A stretch of 64,000 nt of DNA, taken from NCBI RefSeq assembly GCF_000497245.1, contig NZ_AWTC01000006.1, positions 1-64,000 on the forward strand. Direction: 5' to 3'. Origin of the DNA: Sporolactobacillus laevolacticus DSM 442 (lineage in GTDB: Bacteria; Bacillota; Bacilli; Bacillales; Sporolactobacillaceae). Below the pieces are notes generated by a model that was given only the letters and a program-made list of their open reading frames with translations, did no database searches and was not told where the DNA came from. A program made the position numbers and the translations under genes. Positions 1-64,000 of this stretch are shown piece after piece (position 1 is the stretch's first letter; every line of letters begins with the position of its first letter).

Positions 1-60
1 AGTGAAGGCCAGCGCCTTGAGACGCTGGTCGGTAGCAAAAGGCTTATAGCCTTAGAGCAA

Positions 61-84
61 ACCACCCTTTTGAAGGGTGGTTTT
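61..84 (+). terminator. Rho-independent terminator
   Basis: A 7-bp stem (ACCACCC with GGGTGGT) closes a short loop and is followed by TTTT on the plus strand. The gene it serves would lie left of the window. It sits just beyond the convergent arsM stop codon and may insulate both sides. Confidence 0.6.
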
Positions 85-101
85 GATTTATTGCATTATG
101 G

Positions 102-902
102 TTACTTAACAGCCTGAATCGTTGATGAAACAATATACTTCTCAATATTTGCTCCAGGAATCCATTCTTTAATGAACGCTTTCGATTCATCTTTTGGTTT
201 AATTTCAATTTGTGTAAATCCATTTTGTTCAAGCATATTTTGGAGATCAGCGATTGAAGAAGCTCCTGAAATACAGCCCGAATAGGAAACCTCCAAGTCA
301 TTCTTTATTTCAGCAGGCAATTCAGCAGTGAGCACAACATCTGAAATCGCAAGCCGTCCGCCTTCTTTTAGTACACGAAAAGCTTCTTTAAAAACTTGAG
401 TTTTATCCGGTGAAAGATTAATCACGCAATTCGAGAGAATGACATCAGTGGACTGATCGGCCACTGGCAAATGTTCAATTTCTCCCAAACGAAAATCAAC
501 ATTAGTGAAATTTCCTTTTTCAGCGTTTTGACGTGCTCTGCTGACCATTTCGGGAGTCATATCAACGCCAACAACCTGACCTGTTTCACCTACCTGACGA
601 GCAGCAAGAAAACAGTCGAATCCTCCACCACTCCCAAGGTCCAATACACTTTCACCAGACTTTAAAGAGGCTATTGCCTGTGGGTTACCGCAACCTAAGC
701 CTAAATTAGCTCCTTCAGGTACTGATTTTAATTCTTCAGCAGAATAGCCGAGTTGTTCCGAGACACTATTACGATCAGCTTGAGTATCACAGCAGCCCAC
801 TTCAGAGGAACAGCCACAGGACGAAGCTGAAACATCCTGAAGAGCGATCCTCTTGTACCGGTTCCGAACGTTTTGCCTGATTTTGTCATTCGAAATTGTC
901 AC
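102..902 (-). CDS. arsM: Arsenite S-adenosylmethionine methyltransferase
   Basis: ArsM methylates As(III) in the cytoplasm to mono-, di- and trimethyl arsenicals. The SAM-binding motif I reads VLDLGSGGGFD (residues 86-96), followed by the acidic loop VGVDMTPEM. The three cysteines expected to hold As(III) are Cys71 (LGLGCGNP), Cys159 (SNCVINL) and Cys210 (YSGCISGA), and there is a further Cys-rich stretch near residues 29-38. The length of 266 residues is normal for the family. It is the last gene of an arsR-acr3 remnant-arsC-arsM operon, 16 bp after arsC. Because the efflux pump is broken, methylation may be the remaining route for handling arsenite. Confidence 0.93.
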   Translation of the reverse strand: MTISNDKIRQNVRNRYKRIALQDVSASSCGCSSEVGCCDTQADRNSVSEQLGYSAEELKSVPEGANLGLGCGNPQAIASLKSGESVLDLGSGGGFDCFLAARQVGETGQVVGVDMTPEMVSRARQNAEKGNFTNVDFRLGEIEHLPVADQSTDVILSNCVINLSPDKTQVFKEAFRVLKEGGRLAISDVVLTAELPAEIKNDLEVSYSGCISGASSIADLQNMLEQNGFTQIEIKPKDESKAFIKEWIPGANIEKYIVSSTIQAVK

Positions 903-918
903 TTTTACCGACTCCTTT

Positions 919-1347
919 TTATTTAATCAATTGTTCTTCCTCTGCAAACTGTTTAATTCGCTTTTTAATACCATCACGGACACGCTGAAACACAGCCCAT
1001 TTTTCAGCTTCTGTACCTTGTGCTTTTGCCGGATCATCGAATCCCCAGTGTTCCCGTCTAACCTTTGGAGGTGTCATCGGGCACCGTTCTTCAGCATCCC
1101 CACAAAGAGTGACGACAAGGTAAGCCTGCTTCAACAGATCCATATCAATGAGTTTGGATTTTTGCTGTGAAATATCAATGCCAACTTCTTTCATGGCTTT
1201 AACTGCATTCGGGTTTAATCCATGAGCTTCAATACCGGCCGAACGCACATCAAATTTGTCCCCCAGATATTTTTTTCCAAAGCCTTCAGCCATTTGGCTG
1301 CGGCAGGAATTTCCTGTGCAGAGAAAGTAAACGATTTTTCTATCCAT
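919..1347 (-). CDS. arsC: Arsenate reductase, thioredoxin-linked
   Basis: This gene encodes a low-molecular-weight phosphatase-fold ArsC that reduces As(V) to As(III) with electrons from thioredoxin. The P-loop CTGNSCRS is at residues 10-17. The two redox cysteines, Cys82 and Cys89 ([10 protein letters not shown]), match the Cys10/Cys82/Cys89 triad known from the Gram-positive enzyme. The length of 142 residues is close to the usual 131-140. It starts 2 bp after the acr3 remnant and is followed closely by arsM. With the pump gone, its product As(III) would have to be methylated or leave by another exporter. Confidence 0.95.
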
Positions 1348-1348
1348 T

Positions 1349-1690
1349 TTAAATGTCGTCCTTTACGCTGGTATTTGATGTTTTATAGCTCAATCTTTTT
1401 CTAAAGAATAGTGCGACGTTGACCAAACCAATCATGACTGGAACTTCCACAAGCGGACCAATGACGGCGGCAAAAGCTTCTCCGGATTGAATTCCGAATA
1501 TCCCTACAGCAGTTGCTATGGCAAGTTCAAAGTTATTACTTGCTGCCGTAAAGCTTAGAGCCGACGTTTTACCATAATCTGCTCCAACTCTCCGGGAGAG
1601 AAAAAAGGAGACGAAAAACATGATGATGAAATAAATCATGAGCGGTATGGCTACTCGGACCACATCAAGAGGCGAGAAAAGACAACTTAT
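1349..1690 (-). pseudogene. acr3: Arsenite efflux pump ACR3, C-terminal remnant
   Basis: Only about the last 110 residues of an ACR3-type arsenite permease (normally about 350-400) remain. The conserved transmembrane part [14 protein letters not shown] and the following [14 protein letters not shown] are recognisable. The fragment's frame opens directly after the arsR stop codon with no gap, which points to a deletion of roughly 0.75 kb that joined arsR to the 3' end of acr3. Roughly seven of ten transmembrane helices are missing, so transport activity is not expected. A start at the GTG of VVRVAIP could still yield a short membrane peptide. Confidence 0.85.
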
Positions 1691-2032
1691 TCATTTCGAT
1701 GACTCCAACTGAACTAAATTTTCGCTTGTTTGACAATTACAATTCTTAGTTTTTAATGTGGGGAGCGTCTTAATAAGATTTGAAATATAGACTGGAAGAT
1801 CCGGACTTAAACGATAATATACCCACGTCCCCAGTTTACGTTCACAAATGACACCTGCAGTACGTAATTTCTTTAAATGCTGACTAATCGCTGGTTGAGA
1901 CAGATCAAACACATCAACAAATTCACAAACACACATTTCACCATTCTTTAAATAAGCAAGCATTGTTAATCTTGTCTTGTCACTGATAATCTTCAACAAA
2001 AAGGACATGTCGTCTAGATTAATGCCATCCAT
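1691..2032 (-). CDS. arsR: ArsR-family arsenic-responsive repressor
   Basis: A winged-helix metalloregulator of 113 residues that represses the ars operon and releases DNA when As(III) binds. The metal-binding pair is visible as MCVCEFVD (Cys34 and Cys36). The DNA-recognition helix is DLSQPAISQHLKKLR, followed by the wing ICERKLGTWVYYRL. It is the first gene of the operon, with its own promoter just upstream, so autoregulation is likely. A C-terminal CNC pair (near residues 97-99) could give extra thiols. Its stop codon is fused to the acr3 remnant. Confidence 0.93.
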   Translation of the reverse strand: MDGINLDDMSFLLKIISDKTRLTMLAYLKNGEMCVCEFVDVFDLSQPAISQHLKKLRTAGVICERKLGTWVYYRLSPDLPVYISNLIKTLPTLKTKNCNCQTSENLVQLESSK

Positions 2033-2062
2033 ATAATCACTCCCTTATATAATTGCAAATAA

Positions 2063-2091
2063 ATATTAACATTAGATTATATATAGTTCAA
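2063..2091 (-). promoter_or_regulatory. Promoter of the ars operon
   Basis: On the minus strand, -35 TTGAAC (2086-2091) and -10 TAATAT (2063-2068) are separated by 17 bp, about 30 bp before the arsR start. The AT-rich TTCAAATTTCAAG stretch overlapping the -35 box is a plausible ArsR operator. Confidence 0.55.
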
Positions 2092-2099
2092 ATTTCAAG

Positions 2100-2880
2100 C
2101 TCAGTGGTTTTACATACTTTGATGTTATACAGAAGGAGAGGGGGGAATCAAAAAATGACTTTGCACCGCAAATGAAAAGTGGCCATTGTAAAAGAATTTG
2201 GGTATGTTTTGGATATTGTTTCTGGTGTACAAGCTCTGGAAGGTTATTGGGAATAAGAATACTATATAAAAAACTTAAAAATTTGTGTTCATTTGTGGTG
2301 ATAATAGGTTTAATACAGTTGCAATAGAGGAAAATACTTTAGAGAAAATCTTACTTTTTGTTCAATCTGTATTGAAAAAGAATACCACAGTTTTTTTCAT
2401 CAAATAAAGCTATTTAACAGATGTGGCTACCAGAGCATTAAAATAACGTGCTATTCAAAACCTTGATAAATTAAATCGGTCTCAGATTCACTGCACAAAA
2501 TACCAAGTTTTAAATTAGTCCCAGGTTTTGCGTCGCTAGACAGATTTGCAATCGGGAGAGGACCAAAATCAACATCGTTTAATTACTACGTAAAATATAA
2601 TTTTGACGAAGTAATATCAATATTTAATTTTAGATACATCTCTTTTTACAGTTTATTAGCTTTTTCGGTGACCTGTTTTTATCATTCTTTTTTTGGTTCT
2701 TTTTAAAACGTACTCATCAACAATTTACGATTTATTTATTGATATAAAATTACGGAGCTTCATTTGTCACTCCGCAATAGATTAGAGAAAAAAATATGGA
2801 CAATGTCACATTTATTATCGAACAGATAATTTTAATTGGACAAGCCCACAGATATTTGGCAAAAATATATATTTTTGCCG
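2100..2880. other. Intergenic, decayed sequence with no supported gene
   Basis: About 780 bp with only short, interrupted reading frames on both strands, AT-rich and probably degenerate. A hairpin at 2752-2774 (ACGGAG pairing with CTCCG) may be a terminator remnant for the convergent unit. The motif TTACTACGTAAAA at about 2582 recurs at 3432; its role is unknown. Confidence 0.4.
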
Positions 2881-2883
2881 TAA

Positions 2884-3315
2884 TCAACTTTCTAGATGTT
2901 TTTTTACATTCACAAGCATAGCTGTTTCCAGCTGCATTTGTTTGTTTATCATTGGATCCATGAGCTTAGCCAATCCACTTGGTTTGTATGATAAGCTAAA
3001 CGTTACTTGAGTTTCGTCTCCGTCATTTTCAAAAACGTAATTGCCTGACGGTCTCGCTGGTCCGGAGATGACTTTAAAAGAAATCTTTTTATCTGTTTCA
3101 GAGCTGCTAATCTCGTAATCTCCACTGATGCTTTTTCCGAAAGGTCCCTTCATGGTCTGTGAAAACTTTGTTCCGAAACCTATATCTCCTGCAGTTTCTT
3201 TTTTTACTGCAAAGACAGAGGGTCTCCAGATTTTATTGTTTTCTCCATTTAATATAAAGTTAAAAATCTCGTGAACCGGTTTTCGAATTGAAACGGAATA
3301 TTCCGCGAATGCCAT
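2884..3315 (-). CDS. SRPBCC-family (START-like) protein
   Basis: This gene encodes 143 residues with the layout of the polyketide cyclase/SRPBCC superfamily, which forms a deep hydrophobic ligand pocket. The N-terminal strand SIRKPVHEIFNFI with the following WRPSVFAVKKE, the middle SGDYEISSSETDKKISF and the long C-terminal helix INKQMQLETAMLVNVKKHLES are typical. The start chosen (ATG at 3315) has GGGGG 7 bases upstream. Ligand and role are unknown. It is a single gene between non-coding stretches. Confidence 0.75.
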   Translation of the reverse strand: MAFAEYSVSIRKPVHEIFNFILNGENNKIWRPSVFAVKKETAGDIGFGTKFSQTMKGPFGKSISGDYEISSSETDKKISFKVISGPARPSGNYVFENDGDETQVTFSLSYKPSGLAKLMDPMINKQMQLETAMLVNVKKHLES

Positions 3316-3447
3316 AGTCAATCCCCCATTTTTTACCATTAATAGCTCAATAATATCCATCATTTTGTTTCAAAGTCAATAATTAGAATTGAGAACATGA
3401 CAAAATCGTGATCTTCTTAAATTCACGCTAGATTACTACGTAAAACA

Positions 3448-3476
3448 TTGACTTCTTCCTATATGCATGATAAGAT
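3448..3476 (+). promoter_or_regulatory. Promoter of the recombinase gene
   Basis: -35 TTGACT (3448-3453) and -10 TAAGAT (3471-3476) with the ideal 17-bp spacer, about 55 bp before the start codon at 3531. Confidence 0.6.
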
Positions 3477-3530
3477 AAACTTGTGATATTCTATATATTT
3501 ACATTTTATTATCACATTGGAGGGTTATTA

Positions 3531-4625
3531 ATGGTTGACGAACGCGCTCCACATCTCTACGACCGTATTGATGAAAAAACGGCACAACTTCCATGGTATG
3601 TTGATGAGTATGTGAACAAAAAGATGCGTGTCATGTCACCGAGATCGCTGTTAAACTATTGTCACGATTATCTTATCTTCTTTGACTGGTTGCTTGCTGA
3701 GGGTTATTACCAGGGAAAACGAACCGACATTTCGCTTGAATGCTTGGAGAAGTTGACTCCTCAATCGATCGAAAATTTTCTTTCGTATCTCCAGTTTCGT
3801 CTACAGAACGACAAATTCACGATCAATCGCAAACTTTCCTCATTGAAATCTTTATTCAATTATTTGCAGAATGTAGCTGAAACGAACGATCTTAAACCCT
3901 ACATTGTCCGAAATGTGATGGCGAAAATCGCTTTTAACAAAATTACAGAAGATCAGGAAACCGTTGCTCAAAAGATGGCCGGTAAAATACTATGGGATGA
4001 TGAGTATGAGGCGTTCCGTCAATTTGTCGCCGATGGTTATCGGGAAATCGTCAAGGAGAATCAAAAGCTGCTCAATTTTCACGCGCAGAATGCTGAACGC
4101 GACACAGCTATTGTCTCATTAATCCTCGGATCAGGCTTGCGTCTTTCCGAAGTGGTCGGCTTGGATATTAACGATGTTGACTTTCAGAAACGAATGGTGC
4201 GCGTGATTCGCAAAGGAAACAAAGAGCAATATGTATTCTTCAGTGAGCAAGCTGGCCTCGACCTAGAGGACTATTTGACTGTACGCAGCAAAAAATATAA
4301 AATCCCAACAACAAACCAGGCACTTTTCGTATCTGCAGCCATGGGCCCCAAAGACACTACGCGCCGTCTGAGCGCGCGCGCCATCGAAAATTTGGTAAAA
4401 AAATATGCAAAAACATTTGGCAAACCCTCCCTCTCGGTTCACAAGTTACGCCACTCTTTTGCTACGCGCTATCAGGCTGAGAACAATGATATTCCAAAGC
4501 TGCGTCGCCAACTTGGCCACTCTGCAATACAAACGACCATGATCTATACACATCTCTCGAATGATGAACTCAAGCGAGCTGTCGATCATATGGATGATCA
4601 TTTCAAGAAAACTGAAGATAATTAA
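3531..4625 (+). CDS. xerS: XerS-like tyrosine recombinase
   Basis: A 364-residue tyrosine recombinase, most like XerS, the single-subunit enzyme that resolves chromosome dimers at difSL in streptococci and relatives. The N-terminal SAM-like core-binding domain covers about residues 20-130. The catalytic set is complete: Arg in GSGLRLSEVVGL, Lys in RKGNK, HKLRHSFATRY (His-x-x-Arg), LGHSAIQTT and the nucleophile Tyr in MIYTHLS. The start at 3531 follows GGAGGG by 6 bases. The gene has its own promoter and ends before a strong terminator. No phage genes adjoin it, which fits a housekeeping role rather than a prophage integrase. A mobile-element integrase remains possible. Confidence 0.8.
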   Translation: MVDERAPHLYDRIDEKTAQLPWYVDEYVNKKMRVMSPRSLLNYCHDYLIFFDWLLAEGYYQGKRTDISLECLEKLTPQSIENFLSYLQFRLQNDKFTINRKLSSLKSLFNYLQNVAETNDLKPYIVRNVMAKIAFNKITEDQETVAQKMAGKILWDDEYEAFRQFVADGYREIVKENQKLLNFHAQNAERDTAIVSLILGSGLRLSEVVGLDINDVDFQKRMVRVIRKGNKEQYVFFSEQAGLDLEDYLTVRSKKYKIPTTNQALFVSAAMGPKDTTRRLSARAIENLVKKYAKTFGKPSLSVHKLRHSFATRYQAENNDIPKLRRQLGHSAIQTTMIYTHLSNDELKRAVDHMDDHFKKTEDN

Positions 4626-4660
4626 AACAATTGGTTTACATAAATATTTTACTGTATATA

Positions 4661-4701
4661 AAATAACCTCATCACCTGTTCAACAAGTAATGAGGTTATT
4701 T
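4661..4701. terminator. Bidirectional terminator
   Basis: A 12-bp stem (AAATAACCTCAT with ATGAGGTTATTT) around a 17-base loop lies between the convergent recombinase and nucleotidase genes; A/T runs on both sides allow termination in both directions. Confidence 0.75.
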
Positions 4702-4702
4702 G

Positions 4703-5401
4703 TTATTTAACAGCAACATTTAGGATTGAATATAATTGCTTGAGTTGATGAATTTCATAGGTTGGCTGCTCATTAAGTTTATTGATTTTGTTGCCAGCAT
4801 TGAACCAGCATGTATCAAGTCCTGCCTGGTTTCCACCATGGATATCAGAGATCAATGAATCCCCAATAATTAAACTTTCACGTTTTTCAAAATGAGGAAC
4901 CCGTGCAAATACATAGTCAAAGAATTCTTTATCCGGTTTATGATAACCGGTATCCTCCGACACAAAAACATCTCTGAAATAAGGAGCTAAACCAGCGTCA
5001 TGGAGCCTTTTTCTTTGCGTCTCCGCTACCCCGTTGGTCACAATATAGAGATCAAATTTATTACTTAATGCATCAATCAATGGATAAGCACCATGAACAA
5101 GCTGATGCCCTTCACGTAGGAAGCGGCGATAATTTCTCTCCATCGCAACGCCGTCCACCTCTTTGCCAAATGCTTTGAATAGTTTTGAAAAACGTGTGTT
5201 CACGAGTTCATCACGTGCTATTTTTCCATTTTCAAAGTCATTCCATAATCCTTTATTCATCTTTTTATAGTAACTTTCTATTTCTGTTGTTAAAGGCAGA
5301 TTTTGATCTTCAAAAAGCAAATTGAGTGCCAGATCCTCGGCTGCACCGAAATCCAACAACGTATCATCGACATCAAAAAATAGAGATTTGTATTGGCTCA
5401 T
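4703..5401 (-). CDS. HAD-family pyrimidine nucleotidase, YjjG type
   Basis: A HAD phosphatase of 232 residues of the YjjG/YfnB type, which removes phosphate from non-canonical pyrimidine nucleotides and keeps them out of DNA. HAD motif I is FFDVDDTLLD, motif II is YIVTNGVAET, and motifs III/IV lie in HKPDKEFFDYVF and LIIGDSLISDIHGG. The chosen start at 5401 follows GGAGAGGAG. It sits directly downstream of xpt, probably in one transcript, which fits a nucleotide-salvage pair. Confidence 0.85.
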   Translation of the reverse strand: MSQYKSLFFDVDDTLLDFGAAEDLALNLLFEDQNLPLTTEIESYYKKMNKGLWNDFENGKIARDELVNTRFSKLFKAFGKEVDGVAMERNYRRFLREGHQLVHGAYPLIDALSNKFDLYIVTNGVAETQRKRLHDAGLAPYFRDVFVSEDTGYHKPDKEFFDYVFARVPHFEKRESLIIGDSLISDIHGGNQAGLDTCWFNAGNKINKLNEQPTYEIHQLKQLYSILNVAVK

Positions 5402-5426
5402 ATGCTCTCCTCTCCAATGTTCTTGC

Positions 5427-6002
5427 TCATTCATCAAGAAAGCTGACCCGATTGTTCGCTAATGATGAAATCCTAGCTAATGAGAATACAGAATACCCTG
5501 CCTGATCAAGTTTTGAACGCCCATCCTGGAAGGACTTCTCGATTACAATACCGATTCCGGCGACCGTTGCTCCAGCCATTTCGATTAATCGCGTAAGTCC
5601 TAATGACGCTTCGCCATTGGCCAGAAAGTCATCAATAATTAAGACACGATCTTGATCAAGAATCATGTTCTCTTCCAAGTAAACCGGATTATGTATTTCC
5701 TTTGTATAGGAATAGATTTTCGTCGTTAAGGTACCTTTGTTAAGAGTTAAAGGTTTTTTCTTTCGAGCAAAAATAACCGGCACATTCAATTGTAATCCTG
5801 TCATTAGTGCAGGCGCGATCCCGGAGGATTCAAGTGTTAGTACCTTAGTGACACCTGCTTCGGCAAATGCCATCGCAAATTGTTCTCCAACCTGTTTCAT
5901 CAATTGCGGATCAATTTGATGATTCAAGAACCGGTCAACTTTTAAAATATCAGAATTGATAACAATACCATCTTCAACGATTCGTCTTTTTAACTCCTCC
6001 AT
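5427..6002 (-). CDS. xpt: Xanthine phosphoribosyltransferase
   Basis: Xpt converts xanthine and PRPP to XMP in purine salvage. The type-I PRTase PRPP loop is VLIIDDFLANGEA, and the N-terminal start MEELKRRIVEDG and NSDILKVDRFLNHQIDP are characteristic. The length of 191 residues is standard. The 180 bp upstream show no purine-riboswitch core, unlike the xpt leader in Bacillus subtilis, and no pbuX follows. The downstream YjjG-like gene starts about 25 bp after the xpt stop. Confidence 0.93.
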   Translation of the reverse strand: MEELKRRIVEDGIVINSDILKVDRFLNHQIDPQLMKQVGEQFAMAFAEAGVTKVLTLESSGIAPALMTGLQLNVPVIFARKKKPLTLNKGTLTTKIYSYTKEIHNPVYLEENMILDQDRVLIIDDFLANGEASLGLTRLIEMAGATVAGIGIVIEKSFQDGRSKLDQAGYSVFSLARISSLANNRVSFLDE

Positions 6003-6183
6003 TACGATCCAGCTCGTCCCCTCTTATTCATTTATTTCAAAACTTATCATGTTAAAAAGTATACACTGGAATAACCATCAGGACTAGTGATTGAATAATT
6101 TTCAAGTCTGAAATAGGATGTTTCACTTCGAAAAAAAGCTATAATAAAGAGTAATTGTTGAGATCGGGTTTGGAGGTATTGGT

Positions 6184-7494
6184 GTGAAAACGTCAGTCTT
6201 AGAATGTATTGCAAAGGATTATATACAAGATTCGGAGTCCGTCTATCATACATGGTTTTTGAATAATGATGATCGGCTGAAGGCTTTCCGGACAATCAAG
6301 AAAGGTTTAAATGATGTCATCGACGACATTGAAAGTCGAACCTTTGGTAATGATTTTAAAGGGTCAAGTCTTGAGGCAGTTGTCACAGCGATATCTGAAC
6401 AGAAACAAGTTTTCGAAGGTGCGGCACATGCATTTTTCTGGAAACCGAAACTGAGAATACCAGATATCTATGAAAATCCTGAAAATCAACTTGCTTTTGG
6501 CAGATTTCTTGCAGATTGCCTGCAAGCTAAGAATGAAGAACAGATATTCAATGCAATTGTTAACCTTGATCACCTGAAAATTAAAGGTCTAGGACCGGCT
6601 GTTGCGAATATCATTTACTTTCTGCATCCTACACTTTATCCTCCCTTCAACACAGCGATTGTAAAAGGATACAATACACTTTTCAAGCAAAAGATTAAAC
6701 TAGGGTCCTGGTCCTCGTATCTTGAAATGCGTGAAGGCATCCTTGCAGCAAATGAGTGCTTGCACCTTTCTAAAGATCTCGGCGCAATTGCAGGACTTCT
6801 GTTTGAAATCGGAAGCAACCGGCTTGTCATACCGGAGAATGCAGATGAAGCGTTGATCGATGAACAGCAAAAAAGAAAAAAATTGATGGAGAAAAGGCAT
6901 AATCAAGTGCTTCAAGATCAGTTAGAGGATAAAACACACAGTGAAATTCAATCTCATCTGGCCCGGCTTGGTCAAGCGCTTGGTTACAAAGTATGGATTG
7001 CACAGAACGATCACCAAAGAGATTGGCAAGGAAAGAAACTTGGTGATTATTCACTGAAACGACAGGACTTACACTTGCCGGATTCACCTGTTGCCACAAC
7101 AATTGCGCTCATTGACGTTTTATGGCTCGATGATAACGGCATGATTATCAGTGGTTTTGAAGTCGAGAAAAGCACATCCATTTATTCTGGCATTCTAAGG
7201 CTTCAAGATTTGGCTTTATCCATTAAATCACAAAACTGCCGGCTTTATCTTGTCGCTCCGGATAGCCGCGAAAAAGAAATTAAAGCACAATTACTTCGTC
7301 CATCGTTTCAAAAAGAGAAAACACTTGGATCCGCAATGTCCTATATCCTGTTCTCCGATTTAACCTGTGACTGTGATGCGATGTGTAAATTCGGGACAGA
7401 TGTACGTGTTTTGAATCCGATTTCACGAACCGTTTCGGCAAATGATTTATCTACTTATCAAACCAGCCCTTTTTCCGGAACCAGTAATACATAA
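6184..7494 (+). CDS. Predicted HhH / PD-(D/E)XK nuclease
   Basis: A protein of 436 residues, often labelled type II restriction endonuclease in Firmicutes. The N-terminal half has a helix-hairpin-helix-like segment, LKIKGLGPAVANIIYFL (near residues 127-143), resembling the DNA-contacting part of HhH-GPD glycosylases. The C-terminal half carries a nuclease-like signature: a conserved acidic strand in IALIDVLWLDDNG and then GFEVEKSTSIYSGI, which fits the D...ExK core of the PD-(D/E)XK fold. No methyltransferase neighbours it, so it is not an evident restriction pair. The GTG start at 6184 follows GGAGG. The end overlaps the convergent corA by 44 bp. Confidence 0.55.
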   Translation: MKTSVLECIAKDYIQDSESVYHTWFLNNDDRLKAFRTIKKGLNDVIDDIESRTFGNDFKGSSLEAVVTAISEQKQVFEGAAHAFFWKPKLRIPDIYENPENQLAFGRFLADCLQAKNEEQIFNAIVNLDHLKIKGLGPAVANIIYFLHPTLYPPFNTAIVKGYNTLFKQKIKLGSWSSYLEMREGILAANECLHLSKDLGAIAGLLFEIGSNRLVIPENADEALIDEQQKRKKLMEKRHNQVLQDQLEDKTHSEIQSHLARLGQALGYKVWIAQNDHQRDWQGKKLGDYSLKRQDLHLPDSPVATTIALIDVLWLDDNGMIISGFEVEKSTSIYSGILRLQDLALSIKSQNCRLYLVAPDSREKEIKAQLLRPSFQKEKTLGSAMSYILFSDLTCDCDAMCKFGTDVRVLNPISRTVSANDLSTYQTSPFSGTSNT

Positions 7495-8407
7495 TAATCG
7501 CGATCAAAAACATTACGCCAAGAACGATAAAATACCCGTAGCGCCAGGTTAGTTCCGGCATATAGGCGAAATTCATGCCGTAAATGCCGACGATAAACGT
7601 CAAAGGCATAAAAATCGTCGTAATGACCGTTAGTGTCTGCATAATACGATTCGTCCGATAGGTTGTCAGTGACAGATAACTATCACGGATATCCGATGTA
7701 ATTTCCAGGTTAGACTCAATCATATGCGTCAAGCGGTTGAGATTTTCATTGAGATTACGCAAAAATAGTTCATGTTCTTCAGTCGTCTCAATATAAGCAG
7801 AACCAATCATCCGGTTAAAAATATCCATCAGCGGTGTAATCACTCGGCGAAAACTCAGTAATTCACTGCGCAATTGGAAGACACGTCGGTTTAACTTGTG
7901 TATCGGCTCGCGTTTGGCGTTCAAATCCAAGTCTTCAATTTTATCTTCAAGATCGTTCGCAACCATCATATACTGATCAATCATCCGGTTAAGCAGCCTG
8001 CGAAGCACTTCATCAGGCCCAACTTCCCTGGAAAGTTTCTCATCCGTACGGCACTCATGCCAAATATCATTGACCGCCTTCAGATTCTGATCATGAAATG
8101 AAATAATCGATCGTTTTCCTACATATAAATACAATTCATGAGTTTTCAGCGTATTTGGACTGATCACCTGAAGTAACACATAGTAGTAATCTTTAAAAAG
8201 CTTGAGCTGCGGCCGATGCGAATGGTGATGGGTATCTTTAGTTTGGCGGTGAAACAATGGGAAGAATTGTTTTAATTGTTTCACCTCTTCATCATTAGGC
8301 TCGCTTAAATCAGCCCAGTACCAACGTGAATTCAGTACTTGAAGCGTTTGAAAATTCAAATCAGACGAGATGCTTCCTTCAGGATTTTTTGCGAGAATAC
8401 GTATCAT
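7451..8407 (-). CDS. corA: CorA-type magnesium/cobalt transporter
   Basis: A pentameric channel for Mg2+ (and Co2+/Ni2+) of the CorA family, 318 residues. The large cytoplasmic N-domain is mostly helical. The signature YGMNFAYMPE sits in the loop between the two C-terminal transmembrane helices, and the chain ends with the basic tail WFRKKGWFDK. The gene ends inside the 3' end of the convergent nuclease gene. Only about 55 bp separate its start from the EXLDI gene stop, so no room exists for a Mg2+ riboswitch; co-transcription with EXLDI is likely. Confidence 0.93.
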   Translation of the reverse strand: MIRILAKNPEGSISSDLNFQTLQVLNSRWYWADLSEPNDEEVKQLKQFFPLFHRQTKDTHHHSHRPQLKLFKDYYYVLLQVISPNTLKTHELYLYVGKRSIISFHDQNLKAVNDIWHECRTDEKLSREVGPDEVLRRLLNRMIDQYMMVANDLEDKIEDLDLNAKREPIHKLNRRVFQLRSELLSFRRVITPLMDIFNRMIGSAYIETTEEHELFLRNLNENLNRLTHMIESNLEITSDIRDSYLSLTTYRTNRIMQTLTVITTIFMPLTFIVGIYGMNFAYMPELTWRYGYFIVLGVMFLIAIIMYYWFRKKGWFDK

Positions 8408-8462
8408 TTAATACTCCTTTATTTGAGCAGCTTTACAAATTAATAACCAACCGCTGAAATGG

Positions 8463-9005
8463 TTATATATCCAGAAATTCTCCATCCTTGATTTCATGGA
8501 GCGCCCTATATAAATCACCAGGTATATGGCCGGCGAGCGCATCAATGGAATTGTAAACTTCCAGTTTGCGTGTATCCGCTGTCTCTTCTTCAACCTCTTT
8601 TGGGAATGGAATCCGGTTTATATTTTCTCCCGCGATCTTCTCCATAATCCTCTTTTTAAGTTCATGTTCAATGGATTGTTCTAACGGTATTCTTTTCTGC
8701 TCACGGATGAAAACCGCATAACGCCCATGTGTGGTTTCATAAACGACATAAGTAGTCAATAGCGCATGATCCTCATCATGGACACTTGCTGAGGCAAGTT
8801 CTCGTCCGATAAATCGTTTCCTTTTGTAAAAACCATCTTCACCTTCGGAAACCTCAATATGTTCGAACCCTTTTCCTTCACCTATCTTGGTAAAAAAACG
8901 AAGTGCCTGGACAATTGTAGCTGACAAGTTCTTGCCTGAAACTTCCTGGGCCTGATCAAACACCTGCAAATCAGCATCGGGAACATAAATGGTTTTATTC
9001 GGCAT
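8463..9005 (-). CDS. EXLDI family protein
   Basis: A protein of 180 residues ending in the family's namesake tail E-x-L-D-I (GEFLDI). The start MPNKTIYVPDADLQVFDQAQ looks like a short ribbon-helix-helix-type segment, which would suit DNA binding, followed by a regulatory domain. The biochemical role of the family is not known to me with certainty; transcriptional regulation is an inference. The ATG at 9005 has GGAG 6 bases upstream. Repeated TATACAT-like sequences upstream may be its own operators. It is probably co-transcribed with corA. Confidence 0.7.
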   Translation of the reverse strand: MPNKTIYVPDADLQVFDQAQEVSGKNLSATIVQALRFFTKIGEGKGFEHIEVSEGEDGFYKRKRFIGRELASASVHDEDHALLTTYVVYETTHGRYAVFIREQKRIPLEQSIEHELKKRIMEKIAGENINRIPFPKEVEEETADTRKLEVYNSIDALAGHIPGDLYRALHEIKDGEFLDI

Positions 9006-9027
9006 GATGATCTCCTTTTCTAATTAT

Positions 9028-9147
9028 TGACTACATACTTTATACATACAAATATACACGCTTTCTACGTAGAATAAAAGCAATATACATGTGATTTATA
9101 CATATATCTATTCATTTTGTATGCGTATATCTCACATACGTTGATTG
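9028..9147. promoter_or_regulatory. Intergenic operator-like repeats
   Basis: The divergent region between the EXLDI and Cof genes contains several near-copies of TATACATA (for example in TTTATACATAC, AATATACAC, AATATACATG and TTTATACATA) and the mirrored GTATGCGTATA, plus the palindrome CTACGTAG at about 9066. They could be sites for the EXLDI protein. Confidence 0.35.
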
Positions 9148-9192
9148 GTGCTATAATGCCGTATAACAAACAACTCTAGGGAGAGTAAATGA

Positions 9193-9960
9193 ATGAATAA
9201 TATATCGATGGTTAAGATGGTCGTCCTCGATCTTGATGGAACACTTTTAAATCAGCATCAATTAATCTCACAAAGAAACCAGTCTGCGATCCTTACTTGC
9301 CTTCAGCAAGGAATAAAAGTGGTGATTGCTACTGCCCGACTACCGCGCTCTGTTCGCCGTTTTGTTCCCGTACAGTTACTGCAGCACATGACGGTCATTT
9401 TTTATAACGGCGCACTCGTCATTGATCAATACGGAATCACAAAAAGTTTTACCCTCCCCCTTTCACTTTCAGAAAACATGATTACTTATGTACATACTCA
9501 TTTCCCGAATGCATCTTGCTCTGTTGAATCACAAGATGTCTTGTATACCGAATCAGCTGATCTCTCACCTTGGATAAGTTCAAACGTAATACCGGCAAAC
9601 GAAATGAAAAAGATACGTGCGAACAAATTACTAATATACGGTGATATTGACTTCTCGAACTTCAACAAAGAATACCGAGAAAAAGCATCAATTGTTTTAA
9701 CTGATTCCGGAAAAATAGTACAGGTTATGAAAAAAGGAACAAATAAAGCCAAAGCCGTACGTTCGCTTTGTGACGCAATGCTGATACCGATAAGTCAAGT
9801 GATGGCTTTCGGCGATGATCGCAACGATCTCGAACTTTTGCAACAATGCGGATATCCGGTTGCAATGGAGAATGCGATTGATGAACTGAAACAACATGCA
9901 TGGAAAATTACAGAGACCAACGCTAAAGATGGGGTAGCTGTTATCTTAGAAGAAGTATAA
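9193..9960 (+). CDS. Cof-type HAD-IIB sugar/flavin phosphatase
   Basis: A 255-residue member of the Cof subfamily of HAD phosphatases, cytoplasmic enzymes that dephosphorylate sugar phosphates, nucleotides or FMN. Motif I is VVLDLDGTLLN (near residues 11-21), motif II lies in VVIATARLPRS and motif IV is MAFGDDRNDLELL. The C2-type cap domain occupies about residues 85-185, and the usual ending GVAVILEEV is present. The substrate cannot be read from sequence. GGAGAG precedes the ATG. It is a single gene. Confidence 0.88.
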   Translation: MNNISMVKMVVLDLDGTLLNQHQLISQRNQSAILTCLQQGIKVVIATARLPRSVRRFVPVQLLQHMTVIFYNGALVIDQYGITKSFTLPLSLSENMITYVHTHFPNASCSVESQDVLYTESADLSPWISSNVIPANEMKKIRANKLLIYGDIDFSNFNKEYREKASIVLTDSGKIVQVMKKGTNKAKAVRSLCDAMLIPISQVMAFGDDRNDLELLQQCGYPVAMENAIDELKQHAWKITETNAKDGVAVILEEV

Positions 9961-10183
9961 ATCAACAGGTCTGCTTATATAATTTATGTTTCTTCTTAAT
10001 ACCATGCTGCCAAATATGCGAACATTTGTATTAATCATATGTTTGTTTAACTCTTCACCGGAATTTATTATTGACTCACAAATGGATAAGCTCATTCCTT
10101 TTAATATTAGAGCTCCTGATGTTAATGCCATACAAGCATGCTCAGCATAACATGTAACAGTGACTTAGAAAGAAGGGAATACA

Positions 10184-10447
10184 ATGAATTGTTTTAATGG
10201 AAATGGCGGAAATAAATATAACTTTGCTGATCTTGTACAATATTTTGGGCAATTGTTAAGCACAACGGGTGATACAATTACTCTTATTGGGCAAGCGATT
10301 GCTCTAGAAAATGATCGACAACAACAGATTTCGGATCAAAAGGACAAAGATCAACAATCATTAGAGCAGCAGCAAACACAACAACAAATAGCGGAAATGC
10401 AAGCACAAATTAAACAGTTACAAAAGCAAATGGAAAACAGAGCTTAA
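10184..10447 (+). CDS. Gln-rich coiled-coil protein, unknown
   Basis: A protein of 87 residues that I do not recognise. The N-terminal half (NKYNFADLVQYFGQLLSTTGDTITLIGQAIALE) may be an amphipathic helix pair. The C-terminal half is very rich in Gln, Asp and Lys (DRQQQISDQKDKDQQS and MQAQIKQLQKQMENRA) and strongly predicts a coiled coil. GAAGGG precedes the ATG by 6 bases. Such small Q-rich proteins occur beside spore-coat genes in Bacillales, but no function is claimed. Confidence 0.6.
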   Translation: MNCFNGNGGNKYNFADLVQYFGQLLSTTGDTITLIGQAIALENDRQQQISDQKDKDQQSLEQQQTQQQIAEMQAQIKQLQKQMENRA

Positions 10448-10535
10448 TAACAGAATAACAAGATCACCTATTTTATTGCATTGGGGGTACGTACAACCTT
10501 TTAATTAGTGTCAACAAAAACGAGAGAGTAATTCC

Positions 10536-11330
10536 TTAAAATTTGCCAAATTCAACCGGGAACTGTAGAGGATGTAATGTGGCATCTATTCCATTCATTT
10601 TATAATGATTCAACTCTAAGTATTTAAGAAGCGGCTCGATGTTTTGAACTGTACTGAATCGATCATGCAATAAAATGACTGGAATTTGGTTGGTAGCATT
10701 CAACTTTTTAATTTGATTAATTGTTACCTGATTAAATCGCCAATTTCTATATTTCCAGTCGTGGCTATCAACGTTCCAATCCCACATAATAAAACCTTTT
10801 TCATTTATAGCTTGGCGGTAGTTATTTTTCATAAAAGGATAGCTACCATAAGGGGTTCTTATAAATGGAGTTTTAATTTTTACAATATTCATTAACGTTT
10901 TTTGATCCTCGCTCATTTCTCGAACAACAGTTTGTTTTGACCGATATAGTTTTCGATGATCATGAGTGACACCATGTAGTCCTAATGAAAACCCCTCTAG
11001 ATTCATTCGTTCTACTTCTTTCGGATGTTTAAGAATATTTGATTGAAGTAGAAAAAATGTCGCCTTGGCGTGATATTTATCCAATAGATCCATCAATTTA
11101 TCTGAAGATGAAGACGGTCCATCATCGAAAGTTAAATAGACAATTTTCTCGGAATTATTGCTTACCATCAGTTTATGAACAGGTGCTGGAATATAACCAG
11201 AAGTCACATACTGATTTTGCGTTTTGCCTAAGCAATTACCTGAACTTTGCCCAATGACAAAGTTCACAAAGACCATGAACAGGACTACATATTTACCAAT
11301 CGTTTTATTTTTTGGAACATTAAAATGCAA
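10536..11330 (-). CDS. Polysaccharide deacetylase, NodB family, exported
   Basis: A carbohydrate esterase 4 (NodB) enzyme of 264 residues that removes acetyl groups from peptidoglycan or related polymers. A signal or anchor segment IGKYVVLFMVFVNFVIGQSS covers about residues 11-30. The catalytic motifs are visible: LTFDDGPSSSSD (motif 1), HGVTHDH (motif 2, metal histidines), RTPYGSYP (motif 3), MWDWNVDSHDW (motif 4) and ILLHDR (motif 5). It belongs to the PdaA/YlxY-like group by size. A role in the spore cortex or wall is an inference from the neighbouring spore-type genes. The gene stands alone. Confidence 0.9.
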   Translation of the reverse strand: MHFNVPKNKTIGKYVVLFMVFVNFVIGQSSGNCLGKTQNQYVTSGYIPAPVHKLMVSNNSEKIVYLTFDDGPSSSSDKLMDLLDKYHAKATFFLLQSNILKHPKEVERMNLEGFSLGLHGVTHDHRKLYRSKQTVVREMSEDQKTLMNIVKIKTPFIRTPYGSYPFMKNNYRQAINEKGFIMWDWNVDSHDWKYRNWRFNQVTINQIKKLNATNQIPVILLHDRFSTVQNIEPLLKYLELNHYKMNGIDATLHPLQFPVEFGKF

Positions 11331-11582
11331 AGTTTTCGACCTCCCACAATGAAATAATACGCATTAGATTAATGTTCCCATCTGTTTAAAAAAAATTTAT
11401 GATGGTCTAAATATTTTACTAAAGCTAATTTGGACAACCTCACATTTGACCTGGTTATCTATTCTGAACTGTCTGGAATCTCATCAACCATGTTCTATTC
11501 GACGGTCTAATTTGCTTTAATTCCACAATGGCCCTCATAATGTTGTTACATAAATGTTGATTGAAATTTATATACAATAAAA

Positions 11583-11610
11583 GAGCCCGCAAATTAGCAG
11601 GCTCCAAATC
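11583..11610 (-). terminator. Rho-independent terminator
   Basis: On the minus strand GAGCCTGC pairs with GCGGGCTC and is followed by TTTTATT, about 50 bp beyond the stop of the small gene at 11657. Confidence 0.7.
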
Positions 11611-11656
11611 ACTTCATTTTGATTTCCACAAACGATAAAAGACTGCATTCCTATTT

Positions 11657-11842
11657 TTAAAAAATACGCCTTCTGTTTCTTAAGAGGAAAATAGCTGCGA
11701 TTAGAAAAAACGGGATGAATATCCGTCTAGAAAAGCGATCTCGTAGAAATATCCCCCCTCGTGGATCCATACCATCTATTACTCCCCAATAAGATCTGCC
11801 GTCACGACCACAAACTTCAACCGGTTGTCCACGATAGCACAT
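11657..11842 (-). CDS. Small basic membrane protein, unknown
   Basis: A protein of 61 residues starting MCYRGQPVEVCGRDGRSYWG. The first half resembles a small SH3-like fold (GQPVEVCGRDG, then GVIDGMDPRGGIFL). The second half is one hydrophobic helix (IFIPFFLIAAIFLL) ending in an Arg cluster RNRRRIF. I chose the ATG at 11842, which has GGAAG 5 bases upstream; an ATG at 11854 would add four residues. It lies in the small spore-type cluster, and a coat or outer-forespore role is a guess. Confidence 0.55.
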   Translation of the reverse strand: MCYRGQPVEVCGRDGRSYWGVIDGMDPRGGIFLRDRFSRRIFIPFFLIAAIFLLRNRRRIF

Positions 11843-12109
11843 CAAATCTTCCATCTAATTTTTTCATTCCCTTTTGTTTTAATATCACCTCAATCTAAGT
11901 TATGTAATCTAAAAGGACTTTGAGTAGACCAACTCACCAAAGAGAGAACAAATCCACGGTTATCATTATGTCATGCGTCTAAAATGGTTAACCTATGGTC
12001 TCTTTCTTTGCTAATACGAAGAGCATCTTCGTTTTCTAATCTATGATATACCCTTCAAAACAGGCTCTTTCCCTCGTCTTCATGTCCATTTCACTCCTGC
12101 ATGCCCACA

Positions 12110-12117
12110 CATATTAT
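12110..12117 (+). promoter_or_regulatory. Sporulation-type -10 box of first yjcZ-like gene
   Basis: CATATTAT about 31 bp before the start codon fits the -10 consensus CATAnnnT shared by mother-cell sigma factors E and K. No clear -35 box was assigned. Confidence 0.35.
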
Positions 12118-12148
12118 GCAGTATCACTTAATGAGGAGGTGCAGCATC

Positions 12149-12274
12149 TTGAGTGAAGGAAATGATAACGATCAAGGTAATTCTAATTATCCCAAATCGG
12201 ATTTTAGTTTTGCTCTGATCGTCGTTTTGTTTATCCTATTGATTATCGTCGGCGTATCTTTTGTAAAATGGTAA
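12149..12274 (+). CDS. YjcZ-family sporulation peptide
   Basis: A peptide of 41 residues starting at TTG, 9 bases after GAGGAGGTG. The soluble Asn/Asp-rich head is followed by the family hallmark FALIVVLFILLIIVG, a single transmembrane helix. YjcZ-family peptides (TIGR01732-type) are widespread in spore formers and are made during sporulation; their exact role is unsettled. A second copy follows 190 bp downstream with the same helix. A mother-cell-type -10 box lies upstream and a terminator follows. Confidence 0.85.
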   Translation: MSEGNDNDQGNSNYPKSDFSFALIVVLFILLIIVGVSFVKW

Positions 12275-12316
12275 ATTGCTGAATCCGTCAAGACTCATGA
12301 AAGAACACTCCTAATC

Positions 12317-12345
12317 AAGAGCACTTTCCACCATGTGCTCTTTTT
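12317..12345 (+). terminator. Terminator after first yjcZ-like gene
   Basis: AAGAGCAC pairs with GTGCTCTT around a 10-base loop and runs into TTTTT. Confidence 0.8.
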
Positions 12346-12425
12346 AGCATTCACACTCTCGACACAGGTTCTCAAATAGGCTTTTCTCCTCATACATCTA
12401 ACCCTTACATTCTCTTGTTTGAACT

Positions 12426-12433
12426 CATATAAT
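12426..12433 (+). promoter_or_regulatory. Sporulation-type -10 box of second yjcZ-like gene
   Basis: CATATAAT, 32 bp before the ATG at 12466, matches the mother-cell -10 consensus CATAnnnT and holds the same position as the box before the first copy. Confidence 0.35.
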
Positions 12434-12465
12434 GTTGTATCCACATGATAAGGAGGTGTTCGCTC

Positions 12466-12600
12466 ATGAGTTGTGATAATGGTAACACTGGCGGCGGTTA
12501 CGGTGGTGGCTACGACTGTGGGTTCAAGATTAATAACTTTGCTCTGATCGTTGTCCTGTTTATTCTGTTGATTATCGTTGGAACGGCGTTCTGCTATTAA
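12466..12600 (+). CDS. YjcZ-family sporulation peptide
   Basis: A peptide of 44 residues with an ATG start preceded by AAGGAGGTG. The N-terminus is Gly/Asn-rich with two cysteines (SCDNGNTGGGYGGGYDCGF). The transmembrane helix FALIVVLFILLIIVG is identical to that of the copy at 12149, so the pair probably arose by duplication. The classic YjcZ pattern of a glycine-rich head and a single helix is clear. It is expected to associate with a forespore or mother-cell membrane. Confidence 0.88.
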   Translation: MSCDNGNTGGGYGGGYDCGFKINNFALIVVLFILLIIVGTAFCY

Positions 12601-12645
12601 AAAATAGGCGTGTCAGTACTGGCGCCTATTCATCACCTTCTGTAT

Positions 12646-12677
12646 AAAGGACACCTAGCACCCGGGTGGCCTTTTTC
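12646..12677 (+). terminator. Terminator after second yjcZ-like gene
   Basis: AAAGGACACC pairs with GGTGGCCTTT and is followed by TT and a T-rich stretch. A second hairpin, AATAGGCG/CGCCTATT (12603-12630), lies just before it. Confidence 0.7.
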
Positions 12678-12768
12678 ATTTTCAATTAAAAATTTTTACC
12701 GTTCTAGATCGAATGCATATGAATATGAATTATTGATCAAAAATCTTATGTAAAAAGAGGCGTAATAA

Positions 12769-13143
12769 ATGGGAGTTCCTGTTACTGGTTTCGTGTTCCA
12801 TTCTGATGATTCAGACCCGCTTCACTCACATCAACTTTTTATTACGAGTTGGGACGGTGTGCCTGTGCATGTCCATCAATTTAGGGGCACTACCTCTTTT
12901 GATGATGGACACAGACATCAATATGCCGGAACTACTGAACCCGCTCCTAGTGATGTTCCGCATTCTCACAGGTATTTCACCATGACTTCTGTTAATGATG
13001 GACATAGACATCAGATATCAGGCATTACAGGGCCTGCAATTCCACTGCCTAATGGAGGACACTATCACGAATTCAGAGGAACGACCTCAGTGAGTGGGGT
13101 TAATCCTCATACTCACCAATACTCTGGTCAAACAAGCCAATAA
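12769..13143 (+). CDS. YmaF-family His-rich repeat protein
   Basis: A protein of 124 residues built from repeated His-rich strands such as FDDGHRHQYAGTTEPA, VNDGHRHQISGITGPA and GGHYHEFRGTTS. The pattern D/N-G-H-x-H followed by G-T-T/S matches the YmaF family of Bacillales, small proteins thought to be spore-associated and possibly metal-binding. The repeats recur about every 25-30 residues, which suggests a beta-solenoid or repeated beta-hairpins. GAGG precedes the ATG by 8 bases. A CATATGAAT sequence about 50 bp upstream could be another sporulation -10 box. Confidence 0.82.
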   Translation: MGVPVTGFVFHSDDSDPLHSHQLFITSWDGVPVHVHQFRGTTSFDDGHRHQYAGTTEPAPSDVPHSHRYFTMTSVNDGHRHQISGITGPAIPLPNGGHYHEFRGTTSVSGVNPHTHQYSGQTSQ

Positions 13144-13455
13144 GCACATCCTAATTATTACACTGCTCCTCACCTACACATCGCTAACGCGCGCGCTCAC
13201 AAAACTACTGATAAGGAATCTATACTCATCCATCGTATACCGCGTCCTTCTATCACTGAGAGGCTGCAGGGGCGATAACGTTTATAAGAATCGAACTTAG
13301 AACAATGTGTGTCCTTCAATTTTCCAGTATTTCTCCAAAGCTATTCATTAAAAAACAATGTATTCATATGACCCCAGGATAGAAAAAGACGTTGGCCAAC
13401 TTCTTCTGTATGATTAGTACATCTGATCCTATAAGTTTTCCCTAAATTTATTCCA
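13144..13455. other. Intergenic, no supported gene
   Basis: About 310 bp between the YmaF-type gene and the small membrane gene. A GC-rich stretch CTAACGCGCGCGCT at 13181 is compositionally odd. I saw no promoter, RNA or gene that I could support. Confidence 0.35.
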
Positions 13456-13458
13456 TAG

Positions 13459-13668
13459 TTAATTAATTTGCCAACCTCCAAGAAAACAAAAAAATGTTAA
13501 TAACGATAAAATAAACAAAATACTCGGTATCCATGCAAAACCTGTCCGGTCGCAGAACTCCGATAGCGATTTATATTTATCTCTAAACAATAATTGGTAA
13601 ATAATTTGCAGGGCAAAAAGCATCATTGCGCAACATAAAAATAATAGAACACTGATCAATAACAACAT
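13459..13668 (-). CDS. Small membrane protein, unknown
   Basis: A protein of 69 residues with two clear transmembrane segments, LLLISVLLFLCCAMMLFALQ near the N-terminus and WIPSILFILSLLTFFCFLGG near the C-terminus, joined by a charged loop (RDKYKSLSEFCDRTG). A strong GGGAGGG ribosome site lies about 10 bases before the ATG. I do not recognise the family. It sits at the left border of the decayed prophage, so it could be host- or phage-derived. Confidence 0.5.
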   Translation of the reverse strand: MLLLISVLLFLCCAMMLFALQIIYQLLFRDKYKSLSEFCDRTGFAWIPSILFILSLLTFFCFLGGWQIN

Positions 13669-13755
13669 ACTTATTAATTCCCTCCCTGCTTATTTTTCTA
13701 TCTATTTCTATTAATATCGCCGTTCCTGATATGGGAACCTTTATTACTTGTTAAT

Positions 13756-13835
13756 TTATTGCCAATCTAAAAAATTCCCTTCATCATACTTAATTTTAGC
13801 ACCTTTCTCTTTTACTGGTAATTCGTAAGCCTAGG
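13756..13835 (-). pseudogene. C-terminal gene remnant at prophage junction
   Basis: A 24-residue open tail (ELPVKEKGAKIKYDEGNF, ending DWQ) closes at 13756. It lies directly against the truncated holin and looks like the 3' end of a gene cut by the deletion that ended the prophage here. The parent gene is not recognised. Confidence 0.3.
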
Positions 13836-13839
13836 GTTT

Positions 13840-14061
13840 TCAGTACACGAAAAAGAGCATCACCTTTTTGGCGATGCCCCTAAATCCAACTTTACTAGAT
13901 AATGTACCGGTGTAAGATGCGGCGAGCATGCCAGTCACATAATCGATAATCACAAATGTAATTAAGATCCTGATCATTGGTGACCACCCTTGATACAGAT
14001 AGCCGGTCACCGCTCCAAGAATTGCAGCTGCAGCTCGATAGACAAATTCGTATTTGTTCAT
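13840..14061 (-). pseudogene. Phage holin, truncated
   Basis: The first 72 residues of a toxin-secretion/phage-lysis-type holin. They match the intact holin at 36128-36532 almost residue for residue (start MNKYEFVYRAAA, LITFVIIDYVTG, then GIAKKVMLFFV) and then stop abruptly. About half the protein is lost. The break at about 13848 marks the left end of the older prophage, where unrelated sequence begins. The start at 14061 follows the same GGAGG context as the intact copy. Confidence 0.85.
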
Positions 14062-14250
14062 TTGTTCGCCTCCATGTTTATAAAAAATAGGACTCCGAAG
14101 AGTCCATGAATAGGAAAAAATAAAATTAACAGCCTTAGAGAATGAACAAGTAAACTTCATTCATAATAATAATTAGACAATGTGAATACCATATGAATTT
14201 ATTAAGCGTTTGACTACGTAAATTCAATTTGTTATCACATGTAATGCATA

Positions 14251-14400
14251 AAAAAAACGGACCCGGGGGGATCCGTGAGGGGAGTTAAATTTTTTGATCA
14301 CTATATATATCGGTTTGAATCCTATCAATTTAAGCCATTGATGATCGCCACCTTTAGTGAGATAGGCAAAATAAAAAGACCTTTTCAGGTCTCCTTAGTT
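14251..14400 (-). other. Conserved non-coding block B, copy 1 (terminator plus leader)
   Basis: A block shared with 36556-36704. It contains, in minus-strand order, the hairpin AGACCTGAAAAGGTCT (14377-14392), TATCTCACTAAAGGTGGCGA, a conserved AT-rich part and a strong terminator CGGATCC-CCCC-GGGTCCG followed by T7 (14251-14275). It separates a variable membrane gene from the holin gene in both prophages. Confidence 0.65.
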
Positions 14401-14463
14401 TGCTGATTCAACTTTAGCAATTCAAGATATTCATCGATCGTTTCAGCAAGCAAACAATTAATT

Positions 14464-14940
14464 TCATAGTACCAATATAATTCTTTTTTGTCTGTTTAAA
14501 TATGATCCGATCCAATATACCGATATAATCATTACCAAGATAATTAATAGATATAATGGCCATGAATAAGCACCAAGAATAAGTTCCGTTATTTGTGAAG
14601 GTTTACTATTAAAATGATTTGAAATGTAGTTAGATAATGTACCAATCATACTGACAGCAATACTTATAAAGCTACCTATGGATGCAATCAAGATTGCAGT
14701 TCCTTGTTGTCCTACTCCATCCATCCCTTTGTGAACTAATATCGATCCTTCAATTCGTTTTAACATTTTTTTAATTCATTAGTATTAAACCTATTAGCAA
14801 ACTCCTTTTTAATCATTTCTTCTCTGCTAAAAGTTAGCCTTTTAACTCTTGTGCTTTTTTGGAATATCAGACAATACATCTGAAATTACTTTTTTCGATA
14901 ATTTCAGTACTGATTTTGAATCTGCTAAATCTTTATTCAT
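14464..14940 (-). pseudogene. Phage-carried membrane protein, frameshifted
   Basis: The reading frame starts at 14940 (MNKDLADSKSVLKLSKKV, after GAGGTG) and is lost near 14860. A second frame continues with STRVKRLTFSREEMIKKEF and then two transmembrane helices (AILIASIGSFISIAVSMIGT and LYLLIILVMIISVYWIGSYL). Together they would give about 158 residues. It occupies the position held in the second prophage by a different membrane protein of 165 residues, between the holin block and the tail genes. The function is unknown; superinfection exclusion is a guess. Confidence 0.55.
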
Positions 14941-15072
14941 TATGATCACCTCATTATTATATCGATCATTATAAGGTGATAATTAACAATTTTTAACGAC
15001 TTACGGCAGGTCCAAGAAGGCATAAAAAATAAGCCTTACGCAGGCTCAAGCGAGATGAATGATCACCTCCTC

Positions 15073-15216
15073 TCAAACAGAATCATTTCTTTTTATTCCA
15101 AAGGTTTCCTTGACTAGCTTGTTACCGTCAAAAAATCGACGGAGAATGAAAAATGCTTTTTCTTCTGGAATTTCAGTTTTCCGGTCAATCGATAGATAGA
15201 ATGTTTTAACTTCCAA
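15073..15216 (-). CDS. Small phage protein, unknown
   Basis: A protein of 47 residues starting at TTG (15216) with AAGG 9 bases upstream: MEVKTFYLSIDRKTEIPEEK, then AFFILRRFFDGNKLV. It overlaps the end of the minor-head/peptidase pseudogene by 11 bp, as expected for tightly packed phage genes. It is intact, charged, without a membrane segment. I cannot assign a function. Confidence 0.5.
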   Translation of the reverse strand: MEVKTFYLSIDRKTEIPEEKAFFILRRFFDGNKLVKETFGIKRNDSV

Positions 15217-16787
15217 TGTCACGACCTTCTTTCACACCGTACTTTTGCAATACCGCATACCGTTCCGGAAAGAAAAATTGAATGGTTCTCCGCTCGATAC
15301 TGCCTGGGCTCCAGTGGTACATAATTGTTTCCGCAATATCCTCATAGATGTCTGTCTTAGCATAGTCCGTAATATGCGCGGCGTCTTTCTTGGCTGCCTT
15401 CTTCCAGTCTTTCAAGAATTGATCACCAAGAGTTTCTTGCAAGGCATGTGCCGTATCGTGCCGGCTCGTACCCGCAAGTAGTGTATTTCGCTGATCATTA
15501 TCCAGCCAATCATTTCGGTACAGTTCAATGTTTTTGCTTTTGAGATCAAAACCACCAATGGCCGAATCGAAAATCTCACCTTCAAGTTCATCGTAAGGTA
15601 TCAAGTACATGGATTTCTTTAATCACACTCCGATGTTCCTTCGGAATCTGATTGATGAAGTTTTTTACATCATCAATGGAGAGCTTCTGCATATCAGTAT
15701 CAAGATCAACCAGCTGCACAATAGGGACACCAGATGAAATGTCCACCCTTGCCGCGCGCTCTGATTCATCTAGCATCTTTGGTTATCACATCTGGATTAC
15801 TCTTTGGCATCCTTTTATCACCGATCCACTCATCATATGACTGAAAAGGAATGGTTACACTCGGCGCGCTGGTTTCCTTTTTAGCCTGTTTCTCCGCCTG
15901 TTTTTCGGTCATTCCGTCTGCCATAAGCTGGATTCCGATTCGATTTGCCAGCTTCTGCTGATAGGCAGCGTCCTGATAGTCTCTCGCTCGGCGTGTGTCC
16001 GGGAGCTGACCATTCACCTTGAATATTTTCACACATCGGCATTGACAATCTTCATTCGTCACGCCGAACAGGTGCGGCCACTTTGCTTTTAATCCATGGA
16101 TATGAAAGTATCCATCTTTATCAGCTTCCTGCCCGTCCAGCTTACGATGATTCGGTCGTGTACTCATGTCCGGAGAACGTTATGCCAAGTTGGCAAACAG
16201 AGTTCAAAAAGCTGTTGGGTTTAGTCATGCAAAAGCATGCAATGTGGTGAGAACAGAAGCTGGCCGGGTGCGGTCCGTTGCCCGTAACGAAAGTGCCGAT
16301 ATCGCAAGCAAACAAGCTGATCTTGTTGGCGTATGGAATGCAACGCTGGACATGAGCGATTGGCTGATCTCAAGATCATTTTTTCTCACAATCTCATTCC
16401 GATGTGTTTCCATCAAGGACGGAAGTGTCAGTTTTGGTATTGGATTCTTGACCGCCGCTTGGATCACAGAGAGCGGTGGAATCGTCACACCTAGTGGCGT
16501 TTGTGCCGCAAGCTCAAACAAATATGATGACTTCATAAAGTTTTGCAAATACACATTTCAAGCAATCCCTGTATGTTCGTGAGCAGCTGCTGATATCGAT
16601 TAAAGTGATTCAGGTCCGTCCATGACAATTCACCTTCTCCGTTGGAATATTTCTGATACATTGTTGCAATTTGATTCAAGATCGTTTTTAAACGCACGGC
16701 GAACAGCTTGTCCATGTCACTTACAGCGTTCTCAGTCATCCGATCTAGTGATTGGTCAATTTCCTGTTGGTTCACCGCCATCACCAC
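15206..16787 (-). pseudogene. Phage minor head protein (SPP1 gp7 type) with peptidase-like tail, broken
   Basis: The gene is readable in pieces: an N-terminal part (16787-16533), a frameshift near 16545, a second part to 16357, an inverted block (16163-16356), then the gp7 C-terminal part with TRPNHRKLDG and the Cys motif CQCRC (16167-15766). Two overlapping frames follow. One (15776-15588) carries PIVQLVDLDTDM. The other (15610-15206) has HDTAHALQ, which resembles a zincin HExxH motif with Asp in place of Glu. SPP1 gp7-like proteins join portal and capsid during head assembly. The gene follows the portal pseudogene directly. At least one frameshift plus the inversion make it non-functional. 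Confidence 0.85.
16163..16356. other. 194-bp micro-inversion inside the minor head gene
   Basis: The block is bounded by the perfect 9-bp inverted repeat CTCATGTCC (16163-16171) and GGACATGAG (16348-16356). On the plus strand it encodes the missing middle of the minor head protein, including NVVRTEAGRVR and LVGVWNATLDM. Turning it over restores one unbroken minus-strand frame from 16554 to 15766, reading SQSLMSGERYAK at one joint and TLDMSTRPNHRK at the other. Confidence 0.9.
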
Positions 16788-18140
16788 CTTGACCGCTGTC
16801 TATCGGTGGTAGATTGCGTGCGTATTCATCCTGATCCTTTTGCATTTCTTCGAGTTCATAATCAACATCATCAACAAACGAGAGCAGTGAAAGTCGTGTT
16901 TTCTCGCTCACGTTCCCTTTTGATGCGGCTGTCGCTTGTGCTTCCTCAAGGATGTTTGCCGGTAAGTTACGCTTGAACCCGAACCAAACATTCAAATATG
17001 CTCTTTCTTGCAGATACCTTTCTTCTCCCATGCTGAGCAGAGTACCTTGAATTGATATCGAAGTGCAACCGTCATCTTACCTTCCATCGTCACGCATTTG
17101 TTTTCCAAGGCAAGCAGTTTAAATTTCATTGCCACGCCGCTGACATTCCCCGCGAATTCCTCATCACCAAAGTTAACCGACTTGGCATACCTCAAGATAT
17201 TCTGTTCTAATCTGTCTAAGTGATGCTCAATCAGCTCGTCATTAACCTCTTTGTTTAGGTACTTGATGTCGTCACTGTCGTCCATGAGTTCAAAAACCCC
17301 TGTTTTTTTCAGGTGCTCTGTATCTTCTTCATCCAGTGAAGCACCTTTAAGTACTAAATAAGCTAATCGATACTGTTCAATTTCATTGCTGGCATCACTT
17401 AATGTCCGATCATACGCATCAATGAGAGAAATGACTTTTTCGGCATCACCCATGAGTTCTTTGTTGTTCGGAATGCCTAATAATGGATTGTAATCAAAGA
17501 GATGCGCTTTTTCTCCATCTAATCGATACTCTCCACTTTCATCGGAGAAGAAATAGACAGTCTGATCATCATAAAATTCAGCGTAATTATGGCCATCCAA
17601 CCGGTAATAGTACAGCGAATAATCCGGACAGGTGATATCTTTACCGATGAGTACAACATGCCAAGGCTCAATACATTCTGAATTTGGTTCACCGTCTGGA
17701 TCAATAAAAACAAGCCGTGCACCATAGCCACAAATTGCAGCGAATTTACCACACTCAGCATCTTGATCCGATGCATTGCTTCGCAGAAGAAAGGATTGTA
17801 TCTCGTCGTTCCAAGGTTTGTTTGCCTTATCAGCTTCATAAGTAATCGGATGACCGAAAATATAACCAATCTTCGTGTCCACAATATCGGAATCAAAACT
17901 GTTATTGAGCATATTGTTAACCTTGTCATCAAGCCGAAACACATTCTTTGATTCGCCGGTTCCATAATTGATCGGGCTACGATTGAATATTTTGGGGCCG
18001 TTAGGCTTCACACAGTAACGATCATAGAGTTGCTTCAGGTGATCATGTCCTTTCTGGTGATCACCGATGATTTCTTGCACTAATTCAGCTGTAATTCCTG
18101 TCTGTTCGATTTTCTTGATGTACTTAATAAACTGATTCAT
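16756..18140 (-). pseudogene. Phage portal protein (SPP1 gp6 type), frameshifted
   Basis: The portal forms the dodecameric channel through which DNA enters the head. The main frame (18140-16992) carries the family blocks KVNNMLNNSFDSDIVDTKIG and DAYDRTLSDASNEIEQYRLA, and it follows the intact portal at 53673-55130 throughout. It is lost near 17010, after VLCSAWEKKGICK. The other frame (to 16756) continues with FGFKRNLPANILEEAQATAA. A small indel is the simplest cause. It overlaps the terminase gene start by 17 bp in the normal head-gene order. Confidence 0.88.
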
Positions 18141-19293
18141 CAGGTTCCCTCCTTCCTGTTCTGCGCCTCATTGGACGGTTATTCGTATAAATTGCATAAC
18201 GGATAGCATCTAGCACGTCATCCCAAAGCTTTACTTGTTCTCCGGTTGTCTCGTTCCAGACGTACATATAAGTCTCTTTTTTGAAGCGTTGGACACGTTC
18301 TTTCACGATAAATAGCTTCTTTCGTTTAAACAGTCGAGCCACCTCTTCAATCCCTGCAATAACTGCCTTATCTGCGTTATAAGCTTTGAAGTTCTCTATT
18401 CTCAGCCGAATGATGTGTTCCGGACGCGCTGTGTAGCAATAAAAATGGATGTTTCCATAACGACTTTTAATGCCGCTGGCCACATCCACCCAATAATCGA
18501 TTTCTTCAAATTGTTTTGCGTGTTCCTCAATCGACTCCGGCGAAGTATCTTACAAAATTGATCTCGCTCAACTTAGATTACTGATGTAGTGAATATCCTT
18601 GTTGAAATCCTTGTATACAACGCCTTCAGCAGCGCACCACAGACCATTAATGTCTCGGTCATAGAACATGCCACTCGGCGTTGTCGCCTTTATATTCTCC
18701 CGGTACCTCTTATTTAGGAACGTGTTATCATCCAAAACAAAGTGAAAGTCCACAATACTTTTATCCGGATTGTCGATGTAATCTCGCTTTAGCCAACGCT
18801 CCGGTTGATCCGGGCTCGTATCGATCAGAATTCGTGCTCCGTTGGCAGAGCACCGGGATTTGATTTCATTAAAAACTTCCTCATTGGCAAGCGAATCTTC
18901 ATTAATGTATGCGCCGTAAGCAGTCATGCCTCGAATTCTGCTCAAGTCGTTGATCTTGCTGTGACCCGTGCACACCACAAGCACACCGAACAATTTGAAT
19001 CGGTTGTACTTATCCATGTGGAAGTTAATGCCGTATTTGTTGGTCAACTCAATTAAGACGTTTTTTGCTAGGTTTCCTAGGTTCGCGCCAGCAAGAATGT
19101 ACTGCGGATTCTCCACGCCTTCATTCGTCGCAATGCGTTTGACACATTTCAATTCATACAGGAACAAGTCATTGTCGATAACCGTCTTACCGGTTCGCTT
19201 CGCCCCGTGATTAATCAGCATGAAATAATCATGGTTGAAGGCATATCGAAGAACTTCCTGCTGCTTCGGCGTATAGAGTTCACTCAGAGTCAT
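18124..19293 (-). pseudogene. Terminase large subunit (PBSX XtmB type), deleted
   Basis: The ATPase half (19293-18568) is nearly identical to the intact TerL at 55127-56353 and keeps the Walker A segment HGAKRTGKTV. After DFNKDIHYIS the frame shifts, and about 60-70 bp are missing compared with the intact copy, which removes the first nuclease Asp region (AGVDFGYDHHG). The C-terminal part resumes at 18489. There the intact FYCDTARPEH reads FYCYTARPEH, so a second catalytic Asp is also lost. The enzyme cannot package DNA. Confidence 0.9.
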
Positions 19294-20024
19294 CGCTGAA
19301 CGCCTCCTCCAGCTTGTCTAGGAGATTGCCAACTTTGTCCTCTGTATTTTCCCCCAGTATCGGTTGATGCCCGTATCTGGTCAATACGAGCCTGCATGAG
19401 TTCCAGCTTCTTCTTACGCTCATCTTCTTCGTTTGCGATAGCCAAGAATTGTTTTATCAGCGCTCTCAATTCGCCCATAGCCCGACTCTGAGCATTTAAA
19501 AAGATCGCCTGTTTATCCCAAGCGAACTGTAATTCATATTCTTCTTCGGAACTGCTGCCACTTTGAGAATAGGATTCTTTCGTACGTTTAAGTTCTTTTG
19601 TTAAGTCGTCTTTATCTGTAACAAACTTAATTCTTTGTGCTCTGATAATAGCTGTGTACTGAATCATGATCTAATCCCCTAACATATCTTCAGGGGGACG
19701 ATCCTGAATTTCATTCATGATGTCGAGTGATTCTTCAGGTAGATACTTAGAGAAGAACCCGAACTTTAAAGCATTTGTGTTCCTCTTAGGTGGCCCTTGT
19801 CCCTTTGCATTTTGGTTTCCAGGTTGCCCTCCAGGATGCCCACGAGTATGTTTAGGAGCGCTCCCTTTTAATTCGTTATCCCATTTATCCTGTGCTTTCC
19901 ACTTGCGGATGGTGCTGGGTGTGACGTTCATTTGTTCAGCAAGATCAACTAATTTCAATTCGCCTTTGCTATTCAGCCATACGGATTTCGCTTCATCTCG
20001 TCTTGGATCTCTTGGTCGTGGCAC
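19290..20024 (-). pseudogene. Terminase small subunit, amber codon and frameshift
   Basis: The DNA-recognition N-terminus (PRDPRRDEAKSVWL, HTH QMNVTPSTIRKWKAQDKW) is intact and resembles the TerS at 56340-57182. At 19671-19673 an in-frame TAG replaces what was probably a CAG Gln codon; the same frame continues at once with IMIQYTAIIRAQ. Near 19358 an extra base shifts the last 20 codons after DQIRASTDTG. TerS selects the packaging site and directs TerL, so both packaging genes are dead here. Confidence 0.85.
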
Positions 20025-20072
20025 TGCATTTCACCCACCTCCGGATTAAATGTCGTTTGTTTTGGGTAAAAG

Positions 20073-20099
20073 AAAAAGCACTCTAAATGAGCGCTTTTA
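20073..20099 (-). terminator. Terminator upstream of terminase genes
   Basis: AAAAGCGCTC pairs with GAGTGCTTTT around ATTTA and runs into T residues. It separates the small early genes from the terminase operon. Confidence 0.55.
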
Positions 20100-20135
20100 T
20101 TACATCCATTTTTTCAATTCTTCTTCATCAATATA

Positions 20136-20333
20136 TTACATTAAATTATATTCAATCAGCTTGCTTCTTGCTTTTATAAGGAGCTTCACACTTTTTTTCT
20201 TATCACTTTTTATATCTGAATCATAGAAGTTTTTAATTAACGCAATCAGAATTTCTTCAGGACCAGCTATCGATGTGTTCATTTTGATTTGATTATATCT
20301 ATTTGCCAACTCATCAAGTTTTGTTTTATTCAT
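20136..20333 (-). CDS. Small phage protein, unknown
   Basis: A basic, helical protein of 65 residues (MNKTKLDELANRYNQIKMNT; SDKKKSVKLLIKARSKLIEY). Its ATG overlaps the stop codon of the preceding gene (TGATG), which suggests translational coupling. GGAGAGGA lies just upstream. No family is recognised. It is intact, unlike most late genes nearby. Confidence 0.45.
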   Translation of the reverse strand: MNKTKLDELANRYNQIKMNTSIAGPEEILIALIKNFYDSDIKSDKKKSVKLLIKARSKLIEYNLM

Positions 20334-20578
20334 CAACGGTCCTCTCCATTATTAACTTTTTCTTTCATTATTTCATTTCTATCAATCTGGACAGCATATA
20401 TTTCAGAGCACATTTGATTTGAAAATGGAGTATGAACTACTAATTCTACCCTATACCAATCACCCTCTGAAGATAAACAAACATATTCACCTTCAACTGG
20501 GATTCTCTCAAACTGATAATATTGATTAGCCCAATCATGTTTTTCTTTACTGTGTAAATGAAATAATACAGGTTTCAT
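20333..20578 (-). CDS. Small phage protein, unknown
   Basis: A protein of 81 residues beginning MKPVLFHLHSKEKHDW. The pattern of alternating strands (EYVCLSSEGDWYRVELVVHT) suggests a small beta-barrel-like fold. The start at 20578 has AGGAG 9 bases upstream. The stop overlaps the next gene's start codon. It forms a two-gene unit with the gene at 20136. No function is assigned. Confidence 0.45.
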   Translation of the reverse strand: MKPVLFHLHSKEKHDWANQYYQFERIPVEGEYVCLSSEGDWYRVELVVHTPFSNQMCSEIYAVQIDRNEIMKEKVNNGEDR

Positions 20579-20633
20579 CGCTATCATCTCCTGCATTATA
20601 GTTTACTACAATAGGAAACAGTTTCCAATAAAA

Positions 20634-21116
20634 CTAGAGTGTCCCACATTGTCTGCTTTTAATATACATGTCTAGCAATTCATTACCAGAAAACTCCTTG
20701 ATTAGACTTAACTGTTTTAAATTAAACCACCATGTGCTTTCCGTATACCATGATAAAAAATGTGAAGATGCTCCACTACTTTTTACTGTTTTAAGATAAT
20801 CAAAACATAGGTGTATACCATCAAATTCCTTTTTTAACTTTGCATAATCTCCACAGTAATCAATCATGAATATTTCTTCTTTTTCAAAACTATTTATATG
20901 AAATAATCTTGAATCCTCATTTACCTCAAATAAATACCCTTTGTCGTATATCAGAAATTCTTCTGGTATCCATCCTTCAATAATCCAGTGAGAGCCTTTT
21001 CCCTTAATGAATGATGACGTCCAAAATCCTCCCCTGCGTCTATCTGATTCTCTGATGGTAGAATCTATTTTTTGAGATTTGAACTCTGATAGTGATACAA
21101 ACAACTGATCTTTCAT
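20634..21116 (-). CDS. Hypothetical protein in prophage accessory region
   Basis: A protein of 160 residues, rich in aromatic residues (GSHWIIEGWIPEEFLIYDKG; SWYTESTWWFNLKQLS), without membrane segments or a known motif. GGGGACAGG precedes the ATG. It has no counterpart in the second prophage. Its position between the early small genes and the packaging genes is typical for a cargo gene. No function is assigned. Confidence 0.5.
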   Translation of the reverse strand: MKDQLFVSLSEFKSQKIDSTIRESDRRRGGFWTSSFIKGKGSHWIIEGWIPEEFLIYDKGYLFEVNEDSRLFHINSFEKEEIFMIDYCGDYAKLKKEFDGIHLCFDYLKTVKSSGASSHFLSWYTESTWWFNLKQLSLIKEFSGNELLDMYIKSRQCGTL

Positions 21117-21207
21117 TTTACCTGTCCCCTTTAACCAATTATCGGATAAAGAGAGAATAAATCAATATAAAATTAAAACACCCCCAAAGGAGTGCATTGC
21201 AAATAAA

Positions 21208-21339
21208 TTAATCTTTTAACAGTAATTCTTTAAGTGCAGTATCAAAACAAAGGAATAATGTTTCAAAACTACCTGGTATTGTATCAATTGAACAATGATC
21301 AACGAAGTAACGAGTAACAATATAGCTTGTTCTCTTCAA
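21208..21339 (-). CDS. Possible small phage protein or gene remnant
   Basis: A frame of 43 residues from a TTG (MKRTSYIVTRYFVDHCSI, ending ETLFLCFDTALKELLLKD). It begins just after the gene at 21356 ends. The ribosome site is weak, and the frame is open further upstream without a standard start, so it may be a decayed gene whose beginning is lost. Confidence 0.3.
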   Translation of the reverse strand: MKRTSYIVTRYFVDHCSIDTIPGSFETLFLCFDTALKELLLKD

Positions 21340-21355
21340 GCCAACTTTGCTCGTT

Positions 21356-21565
21356 TTAGTAAATTTTATCTGGTTGCCAATTATGTCTACTTTTATAGTA
21401 CAAATCAGGAAATTTTATGAGAGTTTCTTCTTCGTCATACTGAATTTCCGTATTACTTGTGTGTTCTTTAATTGGTTTTAATACACTATTAATTGCGTCA
21501 GTAACTTTTTTTGGATCGGCATTTACCTTCCCTATTTTACCTAGATATTCAAAATACCAGCTCAT
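21356..21565 (-). CDS. Hypothetical phage protein
   Basis: A protein of 69 residues starting at the ATG of MSWYFEYLGKIGKVNADPKK, with a C-terminus containing YDEEETLIKFPDLYYKSRH. Mixed alpha/beta with no known motif. A longer start at 21628 is open but lies within the repeat shared with 59850 and has no ribosome site. A 29-bp repeat lies just upstream, as it does before the unrelated gene at 59500. Confidence 0.4.
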   Translation of the reverse strand: MSWYFEYLGKIGKVNADPKKVTDAINSVLKPIKEHTSNTEIQYDEEETLIKFPDLYYKSRHNWQPDKIY

Positions 21566-21598
21566 ATCTAACATCCCCATTCTGCAGATTAACAATAT

Positions 21599-21627
21599 AT
21601 TCCACAAAATAGGACAATGTTCCTGCA
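21599..21627. repeat. 29-bp repeat shared by both prophages, copy 1
   Basis: ATTCCACAAAATAGGACAAT plus TGTTCCTGCA-type continuation occurs identically at 59850-59878. Each copy lies just 5' of a minus-strand accessory gene. On the minus strand it contains TTGTCC, which could be a -35 box. Confidence 0.6.
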
Positions 21628-21742
21628 CATTCGCAAAATAAAAAGGTGGAAAAATTCCGACATAATCAAGTTATTCCATAAATATAATCACTCTAAGAGC
21701 CAACCACTCTATCACCACAACAAGAAGAGGAGCGATTTATTT

Positions 21743-21862
21743 ATGAAAAAATTGTTCAAGATTAGACTGGTATTTTTTCACTTCTATTTAGAACTATACG
21801 TTCTGTTCCTATTAAGTCTCATGATTACTTGTATCACAGCCATTTTTTTACATCTCTTTTAA
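21743..21862 (+). CDS. Small hydrophobic peptide, candidate type I toxin
   Basis: A peptide of 39 residues on the plus strand inside a minus-strand phage region (MKKLFKIRLVFFHFYLELYV, then LFLLSLMITCITAIFLHLF). It has a basic N-terminus and one long transmembrane helix. AGAGGAG lies 9 bases before the ATG, TATAAT lies about 65 bp upstream and a terminator follows. This independent unit resembles prophage type I toxins such as TxpA or BsrG in size and layout, but no antisense RNA is proven. Confidence 0.5.
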   Translation: MKKLFKIRLVFFHFYLELYVLFLLSLMITCITAIFLHLF

Positions 21863-21895
21863 TGATGATCAAACACATGGTTGTAATACATCAAG

Positions 21896-21926
21896 AAAGT
21901 AGGGATCTTGTTTCCCTGCTTTTTTG
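21896..21926 (+). terminator. Terminator of the small hydrophobic peptide unit
   Basis: AGTAGGGA pairs with TCCCTGCT around a short loop and is followed by TTTTTG. Confidence 0.75.
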
Positions 21927-21979
21927 TTTTATTTAATTTATTTGTATTCATGAAAGTTAAAAAAATGATATTTATATAT

Positions 21980-22070
21980 TATTTAATAAAAAACCAGCAC
22001 CGCAAGGTGCACAACGTCTTCGCTTGTTGTTCAGTGGGCTTTACCTCTCCAACCCACCTGCCATATTACC
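21980..22070 (-). ncRNA. Conserved structured RNA candidate C, copy 1
   Basis: On the minus strand GGCAGG(T) is followed by two stems and ends in GCACC-TTGC-GGTGC, then TGG and T6. The last hairpin (21997-22010), the GGCAGGT start and the internal stem layout recur at 60320-60396 in the second prophage although the stem sequences differ. Compensating differences would mean a folded RNA with its own terminator. No coding frame explains the conservation. Confidence 0.45.
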
Positions 22071-22131
22071 ATTATAATACAGATTTTCAATGAAAAAGTT
22101 CCTTTTTGGTTCCTTAATTAATATATTATCT

Positions 22132-22610
22132 TTAATCATTTGGTTTTGGATAAAGTATGCAGCGAGCGTGATCAACAGCCTTTTTTCCATTCCGCATACT
22201 GATTTTCTTAATCCAACCATAACTGTACCCCAGTTTGTCCGATATCTCAGCAAGTGTCAATCCTTGAAGGCGCCAGTATGCAACTAGATAATCTAGTCCT
22301 TCAAACTCATCAAGCTTTTCTCCATTTTCGCTTTAACTCGTTCTTTATCATCCATAACTTTTCTTAGTATAATTAGTTTATTATCTAGACTCGTGATGTG
22401 ATCTAGTGCACGATTAAATGGCATCAGCGTGAAATTATGGCTTACACGGTCTTCATCGTAGTTCGCGGCCCTAATCATTCCCCTATGCTGTGTTGACATC
22501 TTCCAGTAATACTTGCGCTCACTTTCCAGTTGGCTAATGCGCATATCTAAGAGATCAATTTCACGGCACAAGTCGCGGTACTCGGTAATTGGTAACAGAT
22601 CAGCAGTCAT
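22132..22610 (-). pseudogene. Sigma-70 region 4-like phage regulator, frameshifted
   Basis: The first frame (22610-22293) has LCREIDLLDMRISQLESERK and YYWKM, matching the intact regulator at 61485-61898. The frame is lost near 22315. The next frame carries the helix-turn-helix tail FEGLDYLVAYWRLQGLTLAE and ISDKLGYSYGWIKKIS, ending at 22132. In the intact form such proteins (DUF1492/Xpf-like) are thought to switch on phage late transcription. Loss of the HTH tail would silence the late genes. Confidence 0.75.
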
Positions 22611-22612
22611 CC

Positions 22613-22783
22613 TTATCGCCCCTTCCTACGTACAGCATGGTTATGTCGTTCATATCTCGGTTGGTCAACACCCATCAAATTTTCGATCGTCCGTCTGGAC
22701 AGCTTTTCAGAACGATACCCTTGTTTTTGCGAACGATTAACCTCTGTATTGATTCGTTTTCTTCTTTTTTCGGAACGATTCAC
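22613..22783 (-). CDS. Small basic phage protein
   Basis: A very basic protein of 56 residues from a GTG start with GGGGG 6 bases upstream (VNRSEKRRKRINTEVNRSQK; end ERHNHAVRRKGR). The C-terminus RRHxAxRRKGR-like ending is shared with the 46-residue protein at 61900-62040 in the same place. It directly precedes the sigma-like regulator gene, with its stop 2 bp away. A nucleic-acid-binding role is an inference. Confidence 0.55.
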   Translation of the reverse strand: MNRSEKRRKRINTEVNRSQKQGYRSEKLSRRTIENLMGVDQPRYERHNHAVRRKGR

Positions 22784-22807
22784 GAATAAGCCCCCTTTTG
22801 AGCAAAT

Positions 22808-22876
22808 AAAAAAGAGGACGCAGAAACAACGGCGTTTAACCGTCATTCCAACGTCCTCCAGCTGACTGGTAGAACT
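22808..22876 (-). ncRNA. 69-bp conserved RNA element A, copy 1
   Basis: It differs from 62061-62129 at one base in 69. On the minus strand it has a small CCAG/CTGG hairpin, then GGAGGACG pairing with CGTCCTC around an inner ACGG/CCGT stem, followed by T6. It begins at the stop codon of the membrane gene and ends before the basic-protein gene. It is probably a complex terminator or an attenuator for the regulator genes. Confidence 0.7.
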
Positions 22877-23369
22877 AAAACTTTATAAATTTATAATCCT
22901 CAACTGTTAAATCTGTATCTTGGAACCCTATATCCTTTCTCATTTCCAATACGCACTTAGCAAATAGTTTTTGTTCTTCTAATTTTTTTTGATTTTTTTC
23001 TTCATCAGATAATTTCTCTATTTGCTCATTATAAGTAATTTTGAACTGCATGTATTCAGACAATGAATGTTGAACTCTGTCGCTCGACCATAACCAAGAT
23101 TGATCATAAGCTTTTAAAAACTTTCTTTGATTATCTCTACTTTCATGTGCATTAAAACCGTCATCCTTAATAAATATTCTCATTGAATTTACTAACTCAA
23201 TATATACATCTCTTTTTTGGACTAATTTATCTTGATTTTTATATTTTTTAAAATCGGCTAAAGCTCCAATGCCACCAGATAAACTGTCATTTATCCCTTT
23301 TTTAAAGAAAATCATAATCAACAATAATCCCAACAAGATGATTTCAACAATTTGCAATAATATATTCAT
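22875..23369 (-). CDS. Membrane-anchored phage cargo protein, unknown
   Basis: A protein of 164 residues with one N-terminal transmembrane helix (LLQIVEIILLGLLLIMIFF) and a long charged, helical cytoplasmic part (KKYKNQDKLVQKRDVYIELV; EKLSDEEKNQKKLEEQ). It starts 8 bp after the xtrA stop. In the second prophage an unrelated membrane protein holds the same place between xtrA and element A. A variable membrane protein at a fixed prophage locus suggests an immunity or exclusion role, but this is not shown. Confidence 0.6.
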   Translation of the reverse strand: MNILLQIVEIILLGLLLIMIFFKKGINDSLSGGIGALADFKKYKNQDKLVQKRDVYIELVNSMRIFIKDDGFNAHESRDNQRKFLKAYDQSWLWSSDRVQHSLSEYMQFKITYNEQIEKLSDEEKNQKKLEEQKLFAKCVLEMRKDIGFQDTDLTVEDYKFIKF

Positions 23370-23376
23370 GATTAGT

Positions 23377-23574
23377 TTAGAACTCCTCCCCCTCGTCCCA
23401 CTTAACACGCTTCACCTTGCCCTGGTGCGTGACAATCGTTGTCTCTCCATGCTCAGGCAAGTCTGTAAATTTCACTTTCCCGTTCCCAATCACAATCACT
23501 TTGTTATTTATTCCCATTATATCAACATTCAGCTGCATTGTGGCTGGATCTGTCTTCATTTCTTTTAATCTCAC
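23377..23574 (-). CDS. xtrA: XtrA/YqaO-family phage protein
   Basis: A protein of 65 residues from GTG (MRLKEMKTDPATMQLN; LPEHGETTIVTHQGKVKRVK; end WDEGEEF). It differs from the copy at 62603-62800 at very few residues. XtrA-type proteins come from PBSX and the skin element; their role is unknown. The ribosome site is GGATGG here compared with GGAGGG in the second prophage. Its position before the membrane gene and the regulator is the same in both prophages. Confidence 0.82.
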   Translation of the reverse strand: MRLKEMKTDPATMQLNVDIMGINNKVIVIGNGKVKFTDLPEHGETTIVTHQGKVKRVKWDEGEEF

Positions 23575-23656
23575 GGTAATCCATCCTAATGTGGTAAAAT
23601 TAGGTATCGGTTGATCGGGAGGGATCATGATTTTTTTATAAGGAGATGCAGTCCTT

Positions 23657-23833
23657 GTGAGTTATAAACACTATCTGTTCATGGCAATTCCATTTGTAAC
23701 TGCCTTTATCTTAGTAACTTTATATGCTCCTGATTCTTTTAAACGGTTGGCATTTATTCTTATCCTGATTCCTATTGTCACTCGTGGAGTAGTTAACTTC
23801 GTGCTCAAAAGGAAAGAGAGAAATAAACAGTAG
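23657..23833 (+). CDS. Small membrane protein, plus strand
   Basis: A protein of 58 residues from a GTG (VSYKHYLFMAIPFVTAFILV) with two transmembrane segments and a basic tail (VLKRKERNKQ). AAGGAG lies about 12 bases upstream. It runs opposite to the surrounding phage genes, like two similar small genes at 24685 and 24954. It was too short for routine gene calling; the intact frame, hydrophobic pattern and basic tail support it. No function is assigned. Confidence 0.45.
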   Translation: MSYKHYLFMAIPFVTAFILVTLYAPDSFKRLAFILILIPIVTRGVVNFVLKRKERNKQ

Positions 23834-23847
23834 TGTCGGAATGTGAA

Positions 23848-24099
23848 TTATTCGTCATCAAAATCTTCTTCTATTTCTTCAACGGCAATAAACTCTTTTC
23901 TGCACTTTGGGCATTTTGCAATATGGTTAGGTGCGTCATCATATAGCCTGAATTGGTTGCCTTCACCGCAATGAGTGCATCTCCAATAACCTTGAACATA
24001 ACCAGATCGTTTTTCTGGCTGATCTTCGTTTACTGCAAACACGGTATATTCTTTATGCGCATATATATCTTTGTATTGAAACGGAACAATAAATGACAT
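23848..24099 (-). CDS. Zinc-ribbon phage protein
   Basis: A protein of 83 residues. Two CxxC pairs (WRCTHCGEGNQF and AKCPKCRKEF, about residues 40-70) form a zinc ribbon. The C-terminus is very acidic (VEEIEEDFDDE). The start at 24099 has a GGAG-type site. Small zinc-ribbon proteins are common in early phage operons and often bind nucleic acid or RNA polymerase; that role is inferred only. Confidence 0.65.
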   Translation of the reverse strand: MSFIVPFQYKDIYAHKEYTVFAVNEDQPEKRSGYVQGYWRCTHCGEGNQFRLYDDAPNHIAKCPKCRKEFIAVEEIEEDFDDE

Positions 24100-24145
24100 A
24101 GATTTTTCTCCTTCGCTTTATTTGTCAACAGCGTCGAACTGCGAA

Positions 24146-24343
24146 TTACTTTTTTATCAACCGAACATGATTTTTGATATGAACGGCTGCTAACCGTGCT
24201 AACCCATCACCGAATCTCTCAAGGTCTTTCCATTCGTCGATGGTTATTGAATCACACAGACTATTAAACTCTTCTTGGCCACCATACTGCTTGGCTTCAA
24301 CCATCTTACTGATTATTTCATGTACTGGTGTATTCATTACCAT
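24146..24343 (-). CDS. Small phage protein, unknown
   Basis: A protein of 65 residues beginning MVMNTPVHEIISKMVEAKQY and ending HIKNHVRLIKK, all helical in appearance. Three ATGs are clustered at the start; the one at 24343 has GGAGG 7 bases upstream. It belongs to the series of small early genes. No family is recognised. Confidence 0.45.
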   Translation of the reverse strand: MVMNTPVHEIISKMVEAKQYGGQEEFNSLCDSITIDEWKDLERFGDGLARLAAVHIKNHVRLIKK

Positions 24344-24378
24344 CATTATCCCTCCTCGACGCAGTGTCGAAATGTGCA

Positions 24379-24580
24379 TTAAGGTAACTTGATAAAATTG
24401 ATAATTACAATCGAACCTTCTTGATAATTAAGATCTTTTTCTAAACCTTTGCTAATTTCTTGAATGTCGTTAATATCTTTGATCTCGTTTGTTCTGTGAT
24501 GTTCTAAATTTCCAAATCCAGCGTGTGTTCTAAGATTGTCCACTGTAAACAACTTGATAAGAAATGAAATATTTAATCAT
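24379..24580 (-). pseudogene. Small phage gene, frameshifted
   Basis: The frame opens MIKYFISYQVVYSGQS with a GGGAG site upstream and hits a stop near 24530. The continuation in another frame (RTHAGFGNLEHHRTNEIKDI; then EGSIVIINFIKLP) fits a small phage protein that begins with MxKYFISY and has a conserved GFGN. One indel separates the parts. Function unknown. Confidence 0.5.
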
Positions 24581-24684
24581 GAATTCTTCTCCCTCGCTTT
24601 AGTTGTCTAATTTGCAACATTCAGATCATTCCCGCCGCATTCCGGAGTATAATAAAACAAAAGTAAGTGTTTGGAGCTGATCGA

Positions 24685-24912
24685 ATGTTTCAGAGTGTTT
24701 TAGCTAAGTTCAAACGTCATTTTAAGACAAAACGCTTTTTATATTTGGAACTCCCTTATCTGGTGATTGGGGCTTTGTTTCTAATCTTTGCTCCATACAA
24801 ATATCACCATTGGATCACCTATTTTATTTTGGTTTATGCACTCATCGCATTAATTGTTGACTTTATCGATTTTGATGCCATAAAAAAACATGATCAAAAC
24901 AGCAATTCCTGA
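24685..24912 (+). CDS. Small membrane protein, plus strand
   Basis: A protein of 75 residues from an ATG with GGAG 8 bases upstream. A basic head (KFKRHFKTKRF) is followed by two transmembrane helices (LPYLVIGALFLIFAPYKY; WITYFILVYALIALIVDFID). An intact frame against the direction of the phage operon suggests its own promoter. The next gene at 24954 is similar in layout. Function unknown. Confidence 0.5.
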   Translation: MFQSVLAKFKRHFKTKRFLYLELPYLVIGALFLIFAPYKYHHWITYFILVYALIALIVDFIDFDAIKKHDQNSNS

Positions 24913-24953
24913 AATATCCCCTGACCATCACATCTTGAAAGGACTGCATAAAT

Positions 24954-25139
24954 TTGAACTGGAGTCTCTATACCATTCTAATTATTCCTGCCCTTATCAG
25001 TTTCATAATTATAGGGATCTTTTTCCGATCTAATTATTTCTTAATCCCCATTGTTGTAGCAGTTTTTTGGACCCTGTACTATTCTATCAATTACGTTCAA
25101 CACAGAAAGAAAAATCGCAACCAAAACAACGATTCCTGA
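24954..25139 (+). CDS. Small membrane protein, plus strand
   Basis: A protein of 61 residues from a TTG with AAAGGA 11 bases upstream. Two hydrophobic helices (LYTILIIPALISFIIIGIFF; FLIPIVVAVFWTLYYSI) precede a polar tail (QHRKKNRNQNNDS). It follows the 24685 gene by 41 bp and may share its transcript. Not recognised. Confidence 0.4.
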   Translation: MNWSLYTILIIPALISFIIIGIFFRSNYFLIPIVVAVFWTLYYSINYVQHRKKNRNQNNDS

Positions 25140-25155
25140 TAAAACCCATCCGCGC

Positions 25156-25376
25156 TTATCTCAACGTCCCATCAAGAAGCAGTACGATTTCTCGATCTTC
25201 AAATTCTTTAATAATGCTCTCATCTGTAACGATCTTTCCCTCTTCTTTCAGAACACCGATCTTTCTCATTGGCGTGGCAACCTTTTGAATGATTGCGATC
25301 CTTTCAGTTGATATGAAAGATTACTAGATTCAATCTCATGTTCAAGTTGCATGCCACTGTTTGGGTATGTGGTCAT
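25156..25376 (-). pseudogene. RecU-like Holliday junction resolvase fragment, frameshifted
   Basis: The frame starts at 25376, overlapping the previous stop as ATGA, and reads MTTYPNSGMQLEHEIESSNL. This resembles the RecU start (NRGMxLExxI...N). The frame is lost near 25280, and a second frame continues IQKVATPMRKIGVLKEEGK to 25156. RecU-type phage enzymes cut Holliday junctions. The family call rests on a short similarity only. Confidence 0.4.
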
Positions 25377-25719
25377 CCACACCACGCTCCTCTAAGCGCT
25401 ATCGGTGCTTTCTGCTGACCGTAATCTTTAATCAATTGCCCTGGTCTGCCGTACTTCTTGTGTAATTCTGTAAGCTCTTTGTCCGAAAGAAAGTAACTAG
25501 TAACCGGCCCATTCGCAGGGTTAACCAGTGGCTTATGTGGCTTTGGTGGTCTTGGAGGCCGCTTTTCGCCTTTCTTGGTGCTGACCACTTCATCGGGCGT
25601 CCACTTTTGATAGTGGATCCGGTGCTGCACATTTGCTTTGCTTATCCCATTTTTCTTCATCTGCTCCAGTATTTCACCATCAAAAACGGATGACCGTCAA
25701 CATAGAATGGCTTTAACAT
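25373..25719 (-). pseudogene. Phage HTH-like protein, frameshifted at a T run
   Basis: A start at 25719 reads MLKPFYVDGHPF and then loses frame at a run of T, where one T appears missing. The restored frame (from about 25675) continues MKKNGISKANVQHRIHYQKW and a proline-rich RPPRPPKPHKP part to 25373. The segment NGISKANVQHRIHYQKWTPD resembles the helix-turn-helix of phage proteins with GISxxTxxxRxxxxGW. The longest intact frame could still make about 95 residues. Confidence 0.5.
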
Positions 25720-25811
25720 CTTTTCCACCTCATTTTTAATAAGAACTCATTTTTCCTTAATCCAAATTTAATAACTTTTTGGTAGAATTAACTTTAGAGA
25801 GGGTGACACAA

Positions 25812-25952
25812 GTGGTCACCATCAGTATTGGCGATGGAGGGGCCAATGCTTATTTCCTTTACATAAGAGTGGGAGAGTTCAGTCTCCCTAATATGATGCA
25901 TATTTTTTTGCCGGCCGGATTACTTGCAGTTATGTTTATTACTTTCTATTAA
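25812..25952 (+). CDS. Possible small hydrophobic peptide, plus strand
   Basis: A frame of 46 residues from GTG (VVTISIGDGGANAYFLYIRV, then MHIFLPAGLLAVMFITFY) with one C-terminal hydrophobic helix and a weak GGTG ribosome site. It overlaps the tail of the convergent gene at 25939. Support is modest. Confidence 0.25.
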   Translation: MVTISIGDGGANAYFLYIRVGEFSLPNMMHIFLPAGLLAVMFITFY

Positions 25953-26067
25953 AATCGACAAACACAATTTTGTCGTTATTTTTCATCTCTTCAGGTTGCC
26001 AACTTATCCAGCTATTAAGAGCTGACCAGACAAGAAACACCATAATCAGAATAAGAATGATAGTCAT
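25939..26067 (-). CDS. Small membrane protein
   Basis: A protein of 42 residues with an N-terminal transmembrane helix (MTIILILIMVFLVWSALNSW) and a polar tail (QPEEMKNNDKIVFVDFNRK). AAGGTG lies 8 bases before the ATG. It is intact and in line with the minus-strand early gene set. Function unknown. Confidence 0.45.
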   Translation of the reverse strand: MTIILILIMVFLVWSALNSWISWQPEEMKNNDKIVFVDFNRK

Positions 26068-26162
26068 GGATTTACACCTTCAACCATTATTTTTCACTCA
26101 GGATTCCCAAAGCTGACCTTTTTCATGCTCTCGCCTCAGCCAGCTTATGGTCAATCTACAAG

Positions 26163-26273
26163 TTATTCATCATCTTCCTCCTCGTCATCGTTCAGGCTAG
26201 CTTTCATCCACTGTGCATCTTTTCTTGAAATAGCGAGTTGAACAGGTTTGGATTCAAAGTCATCGTTGGTCAT
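26163..26273 (-). CDS. Small acidic phage peptide
   Basis: A frame of 36 residues (MTNDDFESKPVQLAISRKDA, ending in the acidic run LNDDEEEDDE). A different frame just upstream looks like a lost N-terminal part, so this may be the tail of a frameshifted gene. Confidence 0.3.
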   Translation of the reverse strand: MTNDDFESKPVQLAISRKDAQWMKASLNDDEEEDDE

Positions 26274-26326
26274 ACCATGCACTAGCTTTTTTCACTGTAA
26301 ATCCAGTTACTGCCTTTTCCCCTCCA

Positions 26327-26482
26327 TCATTGCTCACGCCGCTGCGCCTTCTTTCCCTGCTTTTTGCGTGGGCGATTCTCCTTCTCGCAGTCCTCACACA
26401 GCCGTGGATAGCCTGGTTCTTCACCATCGATCAAGCTGCCGCATCGTTCGCAGTAAAAGCCGTTTAGCTTTGGTTCAGGCAT
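26327..26482 (-). CDS. Small zinc-finger phage protein
   Basis: A protein of 51 residues. Two CxxC pairs (FYCERCGSL and LCEDCEKEN, residues 11-14 and 29-32) form a compact treble-clef or ribbon, followed by a basic tail (RPRKKQGKKAQRRE). GAGGAGC precedes the ATG by 8 bases. It is intact and easily missed because of its size. Such proteins are typical of phage early operons. Confidence 0.6.
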   Translation of the reverse strand: MPEPKLNGFYCERCGSLIDGEEPGYPRLCEDCEKENRPRKKQGKKAQRREQ

Positions 26483-26744
26483 TCAACTGAGCTCCTCTCT
26501 TCAAGTTCACTTTCAGCTTTGCCAATTCACCGATGAAAAAGCACTGCTTGCCTAGACCATCACGTTTGGAAGTTTTTACATGTTTTCCAGTTCAGCAATT
26601 CGTTCCTGGATCTCGTTCAACTTGTCTTCACCTCGTTTTCTTTTTTTAGCTGTTCATAGGTTGCAACGAATCGTTCAAAGCGTTCCGGGGACAACCTTTT
26701 TTCATGGCCTCCATGAGCTTGGACATTTTCTGACTCTCGGTCAT
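26477..26744 (-). pseudogene. Two decayed small phage genes
   Basis: The first starts at 26744 (MTESQKMSKLMEAMKK) and loses frame at an A run; the continuation KRLSPERFERFVATYEQLKK ends at 26617. A second frame (KTSKRDGLGKQCFFIGELAK, then LKVNLKRGAQLNA, ending 26477) lacks a standard start codon. Both look like small early genes damaged by single-base changes. Confidence 0.35.
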
Positions 26745-26813
26745 CCATAAACCATCGCTTTCTCAATTCCGATCATAAATGAAATAGGAGCAGTCAAAAG
26801 AAAAGTCGTAAAA

Positions 26814-27436
26814 ATGCATCAAGGTTTTAAAGACAAACCAGAATTGTTATCTTTCTACCTTCCCTCTACCTAGGAACTATTACATGGTTTAAGTGATCAT
26901 TTAAACGAATTAATAAAAAAAACTGGTGAAATTGATGAATTCTTAATTGATGATTTAGATATTTGGTGAGAATTAAAGGAAAAGATTTTACTCGAGGAAA
27001 AAGAAGTAATTAAGCTTAACTATTTTGCTAAAGAACTAGCCCTGAGCAATAGATCCGGAATGGATGAAGTCATTTTTGAGAGTTCAATCATTGATAAACC
27101 AATAATTACAGCTGATAGAAATACAAGAAAATTACTGACAGAAAGAGCGAAAATTCTTATTCAAAGTACAGACTTCATAGAAGGTAAAGCAGCAATTAGA
27201 GAAATCGATTTAGATAATAAAACTGTTACTGCCCGACCGCTGAGTTTCAAAGATGCGGAGATCGAAGATATTACTCTTAAGATACCTAGCGATATTTCAA
27301 CGGATACACTAATGGCATTTGCTGCAAAAATTGTTTATATCAGTGGATATTTAATTTTAAATTTAAAGGTGAACCGATTGATGTAACAGTTGAAGATATC
27401 AGATTAAACCAATCTGAAGAAAATAATTCTGAGTAA
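26814..27436 (+). pseudogene. Unknown gene with two in-frame stops and a late frameshift
   Basis: One frame runs from ATG 26814 (MHQGFKDKPELLSFYLPST), through an in-frame TAG (26871) and an in-frame TGA (26967), to VIFESSIIDKPIITADRNTR and beyond, about 180 residues. Near 27365 it shifts to a frame ending GEPIDVTVEDIRLNQSEENN at 27436. The plus-strand position next to the integrase remnant suggests a lysogeny-region gene. The family is not recognised. Confidence 0.5.
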
Positions 27437-27544
27437 ATTAATTGTTTCATCTGAGACGCAACGTATCATGAATCAATTAGTTGCTCAACTTGCTGAGAAT
27501 GGTGAATCTCATGAGATCAAAAGTTTACTATGAGGGGAGCGACC

Positions 27545-27857
27545 ATGAAGGAAATTTATACCCGTTTGGTACACAATCGAAGGATTACTCAATTGGGAAA
27601 AACCTACATTTTATTTTTTGGTCACGACCCCATTTGAGCGAATGGATAGTATCCAATTTGACGACGAGCTCATAGGATGTTCTGTATTTGCTCAAGAACT
27701 CCTTCCGAACGAGAACAAATCCAATCAATTAGGCATTAACCTCGGTGCCGTCAGAAGCCGAATTGGTGAACTTGTTGAACCGTATAATGTCGAACGGTTG
27801 ATAATTCAAATCACGGACATCGAAGAAATGCTTCATGCAGGAAGCGAATTATTCTAG
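27545..27857 (+). pseudogene. Unknown lysogeny-region gene, frameshifted
   Basis: The frame from 27545 reads MKEIYTRLVHNRRITQLGKT and stops early. A second frame (27618-27857) continues TPFERMDSIQFDDELIGCSV and ends EMLHAGSELF. One indel near 27610 explains both. A 21-codon frame just upstream (27468-27533) may be part of the same decayed region. Function unknown. Confidence 0.4.
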
Positions 27858-27935
27858 TGGCACTAAATGTTCGCTATAACGTTCCTCTGTACATGCTTTG
27901 CCACATTACTTACAGTGCCATAGAAAGGAATATAT

Positions 27936-28216
27936 GTGGCCAGATATGAATCGTACAAAACTAAAAAAGGTGAGCGATAGAAATTTACCATTGAGAATGG
28001 TATTGATCCCCGAACTGGAAAAAGGGACAGAGTTGTTCACCGTCACACAATTACACCTTTTTTCGCTAAGCTGGAGTCGATCTTCCTCGCATTATGAACC
28101 AATTGGGGCACATTGACGACATGATAACCAAAAAATTTTATCTCCACGTGACAAAAACTAGAAAAAAAGAAGCTTCTCACAAGTTCGGAGAACACATGAG
28201 AAGCGGTAATTTATAA
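27936..28216 (+). pseudogene. int: Phage tyrosine integrase, N- and C-terminal ends only
   Basis: From a GTG with AAAGGAA upstream the arm-binding N-terminus is readable as VARYESYKTKKGER, then a TAG, then KFTIENGIDPRTGKRDRVV. After about 30 more codons the sequence jumps to the C-terminal end: IMNQLGHIDDMITKKFYLHV, with LGH and the catalytic Tyr region, then TKTRKKEASHKFGEHM. Roughly 270 central residues with the Arg and His-x-x-Arg motifs are missing. It marks the right end of the older prophage. Confidence 0.75.
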
Positions 28217-28500
28217 ATTGTGGCACACGGATGGCACATATTCTTGCACCATCTCTCATAATCCCTTATAGCACAAGGGATTACTTCATCTTGCTCATCA
28301 TGTCCATCATTTTACTCATACATTGCCCTTAAAATATGTATGAAAATGCGTTAAATAAAGTACTTCATATATAGATAAAATAAGGAAATAGTCATTTTAG
28401 ATATAAATGCGTATTTATTCATGAAAATAAAAATGAGAAGTTTTTGCTACTTTTTTATCACCATTTTACGGATGATTCCCCTACTTAATCTGTAGGAGGC
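28217..28500. other. Right flank of decayed prophage, possible attachment region
   Basis: After the integrase remnant comes a hairpin-like CCCTTATAGCACAAGGG (28263-28279). On the minus strand a Met-rich 3'-end-like frame (SKMMDMMSKMK, then stop) precedes it. An attachment core within a gene end is plausible, but no matching copy was found at the left border. The rest is AT-rich and empty. Confidence 0.25.
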
Positions 28501-28506
28501 GATAAA

Positions 28507-28767
28507 ATGAAAAATAAATATACTTACACGGTAAAAGAAATCTTTGAACAAGGATTATTTACTGATTGGGAGCTCGAATCGGTTGTTTATGAATCGAACG
28601 AAATGTGGCATTTAACTTTTGAATGGGTTGGTTTTCTTAGAGAGAGCAACTGGTCCATTTATCTTGTCCATGACCCTGAGATAAAACAGAAATTGCTCTT
28701 ATCATTGAAGAGATCCGAGCTGCGTAAAAAAATCGCGAATGATAGTAAAATGACAAAAATCCATTGA
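28507..28767 (+). CDS. Hypothetical protein
   Basis: A protein of 86 residues (MKNKYTYTVKEIFEQGLFTD; later FEWVGFLRESNWSIYLVHDP) with a strong TAGGAGG site upstream. It is mixed alpha/beta, Trp-rich, without membrane segments. It stands alone between the prophage flank and a terminator. Not recognised. Confidence 0.6.
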   Translation: MKNKYTYTVKEIFEQGLFTDWELESVVYESNEMWHLTFEWVGFLRESNWSIYLVHDPEIKQKLLLSLKRSELRKKIANDSKMTKIH

Positions 28768-28904
28768 TTGATGAATAGTACAATGTAAAAATGCTGTTTT
28801 TGGACGCTTTTAATCGTTTACATTTGCAAAAATATGATTTGCAGCGCTTGAATGGACTATGGATAATAGTTATGGGGATAAGTTGCTGGGGGCATCGACA
28901 TAAG

Positions 28905-28941
28905 AAAATACCCGTCCATTTGGAGGTGGATGGGTATTTTT
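28905..28941. terminator. Bidirectional terminator
   Basis: AAAATACCCGTCCA pairs with TGGATGGGTATTTT around TTTGGAGG, a strong stem with A and T runs that can stop transcripts from both sides. It separates the plus-strand 28507 gene from the mini-LexA operon. Confidence 0.8.
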
Positions 28942-29122
28942 ATGCGCTTCTTATTCTTCGCTGTGCAAGTATGCCGTCTTTGGAAAAGATACGAACCGTT
29001 TTACGTGAGTAGCAATATGCTTTTACGTACGTTTCCCCTACCAAGATCACACGAACTTGACGCTTGTAAAACTCACTTTTTTTTGACTGATATATGATTT
29101 CTAAAATATCGCCCCGCTTCAT
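28940..29122 (-). CDS. Small WYL-like basic protein
   Basis: A protein of 60 residues (MKRGDILEIIYQSKKSEFYK; RVILVGETYVKAYCYSRKTV; end SKDGILAQRR). The pattern of an I-Y strand, then VKAYCYSRKTVRIFSKDGIL, matches the small single-domain WYL/SH3-like proteins that are common in Bacillales. The start overlaps the mini-LexA gene end by 4 bp (ATGA), so they are translationally coupled. A regulatory, perhaps nucleic-acid-sensing, role is inferred from the WYL likeness and the SOS-type context. Confidence 0.55.
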   Translation of the reverse strand: MKRGDILEIIYQSKKSEFYKRQVRVILVGETYVKAYCYSRKTVRIFSKDGILAQRRIRSA

Positions 29123-29319
29123 GATACTATCCTCACAGTACGCGGGCAACCTTCTTCAAAATCAACACGGCCATCTCTTTTTAAGCGTTCTAAATGTCCC
29201 TGCACCGTACTTGTAGATTTGAGATTCACTGCATCTGCCAACTCACGTACAGATGGTGCATAGCCATGTTCTTCTGTTAGTTTATTTACTGCATCTACGA
29301 TCAATTCTCTTCTGTTCAT
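29119..29319 (-). CDS. Stand-alone LexA-type DNA-binding domain
   Basis: A protein of 66 residues that corresponds to only the N-terminal winged-helix domain of LexA: RRELIVDAVNKLTEEHGYAP, SVRELADAVNLKSTSTVQGH and LERLKRDGRVDF. The C-terminal S24 peptidase with the Ala-Gly cleavage site and Ser/Lys dyad is absent, so it cannot be self-cleaved. GAGGTGATG lies before the ATG. A LexA-box-like site overlaps its promoter. It may be a constitutive repressor or an anti-SOS competitor. Confidence 0.75.
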   Translation of the reverse strand: MNRRELIVDAVNKLTEEHGYAPSVRELADAVNLKSTSTVQGHLERLKRDGRVDFEEGCPRTVRIVS

Positions 29320-29345
29320 TCTTCATCACCTCATATTTATTATAA

Positions 29346-29359
29346 CGAACATATGTACT
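29346..29359. promoter_or_regulatory. LexA-box-like site 1
   Basis: CGAACATATGTACT matches the Bacillus SOS operator CGAACnnnnGTTCG at 9 of its 10 fixed bases in the core halves, allowing one change. It lies directly upstream of a minus-strand TATAAT that would drive the mini-LexA gene. Confidence 0.6.
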
Positions 29360-29375
29360 TATTTCCAGTATTAAA

Positions 29376-29389
29376 AGAACGTTTGTTCG
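29376..29389. promoter_or_regulatory. LexA-box-like site 2
   Basis: AGAACGTTTGTTCG fits the same operator with one change at the outer base. It sits just before TATAAT (29392-29397) of the plus-strand gene at 29415. Confidence 0.65.
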
Positions 29390-29414
29390 TGTATAATATT
29401 GGCAGGTGATGCAC

Positions 29415-29789
29415 ATGCAAGGTTATTTTCCAGAATCTGAGCTGACCGATGATGAACGAATCATCATAGCCAATTACATGCTCCTACCTTATATTAAACG
29501 TGCGCTTGAGGTTGACCGTAAAGCCATATTTGCATCCGGGCTTAAATTTAAAACCTACTACGTTGAGCAGCTTACCGGCGCAATTGACAAAGTGGCGAAT
29601 GACATACGCATAAACAAGAAACAGGTATTCGACAACCATATCAGGCTTACCCGTAAGAGTTGGTTAGAGTACGACGTCTACACACGTGGTCGGTTGTTTA
29701 ATTTTGTGTATCATAAGAGTATCGCTGTAGACTGGATCAATCAGCATGTTAAAGACTATTTTCCACAAGAATTAGATGTAATTATTTAA
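29415..29789 (+). CDS. Putative SOS-controlled protein, unknown
   Basis: A protein of 124 residues beginning MQGYFPESELTDDERIIIAN, highly helical and basic/aromatic (INKKQVFDNHIRLTRKSWLE; YDVYTRGRLFNFVYHKSIAV). It is divergent from the mini-LexA gene, and a LexA-like box lies over its promoter, so damage-induced expression is likely. AGGTG precedes the ATG by 7 bases. I do not recognise the family. A short GC hairpin follows the stop codon. Confidence 0.6.
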   Translation: MQGYFPESELTDDERIIIANYMLLPYIKRALEVDRKAIFASGLKFKTYYVEQLTGAIDKVANDIRINKKQVFDNHIRLTRKSWLEYDVYTRGRLFNFVYHKSIAVDWINQHVKDYFPQELDVII

Positions 29790-29790
29790 T

Positions 29791-29820
29791 ATGTATCCCG
29801 GCAAAGCCAGGTATTAATCA
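29791..29820 (+). repeat. TATCCCGGC hairpin repeat, copy 1
   Basis: ATGTATCCCGGC-AAA-GCCAGGTAT, right after the stop of the preceding gene. Related copies lie at 30030-30058, 30059-30082 and 34586-34612. Confidence 0.6.
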
Positions 29821-29946
29821 TTATTTTGAATTTTTAACATGTCGAGCATCAATCTTCAATTCAATTCTTTTGAGTTGATCATGATCGTTCAGAATTTCAT
29901 CTTTATTATTTTTAATCAATTGAGTAAATGTTAATGTTTTCTTCAT
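29821..29946 (-). CDS. FbpB-family small basic protein
   Basis: A protein of 41 residues (MKKTLTFTQLIKNNKDEILN; DQLKRIELKIDARHVKNSK) with a GGAGAGAGGGAG site. The pattern K-x-TFxQLIxxNKxEIL...xQLxxIExxID.RH matches Fur-regulated basic proteins of Bacillus, which assist iron-sparing regulation by the FsrA RNA. No Fur box was confirmed upstream. It was too short for usual gene calling. Confidence 0.65.
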   Translation of the reverse strand: MKKTLTFTQLIKNNKDEILNDHDQLKRIELKIDARHVKNSK

Positions 29947-30029
29947 CAGGGTTCTCCCTCTCTCCTAATTTGTCTATCCTCAATATAAGTTCGCAATGAA
30001 ATGTTCATTTGTGAGCGTTTTCATAAATT

Positions 30030-30082
30030 ATGTATCCCCGGTCAACGCCGGGGGTTATTATGTATCCCGGCGAAGCCGGGTG
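30030..30082 (+). repeat. TATCCCGGC hairpin repeats, copies 2 and 3
   Basis: Two tandem hairpins, TATCCCCGG-TCAACG-CCGGGG (30034-30053) and TATCCCGGC-GAA-GCCGGG (30064-30080), separated by TTATTATG. Neither has a strong T run on the plus strand. Confidence 0.65.
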
Positions 30083-30143
30083 TTGTGCTCCCCACAACTT
30101 TGTGTCTGATACATCATCATTATACAACTTTTGCTCTAGTCAC

Positions 30144-31106
30144 TTATCCCAGACCGGTGCTTATACTACATTTTTCCGCAGGATAATCTACAAATGCCTG
30201 AATGCTTGGCTGCCTGAGACTATGTCCTTCCGGCCATTCGATGTATTGAACCTTGACCGTTAGTGTAGGCTTAATCCACTGGGCACTCTTCGCTTTTTCC
30301 GGAGCATTTATGAATGGTCTTTCTTTAATTTTCAGGGGATCAATCAACCGTGTGAACGCCTCCCATTCAGTATTTGACAGCTTACCGGTACCGGCATGAC
30401 CGATATAGACAAGTTCGTTTTCTTCATTATATAAGCCAAGGAGTATTGAGTTCACGATACCCTGACGATAAGTTACTCCCCCGATAACCGCAATCAGATC
30501 CTTGTAATTTTTTATTTTACGCCAGCGTGAATCTTTTCCTGAAAGTACGTATGTGCTATCCATACGTTTAGAAACGATACCCTCCATGTTTTGATCTTCC
30601 ATAACCTCAAATAGCTTCTTTCCATCAGGTTGAGATGATACAATCTGAACATTTTGGGTTGGCAATATAATACTGGAAAGCAAGATTTGTCTTTCCTTAA
30701 GTGGACGGTCGTTAACCCACTTTCCGTTAAAATAAATCACATCGAAAATCATGTAAAAGATAGGCACCGTCTCCATCATTGTCGTTACCCGACCATATTT
30801 CCGGATCCCATCGCGCCGCATAACTTCATGAAAGGAAGGTTTACCATCGCTACCCAGTGCGATTACCTCTCCATCAAGGACAACGGTTTGAGCAGTGCAG
30901 TACTTACTAATGTCAGTGATCTCCGGATAATTTTGGGTTCGTTCGTTCATTTTCCGGTTATATAAGAGAACTTCTTTTCCGTCATAATAAGTAAGAATCC
31001 GAACACCATCCCATTTGACTTGATGAATCCATTTCGGACTGTCTGGTATTTCATCAACAGTCACGGGTTCAAAGGGCACTATTGGTTTTAGGTTTAGGGC
31101 ATCCAT
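30144..31106 (-). CDS. ATP-dependent DNA ligase, LigD-ligase-like
   Basis: A 320-residue nick-sealing ligase. The adenylated lysine lies in HQVKWDGVRILTYYDG (Lys31, motif KxDGxR). Further nucleotidyltransferase motifs are VLDGEVIAL, FYMIFDVIYFNG, EGIVSKRMDSTY and WRKIKNYKD. An OB-fold domain follows from about residue 205. Such ligases often work with Ku in bacterial end joining, but no Ku or polymerase gene is within the window. The end (YPAEKCSISTGLG) is close to the usual end of the OB domain. It stands alone. Confidence 0.88.
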   Translation of the reverse strand: MDALNLKPIVPFEPVTVDEIPDSPKWIHQVKWDGVRILTYYDGKEVLLYNRKMNERTQNYPEITDISKYCTAQTVVLDGEVIALGSDGKPSFHEVMRRDGIRKYGRVTTMMETVPIFYMIFDVIYFNGKWVNDRPLKERQILLSSIILPTQNVQIVSSQPDGKKLFEVMEDQNMEGIVSKRMDSTYVLSGKDSRWRKIKNYKDLIAVIGGVTYRQGIVNSILLGLYNEENELVYIGHAGTGKLSNTEWEAFTRLIDPLKIKERPFINAPEKAKSAQWIKPTLTVKVQYIEWPEGHSLRQPSIQAFVDYPAEKCSISTGLG

Positions 31107-31425
31107 AAAATAAGCACTCCCAAATTTTGTACATCATAACAAACTTATAATGTGCTATTCCCTGTTTTTGCATCACATTTTTTATAGAAACAAACCAAAA
31201 TAATTCTGTACTTAAAATTTTTAGGCAGCGGATGCAAAAACCTGCACACAACAAATGGATAAAACAGCACAGCAGATAGCAGGAACTTTCAATCCACAAG
31301 GTTAATTATTTGGAAACCTATAAATAAGTCCTCCGATTTAAGAATGGCTGGGGGTTTATTAGTTGTACAATTTATATTTTCAGTATTAAGTTGACATAAT
31401 ACAATTGTTTCCCCAAACTCAACTG
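31107..31425. other. Intergenic, no supported gene
   Basis: About 320 bp upstream of the ligase gene with only short frames. TTGACA occurs at 31391 on the plus strand without a convincing -10 box at the right spacing. No gene supported. Confidence 0.35.
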
Positions 31426-31453
31426 CCCTCACGCTTCGGCGTGGGGATTTTTA
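31426..31453 (+). terminator. Rho-independent terminator
   Basis: CCTCACGC-TTCG-GCGTGGGG followed by ATTTTTATT. It shields the toxin operon from transcription arriving from the left. Confidence 0.8.
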
Positions 31454-31626
31454 TTAGTTAATAAGTCCTTACTTTTTCGATTGAACTTGTCGAATATCAT
31501 CGAATGAAGTCACATTTACAAGATTCAATAGGTCATCCTCCGCATTAACATAATCAGTCCGTTCGTCTAGTATTTTAGATAAGTTTATGAACGAAAATTG
31601 ATCTGTAATTTGAATGAGGTGATTTA

Positions 31627-33501
31627 ATGAGGATAAATATGGGCGGAGCAGGTTCTGCAGGCGACACAAAAACCTATGATGCTGAATCGCTCATCGCTGC
31701 GGCAAATGCTCAGGCGAAACACTACCAAACACTTCGCGGTCAATTCCATACGTTGCGCTCAGCGTTTAATCAGATTGTGGGTTTAGGTTCTGATTTTCAA
31801 GGGCATGGCGCCGATGCGATCAAAGGCTTCTACGCAGCACAAGTGAATGTTGTTGACGCCTGGCTGCGGCTAATTGATAAAGAGATCGCTTATTTTCGTG
31901 GAGTTGCTGGCTCTATTGATGATAAGAATTTAGGTGGAAACACGCAGGTTCAAGTGCCTTTTCTGGACGAGGATCTGTCCGTCGGCTACATCCGATCGAA
32001 GGAAATGATTGCCGATCAACGGGAAGATATTTCGAAAATCTTGGACAGCATCTCTGATCTTGTTCCAATCAACGTCTTTTCTACTCAAGACGTTGATCAC
32101 GCGCTTGACGTAGCTGAAGAAAAGCGAGCCAAAATGGTACTCGATGTTCAAGATCTTGATCAAAGTCTGACGAATGAATACCGGCAAGTCACCGAAGATC
32201 TACCATCCATTAAGGCTTTATACGAAGAACTGATAAACTCTACCCGGCAAGGTGTCGATGTTCAACCCATGCATTTTAACACTGAGGCTTATTATCACAG
32301 TAATATCTACCAAGTCCAAGATGAGATGGAGCAGAATACGCTAAACTATCTTCATGAGAAACAAAAACAGGAACAAGCTCGGGAAGTAAATGAGCAACAA
32401 GAGCAAACGAAAAAGATTTACAAGGATGCGCCAGATGGCATAAAATCACTATACAAGCTCTTTTCTTTTGGTATGCAGGTAGGTATCGGAATTGATATAG
32501 CCAGTCGGCGATTTATAAATGATAATGTAGATGGAATCAACGAATTAAGGCATCATCCAATAAAATCAGCAATAGCAATCTATTCAGCAGTAACAAATTA
32601 TAAACAAACGGCAAAACTAATCAAAAAGGCAATTGAATCATCGTTTAACCGATACGTGATTCATGGAAATACAGTCACCCGAGCCATGTGGATCACCTAT
32701 GCGACAGAAACAGTTGCCAGTTTCTTCATCGGGACAAAAGGAATCGATAAAGCAGACAAAATAGTGGAAGTAAGCAGCGGCATGAAAAGTGCTGCAAAAG
32801 TAAAGGCTATCGAGACCGCAAAACGATTAAAAAAAATAAAGGAAGCATCATTAAAAGAGCCCATCCTCGCCTATGCTGGAGGGAGCCGCATTCCGTTCAA
32901 TACCATTGATACTTCTAATTTAAAAAACCACTTAATGAAAATCACGGATGGTACTGAAGAAAACAGTTTCATCAATCGTATCAATAATGCCAGAAATTTG
33001 ATTCAGCAAGCATCGGTTAAAAAAGTTAATAGTTTATCGAAGGGAATTGGTAAAAATATTACTTTTAAGGCAGGATACGATACACATTTATTCAAGGTAC
33101 AAGATATAGTTAGAAAGAAAAACAAAGGAATTGTCGGTGGACATAATTTAGATAACTTTGAAAAAGCATTTAGGGATCGTGGTTGGGATGTGGAGGATTG
33201 TATTATTTCTAAAAAAGCGCATCCTTCTGTACTGGGAGTATATGAGGTGCAATATCGATTACCAGCACTTGATAGAGAGGGGAACATTATTGCTGGTCAG
33301 TATAAAAATATACCTAATCCTAAAACTGTCTATGACCCAAAAGTTATTTCTAATGCACAAATGCTAGCATGGGGCAGAGAAGCAATGAGAAATGGCATTA
33401 TAGATGGTAGAGAGATTACAGGATACGCTTCAAATGGGTTGAAATTTAAAGGCTATATCGAAAATGGTAAAATTATAAACTTTTTCCCTACGCTAAAATA
33501 A
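31627..33501 (+). CDS. LXG polymorphic toxin with CdiA-type C-terminal tip
   Basis: A secreted antibacterial toxin of 624 residues. The LXG domain fills about residues 15-240 (YDAESLIAAANAQAKHYQTL; GADAIKGFYAAQVNVVDAWL; long helices), as in substrates of the type VII secretion system. A linker of helices follows. The tip (about residues 475-624) has GIVGGHNLDNFEKAFRDRGW, KKAHPSVLGVYEVQYRLPA, NPKTVYDPKVIS and ASNGLKFKGYIENG. This fits the CdiA_C family of RNase-type tips; an EndoU relation is possible. GAGGTG precedes the ATG. The immunity gene follows after 18 bp. Confidence 0.85.
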   Translation: MRINMGGAGSAGDTKTYDAESLIAAANAQAKHYQTLRGQFHTLRSAFNQIVGLGSDFQGHGADAIKGFYAAQVNVVDAWLRLIDKEIAYFRGVAGSIDDKNLGGNTQVQVPFLDEDLSVGYIRSKEMIADQREDISKILDSISDLVPINVFSTQDVDHALDVAEEKRAKMVLDVQDLDQSLTNEYRQVTEDLPSIKALYEELINSTRQGVDVQPMHFNTEAYYHSNIYQVQDEMEQNTLNYLHEKQKQEQAREVNEQQEQTKKIYKDAPDGIKSLYKLFSFGMQVGIGIDIASRRFINDNVDGINELRHHPIKSAIAIYSAVTNYKQTAKLIKKAIESSFNRYVIHGNTVTRAMWITYATETVASFFIGTKGIDKADKIVEVSSGMKSAAKVKAIETAKRLKKIKEASLKEPILAYAGGSRIPFNTIDTSNLKNHLMKITDGTEENSFINRINNARNLIQQASVKKVNSLSKGIGKNITFKAGYDTHLFKVQDIVRKKNKGIVGGHNLDNFEKAFRDRGWDVEDCIISKKAHPSVLGVYEVQYRLPALDREGNIIAGQYKNIPNPKTVYDPKVISNAQMLAWGREAMRNGIIDGREITGYASNGLKFKGYIENGKIINFFPTLK

Positions 33502-33519
33502 TTTTTAGGAGGATTTGAA

Positions 33520-33888
33520 ATGCAAGAGAGTAAAAAAGAAAAATTGTTAAAACTTTATTATTCCCATATTGGAGATGGATATTTTTTAGATGCTTTAAAT
33601 AAGTTTAGTAACCGACAGGGTTTTGGTATAGAGGACATTTGGTGTGTATTTGCAAATGAATATAAATCGTGGGAAGAAGACTATTTTGGTGAAACAGGTG
33701 TGGCTTATTATTTTGATTATCCTGCTGTAGAAAATGACGAAGTTATAACTTTAGATGAGAAGTCGTTCTATATATATTTGTTAGATGCTAGTGAAGATTA
33801 TTTAACGCGAAATCCAACTGATGAACAAGAGGTTAAAAAATACTTAAAAATAATCAAAAGTAAATTGAACATTACGCAGATTAAATAG
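33520..33888 (+). CDS. CdiI-type immunity protein for the LXG toxin
   Basis: An acidic protein of 122 residues (MQESKKEKLLKLYYSHIGDG; VAYYFDYPAVENDEVITLDE; EDYLTRNPTDEQEVKK). It starts 18 bp after the toxin gene with AGGAGG upstream, the standard toxin-immunity order. The YYFDYPAVExDEVxxLxxxxFYxYL pattern is like ribonuclease-toxin immunity proteins of the CdiI group. It should bind and block the toxin tip in the producing cell. Confidence 0.75.
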   Translation: MQESKKEKLLKLYYSHIGDGYFLDALNKFSNRQGFGIEDIWCVFANEYKSWEEDYFGETGVAYYFDYPAVENDEVITLDEKSFYIYLLDASEDYLTRNPTDEQEVKKYLKIIKSKLNITQIK

Positions 33889-34004
33889 AGTTGTAGGGTA
33901 AAAGAGAAAGAACGATAATTAGGCAATATGACATTCTAAACTAATGAAGTATTGTTACAGGTAACATCCAGAAGATGTAAATTTAAAAGAACATCTATTG
34001 CTGT

Positions 34005-34163
34005 TTCACGAAGAATGAACCATACCGTAAAGTCATTACTCATTATCAAAGATTTAAAACAGGTCACTTAAAAGAAGGCGAATCCATTGATTTTCAATGG
34101 CCTATTCCTCAAGAATATATATATTCATTTGAAAAAACCGAAAAGAGGAATGATTTTGTCTGA
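34005..34163 (+). pseudogene. Orphan toxin tip fragment
   Basis: An open frame without a start gives FTKNEPYRKVITHYQRFKTG, HLKEGESIDFQWPIPQEYIY and SFEKTEKRNDFV, then a stop. This reads like the last 50 residues of a polymorphic toxin. It overlaps the start of the following immunity gene, as true toxin-immunity pairs often do. Displaced tips of this sort serve as spare cassettes that can recombine onto the full toxin. Confidence 0.6.
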
Positions 34164-34584
34164 AGTAATGGTGAAGCTTGAAGAACTGCAATCTAATTTT
34201 TGTTATACAATCGCTACTCCCGCTAAGAAAGAAAACATAATGATCATAAAAAAATGGGTTTCTGATAATGTAGCTCTGGATTTGTGGTTCCCTGAATATG
34301 AAGAATTTCTAAAGCAAAGAGACGGAATAGAATTTGATGGTTTAGTGATTTTTAATTCAGATCCTAATGATGCCACAAAAGGTTTTATTACTGCAAACGA
34401 AATTTGGAGAGCAGACTCAAATTATTCTCATTATGTTTACTTCGGAGACACCGATATATCTTGGTTTGCATATGATCTTAACAAAAAAAAATATGTTGAA
34501 CTAGATAAAGCAAGTTCAGATTTTATCGAGTCATTTGATAGTTTTAATCAAATGTTAGAAAACGTTATCAATAATCTACTATAA
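34150..34584 (+). CDS. SUKH/YrhA-type immunity protein
   Basis: A protein of 144 residues with the SMI1/KNR4 (SUKH) layout: ELPxxYxxFL-like FPEYEEFLKQRDGIEFDGLV, then the variable middle SHYVYFGDTDISWFAYDLNK and a C-terminal SFDSFNQMLENVINN helix. SUKH proteins neutralise many nuclease and ADP-ribosyl toxins. The start at 34150 has AAGAGG directly upstream. Its partner is probably the orphan tip that overlaps its start. Confidence 0.7.
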   Translation: MILSEVMVKLEELQSNFCYTIATPAKKENIMIIKKWVSDNVALDLWFPEYEEFLKQRDGIEFDGLVIFNSDPNDATKGFITANEIWRADSNYSHYVYFGDTDISWFAYDLNKKKYVELDKASSDFIESFDSFNQMLENVINNLL

Positions 34585-34585
34585 A

Positions 34586-34612
34586 TTATGTATCCCGGCA
34601 TAGCCGGGTATG
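34586..34612 (+). repeat. TATCCCGGC hairpin repeat, copy 4
   Basis: ATTATGTATCCCGGC-ATA-GCCGGGT begins 2 bp after the immunity gene stop, the same placement as copy 1 behind the SOS-type gene. It marks the boundary to the second prophage. Confidence 0.65.
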
Positions 34613-34621
34613 AATCATATG

Positions 34622-35026
34622 TTATTTCTGTGCGGTTGGCGACTGAACAGCTTGACATCCAGGTATTGTGGATTGTACTGCATTGACCACTTCTTTAAGT
34701 TCTTCATCACCAACTGTTTCCGCTTCGCTCAATAGTTTGGCCACTGTTTCCTTGTCTACCTTAAAACCCTGCTTTTGTGCTGCCGCGGCAATAATCTCCG
34801 CACCTTTGTCGATCGTCTCCGGCGATGTCAGTACCTCTTTAGCAGAGTCCTTTACGTCCTGCACTAGCTTCTCGAGTGCTGGCTTACTCTGTACAAAAGC
34901 TTCCGCCTTTTTGAGTTTCGCTAGATCAATATGATGTTTAATGTAAATAATAAAAAAGCCACCTGCTACGGTGACAATTGCTTTTACTGTATCTGTTAGA
35001 CCACTTGAAATGATTGATTGGAACAT
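34622..35026 (-). CDS. Phage holin, LLH family
   Basis: A protein of 134 residues with one N-terminal transmembrane helix (TVKAIVTVAGGFFIIYIKHH) and a long charged helical tail (KKAEAFVQSKPALEKLVQDV; AAAAQKQGFKVDKETVAKLL). This is the pattern of LLH-type holins. It is the last gene of the lysis module and of the prophage on this side, 13 bp after the endolysin stop. It may act with the second holin at 36128 to time lysis. Confidence 0.8.
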   Translation of the reverse strand: MFQSIISSGLTDTVKAIVTVAGGFFIIYIKHHIDLAKLKKAEAFVQSKPALEKLVQDVKDSAKEVLTSPETIDKGAEIIAAAAQKQGFKVDKETVAKLLSEAETVGDEELKEVVNAVQSTIPGCQAVQSPTAQK

Positions 35027-35039
35027 GTAAATCTCTCCC

Positions 35040-36131
35040 TTATTTTAATTTAAGTTTCTGACCAGGATAAATGGTGTCGTTATGCAGGTGGTTCATATTC
35101 ATAAGTTGCTGTACTGTTGTATGATTGTGTTGAGCAATGTCCCAGAGTGTATCGCCTTTCTCGACAACATGAATTGGATGAGATGCTTTCTTTTTAACAA
35201 CCGGATTTTTCTTCAGGTCTGCGATCGCTTTTTCAAGAGCTGTAGCTGTCTTAGGCCCAAAGATGCCATCAGCTGTAAGCCCATGTGTCAGCTGGAAGCG
35301 ACGTACCGCATCTTCTGTTTTCGGACCATAAACACTGTCACATCCATGGTTAGATGCTTTCTTGTCTGGGTAGAAAAAGACACTGGCCAGATTCTTTTGC
35401 ATGGACAGCACTGCTAATCCTTTGTCACCTTTTTTCAGAACGGATTCGGAGGACTTAGGCTTTGACTTTTTGGATGGCTCCGGTTTAGCTGCAGCTGGTT
35501 TGCTTTCATTTTTCGATGTATCATCAGTGGATAAGATCGCGTCTGTATAAGCAATGTTCACATCCACATTTCCAGAAATCCCAGGCACCTGAGCGCTGGA
35601 TGTATGCTGCCATATGTCAGCATTGCGACCGAGTACATCATTATAGCGGGCAATCCATTTGAGGATGCCTGGTCGAAGATCTTGCTCATTCAATCTGTTC
35701 TCGAAGAATGATTTTCCGGAATAGATACCATGCTTCGTATAACCATTTTTGGCCAGTTCATCTAAGAACTTATTTACATAGCTTGTTAGTTTTCCTTTAT
35801 CTGAGGTCAATTTTGCATACTCGACATCAACAAAAAGATAGCCCTTCACAGCAACACCCTGCAGGTTTTTTAGAAACCATTGTGCTTCTGCTCTAGCATC
35901 ACTTTCTGACACGCCACGAAAGAAATGATAAGCATGTGTTGTTAGTCCAGACGCATTCGCTGCAGTGACATTCTGCGCGAAATACGGATCCAGGTACCGT
36001 GATCCCGCTTCATTCCCTTCAGTAGCTTTAACGATTACGAATTTGTTGCCTGAATCCTTAACTTTTGCAAAGTCGATCGGACCACGATCATTTTGATAAT
36101 GAGAAACATCAATACCTTTGATTTCTGTCAT
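35040..36131 (-). CDS. Endolysin: GH25 muramidase with PG-binding and LysM domains
   Basis: A wall-degrading lysin of 363 residues. The GH25 muramidase domain (about residues 3-200) has IKGIDVSHYQND with the conserved Asp, GYLFVDVEYAKL with the DVE catalytic pair, and KWIARYND. A peptidoglycan-binding domain follows (about 235-305; YGPKTEDAVRRFQ and DGIFGPKTATAL). A LysM domain is at the end (HVVEKGDTLWDIAQHNHTTV, PGQKLKLK). There is no signal peptide, so a holin is needed for release. The start overlaps the upstream holin stop by 4 bp. Confidence 0.93.
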   Translation of the reverse strand: MTEIKGIDVSHYQNDRGPIDFAKVKDSGNKFVIVKATEGNEAGSRYLDPYFAQNVTAANASGLTTHAYHFFRGVSESDARAEAQWFLKNLQGVAVKGYLFVDVEYAKLTSDKGKLTSYVNKFLDELAKNGYTKHGIYSGKSFFENRLNEQDLRPGILKWIARYNDVLGRNADIWQHTSSAQVPGISGNVDVNIAYTDAILSTDDTSKNESKPAAAKPEPSKKSKPKSSESVLKKGDKGLAVLSMQKNLASVFFYPDKKASNHGCDSVYGPKTEDAVRRFQLTHGLTADGIFGPKTATALEKAIADLKKNPVVKKKASHPIHVVEKGDTLWDIAQHNHTTVQQLMNMNHLHNDTIYPGQKLKLK

Positions 36132-36532
36132 TTCTGATCACCTTTCCGTTTTAAAATTTGTACTGCGTTTTTAATCTGATCCGGTACCGGCAAACCAGTA
36201 CGACCAGCGTTCTCAAGAATCGAAAGCAACTCATTTGCAATATAGAAATAAATAGCCGCTGACATTATAACCTGGTCAACGCCTATCGCCAGGTCACATA
36301 AATGTGCGCCTGCAACCACAAAAAAGAGCATCACCTTTTTGGCGATACCCTTGAATCCTACTTTGCTTGATAATGCACCTGTGTAAGATGCGGCAAGCAA
36401 GCCGGTCACATAATCAATTATCACGAACGTAATTAACACTTTAAGCAACGGTGACCACCCTCCATATAGATAGCCGGTCACCGCTCCGAGAAGTGCAGCT
36501 GCAGCCCGATAGACAAATTCGTATTTGTTCAT
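36128..36532 (-). CDS. Phage holin, toxin-secretion/lysis type
   Basis: A holin of 134 residues with four hydrophobic stretches, including AAALLGAVTGYLYGGWS, VLITFVIIDYVTGLLAASYT, KVMLFFVVAGAHLCDLAIG and VIMSAAIYFYIANELLSI. This is the family of holins tied to toxin secretion in clostridia and phage lysis in Firmicutes. It overlaps the endolysin start. The truncated gene at 13840-14061 is its close relative and shows what the older prophage lost. Confidence 0.9.
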   Translation of the reverse strand: MNKYEFVYRAAAALLGAVTGYLYGGWSPLLKVLITFVIIDYVTGLLAASYTGALSSKVGFKGIAKKVMLFFVVAGAHLCDLAIGVDQVIMSAAIYFYIANELLSILENAGRTGLPVPDQIKNAVQILKRKGDQK

Positions 36533-36555
36533 TTGTTCGCCTCCTGATTTTGGAC

Positions 36556-36704
36556 GTAAAAAAACGGACCCATAGGGGGATCCGGAGAGGGAGTTAAAAT
36601 TTTGATCACTTTATATATCGGTTTTAATCCTATCAATTTAAGTCATGATCGTTCGCCACCTTTAGTGAGATAGGCAAAATAAAAAGACCTTTGCAGGTCT
36701 CTTT
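36556..36704 (-). other. Conserved non-coding block B, copy 2
   Basis: It matches 14251-14400: AGACCTGCAAAGGTCT hairpin at the end of the upstream gene, TATCTCACTAAAGGTGGCGA, an AT-rich stretch, and a terminator GGATCC-CCCTAT-GGGTCCG with T7 before the holin gene. Both strands of the first hairpin have T or A runs. Confidence 0.7.
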
Positions 36705-37202
36705 TCAGAATGAACTTTTTCGTAGAGCCTTCTGAATTTTAATTTTTTCTCTTATTTTCTTTTCTTTGGTTTTCAATTCTTCACCTTTGATTTTCTCTAC
36801 TTGCTCTATTTCTTCGATGCATTCCTTAACGATTATTTTATAACCATATTTTGCTCTTGAATCCTTAAAATAGAAATGGATTATAAGGATAAGAGCAAGA
36901 AGCATCAATATTCCAACAAATATACTAAACCTAAGATTTAGCTTGGAAAATATTGATGCAAATGTTCCTATAGATGCAAAATATATTGATAATGCTGTTA
37001 AACTTCTGTAAAGGTGTTCATTCGATACATCCAATCTGCAGAACATTCTTATCAAAATTTTTTTGCTAAATTTCTCCTTAAGAACCTTTTTGAATTCATT
37101 TTGTTTTTTCAAACATTGATTGTATGGTTTTTTAATGCCATTGTCTTTTCCGATGTCATTTAAATAATTTATGAGATTATTAATTTCATCGTAATTTTCC
37201 AT
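36705..37202 (-). CDS. Membrane protein at variable prophage locus, unknown
   Basis: A protein of 165 residues with two adjacent transmembrane helices (SLTALSIYFASIGTFASIFS; FSIFVGILMLLALILIIHFY) between a charged N-terminal part and a helical, highly charged C-terminus (KTKEKKIREKIKIQKALRK). The layout recalls SLATT-type two-helix membrane proteins seen in defence gene clusters, but this is only a structural likeness. In the older prophage a different membrane protein takes this place. Confidence 0.6.
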   Translation of the reverse strand: MENYDEINNLINYLNDIGKDNGIKKPYNQCLKKQNEFKKVLKEKFSKKILIRMFCRLDVSNEHLYRSLTALSIYFASIGTFASIFSKLNLRFSIFVGILMLLALILIIHFYFKDSRAKYGYKIIVKECIEEIEQVEKIKGEELKTKEKKIREKIKIQKALRKSSF

Positions 37203-37248
37203 CGCGAATTATCCCCCTCTTTAACTATCGGTAGATAATCGCCATCAA

Positions 37249-37386
37249 TTAAGCGACAGAATAATCTTGACCAGTGATCATTTTGTAATCATCTGCCGTG
37301 ATCCACCCGGCTATGACAAACACCTTCATTTGATCGTTTGTATAGTAGCCTTTCTGGTAATAATTAGTAATCCATGATTTCCACAT
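37249..37386 (-). CDS. xkdX: XkdX-family phage protein
   Basis: A protein of 45 residues (MWKSWITNYYQKGYYTNDQM; FVIAGWITADDYKMITGQDY). The W...YxxGxYTxxQVxxFVxxGxITxxxYxxITG pattern defines XkdX, a small protein of unknown function at the end of PBSX-like tail gene clusters. Its ATG shares one base with the stop of the gene before it (TAATG). Confidence 0.88.
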   Translation of the reverse strand: MWKSWITNYYQKGYYTNDQMKVFVIAGWITADDYKMITGQDYSVA

Positions 37387-37751
37387 TATGAAGCACCTCC
37401 TTGTGATTGTGCAAGCTGTAGCATAATCGCAGCGTTCTGATTTTGCATATCCTTAATCGTCTGCTCTTGCTGAGCGAGTTGCAAAAGCAACTGCGCGTTC
37501 TGCTGCTGTGAGATTTCGACATCGGTTGGACCTCTTTTCACTGGATCAGGCGTATATTCCTCGAAGATTTCTTCAAAGGTCGTTCCTGACACGTTTTTAA
37601 CCTTGTATTGTTTCCCCTGTGCTCGCTGTTCGAAGAATTGATCGTAGATATCGTCAGAAATCGCAATATCCGTATCTATAATTTGATTAATTTCATCGTC
37701 CTTAAATGCTGGTAACTGATTATCATTCACAGATAAATATTTGTTGGACAA
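37386..37751 (-). CDS. XkdW-like tail protein
   Basis: A protein of 121 residues with an acidic first half (FKDDEINQIIDTDIAISDDI) and a glutamine-rich helical C-terminus (NAQLLLQLAQQEQTIKDMQN) that predicts a coiled coil. Position between the tail fibre and xkdX, and the repeated Q-L-A-Q pattern, fit XkdW-type proteins, probably a fibre or collar accessory. Confidence 0.6.
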   Translation of the reverse strand: MSNKYLSVNDNQLPAFKDDEINQIIDTDIAISDDIYDQFFEQRAQGKQYKVKNVSGTTFEEIFEEYTPDPVKRGPTDVEISQQQNAQLLLQLAQQEQTIKDMQNQNAAIMLQLAQSQGGAS

Positions 37752-37793
37752 CTAGATCCACCCCTTATGTTATAAATGCTTGACTTAATAGAC

Positions 37794-38627
37794 TTAGCTC
37801 CCGATAGCTATCCAAAAAACAAGACTCCCTCCAGAAATATCATTGACTAGCTCTGCATTTACTTTCGTGAAGGAAGCAACATATACTCTTCCGGGTGTAG
37901 TGCTTCTGGGAGTTGCTACAAGAGTATATAATTGGTGGGGAAAAGAAACGGGAAATGTTACATAGGTGCCACTATCGGATACCTGCTCTAAATTCCATTG
38001 CATAATCAGCCCTCCGGGTAATTTTTGATACCCTTTATAACCACTCTCACCAAAGTTATTTTCTAAATCACTCAGCGCCACGGCATCGGTAATCCCATAT
38101 TCCGACAGTGTCGTCGGATTCGTGCCGGCAGTTACACGTCCATTCTCATCAATTGTTACCGATCGATAGGTTCCGGCAGTGGCACCGGACTTTGCAAGTA
38201 CTAGAGAAAGAGCGAGGTTTGCCGAACCGTCGAACGACCCACTGGCTGTTCCGTCACCAGTGATGGACAATGTACGAGCAGACGCCAATTTAGATGCCGT
38301 CGCCGCGTTTCCGTCAGCATTGCCGGTGATCGAAGTGGGAAGTTTTCCGTTAGTGTCTAATTTGAGTAACTTATTTGCTGTAGCAGAAGTGACTACATCA
38401 CTACTTTCAACATAAGATTTCATAGCTGTTGATATTGCCTGTGTAATTTCATCCTGCGTATAACCGTTTTGCTGTAATTCTTGGATTGCTTCGCTTATCG
38501 TATAAAAGAGCCAATCAAAATGACCGGCAGCCGGACTACTTCCAGCCACAAAACCGCTATCCTTTAATGATTGAGGAGGCTCAACCCCCGGTTTGTTCCA
38601 CTCTGGTGTTGGTTTTGTAAAAGGCAT
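37794..38627 (-). CDS. Phage tail fibre protein
   Basis: A fibre of 277 residues. The N-terminus (EWNKPGVEPPQSLKDSGFVA, GHFDWLFYTISEAIQELQQN) is the usual baseplate-attachment part of Bacillales fibres. The middle has repeated beta-strand segments (SITGNADGNAATASKLASAR; ATAGTYRSVTIDENGRVTAG). The C-terminal domain (YQKLPGGLIMQWNLEQVSDS) resembles gp53-like or receptor-binding tips. It determines host binding. It is the only fibre gene visible. Confidence 0.85.
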   Translation of the reverse strand: MPFTKPTPEWNKPGVEPPQSLKDSGFVAGSSPAAGHFDWLFYTISEAIQELQQNGYTQDEITQAISTAMKSYVESSDVVTSATANKLLKLDTNGKLPTSITGNADGNAATASKLASARTLSITGDGTASGSFDGSANLALSLVLAKSGATAGTYRSVTIDENGRVTAGTNPTTLSEYGITDAVALSDLENNFGESGYKGYQKLPGGLIMQWNLEQVSDSGTYVTFPVSFPHQLYTLVATPRSTTPGRVYVASFTKVNAELVNDISGGSLVFWIAIGS

Positions 38628-38640
38628 TTATCTCATCTCC

Positions 38641-39285
38641 TTATATCGGAAGTTCATTGTTTTCATTGTCATCGAACAGTTCACCGAGTAGTCCACCTGA
38701 CTGATCTACCTGATCATAGATCGTGCCAAATCCATAAGTAACGCTAATGTCAGGGGAATCATAGGCATTTGCGAACCGAAAGGTTCCTGATAAATTAACA
38801 CGTGACACACGAATCCCAGCCCCGACGATTTTCTGCACAATCTGTACAAATTGGTTACCACTAAGACCGATTGCGCTTAAACGAGCCAGTGGTGCCTTCT
38901 CAATCGATACTGCCGCTGGTTCATCATCGCCAGTTTCAACTAGGCTCCGAATAGAGACGTCTGTCTTAGTGCAACCAAGCGTCAATGCTATTGCTTCAAT
39001 CATTTTGTCATAGGTACCGTCAGATTGATTCTGCACAATCTTTGCGATAATGAGAGATCGGTAAATTTCGTCACTTGTTTGTCCACGAGGTTGCGAAAAG
39101 TCCGCCCCGATTAGATCAAGCGTGGCTCCCTTGGCATTACTCAGATCTTTCCAATGCTCGACTGTGTTCAGGGTATCAGATAGGTCATCTACTTCGTCCG
39201 AAATCAAGTGCAACACTTTTCCAATGTTGGAATCTTGATCTTTGGTGTATCGATCGGTAATTTTGGATAACCAATCTTTAATCAT
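38641..39285 (-). CDS. Phage baseplate/tail protein, DUF2612-like
   Basis: A protein of 214 residues. The block ATLDLIGADFSQPRGQTSDEI with YRSLIIAKIVQNQSDGTYDK and MIEAIALTLG is the hallmark of DUF2612, found just after the baseplate J protein in small contractile-tailed phages (XkdU position). Its C-terminus is acidic. It overlaps the baseplate J gene by 4 bp. It probably links baseplate wedge and fibre. Confidence 0.75.
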   Translation of the reverse strand: MIKDWLSKITDRYTKDQDSNIGKVLHLISDEVDDLSDTLNTVEHWKDLSNAKGATLDLIGADFSQPRGQTSDEIYRSLIIAKIVQNQSDGTYDKMIEAIALTLGCTKTDVSIRSLVETGDDEPAAVSIEKAPLARLSAIGLSGNQFVQIVQKIVGAGIRVSRVNLSGTFRFANAYDSPDISVTYGFGTIYDQVDQSGGLLGELFDDNENNELPI

Positions 39286-40457
39286 TGATGTGTCACCTCG
39301 ATCAAAGAGGTGCTCGTCTGTGCCGCTTCATTCGGACCGATTTCAACATTAGAAGCGCCAAGAGTTTCGCTATTTCGACCGACAGTAATGGTCACGTCTT
39401 CCACTCCATCCACAGCATAGACACAAGAAAAAAGCCGAGAATAAATAACATCCTCACCCATTAACAAACCAGAGTAGAAGATCCCGTCAGCACCTGTTCC
39501 TCCTATATAATCAAGTATGTTTTGCTTAATCTGGTCATCCCCGTCAGTTCCATACTTAGCGTTTGATTTTACTTCTATATTGATCTTGATATCCGTTTCA
39601 GTTGCATAATCAAACTTAATCGTATGCGTTGTTTCACTGCTATCTACCACATCAACCGATTGAGTACCAACCGTTTCAATTCCAGCGGAAACGGAATTTA
39701 GCAACGTATCCGCAACGTCCGCCGCTGTACCACCAAGAACATACGCATGAACTGACTTCGGAGGGTTGCCTGCACTATCCGTCGCCATGGTGTTATTGAC
39801 AATGACGTTCGCTGATCGGACACCGCTTGTCTCGAGTAATTTTGCTACAATCGACGGGAAAGTCGCATTGCCGGTGCTACTACTTCCAGCGACAAGGCGC
39901 TGTCGGAATTCATTGTCGGTTTCTTGGTCACGGCCGCCAGTCGCAGCTGCTGCATTGGTCACTGAAGTGACGTTGGAATCTGGATTGGCTTGTACTGTGA
40001 TGGATCCGGCCGCGACATTAGTATCGATACCAGTATCCGTTGAAACAGCGTCAACCGTACCGTTCCCATTCGCGTCGAGTGTTAGTTCAGCAATCGTCTC
40101 AAATTGGATGCCGTTAGTTGTTGCAAAGACAGTTCCTTCCTCTACCACATAACTCGGTTCTCCGGTAATCGTCAGCGGGGCGTAGCTACTCGCCGCCGGA
40201 ATTCGGCTCGTACCCATGAGCGTACTCAGTCGGTCTAGCTGCACCCCTTCGGACTTGGTCACAAACCCGGCATTATAAACACTCTCCGCAAGCTCCCACG
40301 CAATGGATAAAAACCAGGCAAAAAGAATAATCAGAATCCCGAGAAAAGACTTCTGTGACACGTTCACATCTTCTCCCCACAGTTCCCGAGCTTTGTCCTG
40401 CATATCAGTTACCAGGTCCGCATAACTCTTTTTCTGGAATCCGTTTGAATCTAACAT
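39282..40457 (-). CDS. Baseplate J-like (gp47 / XkdT) protein
   Basis: A 391-residue baseplate wedge protein. The typical N-terminus (FQKKSYADLVTDMQDKAREL WG...SQKSFLGIL in outline), the segment NAGFVTKSEGVQLDRLSTLM and the gp47 core block GRDQETDNEFRQRLVAGSSS are clear. The C-terminus has VEDVTITVGRN. Baseplate J proteins are specific for contractile tails or related injection devices. It lies between the DUF2634 protein and the DUF2612-like protein, as in PBSX. Confidence 0.92.
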   Translation of the reverse strand: MLDSNGFQKKSYADLVTDMQDKARELWGEDVNVSQKSFLGILIILFAWFLSIAWELAESVYNAGFVTKSEGVQLDRLSTLMGTSRIPAASSYAPLTITGEPSYVVEEGTVFATTNGIQFETIAELTLDANGNGTVDAVSTDTGIDTNVAAGSITVQANPDSNVTSVTNAAAATGGRDQETDNEFRQRLVAGSSSTGNATFPSIVAKLLETSGVRSANVIVNNTMATDSAGNPPKSVHAYVLGGTAADVADTLLNSVSAGIETVGTQSVDVVDSSETTHTIKFDYATETDIKINIEVKSNAKYGTDGDDQIKQNILDYIGGTGADGIFYSGLLMGEDVIYSRLFSCVYAVDGVEDVTITVGRNSETLGASNVEIGPNEAAQTSTSLIEVTHQ

Positions 40458-40468
40458 TTGCTCGCCTC

Positions 40469-40831
40469 CTAGCTCTCAACCGCTACATCTTCAAGGCTGA
40501 TTGTCTCGCCGTCATCCGCCTTGGTCATGGACAGTGAAATTGATCGAGATCGAGTACTTCGATCATCAGCAAAACTTATATTGTCCATGGTTGCAATGCG
40601 TTCTTCCTGCGCGATCGCTTCAACAATATCGTCGTGCGCTCCGTCTTGGTCCGCTTGCTTCCCAAGTAGATTGTCGCGGTTCAAGCCAAACTCTGTGTCC
40701 ATAAAAAACTCGCCCTGCCTGGTCTTTAAAATGCTCTCAACCGACTGAGCGAGTTCTTCATCGCCTTCAACCATTTGGATCTCTCCATTTTTCATGACGA
40801 GATCGCCATCTATTATCAGTGGCGCTTTCAT
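40469..40831 (-). CDS. Baseplate protein, DUF2634 (XkdS, gp25-like)
   Basis: A protein of 120 residues (GDLVMKNGEIQMVEGDEELA; QSVESILKTRQGEFFMDTEF; GLNRDNLLGKQADQ). The block ILxTRxGEFFxDxxFGLxxxxLLG defines gp25-like/DUF2634 wedge proteins, which start sheath polymerisation. It overlaps the spike-type gene by 4 bp and lies just before the baseplate J gene. Confidence 0.88.
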   Translation of the reverse strand: MKAPLIIDGDLVMKNGEIQMVEGDEELAQSVESILKTRQGEFFMDTEFGLNRDNLLGKQADQDGAHDDIVEAIAQEERIATMDNISFADDRSTRSRSISLSMTKADDGETISLEDVAVES

Positions 40832-41172
40832 TCAATCACCCCTACTACAAACGCATCTGTCAGATCATGCGTCCGCGTTGAATCAGGATCAAACTTCTCT
40901 GATCCGTTCATTTCATCCAGGGCACGATCGGCAAAATTAAGCAGGACCACATCCCCAACATTTAGATCACCTACATGTTTTAATACATTGGCGTCCTCGA
41001 TCAGCGGCCATTCATCTAAGTTTCCGTCGCTGTCTGCGGACATAAAAAGAGGCTCTACATCAGCTGTGTGAGCCCCTGAATCATATTTTTTTACCACCGC
41101 CGGTGCCGCAACGTGCAATGACAGTTTAATGTTACGGATTAAAGCTTCAGTAAATTGTGTTCCTTTTGACAT
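40828..41172 (-). CDS. Gp138/DUF2577-type baseplate spike protein
   Basis: A protein of 114 residues starting MSKGTQFTEALIRNIKLSLH. The OB-fold-like block PAVVKKYDSGAHTADVEPLF, then LPLIEDANVL-like WPLIEDANVLKHVGDLNVGD and VVLLNFADRALDEM, is typical of Gp138 N-terminal membrane-puncturing proteins and of DUF2577 (XkdR). It would form the central spike or its base. The start overlaps the hub gene's end. Confidence 0.75.
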   Translation of the reverse strand: MSKGTQFTEALIRNIKLSLHVAAPAVVKKYDSGAHTADVEPLFMSADSDGNLDEWPLIEDANVLKHVGDLNVGDVVLLNFADRALDEMNGSEKFDPDSTRTHDLTDAFVVGVIE

Positions 41173-42197
41173 TAGATGACGTTCACCTCCGTCATGAAGT
41201 CCGTCCCATCTGAGTAGTGCTTGCCGCTCTTTGCTCTGTATTTTCCATTTGCGGTTTCGGACTTTACCGTGATAATGCTCGCCGTCGTGATGCGATGTTG
41301 CAGCAAGCATTTGACCGTGTACCCTTTGCCATCTGTGTCATCGTCAAAAGGCTGCGGAGATTCGATTAACCCAGTATCGTTATTGAGTATAAAATGCTCA
41401 TCGTCGCCTTCCTCAATAGATCGGATAACCACTTTTCCACGGCGATAATACATTGATGCTTTGCAATCGTTCACGACTTCCTCCAGATTATTTTCGATCA
41501 AACCAGTAACACGATAGCCTTTTTTATAAACCTTGTCGTAAGGAATTGAGCACGCTGCTAATTTAATTCCCAAGTCCTTACACAACCGCTTGATGATCGT
41601 CGAACCATGTGTCCCTTTAGCAAATGTGATGACATTCGTACGTTTCTTGTATTTGGCTTCTTTGACGGTCTTATAACTGGTCGTAGCCACATACTTTTTA
41701 AGCTTCGTGGTGGTCTTGATCTTACCCTTGACAATCTTGTTGGTCGTAACCTTGTGTGTCTTAATGACTTTGATGGGTTTGGCTAGCTTCATACGCTTTT
41801 TGACGTAATACTTTTTCGCCGGATCCGCCTGAGCAAGCGTCACCTTTTTATGGCTGTAGTCCTCGCCCTCTAAAAAAGTGATCGTCGTGATCTTATCGAC
41901 GCCATCTTTCTTGGTCAGTACCGTCGAGATTCGTCCACTGGCAATAACCCCGTGATCACCACGGTACCCAGCTTGTACTGTGCAGATATCGCCTTGATGT
42001 AGTCGATCAATCGTTGCTTTAGACAGATTATAAATATCTACTGTTGATGTGTTCGGTTTGGCATCGTCGTCAAACGGACATTCGAAATGGATCTCAAGCT
42101 CGCTACCATCAAACGTAGTTGAATAATCGCCGCTCACATGGATCTTCGTTATCCGGCCGTAAAGTTGTGCGTTAGTCGCCACCGCTACCATCTCCAT
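41172..42197 (-). CDS. Tail hub / late control D-like protein (XkdQ position)
   Basis: A protein of 341 residues. The N-terminal part (GSELEIHFECPFDDDAKPNT, STVDIYNLSKATIDRL) and QAGYRGDHGVIASGRISTVL resemble the gp27/late-control-D hub fold. A very basic middle stretch (VKKRMKLAKPIKVIKTHKVT; TNKIVKGKIKTTTKLKKYVA) is unusual and may be an inserted LysM-free linker that touches DNA or the tape measure. It lies between the baseplate plug and the spike genes. Confidence 0.7.
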   Translation of the reverse strand: MEMVAVATNAQLYGRITKIHVSGDYSTTFDGSELEIHFECPFDDDAKPNTSTVDIYNLSKATIDRLHQGDICTVQAGYRGDHGVIASGRISTVLTKKDGVDKITTITFLEGEDYSHKKVTLAQADPAKKYYVKKRMKLAKPIKVIKTHKVTTNKIVKGKIKTTTKLKKYVATTSYKTVKEAKYKKRTNVITFAKGTHGSTIIKRLCKDLGIKLAACSIPYDKVYKKGYRVTGLIENNLEEVVNDCKASMYYRRGKVVIRSIEEGDDEHFILNNDTGLIESPQPFDDDTDGKGYTVKCLLQHRITTASIITVKSETANGKYRAKSGKHYSDGTDFMTEVNVI

Positions 42198-42585
42198 TGT
42201 CTAAGTTAAAGCCATCTGTCTCCTTGTCGTCATCAGTAGGACCGCTGTCGTCCTCAGAGTCATCCGGTAAATCATCAATGCACAAGAACACTGTCATACC
42301 AAAGTTATCCCATGTGATGCGCTGTGCTTGTCCAGATTCGTCCAGTGGGATCAAGTCCTCAGCAGGCATGCTCTCAGGATCAATGATCTCGTTAAACAAT
42401 GGCATATTGAGCACAAGTTTCTCACCGGCGACAAGCAAGTTCCCCATGGCATCGTAAAGTGTGGCTGTAAAAAAGTCATGAGATTCATTGTATTCGATGT
42501 CAATAAAAAAACTGTCATTCTCGGAATCCCACTCGAACCGAAACGGCAGTTGTGTTTTATCAATATCAATGTAATCATGCTTCAT
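42172..42585 (-). CDS. Baseplate plug family protein
   Basis: A protein of 137 residues starting MKHDYIDIDKTQLPFRFEWD. The pattern IPIDxxxxPYRFE, FFTATLYDAMGNLLVAGEKL, VLNMPLFNEIIDP, then IPLDESGQAQRITWDNFGMT VFL (in outline) is that of phage baseplate plug proteins. The acidic tail DDSEDDSGPTDDDKETDG is extra. It lies between the LysM protein and the hub; 26 bp overlap with the hub gene. Confidence 0.78.
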   Translation of the reverse strand: MKHDYIDIDKTQLPFRFEWDSENDSFFIDIEYNESHDFFTATLYDAMGNLLVAGEKLVLNMPLFNEIIDPESMPAEDLIPLDESGQAQRITWDNFGMTVFLCIDDLPDDSEDDSGPTDDDKETDGFNLDNGDGSGGD

Positions 42586-42595
42586 AAAATCACCT

Positions 42596-43162
42596 TCATG
42601 CGACACGAATCTTCTTTCCGATAGGTAAAGCCTTATCCGGATATTTATTCCATGATCTTAGCTGTGATACGGATGTACCATACTTTCGTGATATCAAGTA
42701 ATACGTCCATCCTTTTTTGATCGTTTTGTATTGAGCAGATGACTTCTTGTTTACCGTCTTTTTCTTCTTGCCTACCGTTTTCTTGGCTGTCTTTGCCCTA
42801 GCGCTTGTACTCGTCCATTTTTCTTTTACAATCCGGATAAACTGTAGCTGAGCGCTTACCGCGGCTCCGTTCGAGACATCACCTGTTCGAGTATCATCAA
42901 GGCTTGTGATGATCACATTTCGTGCAACCGTTCGACCTGTATAGGTGAGCAAGGTTCCTTTTCGCATGCTATCGCGTAAATACTGTAATTCAGCTTTGTA
43001 ACTGTTTCCTGATAAGATCCACCCATCAAGGGATAGTGTTTCGGGTTGTCTTTGTACGTGATCTGTGATTGGCTCCCCTTGTTCAACAGGATAACTTGTG
43101 GCAGTTACAGAATTGCTCAGCTTTTCTGTTTCGATATACAGCTTCACTTTTCCGAGTTTCAT
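42596..43162 (-). CDS. LysM baseplate protein (XkdP-like)
   Basis: A protein of 188 residues with an N-terminal DUF-type baseplate domain (KLSNSVTATSYPVEQGEPIT; QPETLSLDGWILSGNSYKAE), a lysine-rich linker (KTAKKTVGKKKKTVNKK) and a C-terminal LysM domain (YKTIKKGWTYYLISRKYGTS; NKYPDKALPIGKKIRV). XkdP-like proteins cap the tail tube near the tape measure and bind peptidoglycan. Its start shares one base with the tape-measure stop. Confidence 0.85.
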   Translation of the reverse strand: MKLGKVKLYIETEKLSNSVTATSYPVEQGEPITDHVQRQPETLSLDGWILSGNSYKAELQYLRDSMRKGTLLTYTGRTVARNVIITSLDDTRTGDVSNGAAVSAQLQFIRIVKEKWTSTSARAKTAKKTVGKKKKTVNKKSSAQYKTIKKGWTYYLISRKYGTSVSQLRSWNKYPDKALPIGKKIRVA

Positions 43163-46100
43163 TAATAATCCACCCCCGGATCATAAAGGCCTGTCAGCTC
43201 TTTGTAATGGTCTTCAAGCACTTCTTTAACTGCTTTCTTCACGTTGCTCTCCGTGTTTCCGTCACCTTTTACAGTCACATGAATCTCCGGATGATATTCC
43301 ATAGAACGTGATGATCGATTGTATGTGGCTGTCTGTGACGTTTCCGGTGTATAGGCTGCTGATTGTGCCTGGGCATTCATTGCATCAGGTGTTTGAGATA
43401 TGCCAAGTACTTGTCCTAATCGATTGAACAGTCCTAAAGAGCGTTTGCGCATAGATGGTTGAGTCGATATTATATATTCCGGCCAGCTGTTTTCAGCAAG
43501 CGAAGCCACCTGCGGTGTATTTGCTACACCACCATTTGCATATCCCTTATATGCGCCGCCGGCAGCCATAGACTTGATACCAGGAACATTGAATACCGAA
43601 CCGTACCTCGACTTGATATAACCTATTGCCGCAATAATGTTATCGACCGGATTAAGGATACTGTTATATCCTTTTTTTGCATGGGCATTAAACGTACTCT
43701 GAATAGTCTGCATCAAGCCTATTGATGGATGCCCGGCCTTGGCATTACTATCCCAACCGTTTACGGCCTTCGGATTACCACCGGATTCCTTCATGGCAAT
43801 CGTCTCAAGCGCACTGGCCCAGCTGGACGGTGCACCAGATATTTTCAACGCCTGCTGTACCCATGCTTTTACCGCTTTTGATCCACCGGAACCGGTAAAG
43901 TTATCACCAAATGAGCCTAAGAAATCTCCTACGCTGGATGAAATCTTATGAATCATGCCCTCTACAATTCCAGATGATAGTCCAGTTAATCCCTTATTAG
44001 GCGTAAACTTAGACACAATCAAGTCCATGAGTTTGCTTGGATCACTCATATAGCTCCATACATCTACGGCCGCATCTTTAATCTTTGTTCCGACTGTTTT
44101 TGCTCCGTTAATAACCGTTCCCGCGGCATTCTTAATCCAGTTTCCAGTTCCATTTGCAAAATGAGGGAGCGATTCTAGTAGTTTTGCTGTTTTATCTCCA
44201 CTCAAGACCTGCGTACCAGCTGGAAGATTATAAAGAGTGTCTGTTGCTGGGCTTAATCCTACATGGCCCTGTGGAGTCCTAAATAATTCTTGCTTACCAC
44301 CATCTCCAAGTACGGATGGTCCTCCTGGAGCTCCGTCTGTACCTTTCGCGAATTTTGGTGGTGTCCAATATGGAATACGCATCTTTTTAGGAGCATCCAC
44401 CTTAGAAAGAATCCAGTTGATTCCTTTGCTAACGCCATTTATTCCAGTTGCGAGACCACTCAAAAGAGCATTTCCAATTGCCTTTGTGCCATTTATTGCA
44501 AGGCTTTGAAGGTCACCCATTATGTCCTTGAATCCAGTTTTCAAATCTCCCCAGATATTTTTGGTCATCTTTCCGAGATCTTTCCAAGCTTTTCCCCATT
44601 TCCCAGTGAGCAAGTCCAAACCAACAGTAATAATGCCACTTACCAAGTGCCAAGCTACTTTGACCGTTGTCTTGAGCACATCCCAAGTCAACTTAAGGAT
44701 ACTGGCTATACTTGCCCAGCTATTTCGCCAAGACGCTCTTAATGCGGATAACCCCATTCGGATCAGCAGAAAAGACGGCATTAGTTCGATGGCTATGACT
44801 TTTCTGACTACACCAATAACAAAACTTAAAACTGTACTTAACTGCGGCCATATTGATTTCCACCATTTTTGAACGTCTCTGATGCCAGCGATAAGACTAG
44901 AAAAGACGGTTGAACCAGCTTTCCCTAACGAATTTCGAATAACGGATGCTGCAGCTTCTGTAATACTTTTTATTGTATTGAAAGTATCACGTACGATGGA
45001 TAATTTCATAGCTGCTGCGCTAATTGACGCAAATGTATTTCGGAAAAATTCACTTACTGGACGCCAATTCTTAATGATTAAGTATGCAGCTACAGCAATT
45101 GCTGTCACTCCACCAATGATAAGAGTAATTGGCCAGAAAACTGCAGCTAGAGAAACTCCCATCGCGGTTGCAGCCATACTTAAAGCCCCAAAAGTCATTG
45201 TGAGACCAATGCCGACCCCTGTAAGAATTAAAATAGCAGCAGTCATGGATACAAAAGCAATCAGAGCTATTTTTATTGGTGTTGGCAATTTAGTCAGAAA
45301 CGCAGCAACTTTTGAAACACCAAGCGCGAGTCTTCCAAGCGATGGAATAATTAAACTACCAAATGCAATCCCCATCGTTTGTAAAGTTCCGCGCATCTGT
45401 TCAACTGATCCTTGGAAGGTTTTCATCTTCTGAGCAGCCACATCTGCTGCTTTTATTTTTGACATGGCCCGAGCCATATCATTAACACCCTTGGCACCTT
45501 CTCGATACAATATGTTGGATCCGCGAATCGCATCCGAACCAAACATGGTTTCGAGGGCTGCTGAACGTTGTTCACCATTCAAACCGTGCAAGTGCGTTTT
45601 TAATAGCTGTGCGATACTTGCAAAACTTTTGACTTGACCGTTTGCTTTGAAAAAGGCACTGTGCACCGCTCCGGTTCCATTTGCTAAGGCTGTGAACTCT
45701 TTTGTTGCTTTTGTTGAGCCCACTTTACTGTCTGTTATTTTTGCAGCCAATTGTTGAATTTGCTGAGTAAGCTGTGTGCTATTACTAGACAGCGGTTTGA
45801 CACCGTGATCTCTTAAAAGCTGCATGGCTTTTGACGTCTCAACAGTAATTAATCCTAACTGATTAAACTGATCCCATTGCTGATTCGTCATCGGGTGTAG
45901 TCGCATCATCATTGTTTTAAGTGATGTTCCTGCATCCGATCCTTTTAATCCGTTTTGAGCAAACACGGCAAGCGCTGTGCTTGTCCCTTTTAGAGATGCG
46001 CCAAGTCCTGCAGCCACTGTAGCAGACATACTGAGTGAATACTTTAATTCCCCAACATCCGTGGCTGATGCATTGGCCGCTCCTGCTAGGATATCCGCTG

Positions 46101-46827
46101 CTTTTGCCACGGTCATCCCTTTGTCTCGGAAGGTATTCAGTGCCGTACTTGCTATTTCTGCTGAGTCCTTTAGATTGAGGTCTCCAGCTGTAGCCAAGTT
46201 CAGTGATCCAGCAAGGGCACCATGTAAGATTTGCGAAGTTTTAACCCCGGCTTTAGCCAACTCACCTTCTGCCTCTGCAACCTGAGTCGCGCTGTATTTG
46301 GTTTTTATTCCTTGCTGAATAGCGAGATCATTTAGCGCACCGCTATATTTTTTGACATCAGATGGATCCATAACAGACTTCGCATTGGCCATAGCTTGAC
46401 TAAAGTCTCCAGCCGACTTAACCGTGTAACCTACGGCCTTTGCTGCCCCATACCCCGCTGCAGAAAGCGAAGCACTGGCCATCATGAGATCACCCATATT
46501 AGAGTGAAGACGCTGTGACAATGATGCTGATACATTACTTGCACCATGCATTGAGTGAGACATGTGGTCCATTTTTGTTTGAGCGGTAGCAGCTGATGAA
46601 CCTAGATCAGAGACTTTACTTGATGCCGTACTCGCTGCCTTTTGAACTGCATTCATCGCTCCGGATGCGCCCCCGGCGGAGGTACTCACCCCACCCATTG
46701 CCTTATCCAAGATAGCACCCATCTTCTCGGCGGCTTTCATCACGTTGTCCATCATTTCGTTAATCCTTTTAAGTGGCTCAACATTCCCCAGAATATTAAC
46801 TTCAACGCTTGTCTCTCTTAGTGCCAC
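43162..46827 (-). CDS. Tape measure protein with transglycosylase domain
   Basis: A protein of 1221 residues, which sets tail length. The start has phage coiled-coil repeats. The TP901-type core occurs at about residues 140-480 (FSQAMANAKSVMDPSDVKKY; GVKTSQILHGALAGSLNLAT; NGLKGSDAGTSLKTMMMRLH). Several transmembrane segments follow at about 515-590 (ALIAFVSMTAAILILTGVGI). A C-terminal SLT transglycosylase is clear: ETIAMKESGGNPKAVNGWDS, GHPSIGLMQTIQSTFNAHA, with the catalytic Glu in MKESGG. A terminator lies between this gene and the chaperone pair. Confidence 0.95.
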   Translation of the reverse strand: MALRETSVEVNILGNVEPLKRINEMMDNVMKAAEKMGAILDKAMGGVSTSAGGASGAMNAVQKAASTASSKVSDLGSSAATAQTKMDHMSHSMHGASNVSASLSQRLHSNMGDLMMASASLSAAGYGAAKAVGYTVKSAGDFSQAMANAKSVMDPSDVKKYSGALNDLAIQQGIKTKYSATQVAEAEGELAKAGVKTSQILHGALAGSLNLATAGDLNLKDSAEIASTALNTFRDKGMTVAKAADILAGAANASATDVGELKYSLSMSATVAAGLGASLKGTSTALAVFAQNGLKGSDAGTSLKTMMMRLHPMTNQQWDQFNQLGLITVETSKAMQLLRDHGVKPLSSNSTQLTQQIQQLAAKITDSKVGSTKATKEFTALANGTGAVHSAFFKANGQVKSFASIAQLLKTHLHGLNGEQRSAALETMFGSDAIRGSNILYREGAKGVNDMARAMSKIKAADVAAQKMKTFQGSVEQMRGTLQTMGIAFGSLIIPSLGRLALGVSKVAAFLTKLPTPIKIALIAFVSMTAAILILTGVGIGLTMTFGALSMAATAMGVSLAAVFWPITLIIGGVTAIAVAAYLIIKNWRPVSEFFRNTFASISAAAMKLSIVRDTFNTIKSITEAAASVIRNSLGKAGSTVFSSLIAGIRDVQKWWKSIWPQLSTVLSFVIGVVRKVIAIELMPSFLLIRMGLSALRASWRNSWASIASILKLTWDVLKTTVKVAWHLVSGIITVGLDLLTGKWGKAWKDLGKMTKNIWGDLKTGFKDIMGDLQSLAINGTKAIGNALLSGLATGINGVSKGINWILSKVDAPKKMRIPYWTPPKFAKGTDGAPGGPSVLGDGGKQELFRTPQGHVGLSPATDTLYNLPAGTQVLSGDKTAKLLESLPHFANGTGNWIKNAAGTVINGAKTVGTKIKDAAVDVWSYMSDPSKLMDLIVSKFTPNKGLTGLSSGIVEGMIHKISSSVGDFLGSFGDNFTGSGGSKAVKAWVQQALKISGAPSSWASALETIAMKESGGNPKAVNGWDSNAKAGHPSIGLMQTIQSTFNAHAKKGYNSILNPVDNIIAAIGYIKSRYGSVFNVPGIKSMAAGGAYKGYANGGVANTPQVASLAENSWPEYIISTQPSMRKRSLGLFNRLGQVLGISQTPDAMNAQAQSAAYTPETSQTATYNRSSRSMEYHPEIHVTVKGDGNTESNVKKAVKEVLEDHYKELTGLYDPGVDY

Positions 46828-46862
46828 TGAATCACCTCCTCTCTACTAACCGCTAACAAATA

Positions 46863-46895
46863 AAAAGAGCTCCGGCTTAAGCCGAAACTCATTTT
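46863..46895 (-). terminator. Terminator between chaperone and tape measure
   Basis: GAGTTTCGGCTTAAGCCGGA folds with GCTC and is followed by TTTTTATT on the minus strand. Partial termination here would lower tape-measure expression relative to tube and chaperone. Confidence 0.7.
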
Positions 46896-47098
46896 TTTGA
46901 TTGATCATTCATTTGTTTAATAGCTATATCCAATGCGGCATTGCACTCCATTAGGTCATCAAGCGACATCCGACACGCTTCTTCATAAGTTAATTTCTCA
47001 CTCATTATTGGTCGCCAGAAGTACCAACGTTCTCGCGCTTTCCTCTTATAAAAGCCTTTATCTTTTGGATTAGGAGTTAAGAAACGTGGCAGCTTCAA
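46889..47098 (-). CDS. Tail assembly chaperone, +1 frame extension
   Basis: This frame has no good start of its own near 47098 but continues the upstream chaperone in the +1 frame: NPKDKGFYKRKARERWYFWR, then PIMSEKLTYEEACRMSLDDL and AALDIAIKQMNDQSKK. Long phage chaperones made by frameshifting (gpG-gpGT type) have a helical extension of this sort that binds the tape measure. Internal initiation at the ATG of MSEKLTYEE (47005) is the alternative. See the candidate UCC-UAA shift site at 47070-47075. Confidence 0.65.
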   Translation of the reverse strand: MKLPRFLTPNPKDKGFYKRKARERWYFWRPIMSEKLTYEEACRMSLDDLMECNAALDIAIKQMNDQSKK

Positions 47099-47324
47099 CC
47101 ATCACATCGTTAAAGCCATCATGTTCATCCCAATACGGCCAATTCGTTTTAGGTGAGACAATAACGTGTTCCATAAGTGCACTGTAATATTTTTCTTCGT
47201 TCATTTGTCCATTTGCATCTTTACAACGATCTCGCAGCTTTACCGCTTCCCTAATACCAGGATGTTGCAAAGTGTATTCCGTACCCTCAACTTCAACGAT
47301 CTTCTGTTCTCCAAATTTAGCCAT
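47070..47324 (-). CDS. Tail assembly chaperone (gpG-like)
   Basis: A protein of 84 residues from the ATG at 47324 (MAKFGEQKIVEVEGTEYTLQ; HPGIREAVKLRDRCKDANGQ; KYYSALMEHVIVSPKT; end DVMVEAATFLNS). It lies in the fixed place between the tube and the tape measure. Its stop codon is preceded by TCC, giving UCC-UAA, where a +1 slip would continue into the downstream frame. GGAG lies before the ATG. Confidence 0.78.
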   Translation of the reverse strand: MAKFGEQKIVEVEGTEYTLQHPGIREAVKLRDRCKDANGQMNEEKYYSALMEHVIVSPKTNWPYWDEHDGFNDVMVEAATFLNS

Positions 47325-47407
47325 GATTTTCCGCTCCCTCTGTTTGTTTTCAATATGATTAAAAACGGCCGTTTCTGGCCGCCTCCTCTTCTTTCTCCTT
47401 CGTGACA

Positions 47408-47818
47408 TTAGCCAGGTACAACCGTGTAGTCAAAAACTTTCAGATCAAATTCACGGTCCTCAATATTGTTGGAAAACTTGGCATCTGCTGGTTTTGTTAC
47501 CTTTGCTTTTGTTCCGCCGATTTTTTCTTTCATTTCATTATTTGAAGTGACCCAAATCGGTACTGTGGCTTTTGAATTCGCCAACTGATTCAGGTATGAA
47601 AGAGAAGGTGAGGTTTGTGTCAGCATGATTTTAATCGTTCCAAGTGGGTTGTTACTGTTTGCTACACCAACATCCCCCTGCGCAGATACCTTTGTTGTAA
47701 AGTTATCGTTGTCCTGAGAGCATTCAACCAATGATCCGTCTGAATAGCCGGTAATAACAATGCCACCAACAGTTGTGGTGACATTCATGGCATCGTATTC
47801 ATGCACTTCATTGCTCAT
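47408..47818 (-). CDS. Tail tube protein, DUF3277-like
   Basis: A tube protein of 136 residues (HEYDAMNVTTTVGGIVITGY; QDNDNFTTKVSAQGDVGVAN; LGTIKIMLTQTSPSLSYLNQ). The sequence G-DGSLVECSQDNDNFTTKV followed by G...V-NPLGTIKIMLTQTSPS matches the KPP10 ORF10/DUF3277 type of inner-tube proteins. It follows the sheath gene by 16 bp, the usual order for a contractile tail. Confidence 0.82.
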   Translation of the reverse strand: MSNEVHEYDAMNVTTTVGGIVITGYSDGSLVECSQDNDNFTTKVSAQGDVGVANSNNPLGTIKIMLTQTSPSLSYLNQLANSKATVPIWVTSNNEMKEKIGGTKAKVTKPADAKFSNNIEDREFDLKVFDYTVVPG

Positions 47819-47834
47819 TTATGTTCATCCTCCC

Positions 47835-48851
47835 TTATGCGGCAATTTCGCCGGTAATAGTTGCCGTATGAATGGCACCAGCAAGTTCAAAGCTGAATGA
47901 AAGCCCATTATATGTGCGATTCGCTCGATCAGAATCAGAGACTTCGTCACGTGTCTTTGCTTTGATCGTATAAATTGGTTGACCATCTTTATCGGCTGCA
48001 ATTATTCCATTTGCAAAAGCTTGCTGCAATGTATTGGTTACCTGGCCTTCAAGTACCCCGATACCTGTGTTGTCAAATGAAATTTTCTTCGCGTTGGACA
48101 GCGCCAGTTGAATGCTATTCTCCATGTTAACCTTGATCCAGTCTTTTCCGTGAATGACGTCAATGTATTCTCCGGATCCGGTAATGCCTTCACTTGTCTG
48201 GTCAATTCCCGCCTTTGTTACATAACAAATGGCTCCATCCGTGTGGATAGCCGTTACATCGGTCGCTGAGAAGTTCTGTGCAGTAATTCCCACTAATTTT
48301 TTAAACTTCCATGTGATGCTACCAACCGTTTGAGAACCACAAGCACCGACCAATGCAGCATCGGGCTCCTCAGCGGTAACAGGGTGGAAAAATACGATCG
48401 TCCGATCATAAGTCTTAAATGCAGCGCGGTTTGCCTCATCATCAATTTTGATGACCAAGAACTTAATCCCAAGCGCTTCAACCAATGGCGCAACAGCAAC
48501 TTTGTCAGCCTGTAGCGCATCCGCTAACAGTAAGAACTCCCAGTCTTTTTCCGCATAAGTAGAAACTGCCTGTGTCAATGTTAATCCCGGTGTCGTCCCA
48601 CCATCAGCTGCAGGGTCATAATTTGCAATATAAATCAGATCTGGACGATTGCTTCCCTGTGCAAAAATCGCTGCTGCCTTTTTGTAAGCATTGGTCGTAT
48701 CCGGATAATCAGCTTTGACACTGTCCAGATCTGCATAGGCTTTAAATGATGGTTGACCCGCTTTATCAGCCAAAATTAACGGCCGCCCCAATCCGATCAG
48801 GGCAGCCGGTTTCACAAGATTGATGTTTACTGTAACATCTTGAAGTGGCAT
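47835..48851 (-). CDS. Contractile tail sheath protein, DUF3383-like
   Basis: A sheath protein of 338 residues (VNINLVKPAALIGLGRPLIL; FAQGSNRPDLIYIANYDPAA; later ISFDNTGIGVLEGQVTNTLQ and GIIAADKDGQPIYTIKAKTR). The fold markers, N-terminal N-x-x-x-P strand, and C-terminal YTIKAxxRxExSxxDRAxRxYxGLxFxFxLAGAIHxxxIxG, match sheath proteins of the DUF3383 group. Its presence shows this is a myovirus-like prophage. Confidence 0.85.
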   Translation of the reverse strand: MPLQDVTVNINLVKPAALIGLGRPLILADKAGQPSFKAYADLDSVKADYPDTTNAYKKAAAIFAQGSNRPDLIYIANYDPAADGGTTPGLTLTQAVSTYAEKDWEFLLLADALQADKVAVAPLVEALGIKFLVIKIDDEANRAAFKTYDRTIVFFHPVTAEEPDAALVGACGSQTVGSITWKFKKLVGITAQNFSATDVTAIHTDGAICYVTKAGIDQTSEGITGSGEYIDVIHGKDWIKVNMENSIQLALSNAKKISFDNTGIGVLEGQVTNTLQQAFANGIIAADKDGQPIYTIKAKTRDEVSDSDRANRTYNGLSFSFELAGAIHTATITGEIAA

Positions 48852-48863
48852 GTTATAGCCTCC

Positions 48864-49340
48864 TTATTGATTTGTATTTGTTGGTGTCGAAACTCGCTCA
48901 ATAATTTCAGTACCTGAATCTTCATAAACATTGGCAACTCGAATTCGGAGATCAAATCCTGCTGAGCGTTCCGTATCAACCGTGAGAAAAGTATCTCGTA
49001 CTGTTGCGTTACTTATCGACACAATTACAATTCCTTGATCACTGAGTATTTGCCTTGACGAAACCAGCTTAAGCAGTGAAGCTGTCTGAATGGATAGATT
49101 AAGGACTTCATTATGCCGTTTGGCGTGCCAGGTAAATGAAATGACAGCTTCCACGTGTTCTGTTAATTGATCCGGATCCTGTTCACCACGCCCGATCGGC
49201 AAATATGGAGTAATTACAGAAAATGTGCAGAATGGATAGTCTGGCTGTGGTCCCGTTCCATTCGCGACAATTACTGGATGTCCAATTCTCGATTGAATGA
49301 CACTAATCAATGTGCTGTTAATCATCGTGTAGTCAATCAT
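48864..49340 (-). CDS. Neck terminator / tail completion protein
   Basis: A protein of 158 residues (SVIQSRIGHPVIVANGTGPQ; DYPFCTFSVITPYLPIGRGE; VEAVISFTWHAKRHNEVLNL). The pattern P-DYPFCTFSVITPY and the later DTFLTVDTERSAGFDLRIRV fit LIC_12616-like neck terminator proteins, which join the neck to the first sheath ring. It lies just before the sheath gene and overlaps the previous gene by 4 bp. Confidence 0.72.
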   Translation of the reverse strand: MIDYTMINSTLISVIQSRIGHPVIVANGTGPQPDYPFCTFSVITPYLPIGRGEQDPDQLTEHVEAVISFTWHAKRHNEVLNLSIQTASLLKLVSSRQILSDQGIVIVSISNATVRDTFLTVDTERSAGFDLRIRVANVYEDSGTEIIERVSTPTNTNQ

Positions 49341-49699
49341 GCTGATCCACCGCCTGTCTGCGTATCATCTGATTTGAGAATGTACCGATCAAAGTCAGCA
49401 TATTCGCTATATGGAATCTTCGACGTGACTGTGTAATGTGCCCCGTTATAATCAAGATGGCTCTGCAAGGGAATGACCATATCGGTGTAAATAATTCGAT
49501 CAAATGCCGTCAAGGTTCCGCCGCTTTGATAAATCAGTGACTGAGGCATAGGAACTATCGAACCATGCCCTGGAATGGGTTCAGGGCTACCAGGTACCCA
49601 CTCACCTGCTTCCCAATGACCAGCTTTCGGATCATCGACTATGAGATTGAAATTGACATTGTACTTATCCATGAGCCTTTTAAACTTATAGAGAACCAT
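49337..49699 (-). CDS. Head-tail neck/minor structural protein
   Basis: A protein of 120 residues starting MVLYKFKRLMDKYNVNFNLI. The segment KAGHWEAGEWVPGSPEPIPG, and GGTLTAFDRIIYTDMVIPLQ, followed by HLDYNGAHYTVTSKIPYSEY, is typical of small beta-rich connector proteins found after the capsid genes of myovirus-like prophages. It starts just inside the previous gene's end. No enzyme motif. Confidence 0.6.
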   Translation of the reverse strand: MVLYKFKRLMDKYNVNFNLIVDDPKAGHWEAGEWVPGSPEPIPGHGSIVPMPQSLIYQSGGTLTAFDRIIYTDMVIPLQSHLDYNGAHYTVTSKIPYSEYADFDRYILKSDDTQTGGGSA

Positions 49700-49700
49700 A

Positions 49701-50225
49701 TCAATCCACCTCGTAATCCATAGCACCAATCATTTCGCCCGTGTCTACCAAAGGATTGCTTGATCCTTTTTGATCTACGGTAAACGGATGGTTTGGTGGA
49801 TTACCAACATCACGAGCATATTGCTGAAGCTTACCTTTTGCTTCCAAACCGATCATGTCGAGAAGGATATTAATTGGTATTCTTTTCTGCACAAGTTCAC
49901 CAATCAACTCCTCCAATTTATCCATCACTTCATCTTCGGAATTATCCCAACCCGAGCGGATGAACGAGCGTTCAGGAATATTGATGTATTGTGTGCTTGC
50001 CTTCAAGTAAAGTCCCTGTGATGCAAGATATTTTCTCATCTTGTCAGAAACAGGTATTTTGCAACCAAATTCATGAATTTCTGCAAGGTCCGCAATAGAA
50101 ATATCTGTTCCACTGTGCGTCTGATCTGATTTAGAACCAACATATCCGACTTTAATCTTATGATCCTTATCGAATGCCCTGATCAAGTCCTTTATTTTCC
50201 CTTGGTCTTTGATTTTCACACCCAT
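49701..50225 (-). CDS. HK97 gp10-like / tail completion protein
   Basis: A protein of 174 residues starting MGVKIKDQGKIKDLIRAFDK. The segment IADLAEIHEFGCKIPVSDKM, IPERSFIRSGWDNSEDEVMD, and LEAKGKLQQYARDVGNPPNH with the final NPLVDTGEMIGAMDYEV follow the pattern of HK97 gp10-type and Mu virion-morphogenesis proteins, with EIHEFG...IPERSF...LVDTGxM. It connects capsid and tail. Its start overlaps the connector gene stop. Confidence 0.75.
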   Translation of the reverse strand: MGVKIKDQGKIKDLIRAFDKDHKIKVGYVGSKSDQTHSGTDISIADLAEIHEFGCKIPVSDKMRKYLASQGLYLKASTQYINIPERSFIRSGWDNSEDEVMDKLEELIGELVQKRIPINILLDMIGLEAKGKLQQYARDVGNPPNHPFTVDQKGSSNPLVDTGEMIGAMDYEVD

Positions 50226-50578
50226 CAGACAAACCTCACTTTCCGATAAGGCTTCCACAGTGCGTGAACACGCCCATACCGTGCAGTAGGATCCGCTGAA
50301 AAGGTTTGGCTCATGCCCCCGATCGATTCGGAGATAACCGCTGCATCCGCAGGATCTGCTGACTGATCAATTTTAATCAAGAGGGTGATACCCTTTTTGA
50401 TCGGTTCCGGCATTGCAGGATTGCCGTCAGAATCATAAAAATCTCGGTGACACCAGTCGCAAGCTTCCGCTACTGCATCGTCTAGATCGATTTGGAGTTT
50501 ATCATTTTGGCTATCATCTGTAATTCCTAAACGAGTTTTTAACTCATCCAATGTCATCAATTCATTCGGCTCACTCAA
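50225..50578 (-). CDS. Head-tail connector protein (gp6-like)
   Basis: A protein of 117 residues (LMTLDELKTRLGITDDSQND; KLQIDLDDAVAEACDWCHRD; later VISESIGGMSQTFSADPTAR). The start LDELKxxLGITDDxxDxxLxxxLxxA and the SESIGGMSQTFS ending match the gp6-like connectors that close the head after packaging. It overlaps the minor head gene by 8 bp. Confidence 0.82.
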   Translation of the reverse strand: MSEPNELMTLDELKTRLGITDDSQNDKLQIDLDDAVAEACDWCHRDFYDSDGNPAMPEPIKKGITLLIKIDQSADPADAAVISESIGGMSQTFSADPTARYGRVHALWKPYRKVRFV

Positions 50579-51515
50579 CGGTTATCCCCCCTCTTTTACC
50601 CTGTTTCAGCGACGGATCAATGCCGACGATTTTATAACGAGCAATGCAACGGCAGCGGATATCATTTGCCGCGTCTCCGGACATTCCCGGATACTGTGCT
50701 TGAATACCCCAACCGAGATCAAATGGCTCATTTACATCACGTGTTTGTCCTTCCATACTCACATGGTTAGCCCCCGGTCGGTGCCGCACTCGCTCATCAC
50801 CCATGTTCATCCAAAATTTTTGCATCTTAATCCCTTGAAAATCAGCATTCATGGCACTGTCGTAGGATGCTGTTTCCCGTACACGGTGTCCTTCGGTCCG
50901 CGCGATCGCCGTCGCACGGTTCAGACCCATATCAAACGCTCCCTGAATGCCCTTAGCCATCGACGTGTAACCCTTTTTCTCGATAAACCCGCGTTCTATG
51001 GCTTGTTTTATATCCTGGATGATCATGCGCCTGTTTCTTTCAAGCGCAGGCGTCAACTTCAGTCCTTCGATATCGTTCTTTTCCAGGGCCATGAGAAGCC
51101 TTTTAATCTGTTTATCTGACTTACCCTGCATGATATGGATAATCTCCGCATCATGGCTATTTTTCAGCCAAAAATCAAAGCCAAGCGCTTTCTTAACCTC
51201 GGTTTCAATCGCACTTTTCTGAGTGTCAAAGGAATAGATATAAATTGAAACGAGCAATCCAAGGATTGACCGTCTATTTTCCGTCTGCAGCTTGTCCGCT
51301 TGTTGTAAAACAAAGTTTTCAAGCTTTGCAATGTCATTGGTCCGAGCGACATCAGAAAAGTTCAGCTGATCTTTGCCACCTTTGACATAGATTTGCGACA
51401 AACGAGATATGAGCGCATCCAGTGACTTCTTGTACTGCCTGCCAATGTCTTTAATGATCCGGTTTTCATTCCTGTTCAGGTAATCGACAAGCTTTTTAAT
51501 TTCATCATCCGTCAT
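50571..51515 (-). CDS. Phage minor head protein (SPP1 gp7 type)
   Basis: A protein of 314 residues with a helical N-terminal half and the gp7 C-terminal domain: GLNRATAIARTEGHRVRETA, MNMGDERVRHRPGANHVSME, GQTRDVNEPFDLGW, GDAANDIRCRCIARY. The Cys pair RCRC and RTEGHRVR are family marks. It differs strongly from the broken gp7 of the older prophage, which carries a peptidase-like tail. Here the gene lies after the capsid gene, not before, so the two head modules differ in order. Confidence 0.85.
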   Translation of the reverse strand: MTDDEIKKLVDYLNRNENRIIKDIGRQYKKSLDALISRLSQIYVKGGKDQLNFSDVARTNDIAKLENFVLQQADKLQTENRRSILGLLVSIYIYSFDTQKSAIETEVKKALGFDFWLKNSHDAEIIHIMQGKSDKQIKRLLMALEKNDIEGLKLTPALERNRRMIIQDIKQAIERGFIEKKGYTSMAKGIQGAFDMGLNRATAIARTEGHRVRETASYDSAMNADFQGIKMQKFWMNMGDERVRHRPGANHVSMEGQTRDVNEPFDLGWGIQAQYPGMSGDAANDIRCRCIARYKIVGIDPSLKQGKRGGITVE

Positions 51516-51530
51516 CGATCACCACTCCAA

Positions 51531-51818
51531 TCATTTTGCCGGCGTCTCTGAAGTCGGTTGCTGTTTGCCCTGTGGTACTTCCAGCACTTGTTCACCACTG
51601 AGTGCCTTAATCAGCGCTTCTTTGTCCATAGACTGATAGTTTTCAATTTCCTTATCAGCTGCCCTCTTTTTAAGCCCTGCCACAGTCAGATCATTTAGAT
51701 CTACTTCCGCATTGCTAGATGAATCAAGAGTTTCATAGTCATCATCTTTCAAGAGCTTCTTACCGTGTTCATCTGTAACGAACCATTTCTTACCGGTCCG
51801 TTTATTTTTCACCCACAT
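51531..51818 (-). CDS. Small head-region protein with HeH/SAP-like motif
   Basis: A protein of 95 residues (MWVKNKRTGKKWFVTDEHGK; LNDLTVAGLKKRAADKEIEN; YQSMDKEALIKALSGE). The middle LTVAGLKKRAADKEIENYQSM... KEALIKAL is like the short SAP/HeH helices of phage head proteins that bind DNA. The end is proline/glutamine-rich. Position directly behind the major capsid supports a head role. Confidence 0.6.
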   Translation of the reverse strand: MWVKNKRTGKKWFVTDEHGKKLLKDDDYETLDSSSNAEVDLNDLTVAGLKKRAADKEIENYQSMDKEALIKALSGEQVLEVPQGKQQPTSETPAK

Positions 51819-51845
51819 AGGAAAACCACCTTTCGATTATTTAAA

Positions 51846-52712
51846 TTAAGATGCTGGACGAGCTGCGCTCAGGACAGCAAGTGCTTCAGGACGAACCGTC
51901 TTGGCACCATAGAGATGTAAACCTTTAACCGCATCAGCAAATCGTTTCTCGGGGCGATAAGGTTCGACGCTCGCAATCTGTTCTGCATAAGACCATGCGA
52001 TGTTATGACCAGCGATAATTTTGTAGTTATCGACCACTCCAGAACCAGTCGGCACATGTGGTGCATTGTTCGATTTCAGCACATTAAACCCGGCAGCCTG
52101 ACCGATCTGACCATTCAACAGTCGGATAGCAGAGTTCATATCTCCTGATTTTACGAATCTATCATCTTTAAGCAGGAGTCCTTCATACCAAGGCGGAATA
52201 ACAACAAATCGTCCCTGCTCTGGGACATCCTTTTCATCAAGCTTTGTTGACAAGTCCACAAGAAGTTCATAAGCTCCCTGAATGGTTGGCGTTTCAGGCG
52301 TGGCATCAGAACCGATTGTGCTTGCTGCGTCAACGTAATGACTGGCGATAAATTTGTCAGCGACGTTTCTTAGACCATAACCTGAATTTTGCATTGCTTG
52401 ATTCATGACCTTTGGATTCTGCTGTGCTTTGTCAATGTCATCAACCTGAAAGTTAAAATACTTCGACTCCGTGATAGTCAGCGAACGAGTGTCATCATCC
52501 AGTGTTTCAGGATCACCAATATTCGTGTTTTTGGTATAATCACCAATTGTCACATCACCGACCGAATTGATTTTAACAGTATCACCTGCAGCTTGAATCT
52601 CGCCTTCATAATCTCGGTTAATAATATTTGGTTGTCCGTAAACGAGAGATGTTTGAAGCGCCTGCAACAGCCGTGCGCTCCAAATAGTCGGAATAAAATT
52701 GTTAAGAGTCAA
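51846..52712 (-). CDS. Major capsid protein
   Basis: A capsid protein of 288 residues. The start MTLNNFIPTIWSARLLQALQ, TSLVYGQPNIINRDYEGEIQ, GDTVKINSVGDVTIGDYTKN and ITESKYFNFQVDDIDKAQQN are typical of P22-coat-like and phi29-type Firmicute capsids. The C-terminal half has LRNVADKFIASHYVDAAS and HNIAWSYAEQIASVEPYRPE. It follows the scaffold gene, as expected. No protease gene is visible, so maturation by cleavage is unlikely. Confidence 0.9.
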   Translation of the reverse strand: MTLNNFIPTIWSARLLQALQTSLVYGQPNIINRDYEGEIQAAGDTVKINSVGDVTIGDYTKNTNIGDPETLDDDTRSLTITESKYFNFQVDDIDKAQQNPKVMNQAMQNSGYGLRNVADKFIASHYVDAASTIGSDATPETPTIQGAYELLVDLSTKLDEKDVPEQGRFVVIPPWYEGLLLKDDRFVKSGDMNSAIRLLNGQIGQAAGFNVLKSNNAPHVPTGSGVVDNYKIIAGHNIAWSYAEQIASVEPYRPEKRFADAVKGLHLYGAKTVRPEALAVLSAARPAS

Positions 52713-52728
52713 TCAAATCACGCTCCTG

Positions 52729-53418
52729 TTATTGTTTTAGTAATTTCTCAACTTCTTCCCACCGCTTATTGATTTCGGTAGGGGACATTTTCTTCACATC
52801 TTCTAATGTCAGTGGCGTTCCAATTCCACCACTTGCCGGCGGAGTTCCACCGTTTTGCTTGAATTTCTCATTCACGATCTTTTGCTCATACGCTTTAAAC
52901 GCCGCTTCCAGTTTTCCGAGGTTACCCGTGGTCGTCTCTTCATCGTTCCCGATAAAGAAGTCAACAAGGTCAGTCGGTAAACCCTTTGCACTCGCCGCAG
53001 TCAGAGCCTTGCTCTTGAGTGTTTCCCGATCTCGTTGCTTCTCTGAATCCTCAAACTTCTGCTTGAGTTCGCGGAGTGCTTTTTGTTCCGGAGTCTCCGC
53101 CGGATACCGCTTGGCAATCTCCTTTTCAAGAATCTCCGGCAGGGATTTCTCTTTAAAGGTATTAATTCCCTGCGTTACCCGGCTGTCAGCGAATGAATTC
53201 AACCACTTCTTACCACCATCGTCTTCGTTTAGGAACTTCTGCACCGATTCAAGTGTCAGTTGAGACCCTTGGCCGTTACCTGCTCCTGCCGGTGGTGCTG
53301 GTGGATCTGCAGGTGGATCGCCTGCTGCCAGGGGAGTTGGCCCCGGCGGTGTTGGATCACCGTTCCCTTCTGCAAAATATTGCAAGCTCAGTGGGTATCT
53401 GAGTAGCGTTGTATTCAT
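52729..53418 (-). CDS. Capsid scaffolding protein (DUF4355-like)
   Basis: A protein of 229 residues. A proline- and glycine-rich start (TPPGPTPLAAGDPPADPPAP) precedes VQKFLNEDDGGKKWLNSFAD and a long charged coiled coil (KQKFEDSEKQRDRETLKSKA). The C-terminal KMSPTEINKRWEEVEKLLKQ is the usual coat-binding helix. Scaffolds shape the procapsid and leave before packaging. It sits between the terminator and the capsid gene. Confidence 0.87.
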   Translation of the reverse strand: MNTTLLRYPLSLQYFAEGNGDPTPPGPTPLAAGDPPADPPAPPAGAGNGQGSQLTLESVQKFLNEDDGGKKWLNSFADSRVTQGINTFKEKSLPEILEKEIAKRYPAETPEQKALRELKQKFEDSEKQRDRETLKSKALTAASAKGLPTDLVDFFIGNDEETTTGNLGKLEAAFKAYEQKIVNEKFKQNGGTPPASGGIGTPLTLEDVKKMSPTEINKRWEEVEKLLKQ

Positions 53419-53507
53419 GATTGTTCCTCCTTGTCCTCAATCAGTTCCGAAGCCCTGATGAGTTCAATGATTTATGCAGCTTTTAACGTCATCAGCAATC
53501 TTGGACA

Positions 53508-53536
53508 TGAAAAAAGCACCCCCGGAGAGATGCTCA
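53508..53536 (-). terminator. Terminator between packaging and capsid units
   Basis: On the minus strand GAGCATCTCTCCGGGGGTGC forms an imperfect stem (GCATC-C with GGGTGC) followed by T6. It divides the terminase-portal unit from the scaffold-capsid unit. Confidence 0.65.
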
Positions 53537-53722
53537 CTTAAACCCATGCATTTTGTTGGAAAATTCGCCGGCAATATACAACGCTTGATTCGGTTCAAAT
53601 CCTTGTTTGATCAGCTCATCGTAGTATTTCTTTACCATCTGAGCGATCAGATAAAAATTCTCTTTGACTTCATCAACTTGCATTTCCTGCTGCAGCTGTT
53701 CGTGTGCTTTCATCTGCGCCAT
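53534..53722 (-). CDS. Small helical protein after portal
   Basis: A protein of 62 residues starting at the ATG of MAQMKAHEQLQQEMQVDEVK, which overlaps the end of the portal gene by 50 bp; end FEPNQALYIAGEFSNKMHGF. The segment FYLIAQMVKKYYDELIKQGF is one long helix. Proteins with the pattern xxYDELIKQGFxxxQALxI are common behind portal genes of PBSX/SPP1-like phages; the function is not known. Confidence 0.6.
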   Translation of the reverse strand: MAQMKAHEQLQQEMQVDEVKENFYLIAQMVKKYYDELIKQGFEPNQALYIAGEFSNKMHGFK

Positions 53723-55130
53723 CTCCTGTGTTTTGATTGTTTGGCAGTGTTTCAGGACCGTAGACACTCTCGGCGGCAATCGCTGCATCTTCATGCATAC
53801 GGTCCATTTCATCCTTAACATTTGTAACAAACGGAAGCAGACTTAATCTTGTTTGCTCGCTAACCACACCTTTAAGTGCAACCGATGCCTGAGCATCTGA
53901 AAGAATATCATCCGGAAGGTTCCGTTTGAATTGGAAGTCAATTTGCAAATAATCATCCGGATTTGCAAGGCGTTTTTTTGACCACGCCGAACACAAAACT
54001 TTGAACTGATACCGCAAACCCGCCGTCATCTTCCGTTCCATGGTGATTGCCTTATGCTCAAGTGCCATCAGCTTGTAGCGCATGGCCACACCAGTGACCG
54101 TCGTCCCAAATGATTCATCTGAGAAGTTCACGGACTTAGAAAAACGCATGATGTTCTCTTCTAGTCGGTCCAGATGATGTTCAATAATGCTGTCATTCAG
54201 TTCCTTGGTCAGATACTTCACGTCCTGCGTTTCATCGTCCAGATTGATAACACCTGTACGCTTCATATTCTCCTGATCTGTTTCATCCAGGAACGCACCT
54301 TTTGCCACCAGATATGCAAGCCGGTACTGCTCAATTTCGTTGCTCACATCGCTCAGCGTGCGGTCATAAGCATCAATCAGCGGCAGTACCTTTTCAGCGT
54401 CGCCTTTCATCTCCTGGTTGTTTGGTACACCGAACAGCGGACAATAGTCGAACATATGTGGTTTAGATTCTTTCAGCAAGTAATCTTCGCCGTCTGTTGA
54501 TTCGAAATGAAAGATTGTGGCCACATCATAAAAATCAGCGTTAAACACATCCACCTTTTCATCCGGGTTCTTCCCATTAGCACCCCAGGTAAACGTTTTA
54601 TAGTAACGTAGCGCATACTTCGGATTTGTAATGTCATCCGTTTCCGATAGGATAATAGCTTCCCACGGATTAACGGTCATTGCTGCTTCATTGCCGTCAG
54701 GATCAATATAGAGCAACCTGGCGCCGTAACCGCAGATGGTTGCCTTTTTTCCCAGCTCAGAATCAGCATCTTCAATATTGTTCCGCTTATTAAAATCAGA
54801 CAGAGTCTCTTGTATTCCCGTCTGTTCATCCGCATTGTACGTAATCGGACTACCGAATAAATAGCCGACCTTTGTATCTGTGATTTCCGCGTCATACGCA
54901 TTGTTGATCTTGTTATTCACTTTGTCATCAATACGGATCACTTCTTGCCCTTTGACCTCATCGTACTTGATCGGCTTACGGGTCAGTATTGGCACCCCAG
55001 ATGCAGAAGCCTTGTAACGCTCGTAGAAGTTGACCATGCGATCATGATCAGGTTTGTGATCATTAATCATCACTCGTATGATCTCACTTGTAATGCCGTC
55101 CTGTTCAATCAGAGGAATATATTCGTTCAT
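53673..55130 (-). CDS. Phage portal protein (SPP1 gp6 type)
   Basis: An intact portal of 485 residues. The start MNEYIPLIEQDGITSEIIRV, VNNKINNAYDAEITDTKVGY, LFGSPITYNADEQTG and DAYDRTLSDVSNEIEQYRLA match the SPP1 gp6/PBSX XkdE group. The region FSDESFGTTVTGVAMRYKLM corresponds to the channel part. The C-terminus VYGPETLPNNQNTGDGADES is a flexible tail. The frameshifted portal at 16756-18140 is its relative. Overlap of 4 bp with the terminase gene. Confidence 0.94.
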   Translation of the reverse strand: MNEYIPLIEQDGITSEIIRVMINDHKPDHDRMVNFYERYKASASGVPILTRKPIKYDEVKGQEVIRIDDKVNNKINNAYDAEITDTKVGYLFGSPITYNADEQTGIQETLSDFNKRNNIEDADSELGKKATICGYGARLLYIDPDGNEAAMTVNPWEAIILSETDDITNPKYALRYYKTFTWGANGKNPDEKVDVFNADFYDVATIFHFESTDGEDYLLKESKPHMFDYCPLFGVPNNQEMKGDAEKVLPLIDAYDRTLSDVSNEIEQYRLAYLVAKGAFLDETDQENMKRTGVINLDDETQDVKYLTKELNDSIIEHHLDRLEENIMRFSKSVNFSDESFGTTVTGVAMRYKLMALEHKAITMERKMTAGLRYQFKVLCSAWSKKRLANPDDYLQIDFQFKRNLPDDILSDAQASVALKGVVSEQTRLSLLPFVTNVKDEMDRMHEDAAIAAESVYGPETLPNNQNTGDGADESTRTAAAGNAS

Positions 55131-56353
55131 GTACTCACCTTCTTTCCTGTCCGTCGTCTGAATGGTTTTAGTTGCGTATAAATGGCGTATCTCAAAGCGT
55201 CAAGAACATCGTCCCAAAGCTTTACCGGTTCGCCCGTCGTCTCGTTCCAGACGTACATGTAAATCTCTTTTTTAAATCGCTGGACACGCTCTTTCACGAT
55301 AAGCAACTTCTTTCGTTTAAACAGCCGCGCAACTTCTTCAATTCCTGAAATGACCGCTTTGTCTGCATTGATCGCATGGAAATGCTCTCGTCTTAAACGC
55401 TTAATATGTTCAGGTCGTGCTGTATCACAATAAAAACGGATGTCACCATAGCGGTTCTTTATTCCGCTGGCAACATCCACCCAGTAATCGATCTCTTCAA
55501 ATTGTTTCGCGTGTTCCTCAATTAAGTAAAAACTCCCTTGATCATCCTCGCCAATGACAACCATAACTCCGTGGTGATCATAACCAAAATCGACACCGGC
55601 AAAGTACTTCACAAAGTTAATTTCGCTTAGTTTGGATTCGCTGATGTAGTGAATATCCTTGTTGAAATCCTTGTATACAACGCCTTCAGCAGCGCACCAC
55701 AGACCATTAATGTCTCTGTCATAGAACATGCCACTTGGTGTTGTCACTTTGATATTCTCCCGGTACCGTTTATTTAGAAATGTGTTATCATCCAGAACAA
55801 AGTGAAAGTCCACAATACTTTTATCCGGATTGTCGATGTAATCTCGCTTCAACCAATGCTCCGGTTGATCCGGGTTCGTATCGATCAGGATTCGTGCTCC
55901 GTTGGCCGAGCAACGGGATTTGATTTCGTTAAAGACTTCCTCATTGGCAAGCGAACCTTCATTGATGTACGCGCCGTAAGCAGTCATGCCTCGAATTCTG
56001 CTCAAATCGTTGATCTTGCTGTGACCTGTACAAACAACAAGAACGCCAAACAGTTTGAATCGGTTGTATTTATCCATGTGAAAGTTAATGCCGTATTTGT
56101 TGGTCAACTCAATTAAGACGTTTTTTGCCAGGTTTCCCAGGTTCGCGCCAGCAAGAATGTACTGCGGATTCTCCACGCCTTCATTTGTTGCAATCCGTTT
56201 GACACGTTTCAGCTCATACAGGAACAAGTCATTGTCAATGACCGTCTTTCCGGTACGTTTCGCTCCATGATTGATGAGCATAAAATAATCATGGTTGAAA
56301 GCGTATCTGAGAACTTCCTGCTGCTTCGGCGTATAGAGTTCACTCAGAGTCAT
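55127..56353 (-). CDS. Terminase large subunit (PBSX XtmB type)
   Basis: The DNA-packaging motor of 408 residues. The ATPase domain has Walker A HGAKRTGKTV (near residues 29-38) and the acidic strand RGMTAYGAYINEGSLANEE. The RNase-H-like nuclease domain has the three acidic sites AGVDFGYDHHG, FYCDTARPEHI and DVLDALRYAIY. The end is KPFRRRTGKKVST. The first 240 codons are nearly identical to the broken copy at 18124-19293, which makes homologous recombination between the prophages easy. Confidence 0.95.
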   Translation of the reverse strand: MTLSELYTPKQQEVLRYAFNHDYFMLINHGAKRTGKTVIDNDLFLYELKRVKRIATNEGVENPQYILAGANLGNLAKNVLIELTNKYGINFHMDKYNRFKLFGVLVVCTGHSKINDLSRIRGMTAYGAYINEGSLANEEVFNEIKSRCSANGARILIDTNPDQPEHWLKRDYIDNPDKSIVDFHFVLDDNTFLNKRYRENIKVTTPSGMFYDRDINGLWCAAEGVVYKDFNKDIHYISESKLSEINFVKYFAGVDFGYDHHGVMVVIGEDDQGSFYLIEEHAKQFEEIDYWVDVASGIKNRYGDIRFYCDTARPEHIKRLRREHFHAINADKAVISGIEEVARLFKRKKLLIVKERVQRFKKEIYMYVWNETTGEPVKLWDDVLDALRYAIYTQLKPFRRRTGKKVST

Positions 56354-57182
56354 CTCTGAACGCCTCCTCCAGCTTGTCTAGGAGATTGCCAACTTTGTCC
56401 TCTGTATTTGCCCCAGTGTCTGTAGATGCCCGTATTTGGTCAATACGAGCCTGCATGAGATCAAACTTCAGCCTTTCTTCACCTTTTGCTTTTATAATTT
56501 CTTGTTTTTGCTTTATCGCTTTGATGAGCTTATCGGTCACTCGAGTTAATGCTTCTTCGAGGTTTAGGATATCATCGATCTTCTTAAGCTCTGTTTCCTC
56601 TACCTGAGTCACAACAAGCTTATGCGTTTGAACCGGTACCTTAACTTCCACACCATCTTGATCAACCGTATGAACATCTTTGACCTTACGTAATTCTTGG
56701 AGAACGCGACGCTGTTTCTCAGTCATCCCTTCTTCGATTCCCTTGATTCGTTTCATCATGCGTCTCTGCCGAATTTTAAGCTCACGAATGGTCATGTCAA
56801 TTTGAATCAGTGGGTCCGTTGGAATTTCTGCTATAAGAACTTTCTCATCATCATCGAGAAAGTCCCACATCAGCGTTTCAAACTCGCCAGTCCTTACGGC
56901 ATTCTTGTTCCCCTTTGGTGCGTGGCCACCGGAGTTACCTTTTGCATTTTTGTTGCCGATCGGAGCACCACGCATACCATTTGAACGTTTAGGAGCGCTC
57001 CTTTTGGATTTAGGAGCGCTCCCTTTCAATTCGTTATCCCATTTGTCTGTAGCTTTCCACTTTCTGACGGTGCTCGACGAGACATTCATTTGCTTTGCGA
57101 GGTCGACCAGCTTAACTTTGCCCCCACTTTTTAACCATATGTCTTTTGCCTCGTCGCGTCTCGGATCTCTCGGTCTCGCCAC
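56340..57182 (-). CDS. Terminase small subunit
   Basis: A protein of 280 residues. The N-terminal DNA-binding part (ARPRDPRRDEAKDIWLKSGG; HTH QMNVSSSTVRKWKATDKW) is followed by a basic, low-complexity linker (KSKRSAPKRSNGMRGAPIGN) and a helical oligomer domain (IDMTIRELKIRQRRMMKRIK). It recognises the packaging start and feeds DNA to TerL. The last 14 codons overlap the TerL start. The amber-interrupted terS at 19290-20024 is a relative with a different middle. Confidence 0.9.
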   Translation of the reverse strand: MARPRDPRRDEAKDIWLKSGGKVKLVDLAKQMNVSSSTVRKWKATDKWDNELKGSAPKSKRSAPKRSNGMRGAPIGNKNAKGNSGGHAPKGNKNAVRTGEFETLMWDFLDDDEKVLIAEIPTDPLIQIDMTIRELKIRQRRMMKRIKGIEEGMTEKQRRVLQELRKVKDVHTVDQDGVEVKVPVQTHKLVVTQVEETELKKIDDILNLEEALTRVTDKLIKAIKQKQEIIKAKGEERLKFDLMQARIDQIRASTDTGANTEDKVGNLLDKLEEAFRDDSE

Positions 57183-57218
57183 TTTACATCACCGCCACCT
57201 CCACAATTAAGTTTGATT

Positions 57219-57449
57219 TCATAATTCATCTTTCTGGAGCTGCAGATCGATCTCGATTAGTTTTTTCAGATCGTCCACTGTATCTATTTTTATTTGCCCT
57301 TTTTGGAAGTCTTTAACCCATCGAGCGATCCCAGCTTGGACAATTTTTCTATACTTATCTTTTGAGGTTGCTATACCTGCAAGAACTTCAATCTCATGTT
57401 GAAGTAAATCTTTTTGCGAACGTTTGTTTTCATTTTCTATTGCCAGCAC
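57219..57449 (-). CDS. Small helical phage protein
   Basis: A protein of 76 residues (MLAIENENKRSQKDLLQHEI; EVLAGIATSKDKYRKIVQAG; ARWVKDFQKGQIKIDTVDDL). It is fully helical and charged. It lies just before terS, where PBSX-like phages often have a small regulator or packaging helper. The start at 57449 may not be the only one. No motif is recognised. Confidence 0.5.
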   Translation of the reverse strand: MLAIENENKRSQKDLLQHEIEVLAGIATSKDKYRKIVQAGIARWVKDFQKGQIKIDTVDDLKKLIEIDLQLQKDEL

Positions 57450-57475
57450 CCCATTCCTTAACTAAAATAGGAAAA

Positions 57476-57575
57476 GAGATAGTGGTCTTGTTCAACCGTG
57501 GCCACGGCCTTCCACTATCTCCGCTGGGGTGACCAGCTTGTGAGAGAAGGGGATGTTCGCGCATCCTCTTCTTTT
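57476..57575. ncRNA. Three-hairpin structured region, RNA candidate
   Basis: Three stems in about 95 bases: GAGATAGTGG with CCACTATCTC (57476-57521) enclosing the palindrome CCGTGGCCACGG; GCTGG-GGTGA-CCAGC (57523-57537); and GAAGGGGATG-TTCGCG-CATCCTCTTC, followed on the plus strand by TTTTTATTTTT. No frame explains it. It may be a small RNA on the plus strand or a complex leader/terminator on the minus strand. Confidence 0.5.
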
Positions 57576-57580
57576 TATTT

Positions 57581-58795
57581 TTATGCTTTCAAAAGCAGCT
57601 TAGGTTTGTTTCCCGTTAATTGCTCATATCGTTTCTTGATGACGTCGCAGTATTTGGGATCCAGTTCACTCATATAACAAATGCGTTCCGTTTGCTCTGC
57701 AGCGATTAATGTTGTGCCGCTTCCTCCACAACCATCTAGAACAATATCATGTTTTCGTGATGAATTCTGAATGGCTTTTGCAACGAGCGGAACCGGCTTC
57801 ATCGTCGGATGCTCACCGTTCCTTAATGGTTTATCAAAGTTCCAAACCGTTGACTGTTTACGATCACCACACCATTGATGCGGAGCGCCTGGCTTCCATC
57901 CGTAAAGAATCGGCTCATGCTGCCATTGATAATCCTGCCGACCCACCACAAATCCATTTTTAACCCATACGATACATTGCTTCATTAACCAACCTGCATC
58001 AAACATTGCTTTCCTGAAGTTGTATCCTTCAGAATCTGCGTGGCAGACATAAATAGCGCCACCCCTCCGGGTTGCGCATAACAGCGTAGTATATAGGTCG
58101 AATAAAAATTGATAAAAGGCTTCGTTATCCATCTTATCGTTCATGATTTTTAACGAATCAGCGGTCTTGCCTTCATAGTCCACATTATAAGGTGGGTCAG
58201 TAAATGCCATCGCGGCAAGTTGCCCATCCATTAATCGATCGATCGTTTCTTGATCGGTACTGTCACCACAAATTAATCGATGCGGACCAAGTTTCCAAAT
58301 ATCTCCTGGTTTCGTTTCAGGTTCTTCGATGGCAGCAATTTCTTCTTCCACATAGAATTCATCGTCTTCAATCTTAACAGACATCTGATTTTCTAGCTGT
58401 TCGATTAACTCATCTAGCTCTTCCTTATCGAATCCAGTCAAGTCGATCCCTATGTCAGTTTCAGTAAGGTCCTGAAGCACTGCGGAAAGCTTTGAATTAT
58501 CCCAGTCACCACTAATTTTATTCAGTGCTAAATTAAGTGCCTTCTCTTTATCCAAATCAAGATTAACGACAGAGACCTCAATTTCCATTTGGCCACTTTC
58601 CTTAAGAATTTTAAATCGTTGATGACCACCAACTAGATTCCCTGTTCTCTCGTTCCAGATTAATGGATCTACATATCCGAATTCTTTGATTGATCGTTCC
58701 AGTTTCTGATATTCCGGATTGCTCGGCTGGAGATCAACTCGCGGATTATAAGGAGCTGGATTTATTTTTGAAACTAAGATTTTCTTAATAATCAT
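57581..58795 (-). CDS. ParB-domain DNA adenine methyltransferase
   Basis: A protein of 404 residues. The N-terminal ParB/Srx-like domain (about residues 5-100) has INPAPYNPRVDLQPSNPEYQ and LVGGHQRFKILKESG. The methylase follows: motif IV FTDPPYNVDYEG (near residue 200), VIWVKNGFVVGRQDYQWQHE and motif I DGCGGSGTTLIAAEQTE near residue 365. The order IV before I is the beta class of N6-adenine methylases. The enzyme probably shields phage DNA from host restriction. The start at 58795 was chosen over a longer one because of GAGGTGATTTA upstream. Confidence 0.9.
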   Translation of the reverse strand: MIIKKILVSKINPAPYNPRVDLQPSNPEYQKLERSIKEFGYVDPLIWNERTGNLVGGHQRFKILKESGQMEIEVSVVNLDLDKEKALNLALNKISGDWDNSKLSAVLQDLTETDIGIDLTGFDKEELDELIEQLENQMSVKIEDDEFYVEEEIAAIEEPETKPGDIWKLGPHRLICGDSTDQETIDRLMDGQLAAMAFTDPPYNVDYEGKTADSLKIMNDKMDNEAFYQFLFDLYTTLLCATRRGGAIYVCHADSEGYNFRKAMFDAGWLMKQCIVWVKNGFVVGRQDYQWQHEPILYGWKPGAPHQWCGDRKQSTVWNFDKPLRNGEHPTMKPVPLVAKAIQNSSRKHDIVLDGCGGSGTTLIAAEQTERICYMSELDPKYCDVIKKRYEQLTGNKPKLLLKA

Positions 58796-59000
58796 TAAAT
58801 CACCTCTCACGTGGAACTCCAAACATCAAATCATATCATTCTAATAATCACGACTAATCATGTCCTTTTTATCATCCGCTCACGACACATCCTGGTTGTA
58901 GTTTGTCTGCTTTTGTTTTTATTATTTTTCGGTTCTATTTCATCAACTCATACATATAATCGCACTGAGAAAGTCCTCGAATCACCGGAGCGTGGCAGCG
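58796..59000. other. Intergenic region upstream of methyltransferase
   Basis: No gene supported. A TATAAT occurs on the plus strand at about 58954, about 55 bp before the small peptide frame at 59012, without a clear -35 box. Confidence 0.3.
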
Positions 59001-59011
59001 AGGAGTTTAGT

Positions 59012-59098
59012 ATGAAACAAATTATTCAATATGAATTTGCCGTTAATCTGATTTTTGTGAAGTTTAAGTTTTCATTAAAAACGGTTTACTGTCGGTGA
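59012..59098 (+). CDS. 28-residue plus-strand peptide, candidate
   Basis: ATG preceded by GAGGAG at 7 bases encodes MKQIIQYEFAVNLIFVKFKF followed by SLKTVYCR. It is amphipathic and basic. A strong terminator follows at 59125, so an independent transcript against the minus-strand operon is likely. It may be a type I toxin-like peptide or only part of a small RNA. Confidence 0.35.
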   Translation: MKQIIQYEFAVNLIFVKFKFSLKTVYCR

Positions 59099-59124
59099 TT
59101 ACAATTAAAATATGAGTGCTCACG

Positions 59125-59156
59125 CCCCGGAGAGGATTTCCTCTTCGGGGTTTAAA
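59125..59156 (+). terminator. Strong terminator
   Basis: CCCCGGAGAGG-ATTT-CCTCTTCGGGG (11-bp near-perfect stem) followed by TTTAAATAATTAAAT on the plus strand. Confidence 0.75.
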
Positions 59157-59280
59157 TAATTAAATTAAATATTTTATTTTAACGACAAATTCTTTTTGAG
59201 TATCAAAAATACATTGATGTTAAAGCAAATGTATTAAGAAATAAAATAATTAAATATTTTAAATTACAAAGATGTATTAA
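59157..59280. other. Very AT-rich spacer
   Basis: About 120 bp with more than 85 percent A/T, including repeated ATTAAATATTTTA-like stretches. No gene or clear signal. It may be a promoter region for the minus-strand methyltransferase or a DNA-unwinding site. Confidence 0.3.
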
Positions 59281-59283
59281 TAT

Positions 59284-59403
59284 TTAACATTCATGCTCAT
59301 ACAATTTGGTAGAACTGCCTAAGTCGCCTTTACGACCGACTTTCTGTCCATTATTTTTCACACAATTCAGGAACGGGCACAGCCCTTCCCAATCAAGCCA
59401 CAT
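59284..59403 (-). CDS. Small phage protein with Cys residues
   Basis: A protein of 39 residues (MWLDWEGLCPFLNCVKNNGQ; KVGRKGDLGSSTKLYEHEC) with AAGG just upstream and GGAGG a little further. Cysteines at 9, 14 and 39 could bind metal with a histidine (H37). The intact frame and dense coding character support it although it is short. Not recognised. Confidence 0.5.
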   Translation of the reverse strand: MWLDWEGLCPFLNCVKNNGQKVGRKGDLGSSTKLYEHEC

Positions 59404-59465
59404 ATTGCCTTACAGCCTCCATCTGGATCTTTAATCACTTATATCGCGCCCTCCTTTGTGCAAAA

Positions 59466-59489
59466 TAAAAGCACCCCGAAGGAGTGCTG
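59466..59489 (-). terminator. Terminator
   Basis: AGCACTCC-TTCG-GGGTGCT followed by TTTATTTTG on the minus strand, just after the stop of the gene at 59500. Confidence 0.75.
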
Positions 59490-59499
59490 ATAATATTCT

Positions 59500-59817
59500 T
59501 TATCCATATATCTTCACATATTCAATTAATTCTTCTTTAACATAGCTTTCAGTAACTCCGTCACGGGTTGTAATGACCTTAGGCTTAATTGGTTGATCTA
59601 CTCTTCCTCCAGAACCAGTGTCCGGATCTTTGAATGCCGCATGGATTGGCTTCTTTTCCCTGAAATAAAACACAATATCGTCAGCATAAGGGGGATTGCT
59701 TCCTGAACTGCTCCAACTTGATATTTCCAGTTTTGAATCCAACTGGCTGTATAATTTTCTAACCAGATTAATAATTTCCTGCGCTTCAAAATATGTTTTT
59801 TCTTCTTCCTCAGCCAT
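59500..59817 (-). CDS. Hypothetical phage cargo protein
   Basis: A protein of 105 residues starting MAEEEEKTYFEAQEIINLVR, ending KEELIEYVKIYG. The middle, SSGSNPPYADDIVFYFREKK, and GGRVDQPIKPKVITTRDGVT, is not like any family I know. GGAG lies about 12 bases upstream; an ATG at 59832 would add five residues. It is framed by terminators on both sides and by the 29-bp repeat upstream, so it is a self-contained unit. Confidence 0.5.
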   Translation of the reverse strand: MAEEEEKTYFEAQEIINLVRKLYSQLDSKLEISSWSSSGSNPPYADDIVFYFREKKPIHAAFKDPDTGSGGRVDQPIKPKVITTRDGVTESYVKEELIEYVKIYG

Positions 59818-59849
59818 CTTTCCCATCTCCATTTTCAGAATACCTTAGC

Positions 59850-59878
59850 ATTCCACAAAATAGGACAATGTTCCTGCA
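59850..59878. repeat. 29-bp repeat shared by both prophages, copy 2
   Basis: Identical to 21599-21627. It lies just 5' of the unit at 59500. Confidence 0.6.
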
Positions 59879-59888
59879 TCTCTGCAAA

Positions 59889-59914
59889 AGAAAAAGAGCC
59901 TAAAGGACTCTTAA
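59889..59914 (-). terminator. Terminator after the 59936 gene
   Basis: AAGAGTCC-TTTA-GGCTCTT followed by TTTCTTTT on the minus strand. Confidence 0.7.
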
Positions 59915-59935
59915 ATATTTTTAATATATTTCGAT

Positions 59936-60199
59936 TTACTGCCTGTTTGCTGGCATAAGGCTTGATAGCGTTCCAACCATACCCACAACAGCCATTATTA
60001 TTGAACATTTGAAAATCATTTCATAGAAACCATTCGCAGCTAGTACTTTGTCTATTTGTGCATTTGAGGCATGGCTGAGCCACTGTCCATAAATATAGTA
60101 TCTATTATGTTCTACTAACCTGAGCATTATATAGAACCCTCCGAAACAAAACAAGAAAACGGCAGAGCCCATTTTTAACGCTTTACCCAAATCAAACAT
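59936..60199 (-). CDS. Membrane protein with two helices, unknown
   Basis: A protein of 87 residues with two transmembrane helices (MGSAVFLFCFGGFYIMLRLV; MIFKCSIIMAVVGMVGTLSS) joined by a polar loop (HNRYYIYGQWLSHASNAQID). GGAGGTG lies upstream. It is another single-gene unit with its own terminator among the prophage early genes. Its membrane location suggests exclusion or immunity; this is a guess. Confidence 0.55.
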   Translation of the reverse strand: MFDLGKALKMGSAVFLFCFGGFYIMLRLVEHNRYYIYGQWLSHASNAQIDKVLAANGFYEMIFKCSIIMAVVGMVGTLSSLMPANRQ

Positions 60200-60278
60200 T
60201 CTAACACCTCCAAAATGCTAACACGCTTTTATCAAATAAAATTCGCGCTATGGAGACATTTTCCTGCAAAATTTGAAA

Positions 60279-60306
60279 ATAAATAGCACCCTCTCGGATG
60301 CTCTTT
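60279..60306 (-). terminator. Terminator
   Basis: AGCATCC-GAGA-GGGTGCT followed by ATTTATTTTC on the minus strand. Confidence 0.6.
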
Positions 60307-60319
60307 GCTCTTATTCAAT

Positions 60320-60396
60320 TCAGCACCGCAAGGTGCGTCATATGTTGTGCTTCAATCGAAGTGCTGTTCTCAACTCTCCGACCTGCCTTCCATGGT
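60320..60396 (-). ncRNA. Conserved structured RNA candidate C, copy 2
   Basis: On the minus strand GGCAGGTCGGAGAGTTGAGA leads into a stem GCACTTCG-ATT-GAAGC-like hairpin and ends with GCACC-TTGC-GGTGC (60323-60336), which is identical to copy 1. The first part GGCAGGT is shared too, while the middle stems differ in sequence. Confidence 0.45.
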
Positions 60397-60596
60397 AACA
60401 GCATATCACAAAAAATCAATTCGAAAGTGTACTCTTGGTGTACTCTTAATACACACCTAATAGATCATGAGGCATCTTTCAGCTACCACTTGTATTCATA
60501 TACAAATCGCTGCTGCTTTTCAGATAAATTTACCATCGTTACATCCCATCTGCCCAATTGCGCAAAATAAAAAATAACTACAATGAGAGCTGAAAT

Positions 60597-61280
60597 TCAA
60601 TGATTATTATTAGCCAATTTATAAAATCGTCCATTAATAAATTCAAGCTGTCCTTCATTAATTAGTTTATTTAGTTCATTTTTCAACCCTGCTCTTGATA
60701 TTTGATAACCTATTACCAAAACTCTTGACCATAATTCTTTAAATTCGTATAACTTATCCTTACTCAAACTATTTACTAAACGCTTTGTAATAATATAATC
60801 ACTATGATCACTAGGTTTATGTTTGATATATCTACTCTCAATTACTACTTTTTTAAGATTGTTCAGATCTTTGTTAAATGTTTCGTTATCAGAATACTTA
60901 TGCTCCAGTTCATTTACTTTTGTTTCGATTGATACACTGTTTTTTTGTATCCCATTCATAATACTGATTAGGGAATCTCTTAATTGATTGACTTCATCAA
61001 TACTGCTTCTTACATCTTGAAGATTTTCTTTTAGTTCTTTTGCTGCTTCTTTAAGGTCACTCACTGTATTTTTCTGACCAGCCACATCATCCAAAGTAAT
61101 AACAATTGCAACCACCGCAAGAACTATAGATACTGCGGTAGCTGCATTATTTAAACCATCGCTAGCAAACTTATTACTCCATGCAACAATTGATAAAATA
61201 CAAATGATGACAACACTAAAAATTATGGATATGTAGATCAGATCTTTCGCTTGAACATATTTGTGATCTTTATCTTTCAT
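60597..61280 (-). CDS. Membrane-anchored coiled-coil protein, unknown
   Basis: A protein of 227 residues. Two N-terminal transmembrane helices (LIYISIIFSVVIICILSIVA; AATAVSIVLAVVAIVITLDD) are followed by a long coiled coil (VSDLKEAAKELKENLQDVRS; VSIETKVNELEHKYSDN) and a C-terminal domain resembling a small winged helix (LVIGYQISRAGLKNELNKLI; EGQLEFINGRFYKL). The sensor-like layout, membrane plus coiled coil plus cytoplasmic domain, is common for phage exclusion or abortive-infection proteins. The function is not known. Confidence 0.6.
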   Translation of the reverse strand: MKDKDHKYVQAKDLIYISIIFSVVIICILSIVAWSNKFASDGLNNAATAVSIVLAVVAIVITLDDVAGQKNTVSDLKEAAKELKENLQDVRSSIDEVNQLRDSLISIMNGIQKNSVSIETKVNELEHKYSDNETFNKDLNNLKKVVIESRYIKHKPSDHSDYIITKRLVNSLSKDKLYEFKELWSRVLVIGYQISRAGLKNELNKLINEGQLEFINGRFYKLANNNH

Positions 61281-61358
61281 TCTTTATTCCCCCTTTTATC
61301 CAATTATCGGATAGAAGGAAAAATAATCAAGAATAATTAAAAACAAAAACGCACCCTA

Positions 61359-61404
61359 TGAACTGCCCCCCTGTAGTTAGACGATCAGAATCCAATTCAG
61401 GGGG
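61359..61404. mobile_element. Possible IS3-family end remnant
   Basis: TGAACTGCCCCCCTGTAGTT resembles the terminal repeat of IS3/IS150-group elements (TGxACTGxCCCC...TTAGAC). It also forms a hairpin with CAGGGGG at 61398, followed by TTTTATC. No transposase is near. It may only be a terminator. Confidence 0.3.
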
Positions 61405-61484
61405 TTTTATCTTTTATTAAGTTATACCGAAGGTACGCCTGCTATGCACTTATTTACGATATAAGGATAACTCTTGGTGTACAA

Positions 61485-61898
61485 TTACCGACCAGCCCGC
61501 GACGCTCTTTTGTATAGCCGATTGCTGAACCTTGCACTAATCCGCTTGATCCAATCATAGCTGTACCCGAGCTCATGTGATATTTCAAGTAACGATTTAC
61601 CTTGCATCTGCAAAACAGCCACCTTGTAATCCACACCATCAAGTTCGCTGATTTTCGTCTCAAGCCGTTTCTTACAATATTCCTTATCGTCCAGAACATT
61701 AAATAGCGGGCGCAGCACATCATCAATCTTATAGATTTCCTCAAGCGCACGATCAAACTTCATTATTGCGCGTACACCCATTTTCCAGTAATACTTTCGC
61801 TCTATTTCCAGCTGGTGGATCCGCAGATAAAGACAGTCGATCTCGCCACATAGGTCGTGATACATTTTGAGTGGAAGCAGCTCCGTTGCTTTACTCAT
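61485..61898 (-). CDS. Sigma-70 region 4-like phage late regulator
   Basis: A protein of 137 residues starting MSKATELLPLKMYHDLCGEI. The N-terminal part is a coiled coil (YLRIHQLEIERKYYWKMGVR). The C-terminal part is a sigma region 4-like HTH: GVDYKVAVLQMQGKSLLEIS, HELGYSYDWIKRISARF. Such DUF1492/Xpf-like proteins act as late-gene activators in PBSX-like prophages. The older prophage carries a frameshifted version (22132-22610). It starts 2 bp after the basic-protein stop. Confidence 0.8.
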   Translation of the reverse strand: MSKATELLPLKMYHDLCGEIDCLYLRIHQLEIERKYYWKMGVRAIMKFDRALEEIYKIDDVLRPLFNVLDDKEYCKKRLETKISELDGVDYKVAVLQMQGKSLLEISHELGYSYDWIKRISARFSNRLYKRASRAGR

Positions 61899-61899
61899 C

Positions 61900-62040
61900 T
61901 TACCGCCCCTTCCTACGCAGCGCACCATGACGACGCTCGAGTACTTGATCGAACTCACCCATCATTTTGCGCAGCTCATGCTTTGATAGATCTGGTTTCC
62001 GTTTTACTCTTTTACTTGGTTGTTTCTTTTTCTCGTTCAT
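61900..62040 (-). CDS. Small basic phage protein
   Basis: A protein of 46 residues (MNEKKKQPSKRVKRKPDLSK; HELRKMMGEFDQVLERRHGA; LRRKGR). AAGGAGG lies 7 bases before the ATG. It shares the C-terminal RRHxAxRRKGR-like ending with the protein at 22613. It is placed between RNA element A and the sigma-like regulator gene. Perhaps an RNA or polymerase partner of the regulator. Confidence 0.6.
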   Translation of the reverse strand: MNEKKKQPSKRVKRKPDLSKHELRKMMGEFDQVLERRHGALRRKGR

Positions 62041-62060
62041 GGTACGCCTCCTTTGGCATA

Positions 62061-62129
62061 AAAAAAGAGGACGCAGAAACAACGGCGTTTAACCGTCATT
62101 TCAACGTCCTCCAGCTGACTGGTAGAACT
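62061..62129 (-). ncRNA. 69-bp conserved RNA element A, copy 2
   Basis: One base differs from 22808-22876. Same folding: CCAG/CTGG hairpin, then GGAGGACG/CGTCCTC with an inner ACGG/CCGT stem, then T6 on the minus strand. It lies between an unrelated membrane gene and the basic-protein gene. Confidence 0.7.
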
Positions 62130-62132
62130 TAA

Positions 62133-62606
62133 TTATCTTTTAAAATACTTTGTTGGATCAAATATATCTTGAATACCTATCCCAATTGTCGGTCTTGGCA
62201 AATCCTCTAGTCTAAAATTTTTAATTCCTAAATAAAGTTGTTCATATGTTTTCTTTTTTTCTTCAGGCACTGCATCAAGTGCTTTTTTCTCTAACCTAGA
62301 TATTGTTCCTTTATCTTGTTTTCCCCTGATGTGTATATAGAGAGACTCATTTATATTCACATCCCGCAAATTTTGTCTGTATCGTCGCCATTCAACGAAT
62401 CGAATTACAGCGTGGGGAATATAGATCTTAAAACACCTTTTAATAAATTTCCATAATGCCTTTATTGTGCTCAATAAAAATAGAATTACTGCTTTCAACA
62501 TACTTGTCAAAAAGACCCCGATAACAGCTGATAAAATGCTTACCAGCAAAGTATCAAATAAAGTTATTCCTGAATCTTTAAATAAGTAGTGATCAAAAAG
62601 ATTCAA
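62133..62606 (-). CDS. Membrane-anchored phage cargo protein, unknown
   Basis: A protein of 157 residues from a TTG (62606) whose ribosome site GGGAGG lies in the end of xtrA; the start codon overlaps the xtrA stop (TTGA). One hydrophobic region covers about residues 17-55 (LFDTLLVSILSAVIGVFLTS; AVILFLLSTIKALWKFIKRC), and the rest is basic and helical (RYRQNLRDVNINESLYIHIR; RLEKKALDAVPEEKKKTYEQ). It replaces the unrelated protein found at 22875-23369. Coupling to xtrA suggests joint expression. Confidence 0.6.
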   Translation of the reverse strand: MNLFDHYLFKDSGITLFDTLLVSILSAVIGVFLTSMLKAVILFLLSTIKALWKFIKRCFKIYIPHAVIRFVEWRRYRQNLRDVNINESLYIHIRGKQDKGTISRLEKKALDAVPEEKKKTYEQLYLGIKNFRLEDLPRPTIGIGIQDIFDPTKYFKR

Positions 62607-62800
62607 AATTCCTCCCCCTCGTCCCACTTCACACGTTTCACCTTTCCCTGGTGCGTTACGATCGTTGTCTCTCCGTGCTCAGGTAAATCTGTGAATTTAA
62701 CTTTTCCGTTCCCAATCACAATCACTTTGTTATTTATTCCCATTATATCAACATTCAGCTGCATTGTGGCCGGATCTATCTTCATTTCTTTTAATCTCAC
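62603..62800 (-). CDS. xtrA: XtrA/YqaO-family phage protein
   Basis: A protein of 65 residues from GTG with GGAGGG 6 bases upstream (MRLKEMKIDPATMQLN; LPEHGETTIVTHQGKVKRVK; end WDEGEEF). It matches the PBSX XtrA family and differs from the copy at 23377 only at one or two residues. Near-identity at the protein level between two prophages of different age suggests recent exchange or strong selection. The following gene's start codon overlaps its stop. Confidence 0.85.
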   Translation of the reverse strand: MRLKEMKIDPATMQLNVDIMGINNKVIVIGNGKVKFTDLPEHGETTIVTHQGKVKRVKWDEGEEF

Positions 62801-62884
62801 GGTAATCCCTCCTGATATGGTAAAATGAGGTATCGGATGATCGGGAGGGATCCCGATTTTTTTGTTGCATTCTTGGTCTGTTTA

Positions 62885-63292
62885 TTAACCATGGTGGCAA
62901 CTATGAGTAAAATTTAGCTCTTCGATAATTTCTACATCGTCATTATCAAAATGGAGCGCTGCAGGAGGTTCATACTCTCCTGAATTCCAGTCTTTATCGA
63001 ATTGTTCGCGGTCATCGACATACGTTCCCACAAACGGATCCTGTTCAAGAAGATAAATAAATTCTTTAAATTTCTCGTTATCCTTCTTGTAGTACTCGAC
63101 AAGTGAGTAGCCATTATCGACAAAGGTATCTGTAACAGCAACTTCTAGTCCATCAATGATGTCATAAGCCTTTATTATGTTCTGTACTACTTCATTACTA
63201 GGCTTTGGCCCATCAAAGTCTTTCAAGATCTGTTTCGATGTTTTACCAGTGGTATGAAGTATTGCCCGATAAACTTTTAACTTAAATTTCAT
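62885..63292 (-). CDS. Hypothetical phage early protein
   Basis: A protein of 135 residues (MKFKLKVYRAILHTTGKTSK; YDIIDGLEVAVTDTFVDNGY; FIYLLEQDPFVGTYVDDREQ). It is acidic towards the end (FDNDDVEIIEEL) and finishes with a His/Cys tail THSCHHG, which may bind a metal. No family is recognised. It lies between the DUF3102-like gene and xtrA in the early region. Confidence 0.5.
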   Translation of the reverse strand: MKFKLKVYRAILHTTGKTSKQILKDFDGPKPSNEVVQNIIKAYDIIDGLEVAVTDTFVDNGYSLVEYYKKDNEKFKEFIYLLEQDPFVGTYVDDREQFDKDWNSGEYEPPAALHFDNDDVEIIEELNFTHSCHHG

Positions 63293-63364
63293 TTTTTATA
63301 ACCTCCATGATTTACTCATGCACTGAATAGTGAATGTTAAACGCTTTACCACCTACATAGGGCA

Positions 63365-64000
63365 TTAATTGTTTACCTTCTCATCCATTTTCATGATCAG
63401 GCCGTGTACTGCGCCTTTGTATTTTTGCATCGTTTCTGGATCCGGAATATCAGCTAAGGAGAGCAGCAGATCTCTGAATCCAGAAACCAGATGATCAAAG
63501 CATACTTGGAACTTCATAGCCTCTTTCCCACCAGGAACAGATGCCTTTCGAAGCTCTGCTATTTCTGCAACAATCTCATCTGGAATTTTCTCAACGACCT
63601 TTGTTACCGGCACGTCGATCGGTTTCTCTTTCAGCTGCTTCTGCAGGTTTTTGTTCTGTTCATCAAGTTCTTTTTGACGTTGTTCGCTAGCATCCAGTTT
63701 ATCCTGAAGACGCTTGATTGCTTCATCATCACCAGTTGCCTGCACTGTTTTGAGCTGTTCTTTTAACTTGTAGGAAATCTCCAGCTGCTTGCTGAGTAAA
63801 CCACTTGTTGTCTTCAGTTCTTTCTGATCAAGTTCTGCTTTTGCCGAAATATTATCAAGCCGTGCCTGCAGTTCCTCCTTTTCTTTGATTGCTTTCTTCA
63901 GTTCCCGCGTGGACATTTCCTCAACATTGTGCTCCTGGACGAACGTTTCTCGTTCATCCTCTGGAACACTTAGCAATGCAACGGCTTGGGTATAGCTCAA
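63365..64000 (-). CDS. DUF3102-like phage protein, partial at window edge
   Basis: The visible 211 residues form the C-terminal part of a gene that begins beyond 64000. LSYTQAVALLSVPEDERETF and VQEHNVEEMSTRELKKAIKE are followed by a long coiled coil (ISAKAELDQKELKTTSGLLS; LQDKLDASEQRQKELDEQNK) and KFQVCFDHLVSGFRDLLLSL near the end. This matches the layout of DUF3102 phage proteins, in which SYTQAxxLLxVPExERExF is typical. The role is not known; DNA-binding or replication partner is possible. Confidence 0.7.
   Translation of the reverse strand: MSYTQAVALLSVPEDERETFVQEHNVEEMSTRELKKAIKEKEELQARLDNISAKAELDQKELKTTSGLLSKQLEISYKLKEQLKTVQATGDDEAIKRLQDKLDASEQRQKELDEQNKNLQKQLKEKPIDVPVTKVVEKIPDEIVAEIAELRKASVPGGKEAMKFQVCFDHLVSGFRDLLLSLADIPDPETMQKYKGAVHGLIMKMDEKVNN

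Follow-up and report, generated by a model that had tools for sequence, protein, structure and literature searches.

A minor head gene within a prophage remnant

Within the window, that is, the whole 64,000-nucleotide stretch of DNA that was analysed, genes for the small and large terminase, a portal protein and a minor head protein of a phage follow one another on the minus strand. The small terminase gene (TerS; 19283-20030) undergoes a frame shift at about 19350 and its reading frame stops early at 19671, while the large terminase gene (TerL; 18124-19293) is interrupted by two internal in-frame stops and lacks about 23 codons relative to the locus L029. The SPP1-type portal gene (16756-18140) carries a frameshift at about 17000 and lies directly upstream of the minor head gene, which is composed of an N-terminal (upstream) flank (16357-16787), a 194-bp block on the plus strand (16163-16356), a downstream flank (15766-16162) with the end of the Phage_Mu_F domain and the sequence beyond it, and C-terminal pieces (15206-15776) that match the related loci L018 and L021. 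Outside the block, the minor head gene has suffered a deletion of about 45 bp in the N-terminal flank, as measured against L019, and three frameshifts, at about 15595-15600, 15780-15787 and 16557-16566. The frameshift that the preliminary description of this DNA had placed near 16545 maps to the last of these. Not counting the inversion described below, about 4 kb of sequence carries at least seven lesions: two stops in TerL and frameshifts in the minor head gene (three), the portal gene (one) and TerS (one). The locus is a decaying prophage remnant, and the proposal that the inversion sits in such a remnant is supported by the frameshifts and deletion of the minor head gene as well as by its broken portal and terminase neighbours.

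The gene that hosts the block is of the SPP1 gp7-like minor head type, and it belongs through its relatives L016 and L021 to the same family as SPP1 gp7 (Phage_Mu_F; PF04233, TIGR01641). Both relatives exceed the PF04233 cut-off; L021 exceeds that of TIGR01641 too, and L016 scores 33.3 bits, under the TIGR01641 cut-off of 39.65. Unlike SPP1 gp7, the locus has its domain on two strands, and each piece is sub-threshold (24.3 and 20.9 bits against the Phage_Mu_F cut-off of 29.6), as expected for a split pseudogene. It has been reported that SPP1 gp7 is dispensable for assembly, about 25% of the virions lacking it being infectious, and that many phages carry toxin domains fused to gp7-like proteins (PMC6316719). 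The minor head proteins of L016-L021 have long C-terminal extensions, of which the remnant retains the pieces mentioned above; the extension of L021 contains a sub-threshold match to Peptidase_Mx1.

A second, related prophage, whose genes are open and oriented alike, is found farther along the contig, at about 34-64 kb, with an integrase at G000:C6:82779-83360. Its large terminase gene and that of the remnant share 91% identity over 883 bp, and for the holin gene the figure is about 87% over 228 bp. When positions 44000-63900 were compared with seven records, the 22 matches showed a single orientation per record. Between the two prophages lies an ATP-dependent DNA ligase gene (30144-31106; PF01068, PF04679), and beside the second one a gene for a protein that combines an LXG domain with a bacterial EndoU nuclease domain; a CdiI_4 immunity protein comes next (31627-33888), and the two look like an interbacterial toxin-immunity pair. 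Elsewhere in the window, a histidine-rich YmaF-family protein is encoded at 12769-13143, and the last quarter only of an ACR3 arsenite transporter gene (1349-1663; profile positions 245-327 of 327) is found in an apparent ars gene cluster, whose members were judged by eye.

Orientation of the block and its 9-bp arms

A protein search with the downstream piece retrieved 11 IMG/VR loci. One of them, L015, comes from a record of 14,050 bp that matches the window with 100% identity; it is probably the same strain and not an independent case. The other ten share 59-85% protein identity with the downstream piece. In nine of these ten a single open frame runs across both joint positions, the tenth (L024) beginning within the gene. 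The upstream flank, the block and the downstream flank were each searched separately by blastn against the 11 loci, L015 being set aside as identical to the window. The match to the upstream flank stops at locus position 2811 in L016, L019 and L020 and at 2778-2802 in L017, L018, L021, L023 and L025, with no match in L022 and L024. The block then matches in reversed orientation, from locus position 2812, in four of the ten loci (L016, L019, L020 and L021), the remaining six giving no DNA match to it at an E value of 1e-3, and the match to the downstream flank sets in again at 3000-3028 in all nine loci for which this region is present in the same numbering (L024 being cut). It should be considered in these counts that L017 and L018 share identical alignments, as do L019 and L020. 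Since the flanks and the block were searched apart, the call of an inversion is independent of the 9-bp arms described below.

The same picture was obtained at the protein level, where the orientation test took in L016, L018, L019 and L021 of the ten non-identical loci: in all four the block aligns as 64 residues on the plus strand and both flanks align on the minus strand. Across the seven relatives of the alignment, the 63 residues of the block fall at one and the same place. The Pfam model of Phage_Mu_F is likewise broken at the block, with model positions 12-74 on the plus strand and 76-110 on the minus strand. When the larger region 13700-29200 was compared with four virus records, 30 blastn matches were obtained, and three of the four records each contained a single stretch of opposite orientation, which begins at 16163 and extends to 16269, 16354 or 16357; apart from this block no microinversion was detected in that comparison. 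The segment 16163-16356 therefore occupies the other strand than in related phages: between collinear flanks it reads as the reverse complement of the orthologous sequence, and the net base change is zero. The frame arithmetic of the separate pieces agrees with this. Positions 16357-16554 comprise 66 stop-free codons with a codon boundary exactly at the joint, the block contains no stop codon on the plus strand, and, 194 leaving a remainder of 2 when divided by 3, the downstream frame resumes at the third codon position. Accordingly, the earlier claims that the block carries the missing centre of the gene on the opposite strand, and that turning it over restores an open frame with nothing lost or gained, were borne out by the DNA and protein matches, the split Pfam model and the reading frames, and the comparison with relatives that had been suggested as a check found the homologous block there, reversed relative to 16163-16356 (4 of 10 loci by DNA, 4 of 4 by protein).

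The perfect 9-bp inverted repeat that had been described as bounding the block is present without mismatch, the left arm at 16163-16171 (plus strand; CTCATGTCC) and the right arm at 16348-16356 (minus strand; GGACATGAG as read on the plus strand). The arms coincide with both breakpoints and are separated by a spacer of 176 bp. Pairs of 9-bp inverted repeats with a spacer of 100-300 bp are common, 101 being found in the 64-kb window, and the 1.2-kb region also contains a longer perfect inverted pair, of 11 bp. When random 194-bp segments were drawn, 30 of 200,000 had a perfect repeat of at least 9 bp no more than 14 bases from their ends, and with a slack of 4 bases (20,000 trials) the fraction was 0.0015; because such a repeat at the ends of a random segment is rare, the arms very likely took part in the inversion. 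Among the seven types of relatives, L024 (which lacks the left arm) being left out of the count, the arm positions pair at 2-7 of the 9 bases (5 in L016, 5 in L017/L018, 4 in L019/L020, 7 in L021, 4 in L022, 2 in L023 and 5 in L025), and in these relatives they are ordinary head-protein codons. As a site, the inverted repeat lacks conservation.

Wider searches covered genomes and phage collections. Six of 58 genomes, including the own one, gave some DNA match to 15200-18600, and none beyond the own genome covers the block; among 26 genomes of the family, the own one and G005 (at 30%) match the downstream piece. Two pattern scans of genome contigs matched 315 and 22 stretches, none of which was confirmed, and thus yielded no relative, whereas in a scan of viral contigs with the peptide of the block 2 of 54 stretches were confirmed, corresponding to the twin record of the window and to the record of L016. 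The L016 protein is matched by 173 records of a phage collection, 145 of which cover at least 80% of the protein in one place; the best 20 of the 173 are all single-piece and show no inversion.

Origin of the inversion and competing explanations

The best explanation of the locus, to which a probability of roughly 0.86 is given, is that a decaying prophage remnant underwent one inversion, which was not programmed. Two coding stretches of the minor head gene would by chance have formed a short inverted repeat, 176 bp apart, and the DNA between the arms would have been copied or rejoined in reverse during replication or break repair, either by template switching between the arms or by microhomology-mediated repair, leaving exact joints. 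The inversion would then have persisted because the gene was dead or dispensable. A route that works without a dedicated recombinase is suggested by the anatomy of the block together with the literature on microinversions; we also infer that the event took place once and at a time of little selection on the gene. At least one other route would leave the same trace here as template switching, which the preliminary description named. Bacteria are known to undergo inversions at short inverted repeats: for a gene with 12- or 23-bp inverted homology, rates of 4e-9 to 1e-7 per generation are attributed to Miller and co-workers (PMC7451550). Between human and chimpanzee, 59 microinversions are described, all flanked by inverted repeats of 3-75 nt and most of them copied exactly; template switching is said to explain only some of them, and microhomology-mediated break repair has been proposed (PMC8755829). 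In yeast genes, template switching inverts spacers, as reported only with arms longer than 9 bp and for inverted spacers of a few bases (PMC8604942), which weakens this route for a block with 9-bp arms and a 176-bp spacer. As far as these two sources describe them, neither the yeast nor the primate inversions are a close match to such an arrangement. A second copy of the block as donor in a gene conversion was rejected, given that the genome holds one match to 15700-16900.

The age of the event was approached through codon differences. Relative to L016, the block shows 26 synonymous and 13 non-synonymous differences among 63 codons, the upstream flank 29 and 6 among 62, and the downstream flank 48 and 20 among 118, while L016 and L019 differ from each other within the block by 21 synonymous and 20 non-synonymous changes. 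The non-synonymous share of the block is thus higher than that of the upstream flank, and the same holds between L016 and L019. Of the columns that do not vary among the relatives, the window departs from 1 of 23 within the block, from 0 of 17 in the upstream flank and from 5 of 55 in the downstream flank; decay is thus not clearly more advanced in the block than around it. The codon pattern of both block and flanks still resembles that of a functional gene, which points to a fairly recent death of the gene. The suggestion that the inversion is young is compatible with these differences but only weakly tested by them, because in an already dead gene the block and its flanks would decay alike whatever their orientation; the comparison mostly tells more about the death of the gene than about the date of the inversion.

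An artefact of assembly, with the block lying forward in the real chromosome, is an unlikely alternative. The genome is a 32-contig draft, and the sole other record with the inversion, that of L015, is 100% identical over 14,050 bp and may derive from the same strain or assembly. However, a 9-bp repeat is too short to mislead the usual assemblers, the surrounding lesions include in-frame stops and deletions and go beyond single-base shifts, and long open genes are found in the related prophage farther along this contig (about 34-64 kb), indicating that the assembly is not generally poor. General sequencing error is unlikely as well, the genes of the second prophage being long and open and those of the remnant bearing stops, deletions and frameshifts together.

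The other reading put forward initially, a programmed intragenic inverton through which the head protein would be turned on and off by phase variation, has very little probability. It could draw on the exact joints and perfect inverted arms, on the absence of stops in the original sense of the block, and on a genome with seven matches to the tyrosine recombinase family PF00589, six of them above the cut-off, the nearest to the block being XerS (3483-4625), about 11.5 kb away. Against it, the gene is broken by lesions outside the block whichever way the block lies, so that neither orientation gives a working gene, and the arms are not kept in related loci as a recognition repeat would be. The recombinase scans of the genome covered two families, PF00239 and PF00589. 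Of the two PF00239 matches, one is in a frame of 569 aa, a length typical of large serine recombinases, and the other is partial and has two stops; no small serine invertase was found in that scan, and no serine or tyrosine recombinase of these families adjoins the block as a linked or dedicated invertase. Moreover, the relatives with a readable block show one orientation (4 of 4 by protein, with seven types aligned), and one orientation only is seen in the lineage of the window, represented by the window itself and the probably non-independent L015. The phase switch is therefore not supported.

Just as improbable is that the inversion was the selected mutation which first inactivated the phage, ahead of the other lesions. 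The working-gene-like codon pattern of the block and its flanks, with a fairly recent death of the gene, is compatible with such an order of events. The block is accompanied by at least seven other lesions within about 4 kb, however, and the loss of a protein without which SPP1 assembles, about 25% of the virions remaining infectious (PMC6316719), would be a weak way of disabling a phage. Least probable of all is that the block still flips at a low rate through a recombinase needing very short arms; if this were true, structural phage genes in the genus would carry cryptic intragenic switches.

Relation to known inversions

The non-programmed inversion proposed here is close to several described phenomena. 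It resembles the Escherichia coli system of Schofield, Agbunag and Miller (1992), as it is reported, in being a rare, non-programmed intragenic inversion at short inverted homologies, and differs from it in that the homologies of that system are of 12 or 23 bp and its inversions were obtained by laboratory selection, whereas the block has 9-bp arms and lies in a natural remnant. The microinversions between human and chimpanzee share with the block that they are reverse-complemented with respect to their counterparts and have short inverted repeats at their boundaries, but the ones described measure 17-33 bases and belong to eukaryotes, compared with the 194 bases of the block (PMC8755829). With the intragenic invertons presented by Chanin et al. 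(2024), the block shares an inverted segment within one gene and between inverted repeats; in contrast to them, it is seen in one orientation, has no linked serine or tyrosine recombinase and no conserved repeat, and its host gene is also broken elsewhere. Among the papers listed by a literature search on microinversions with inverted repeats in prophage pseudogenes, none bears on the case at 16163-16356.

The inversion is a further case of a known kind of mutation, and a 194-bp inversion raises no new question by itself. Its value lies in the clean natural case that it provides, a bacterial prophage in which 194 bp were inverted at chance repeats of 9 bp, and in the caution that it carries: inverted repeats around an inverted intragenic block do not amount to a phase switch.
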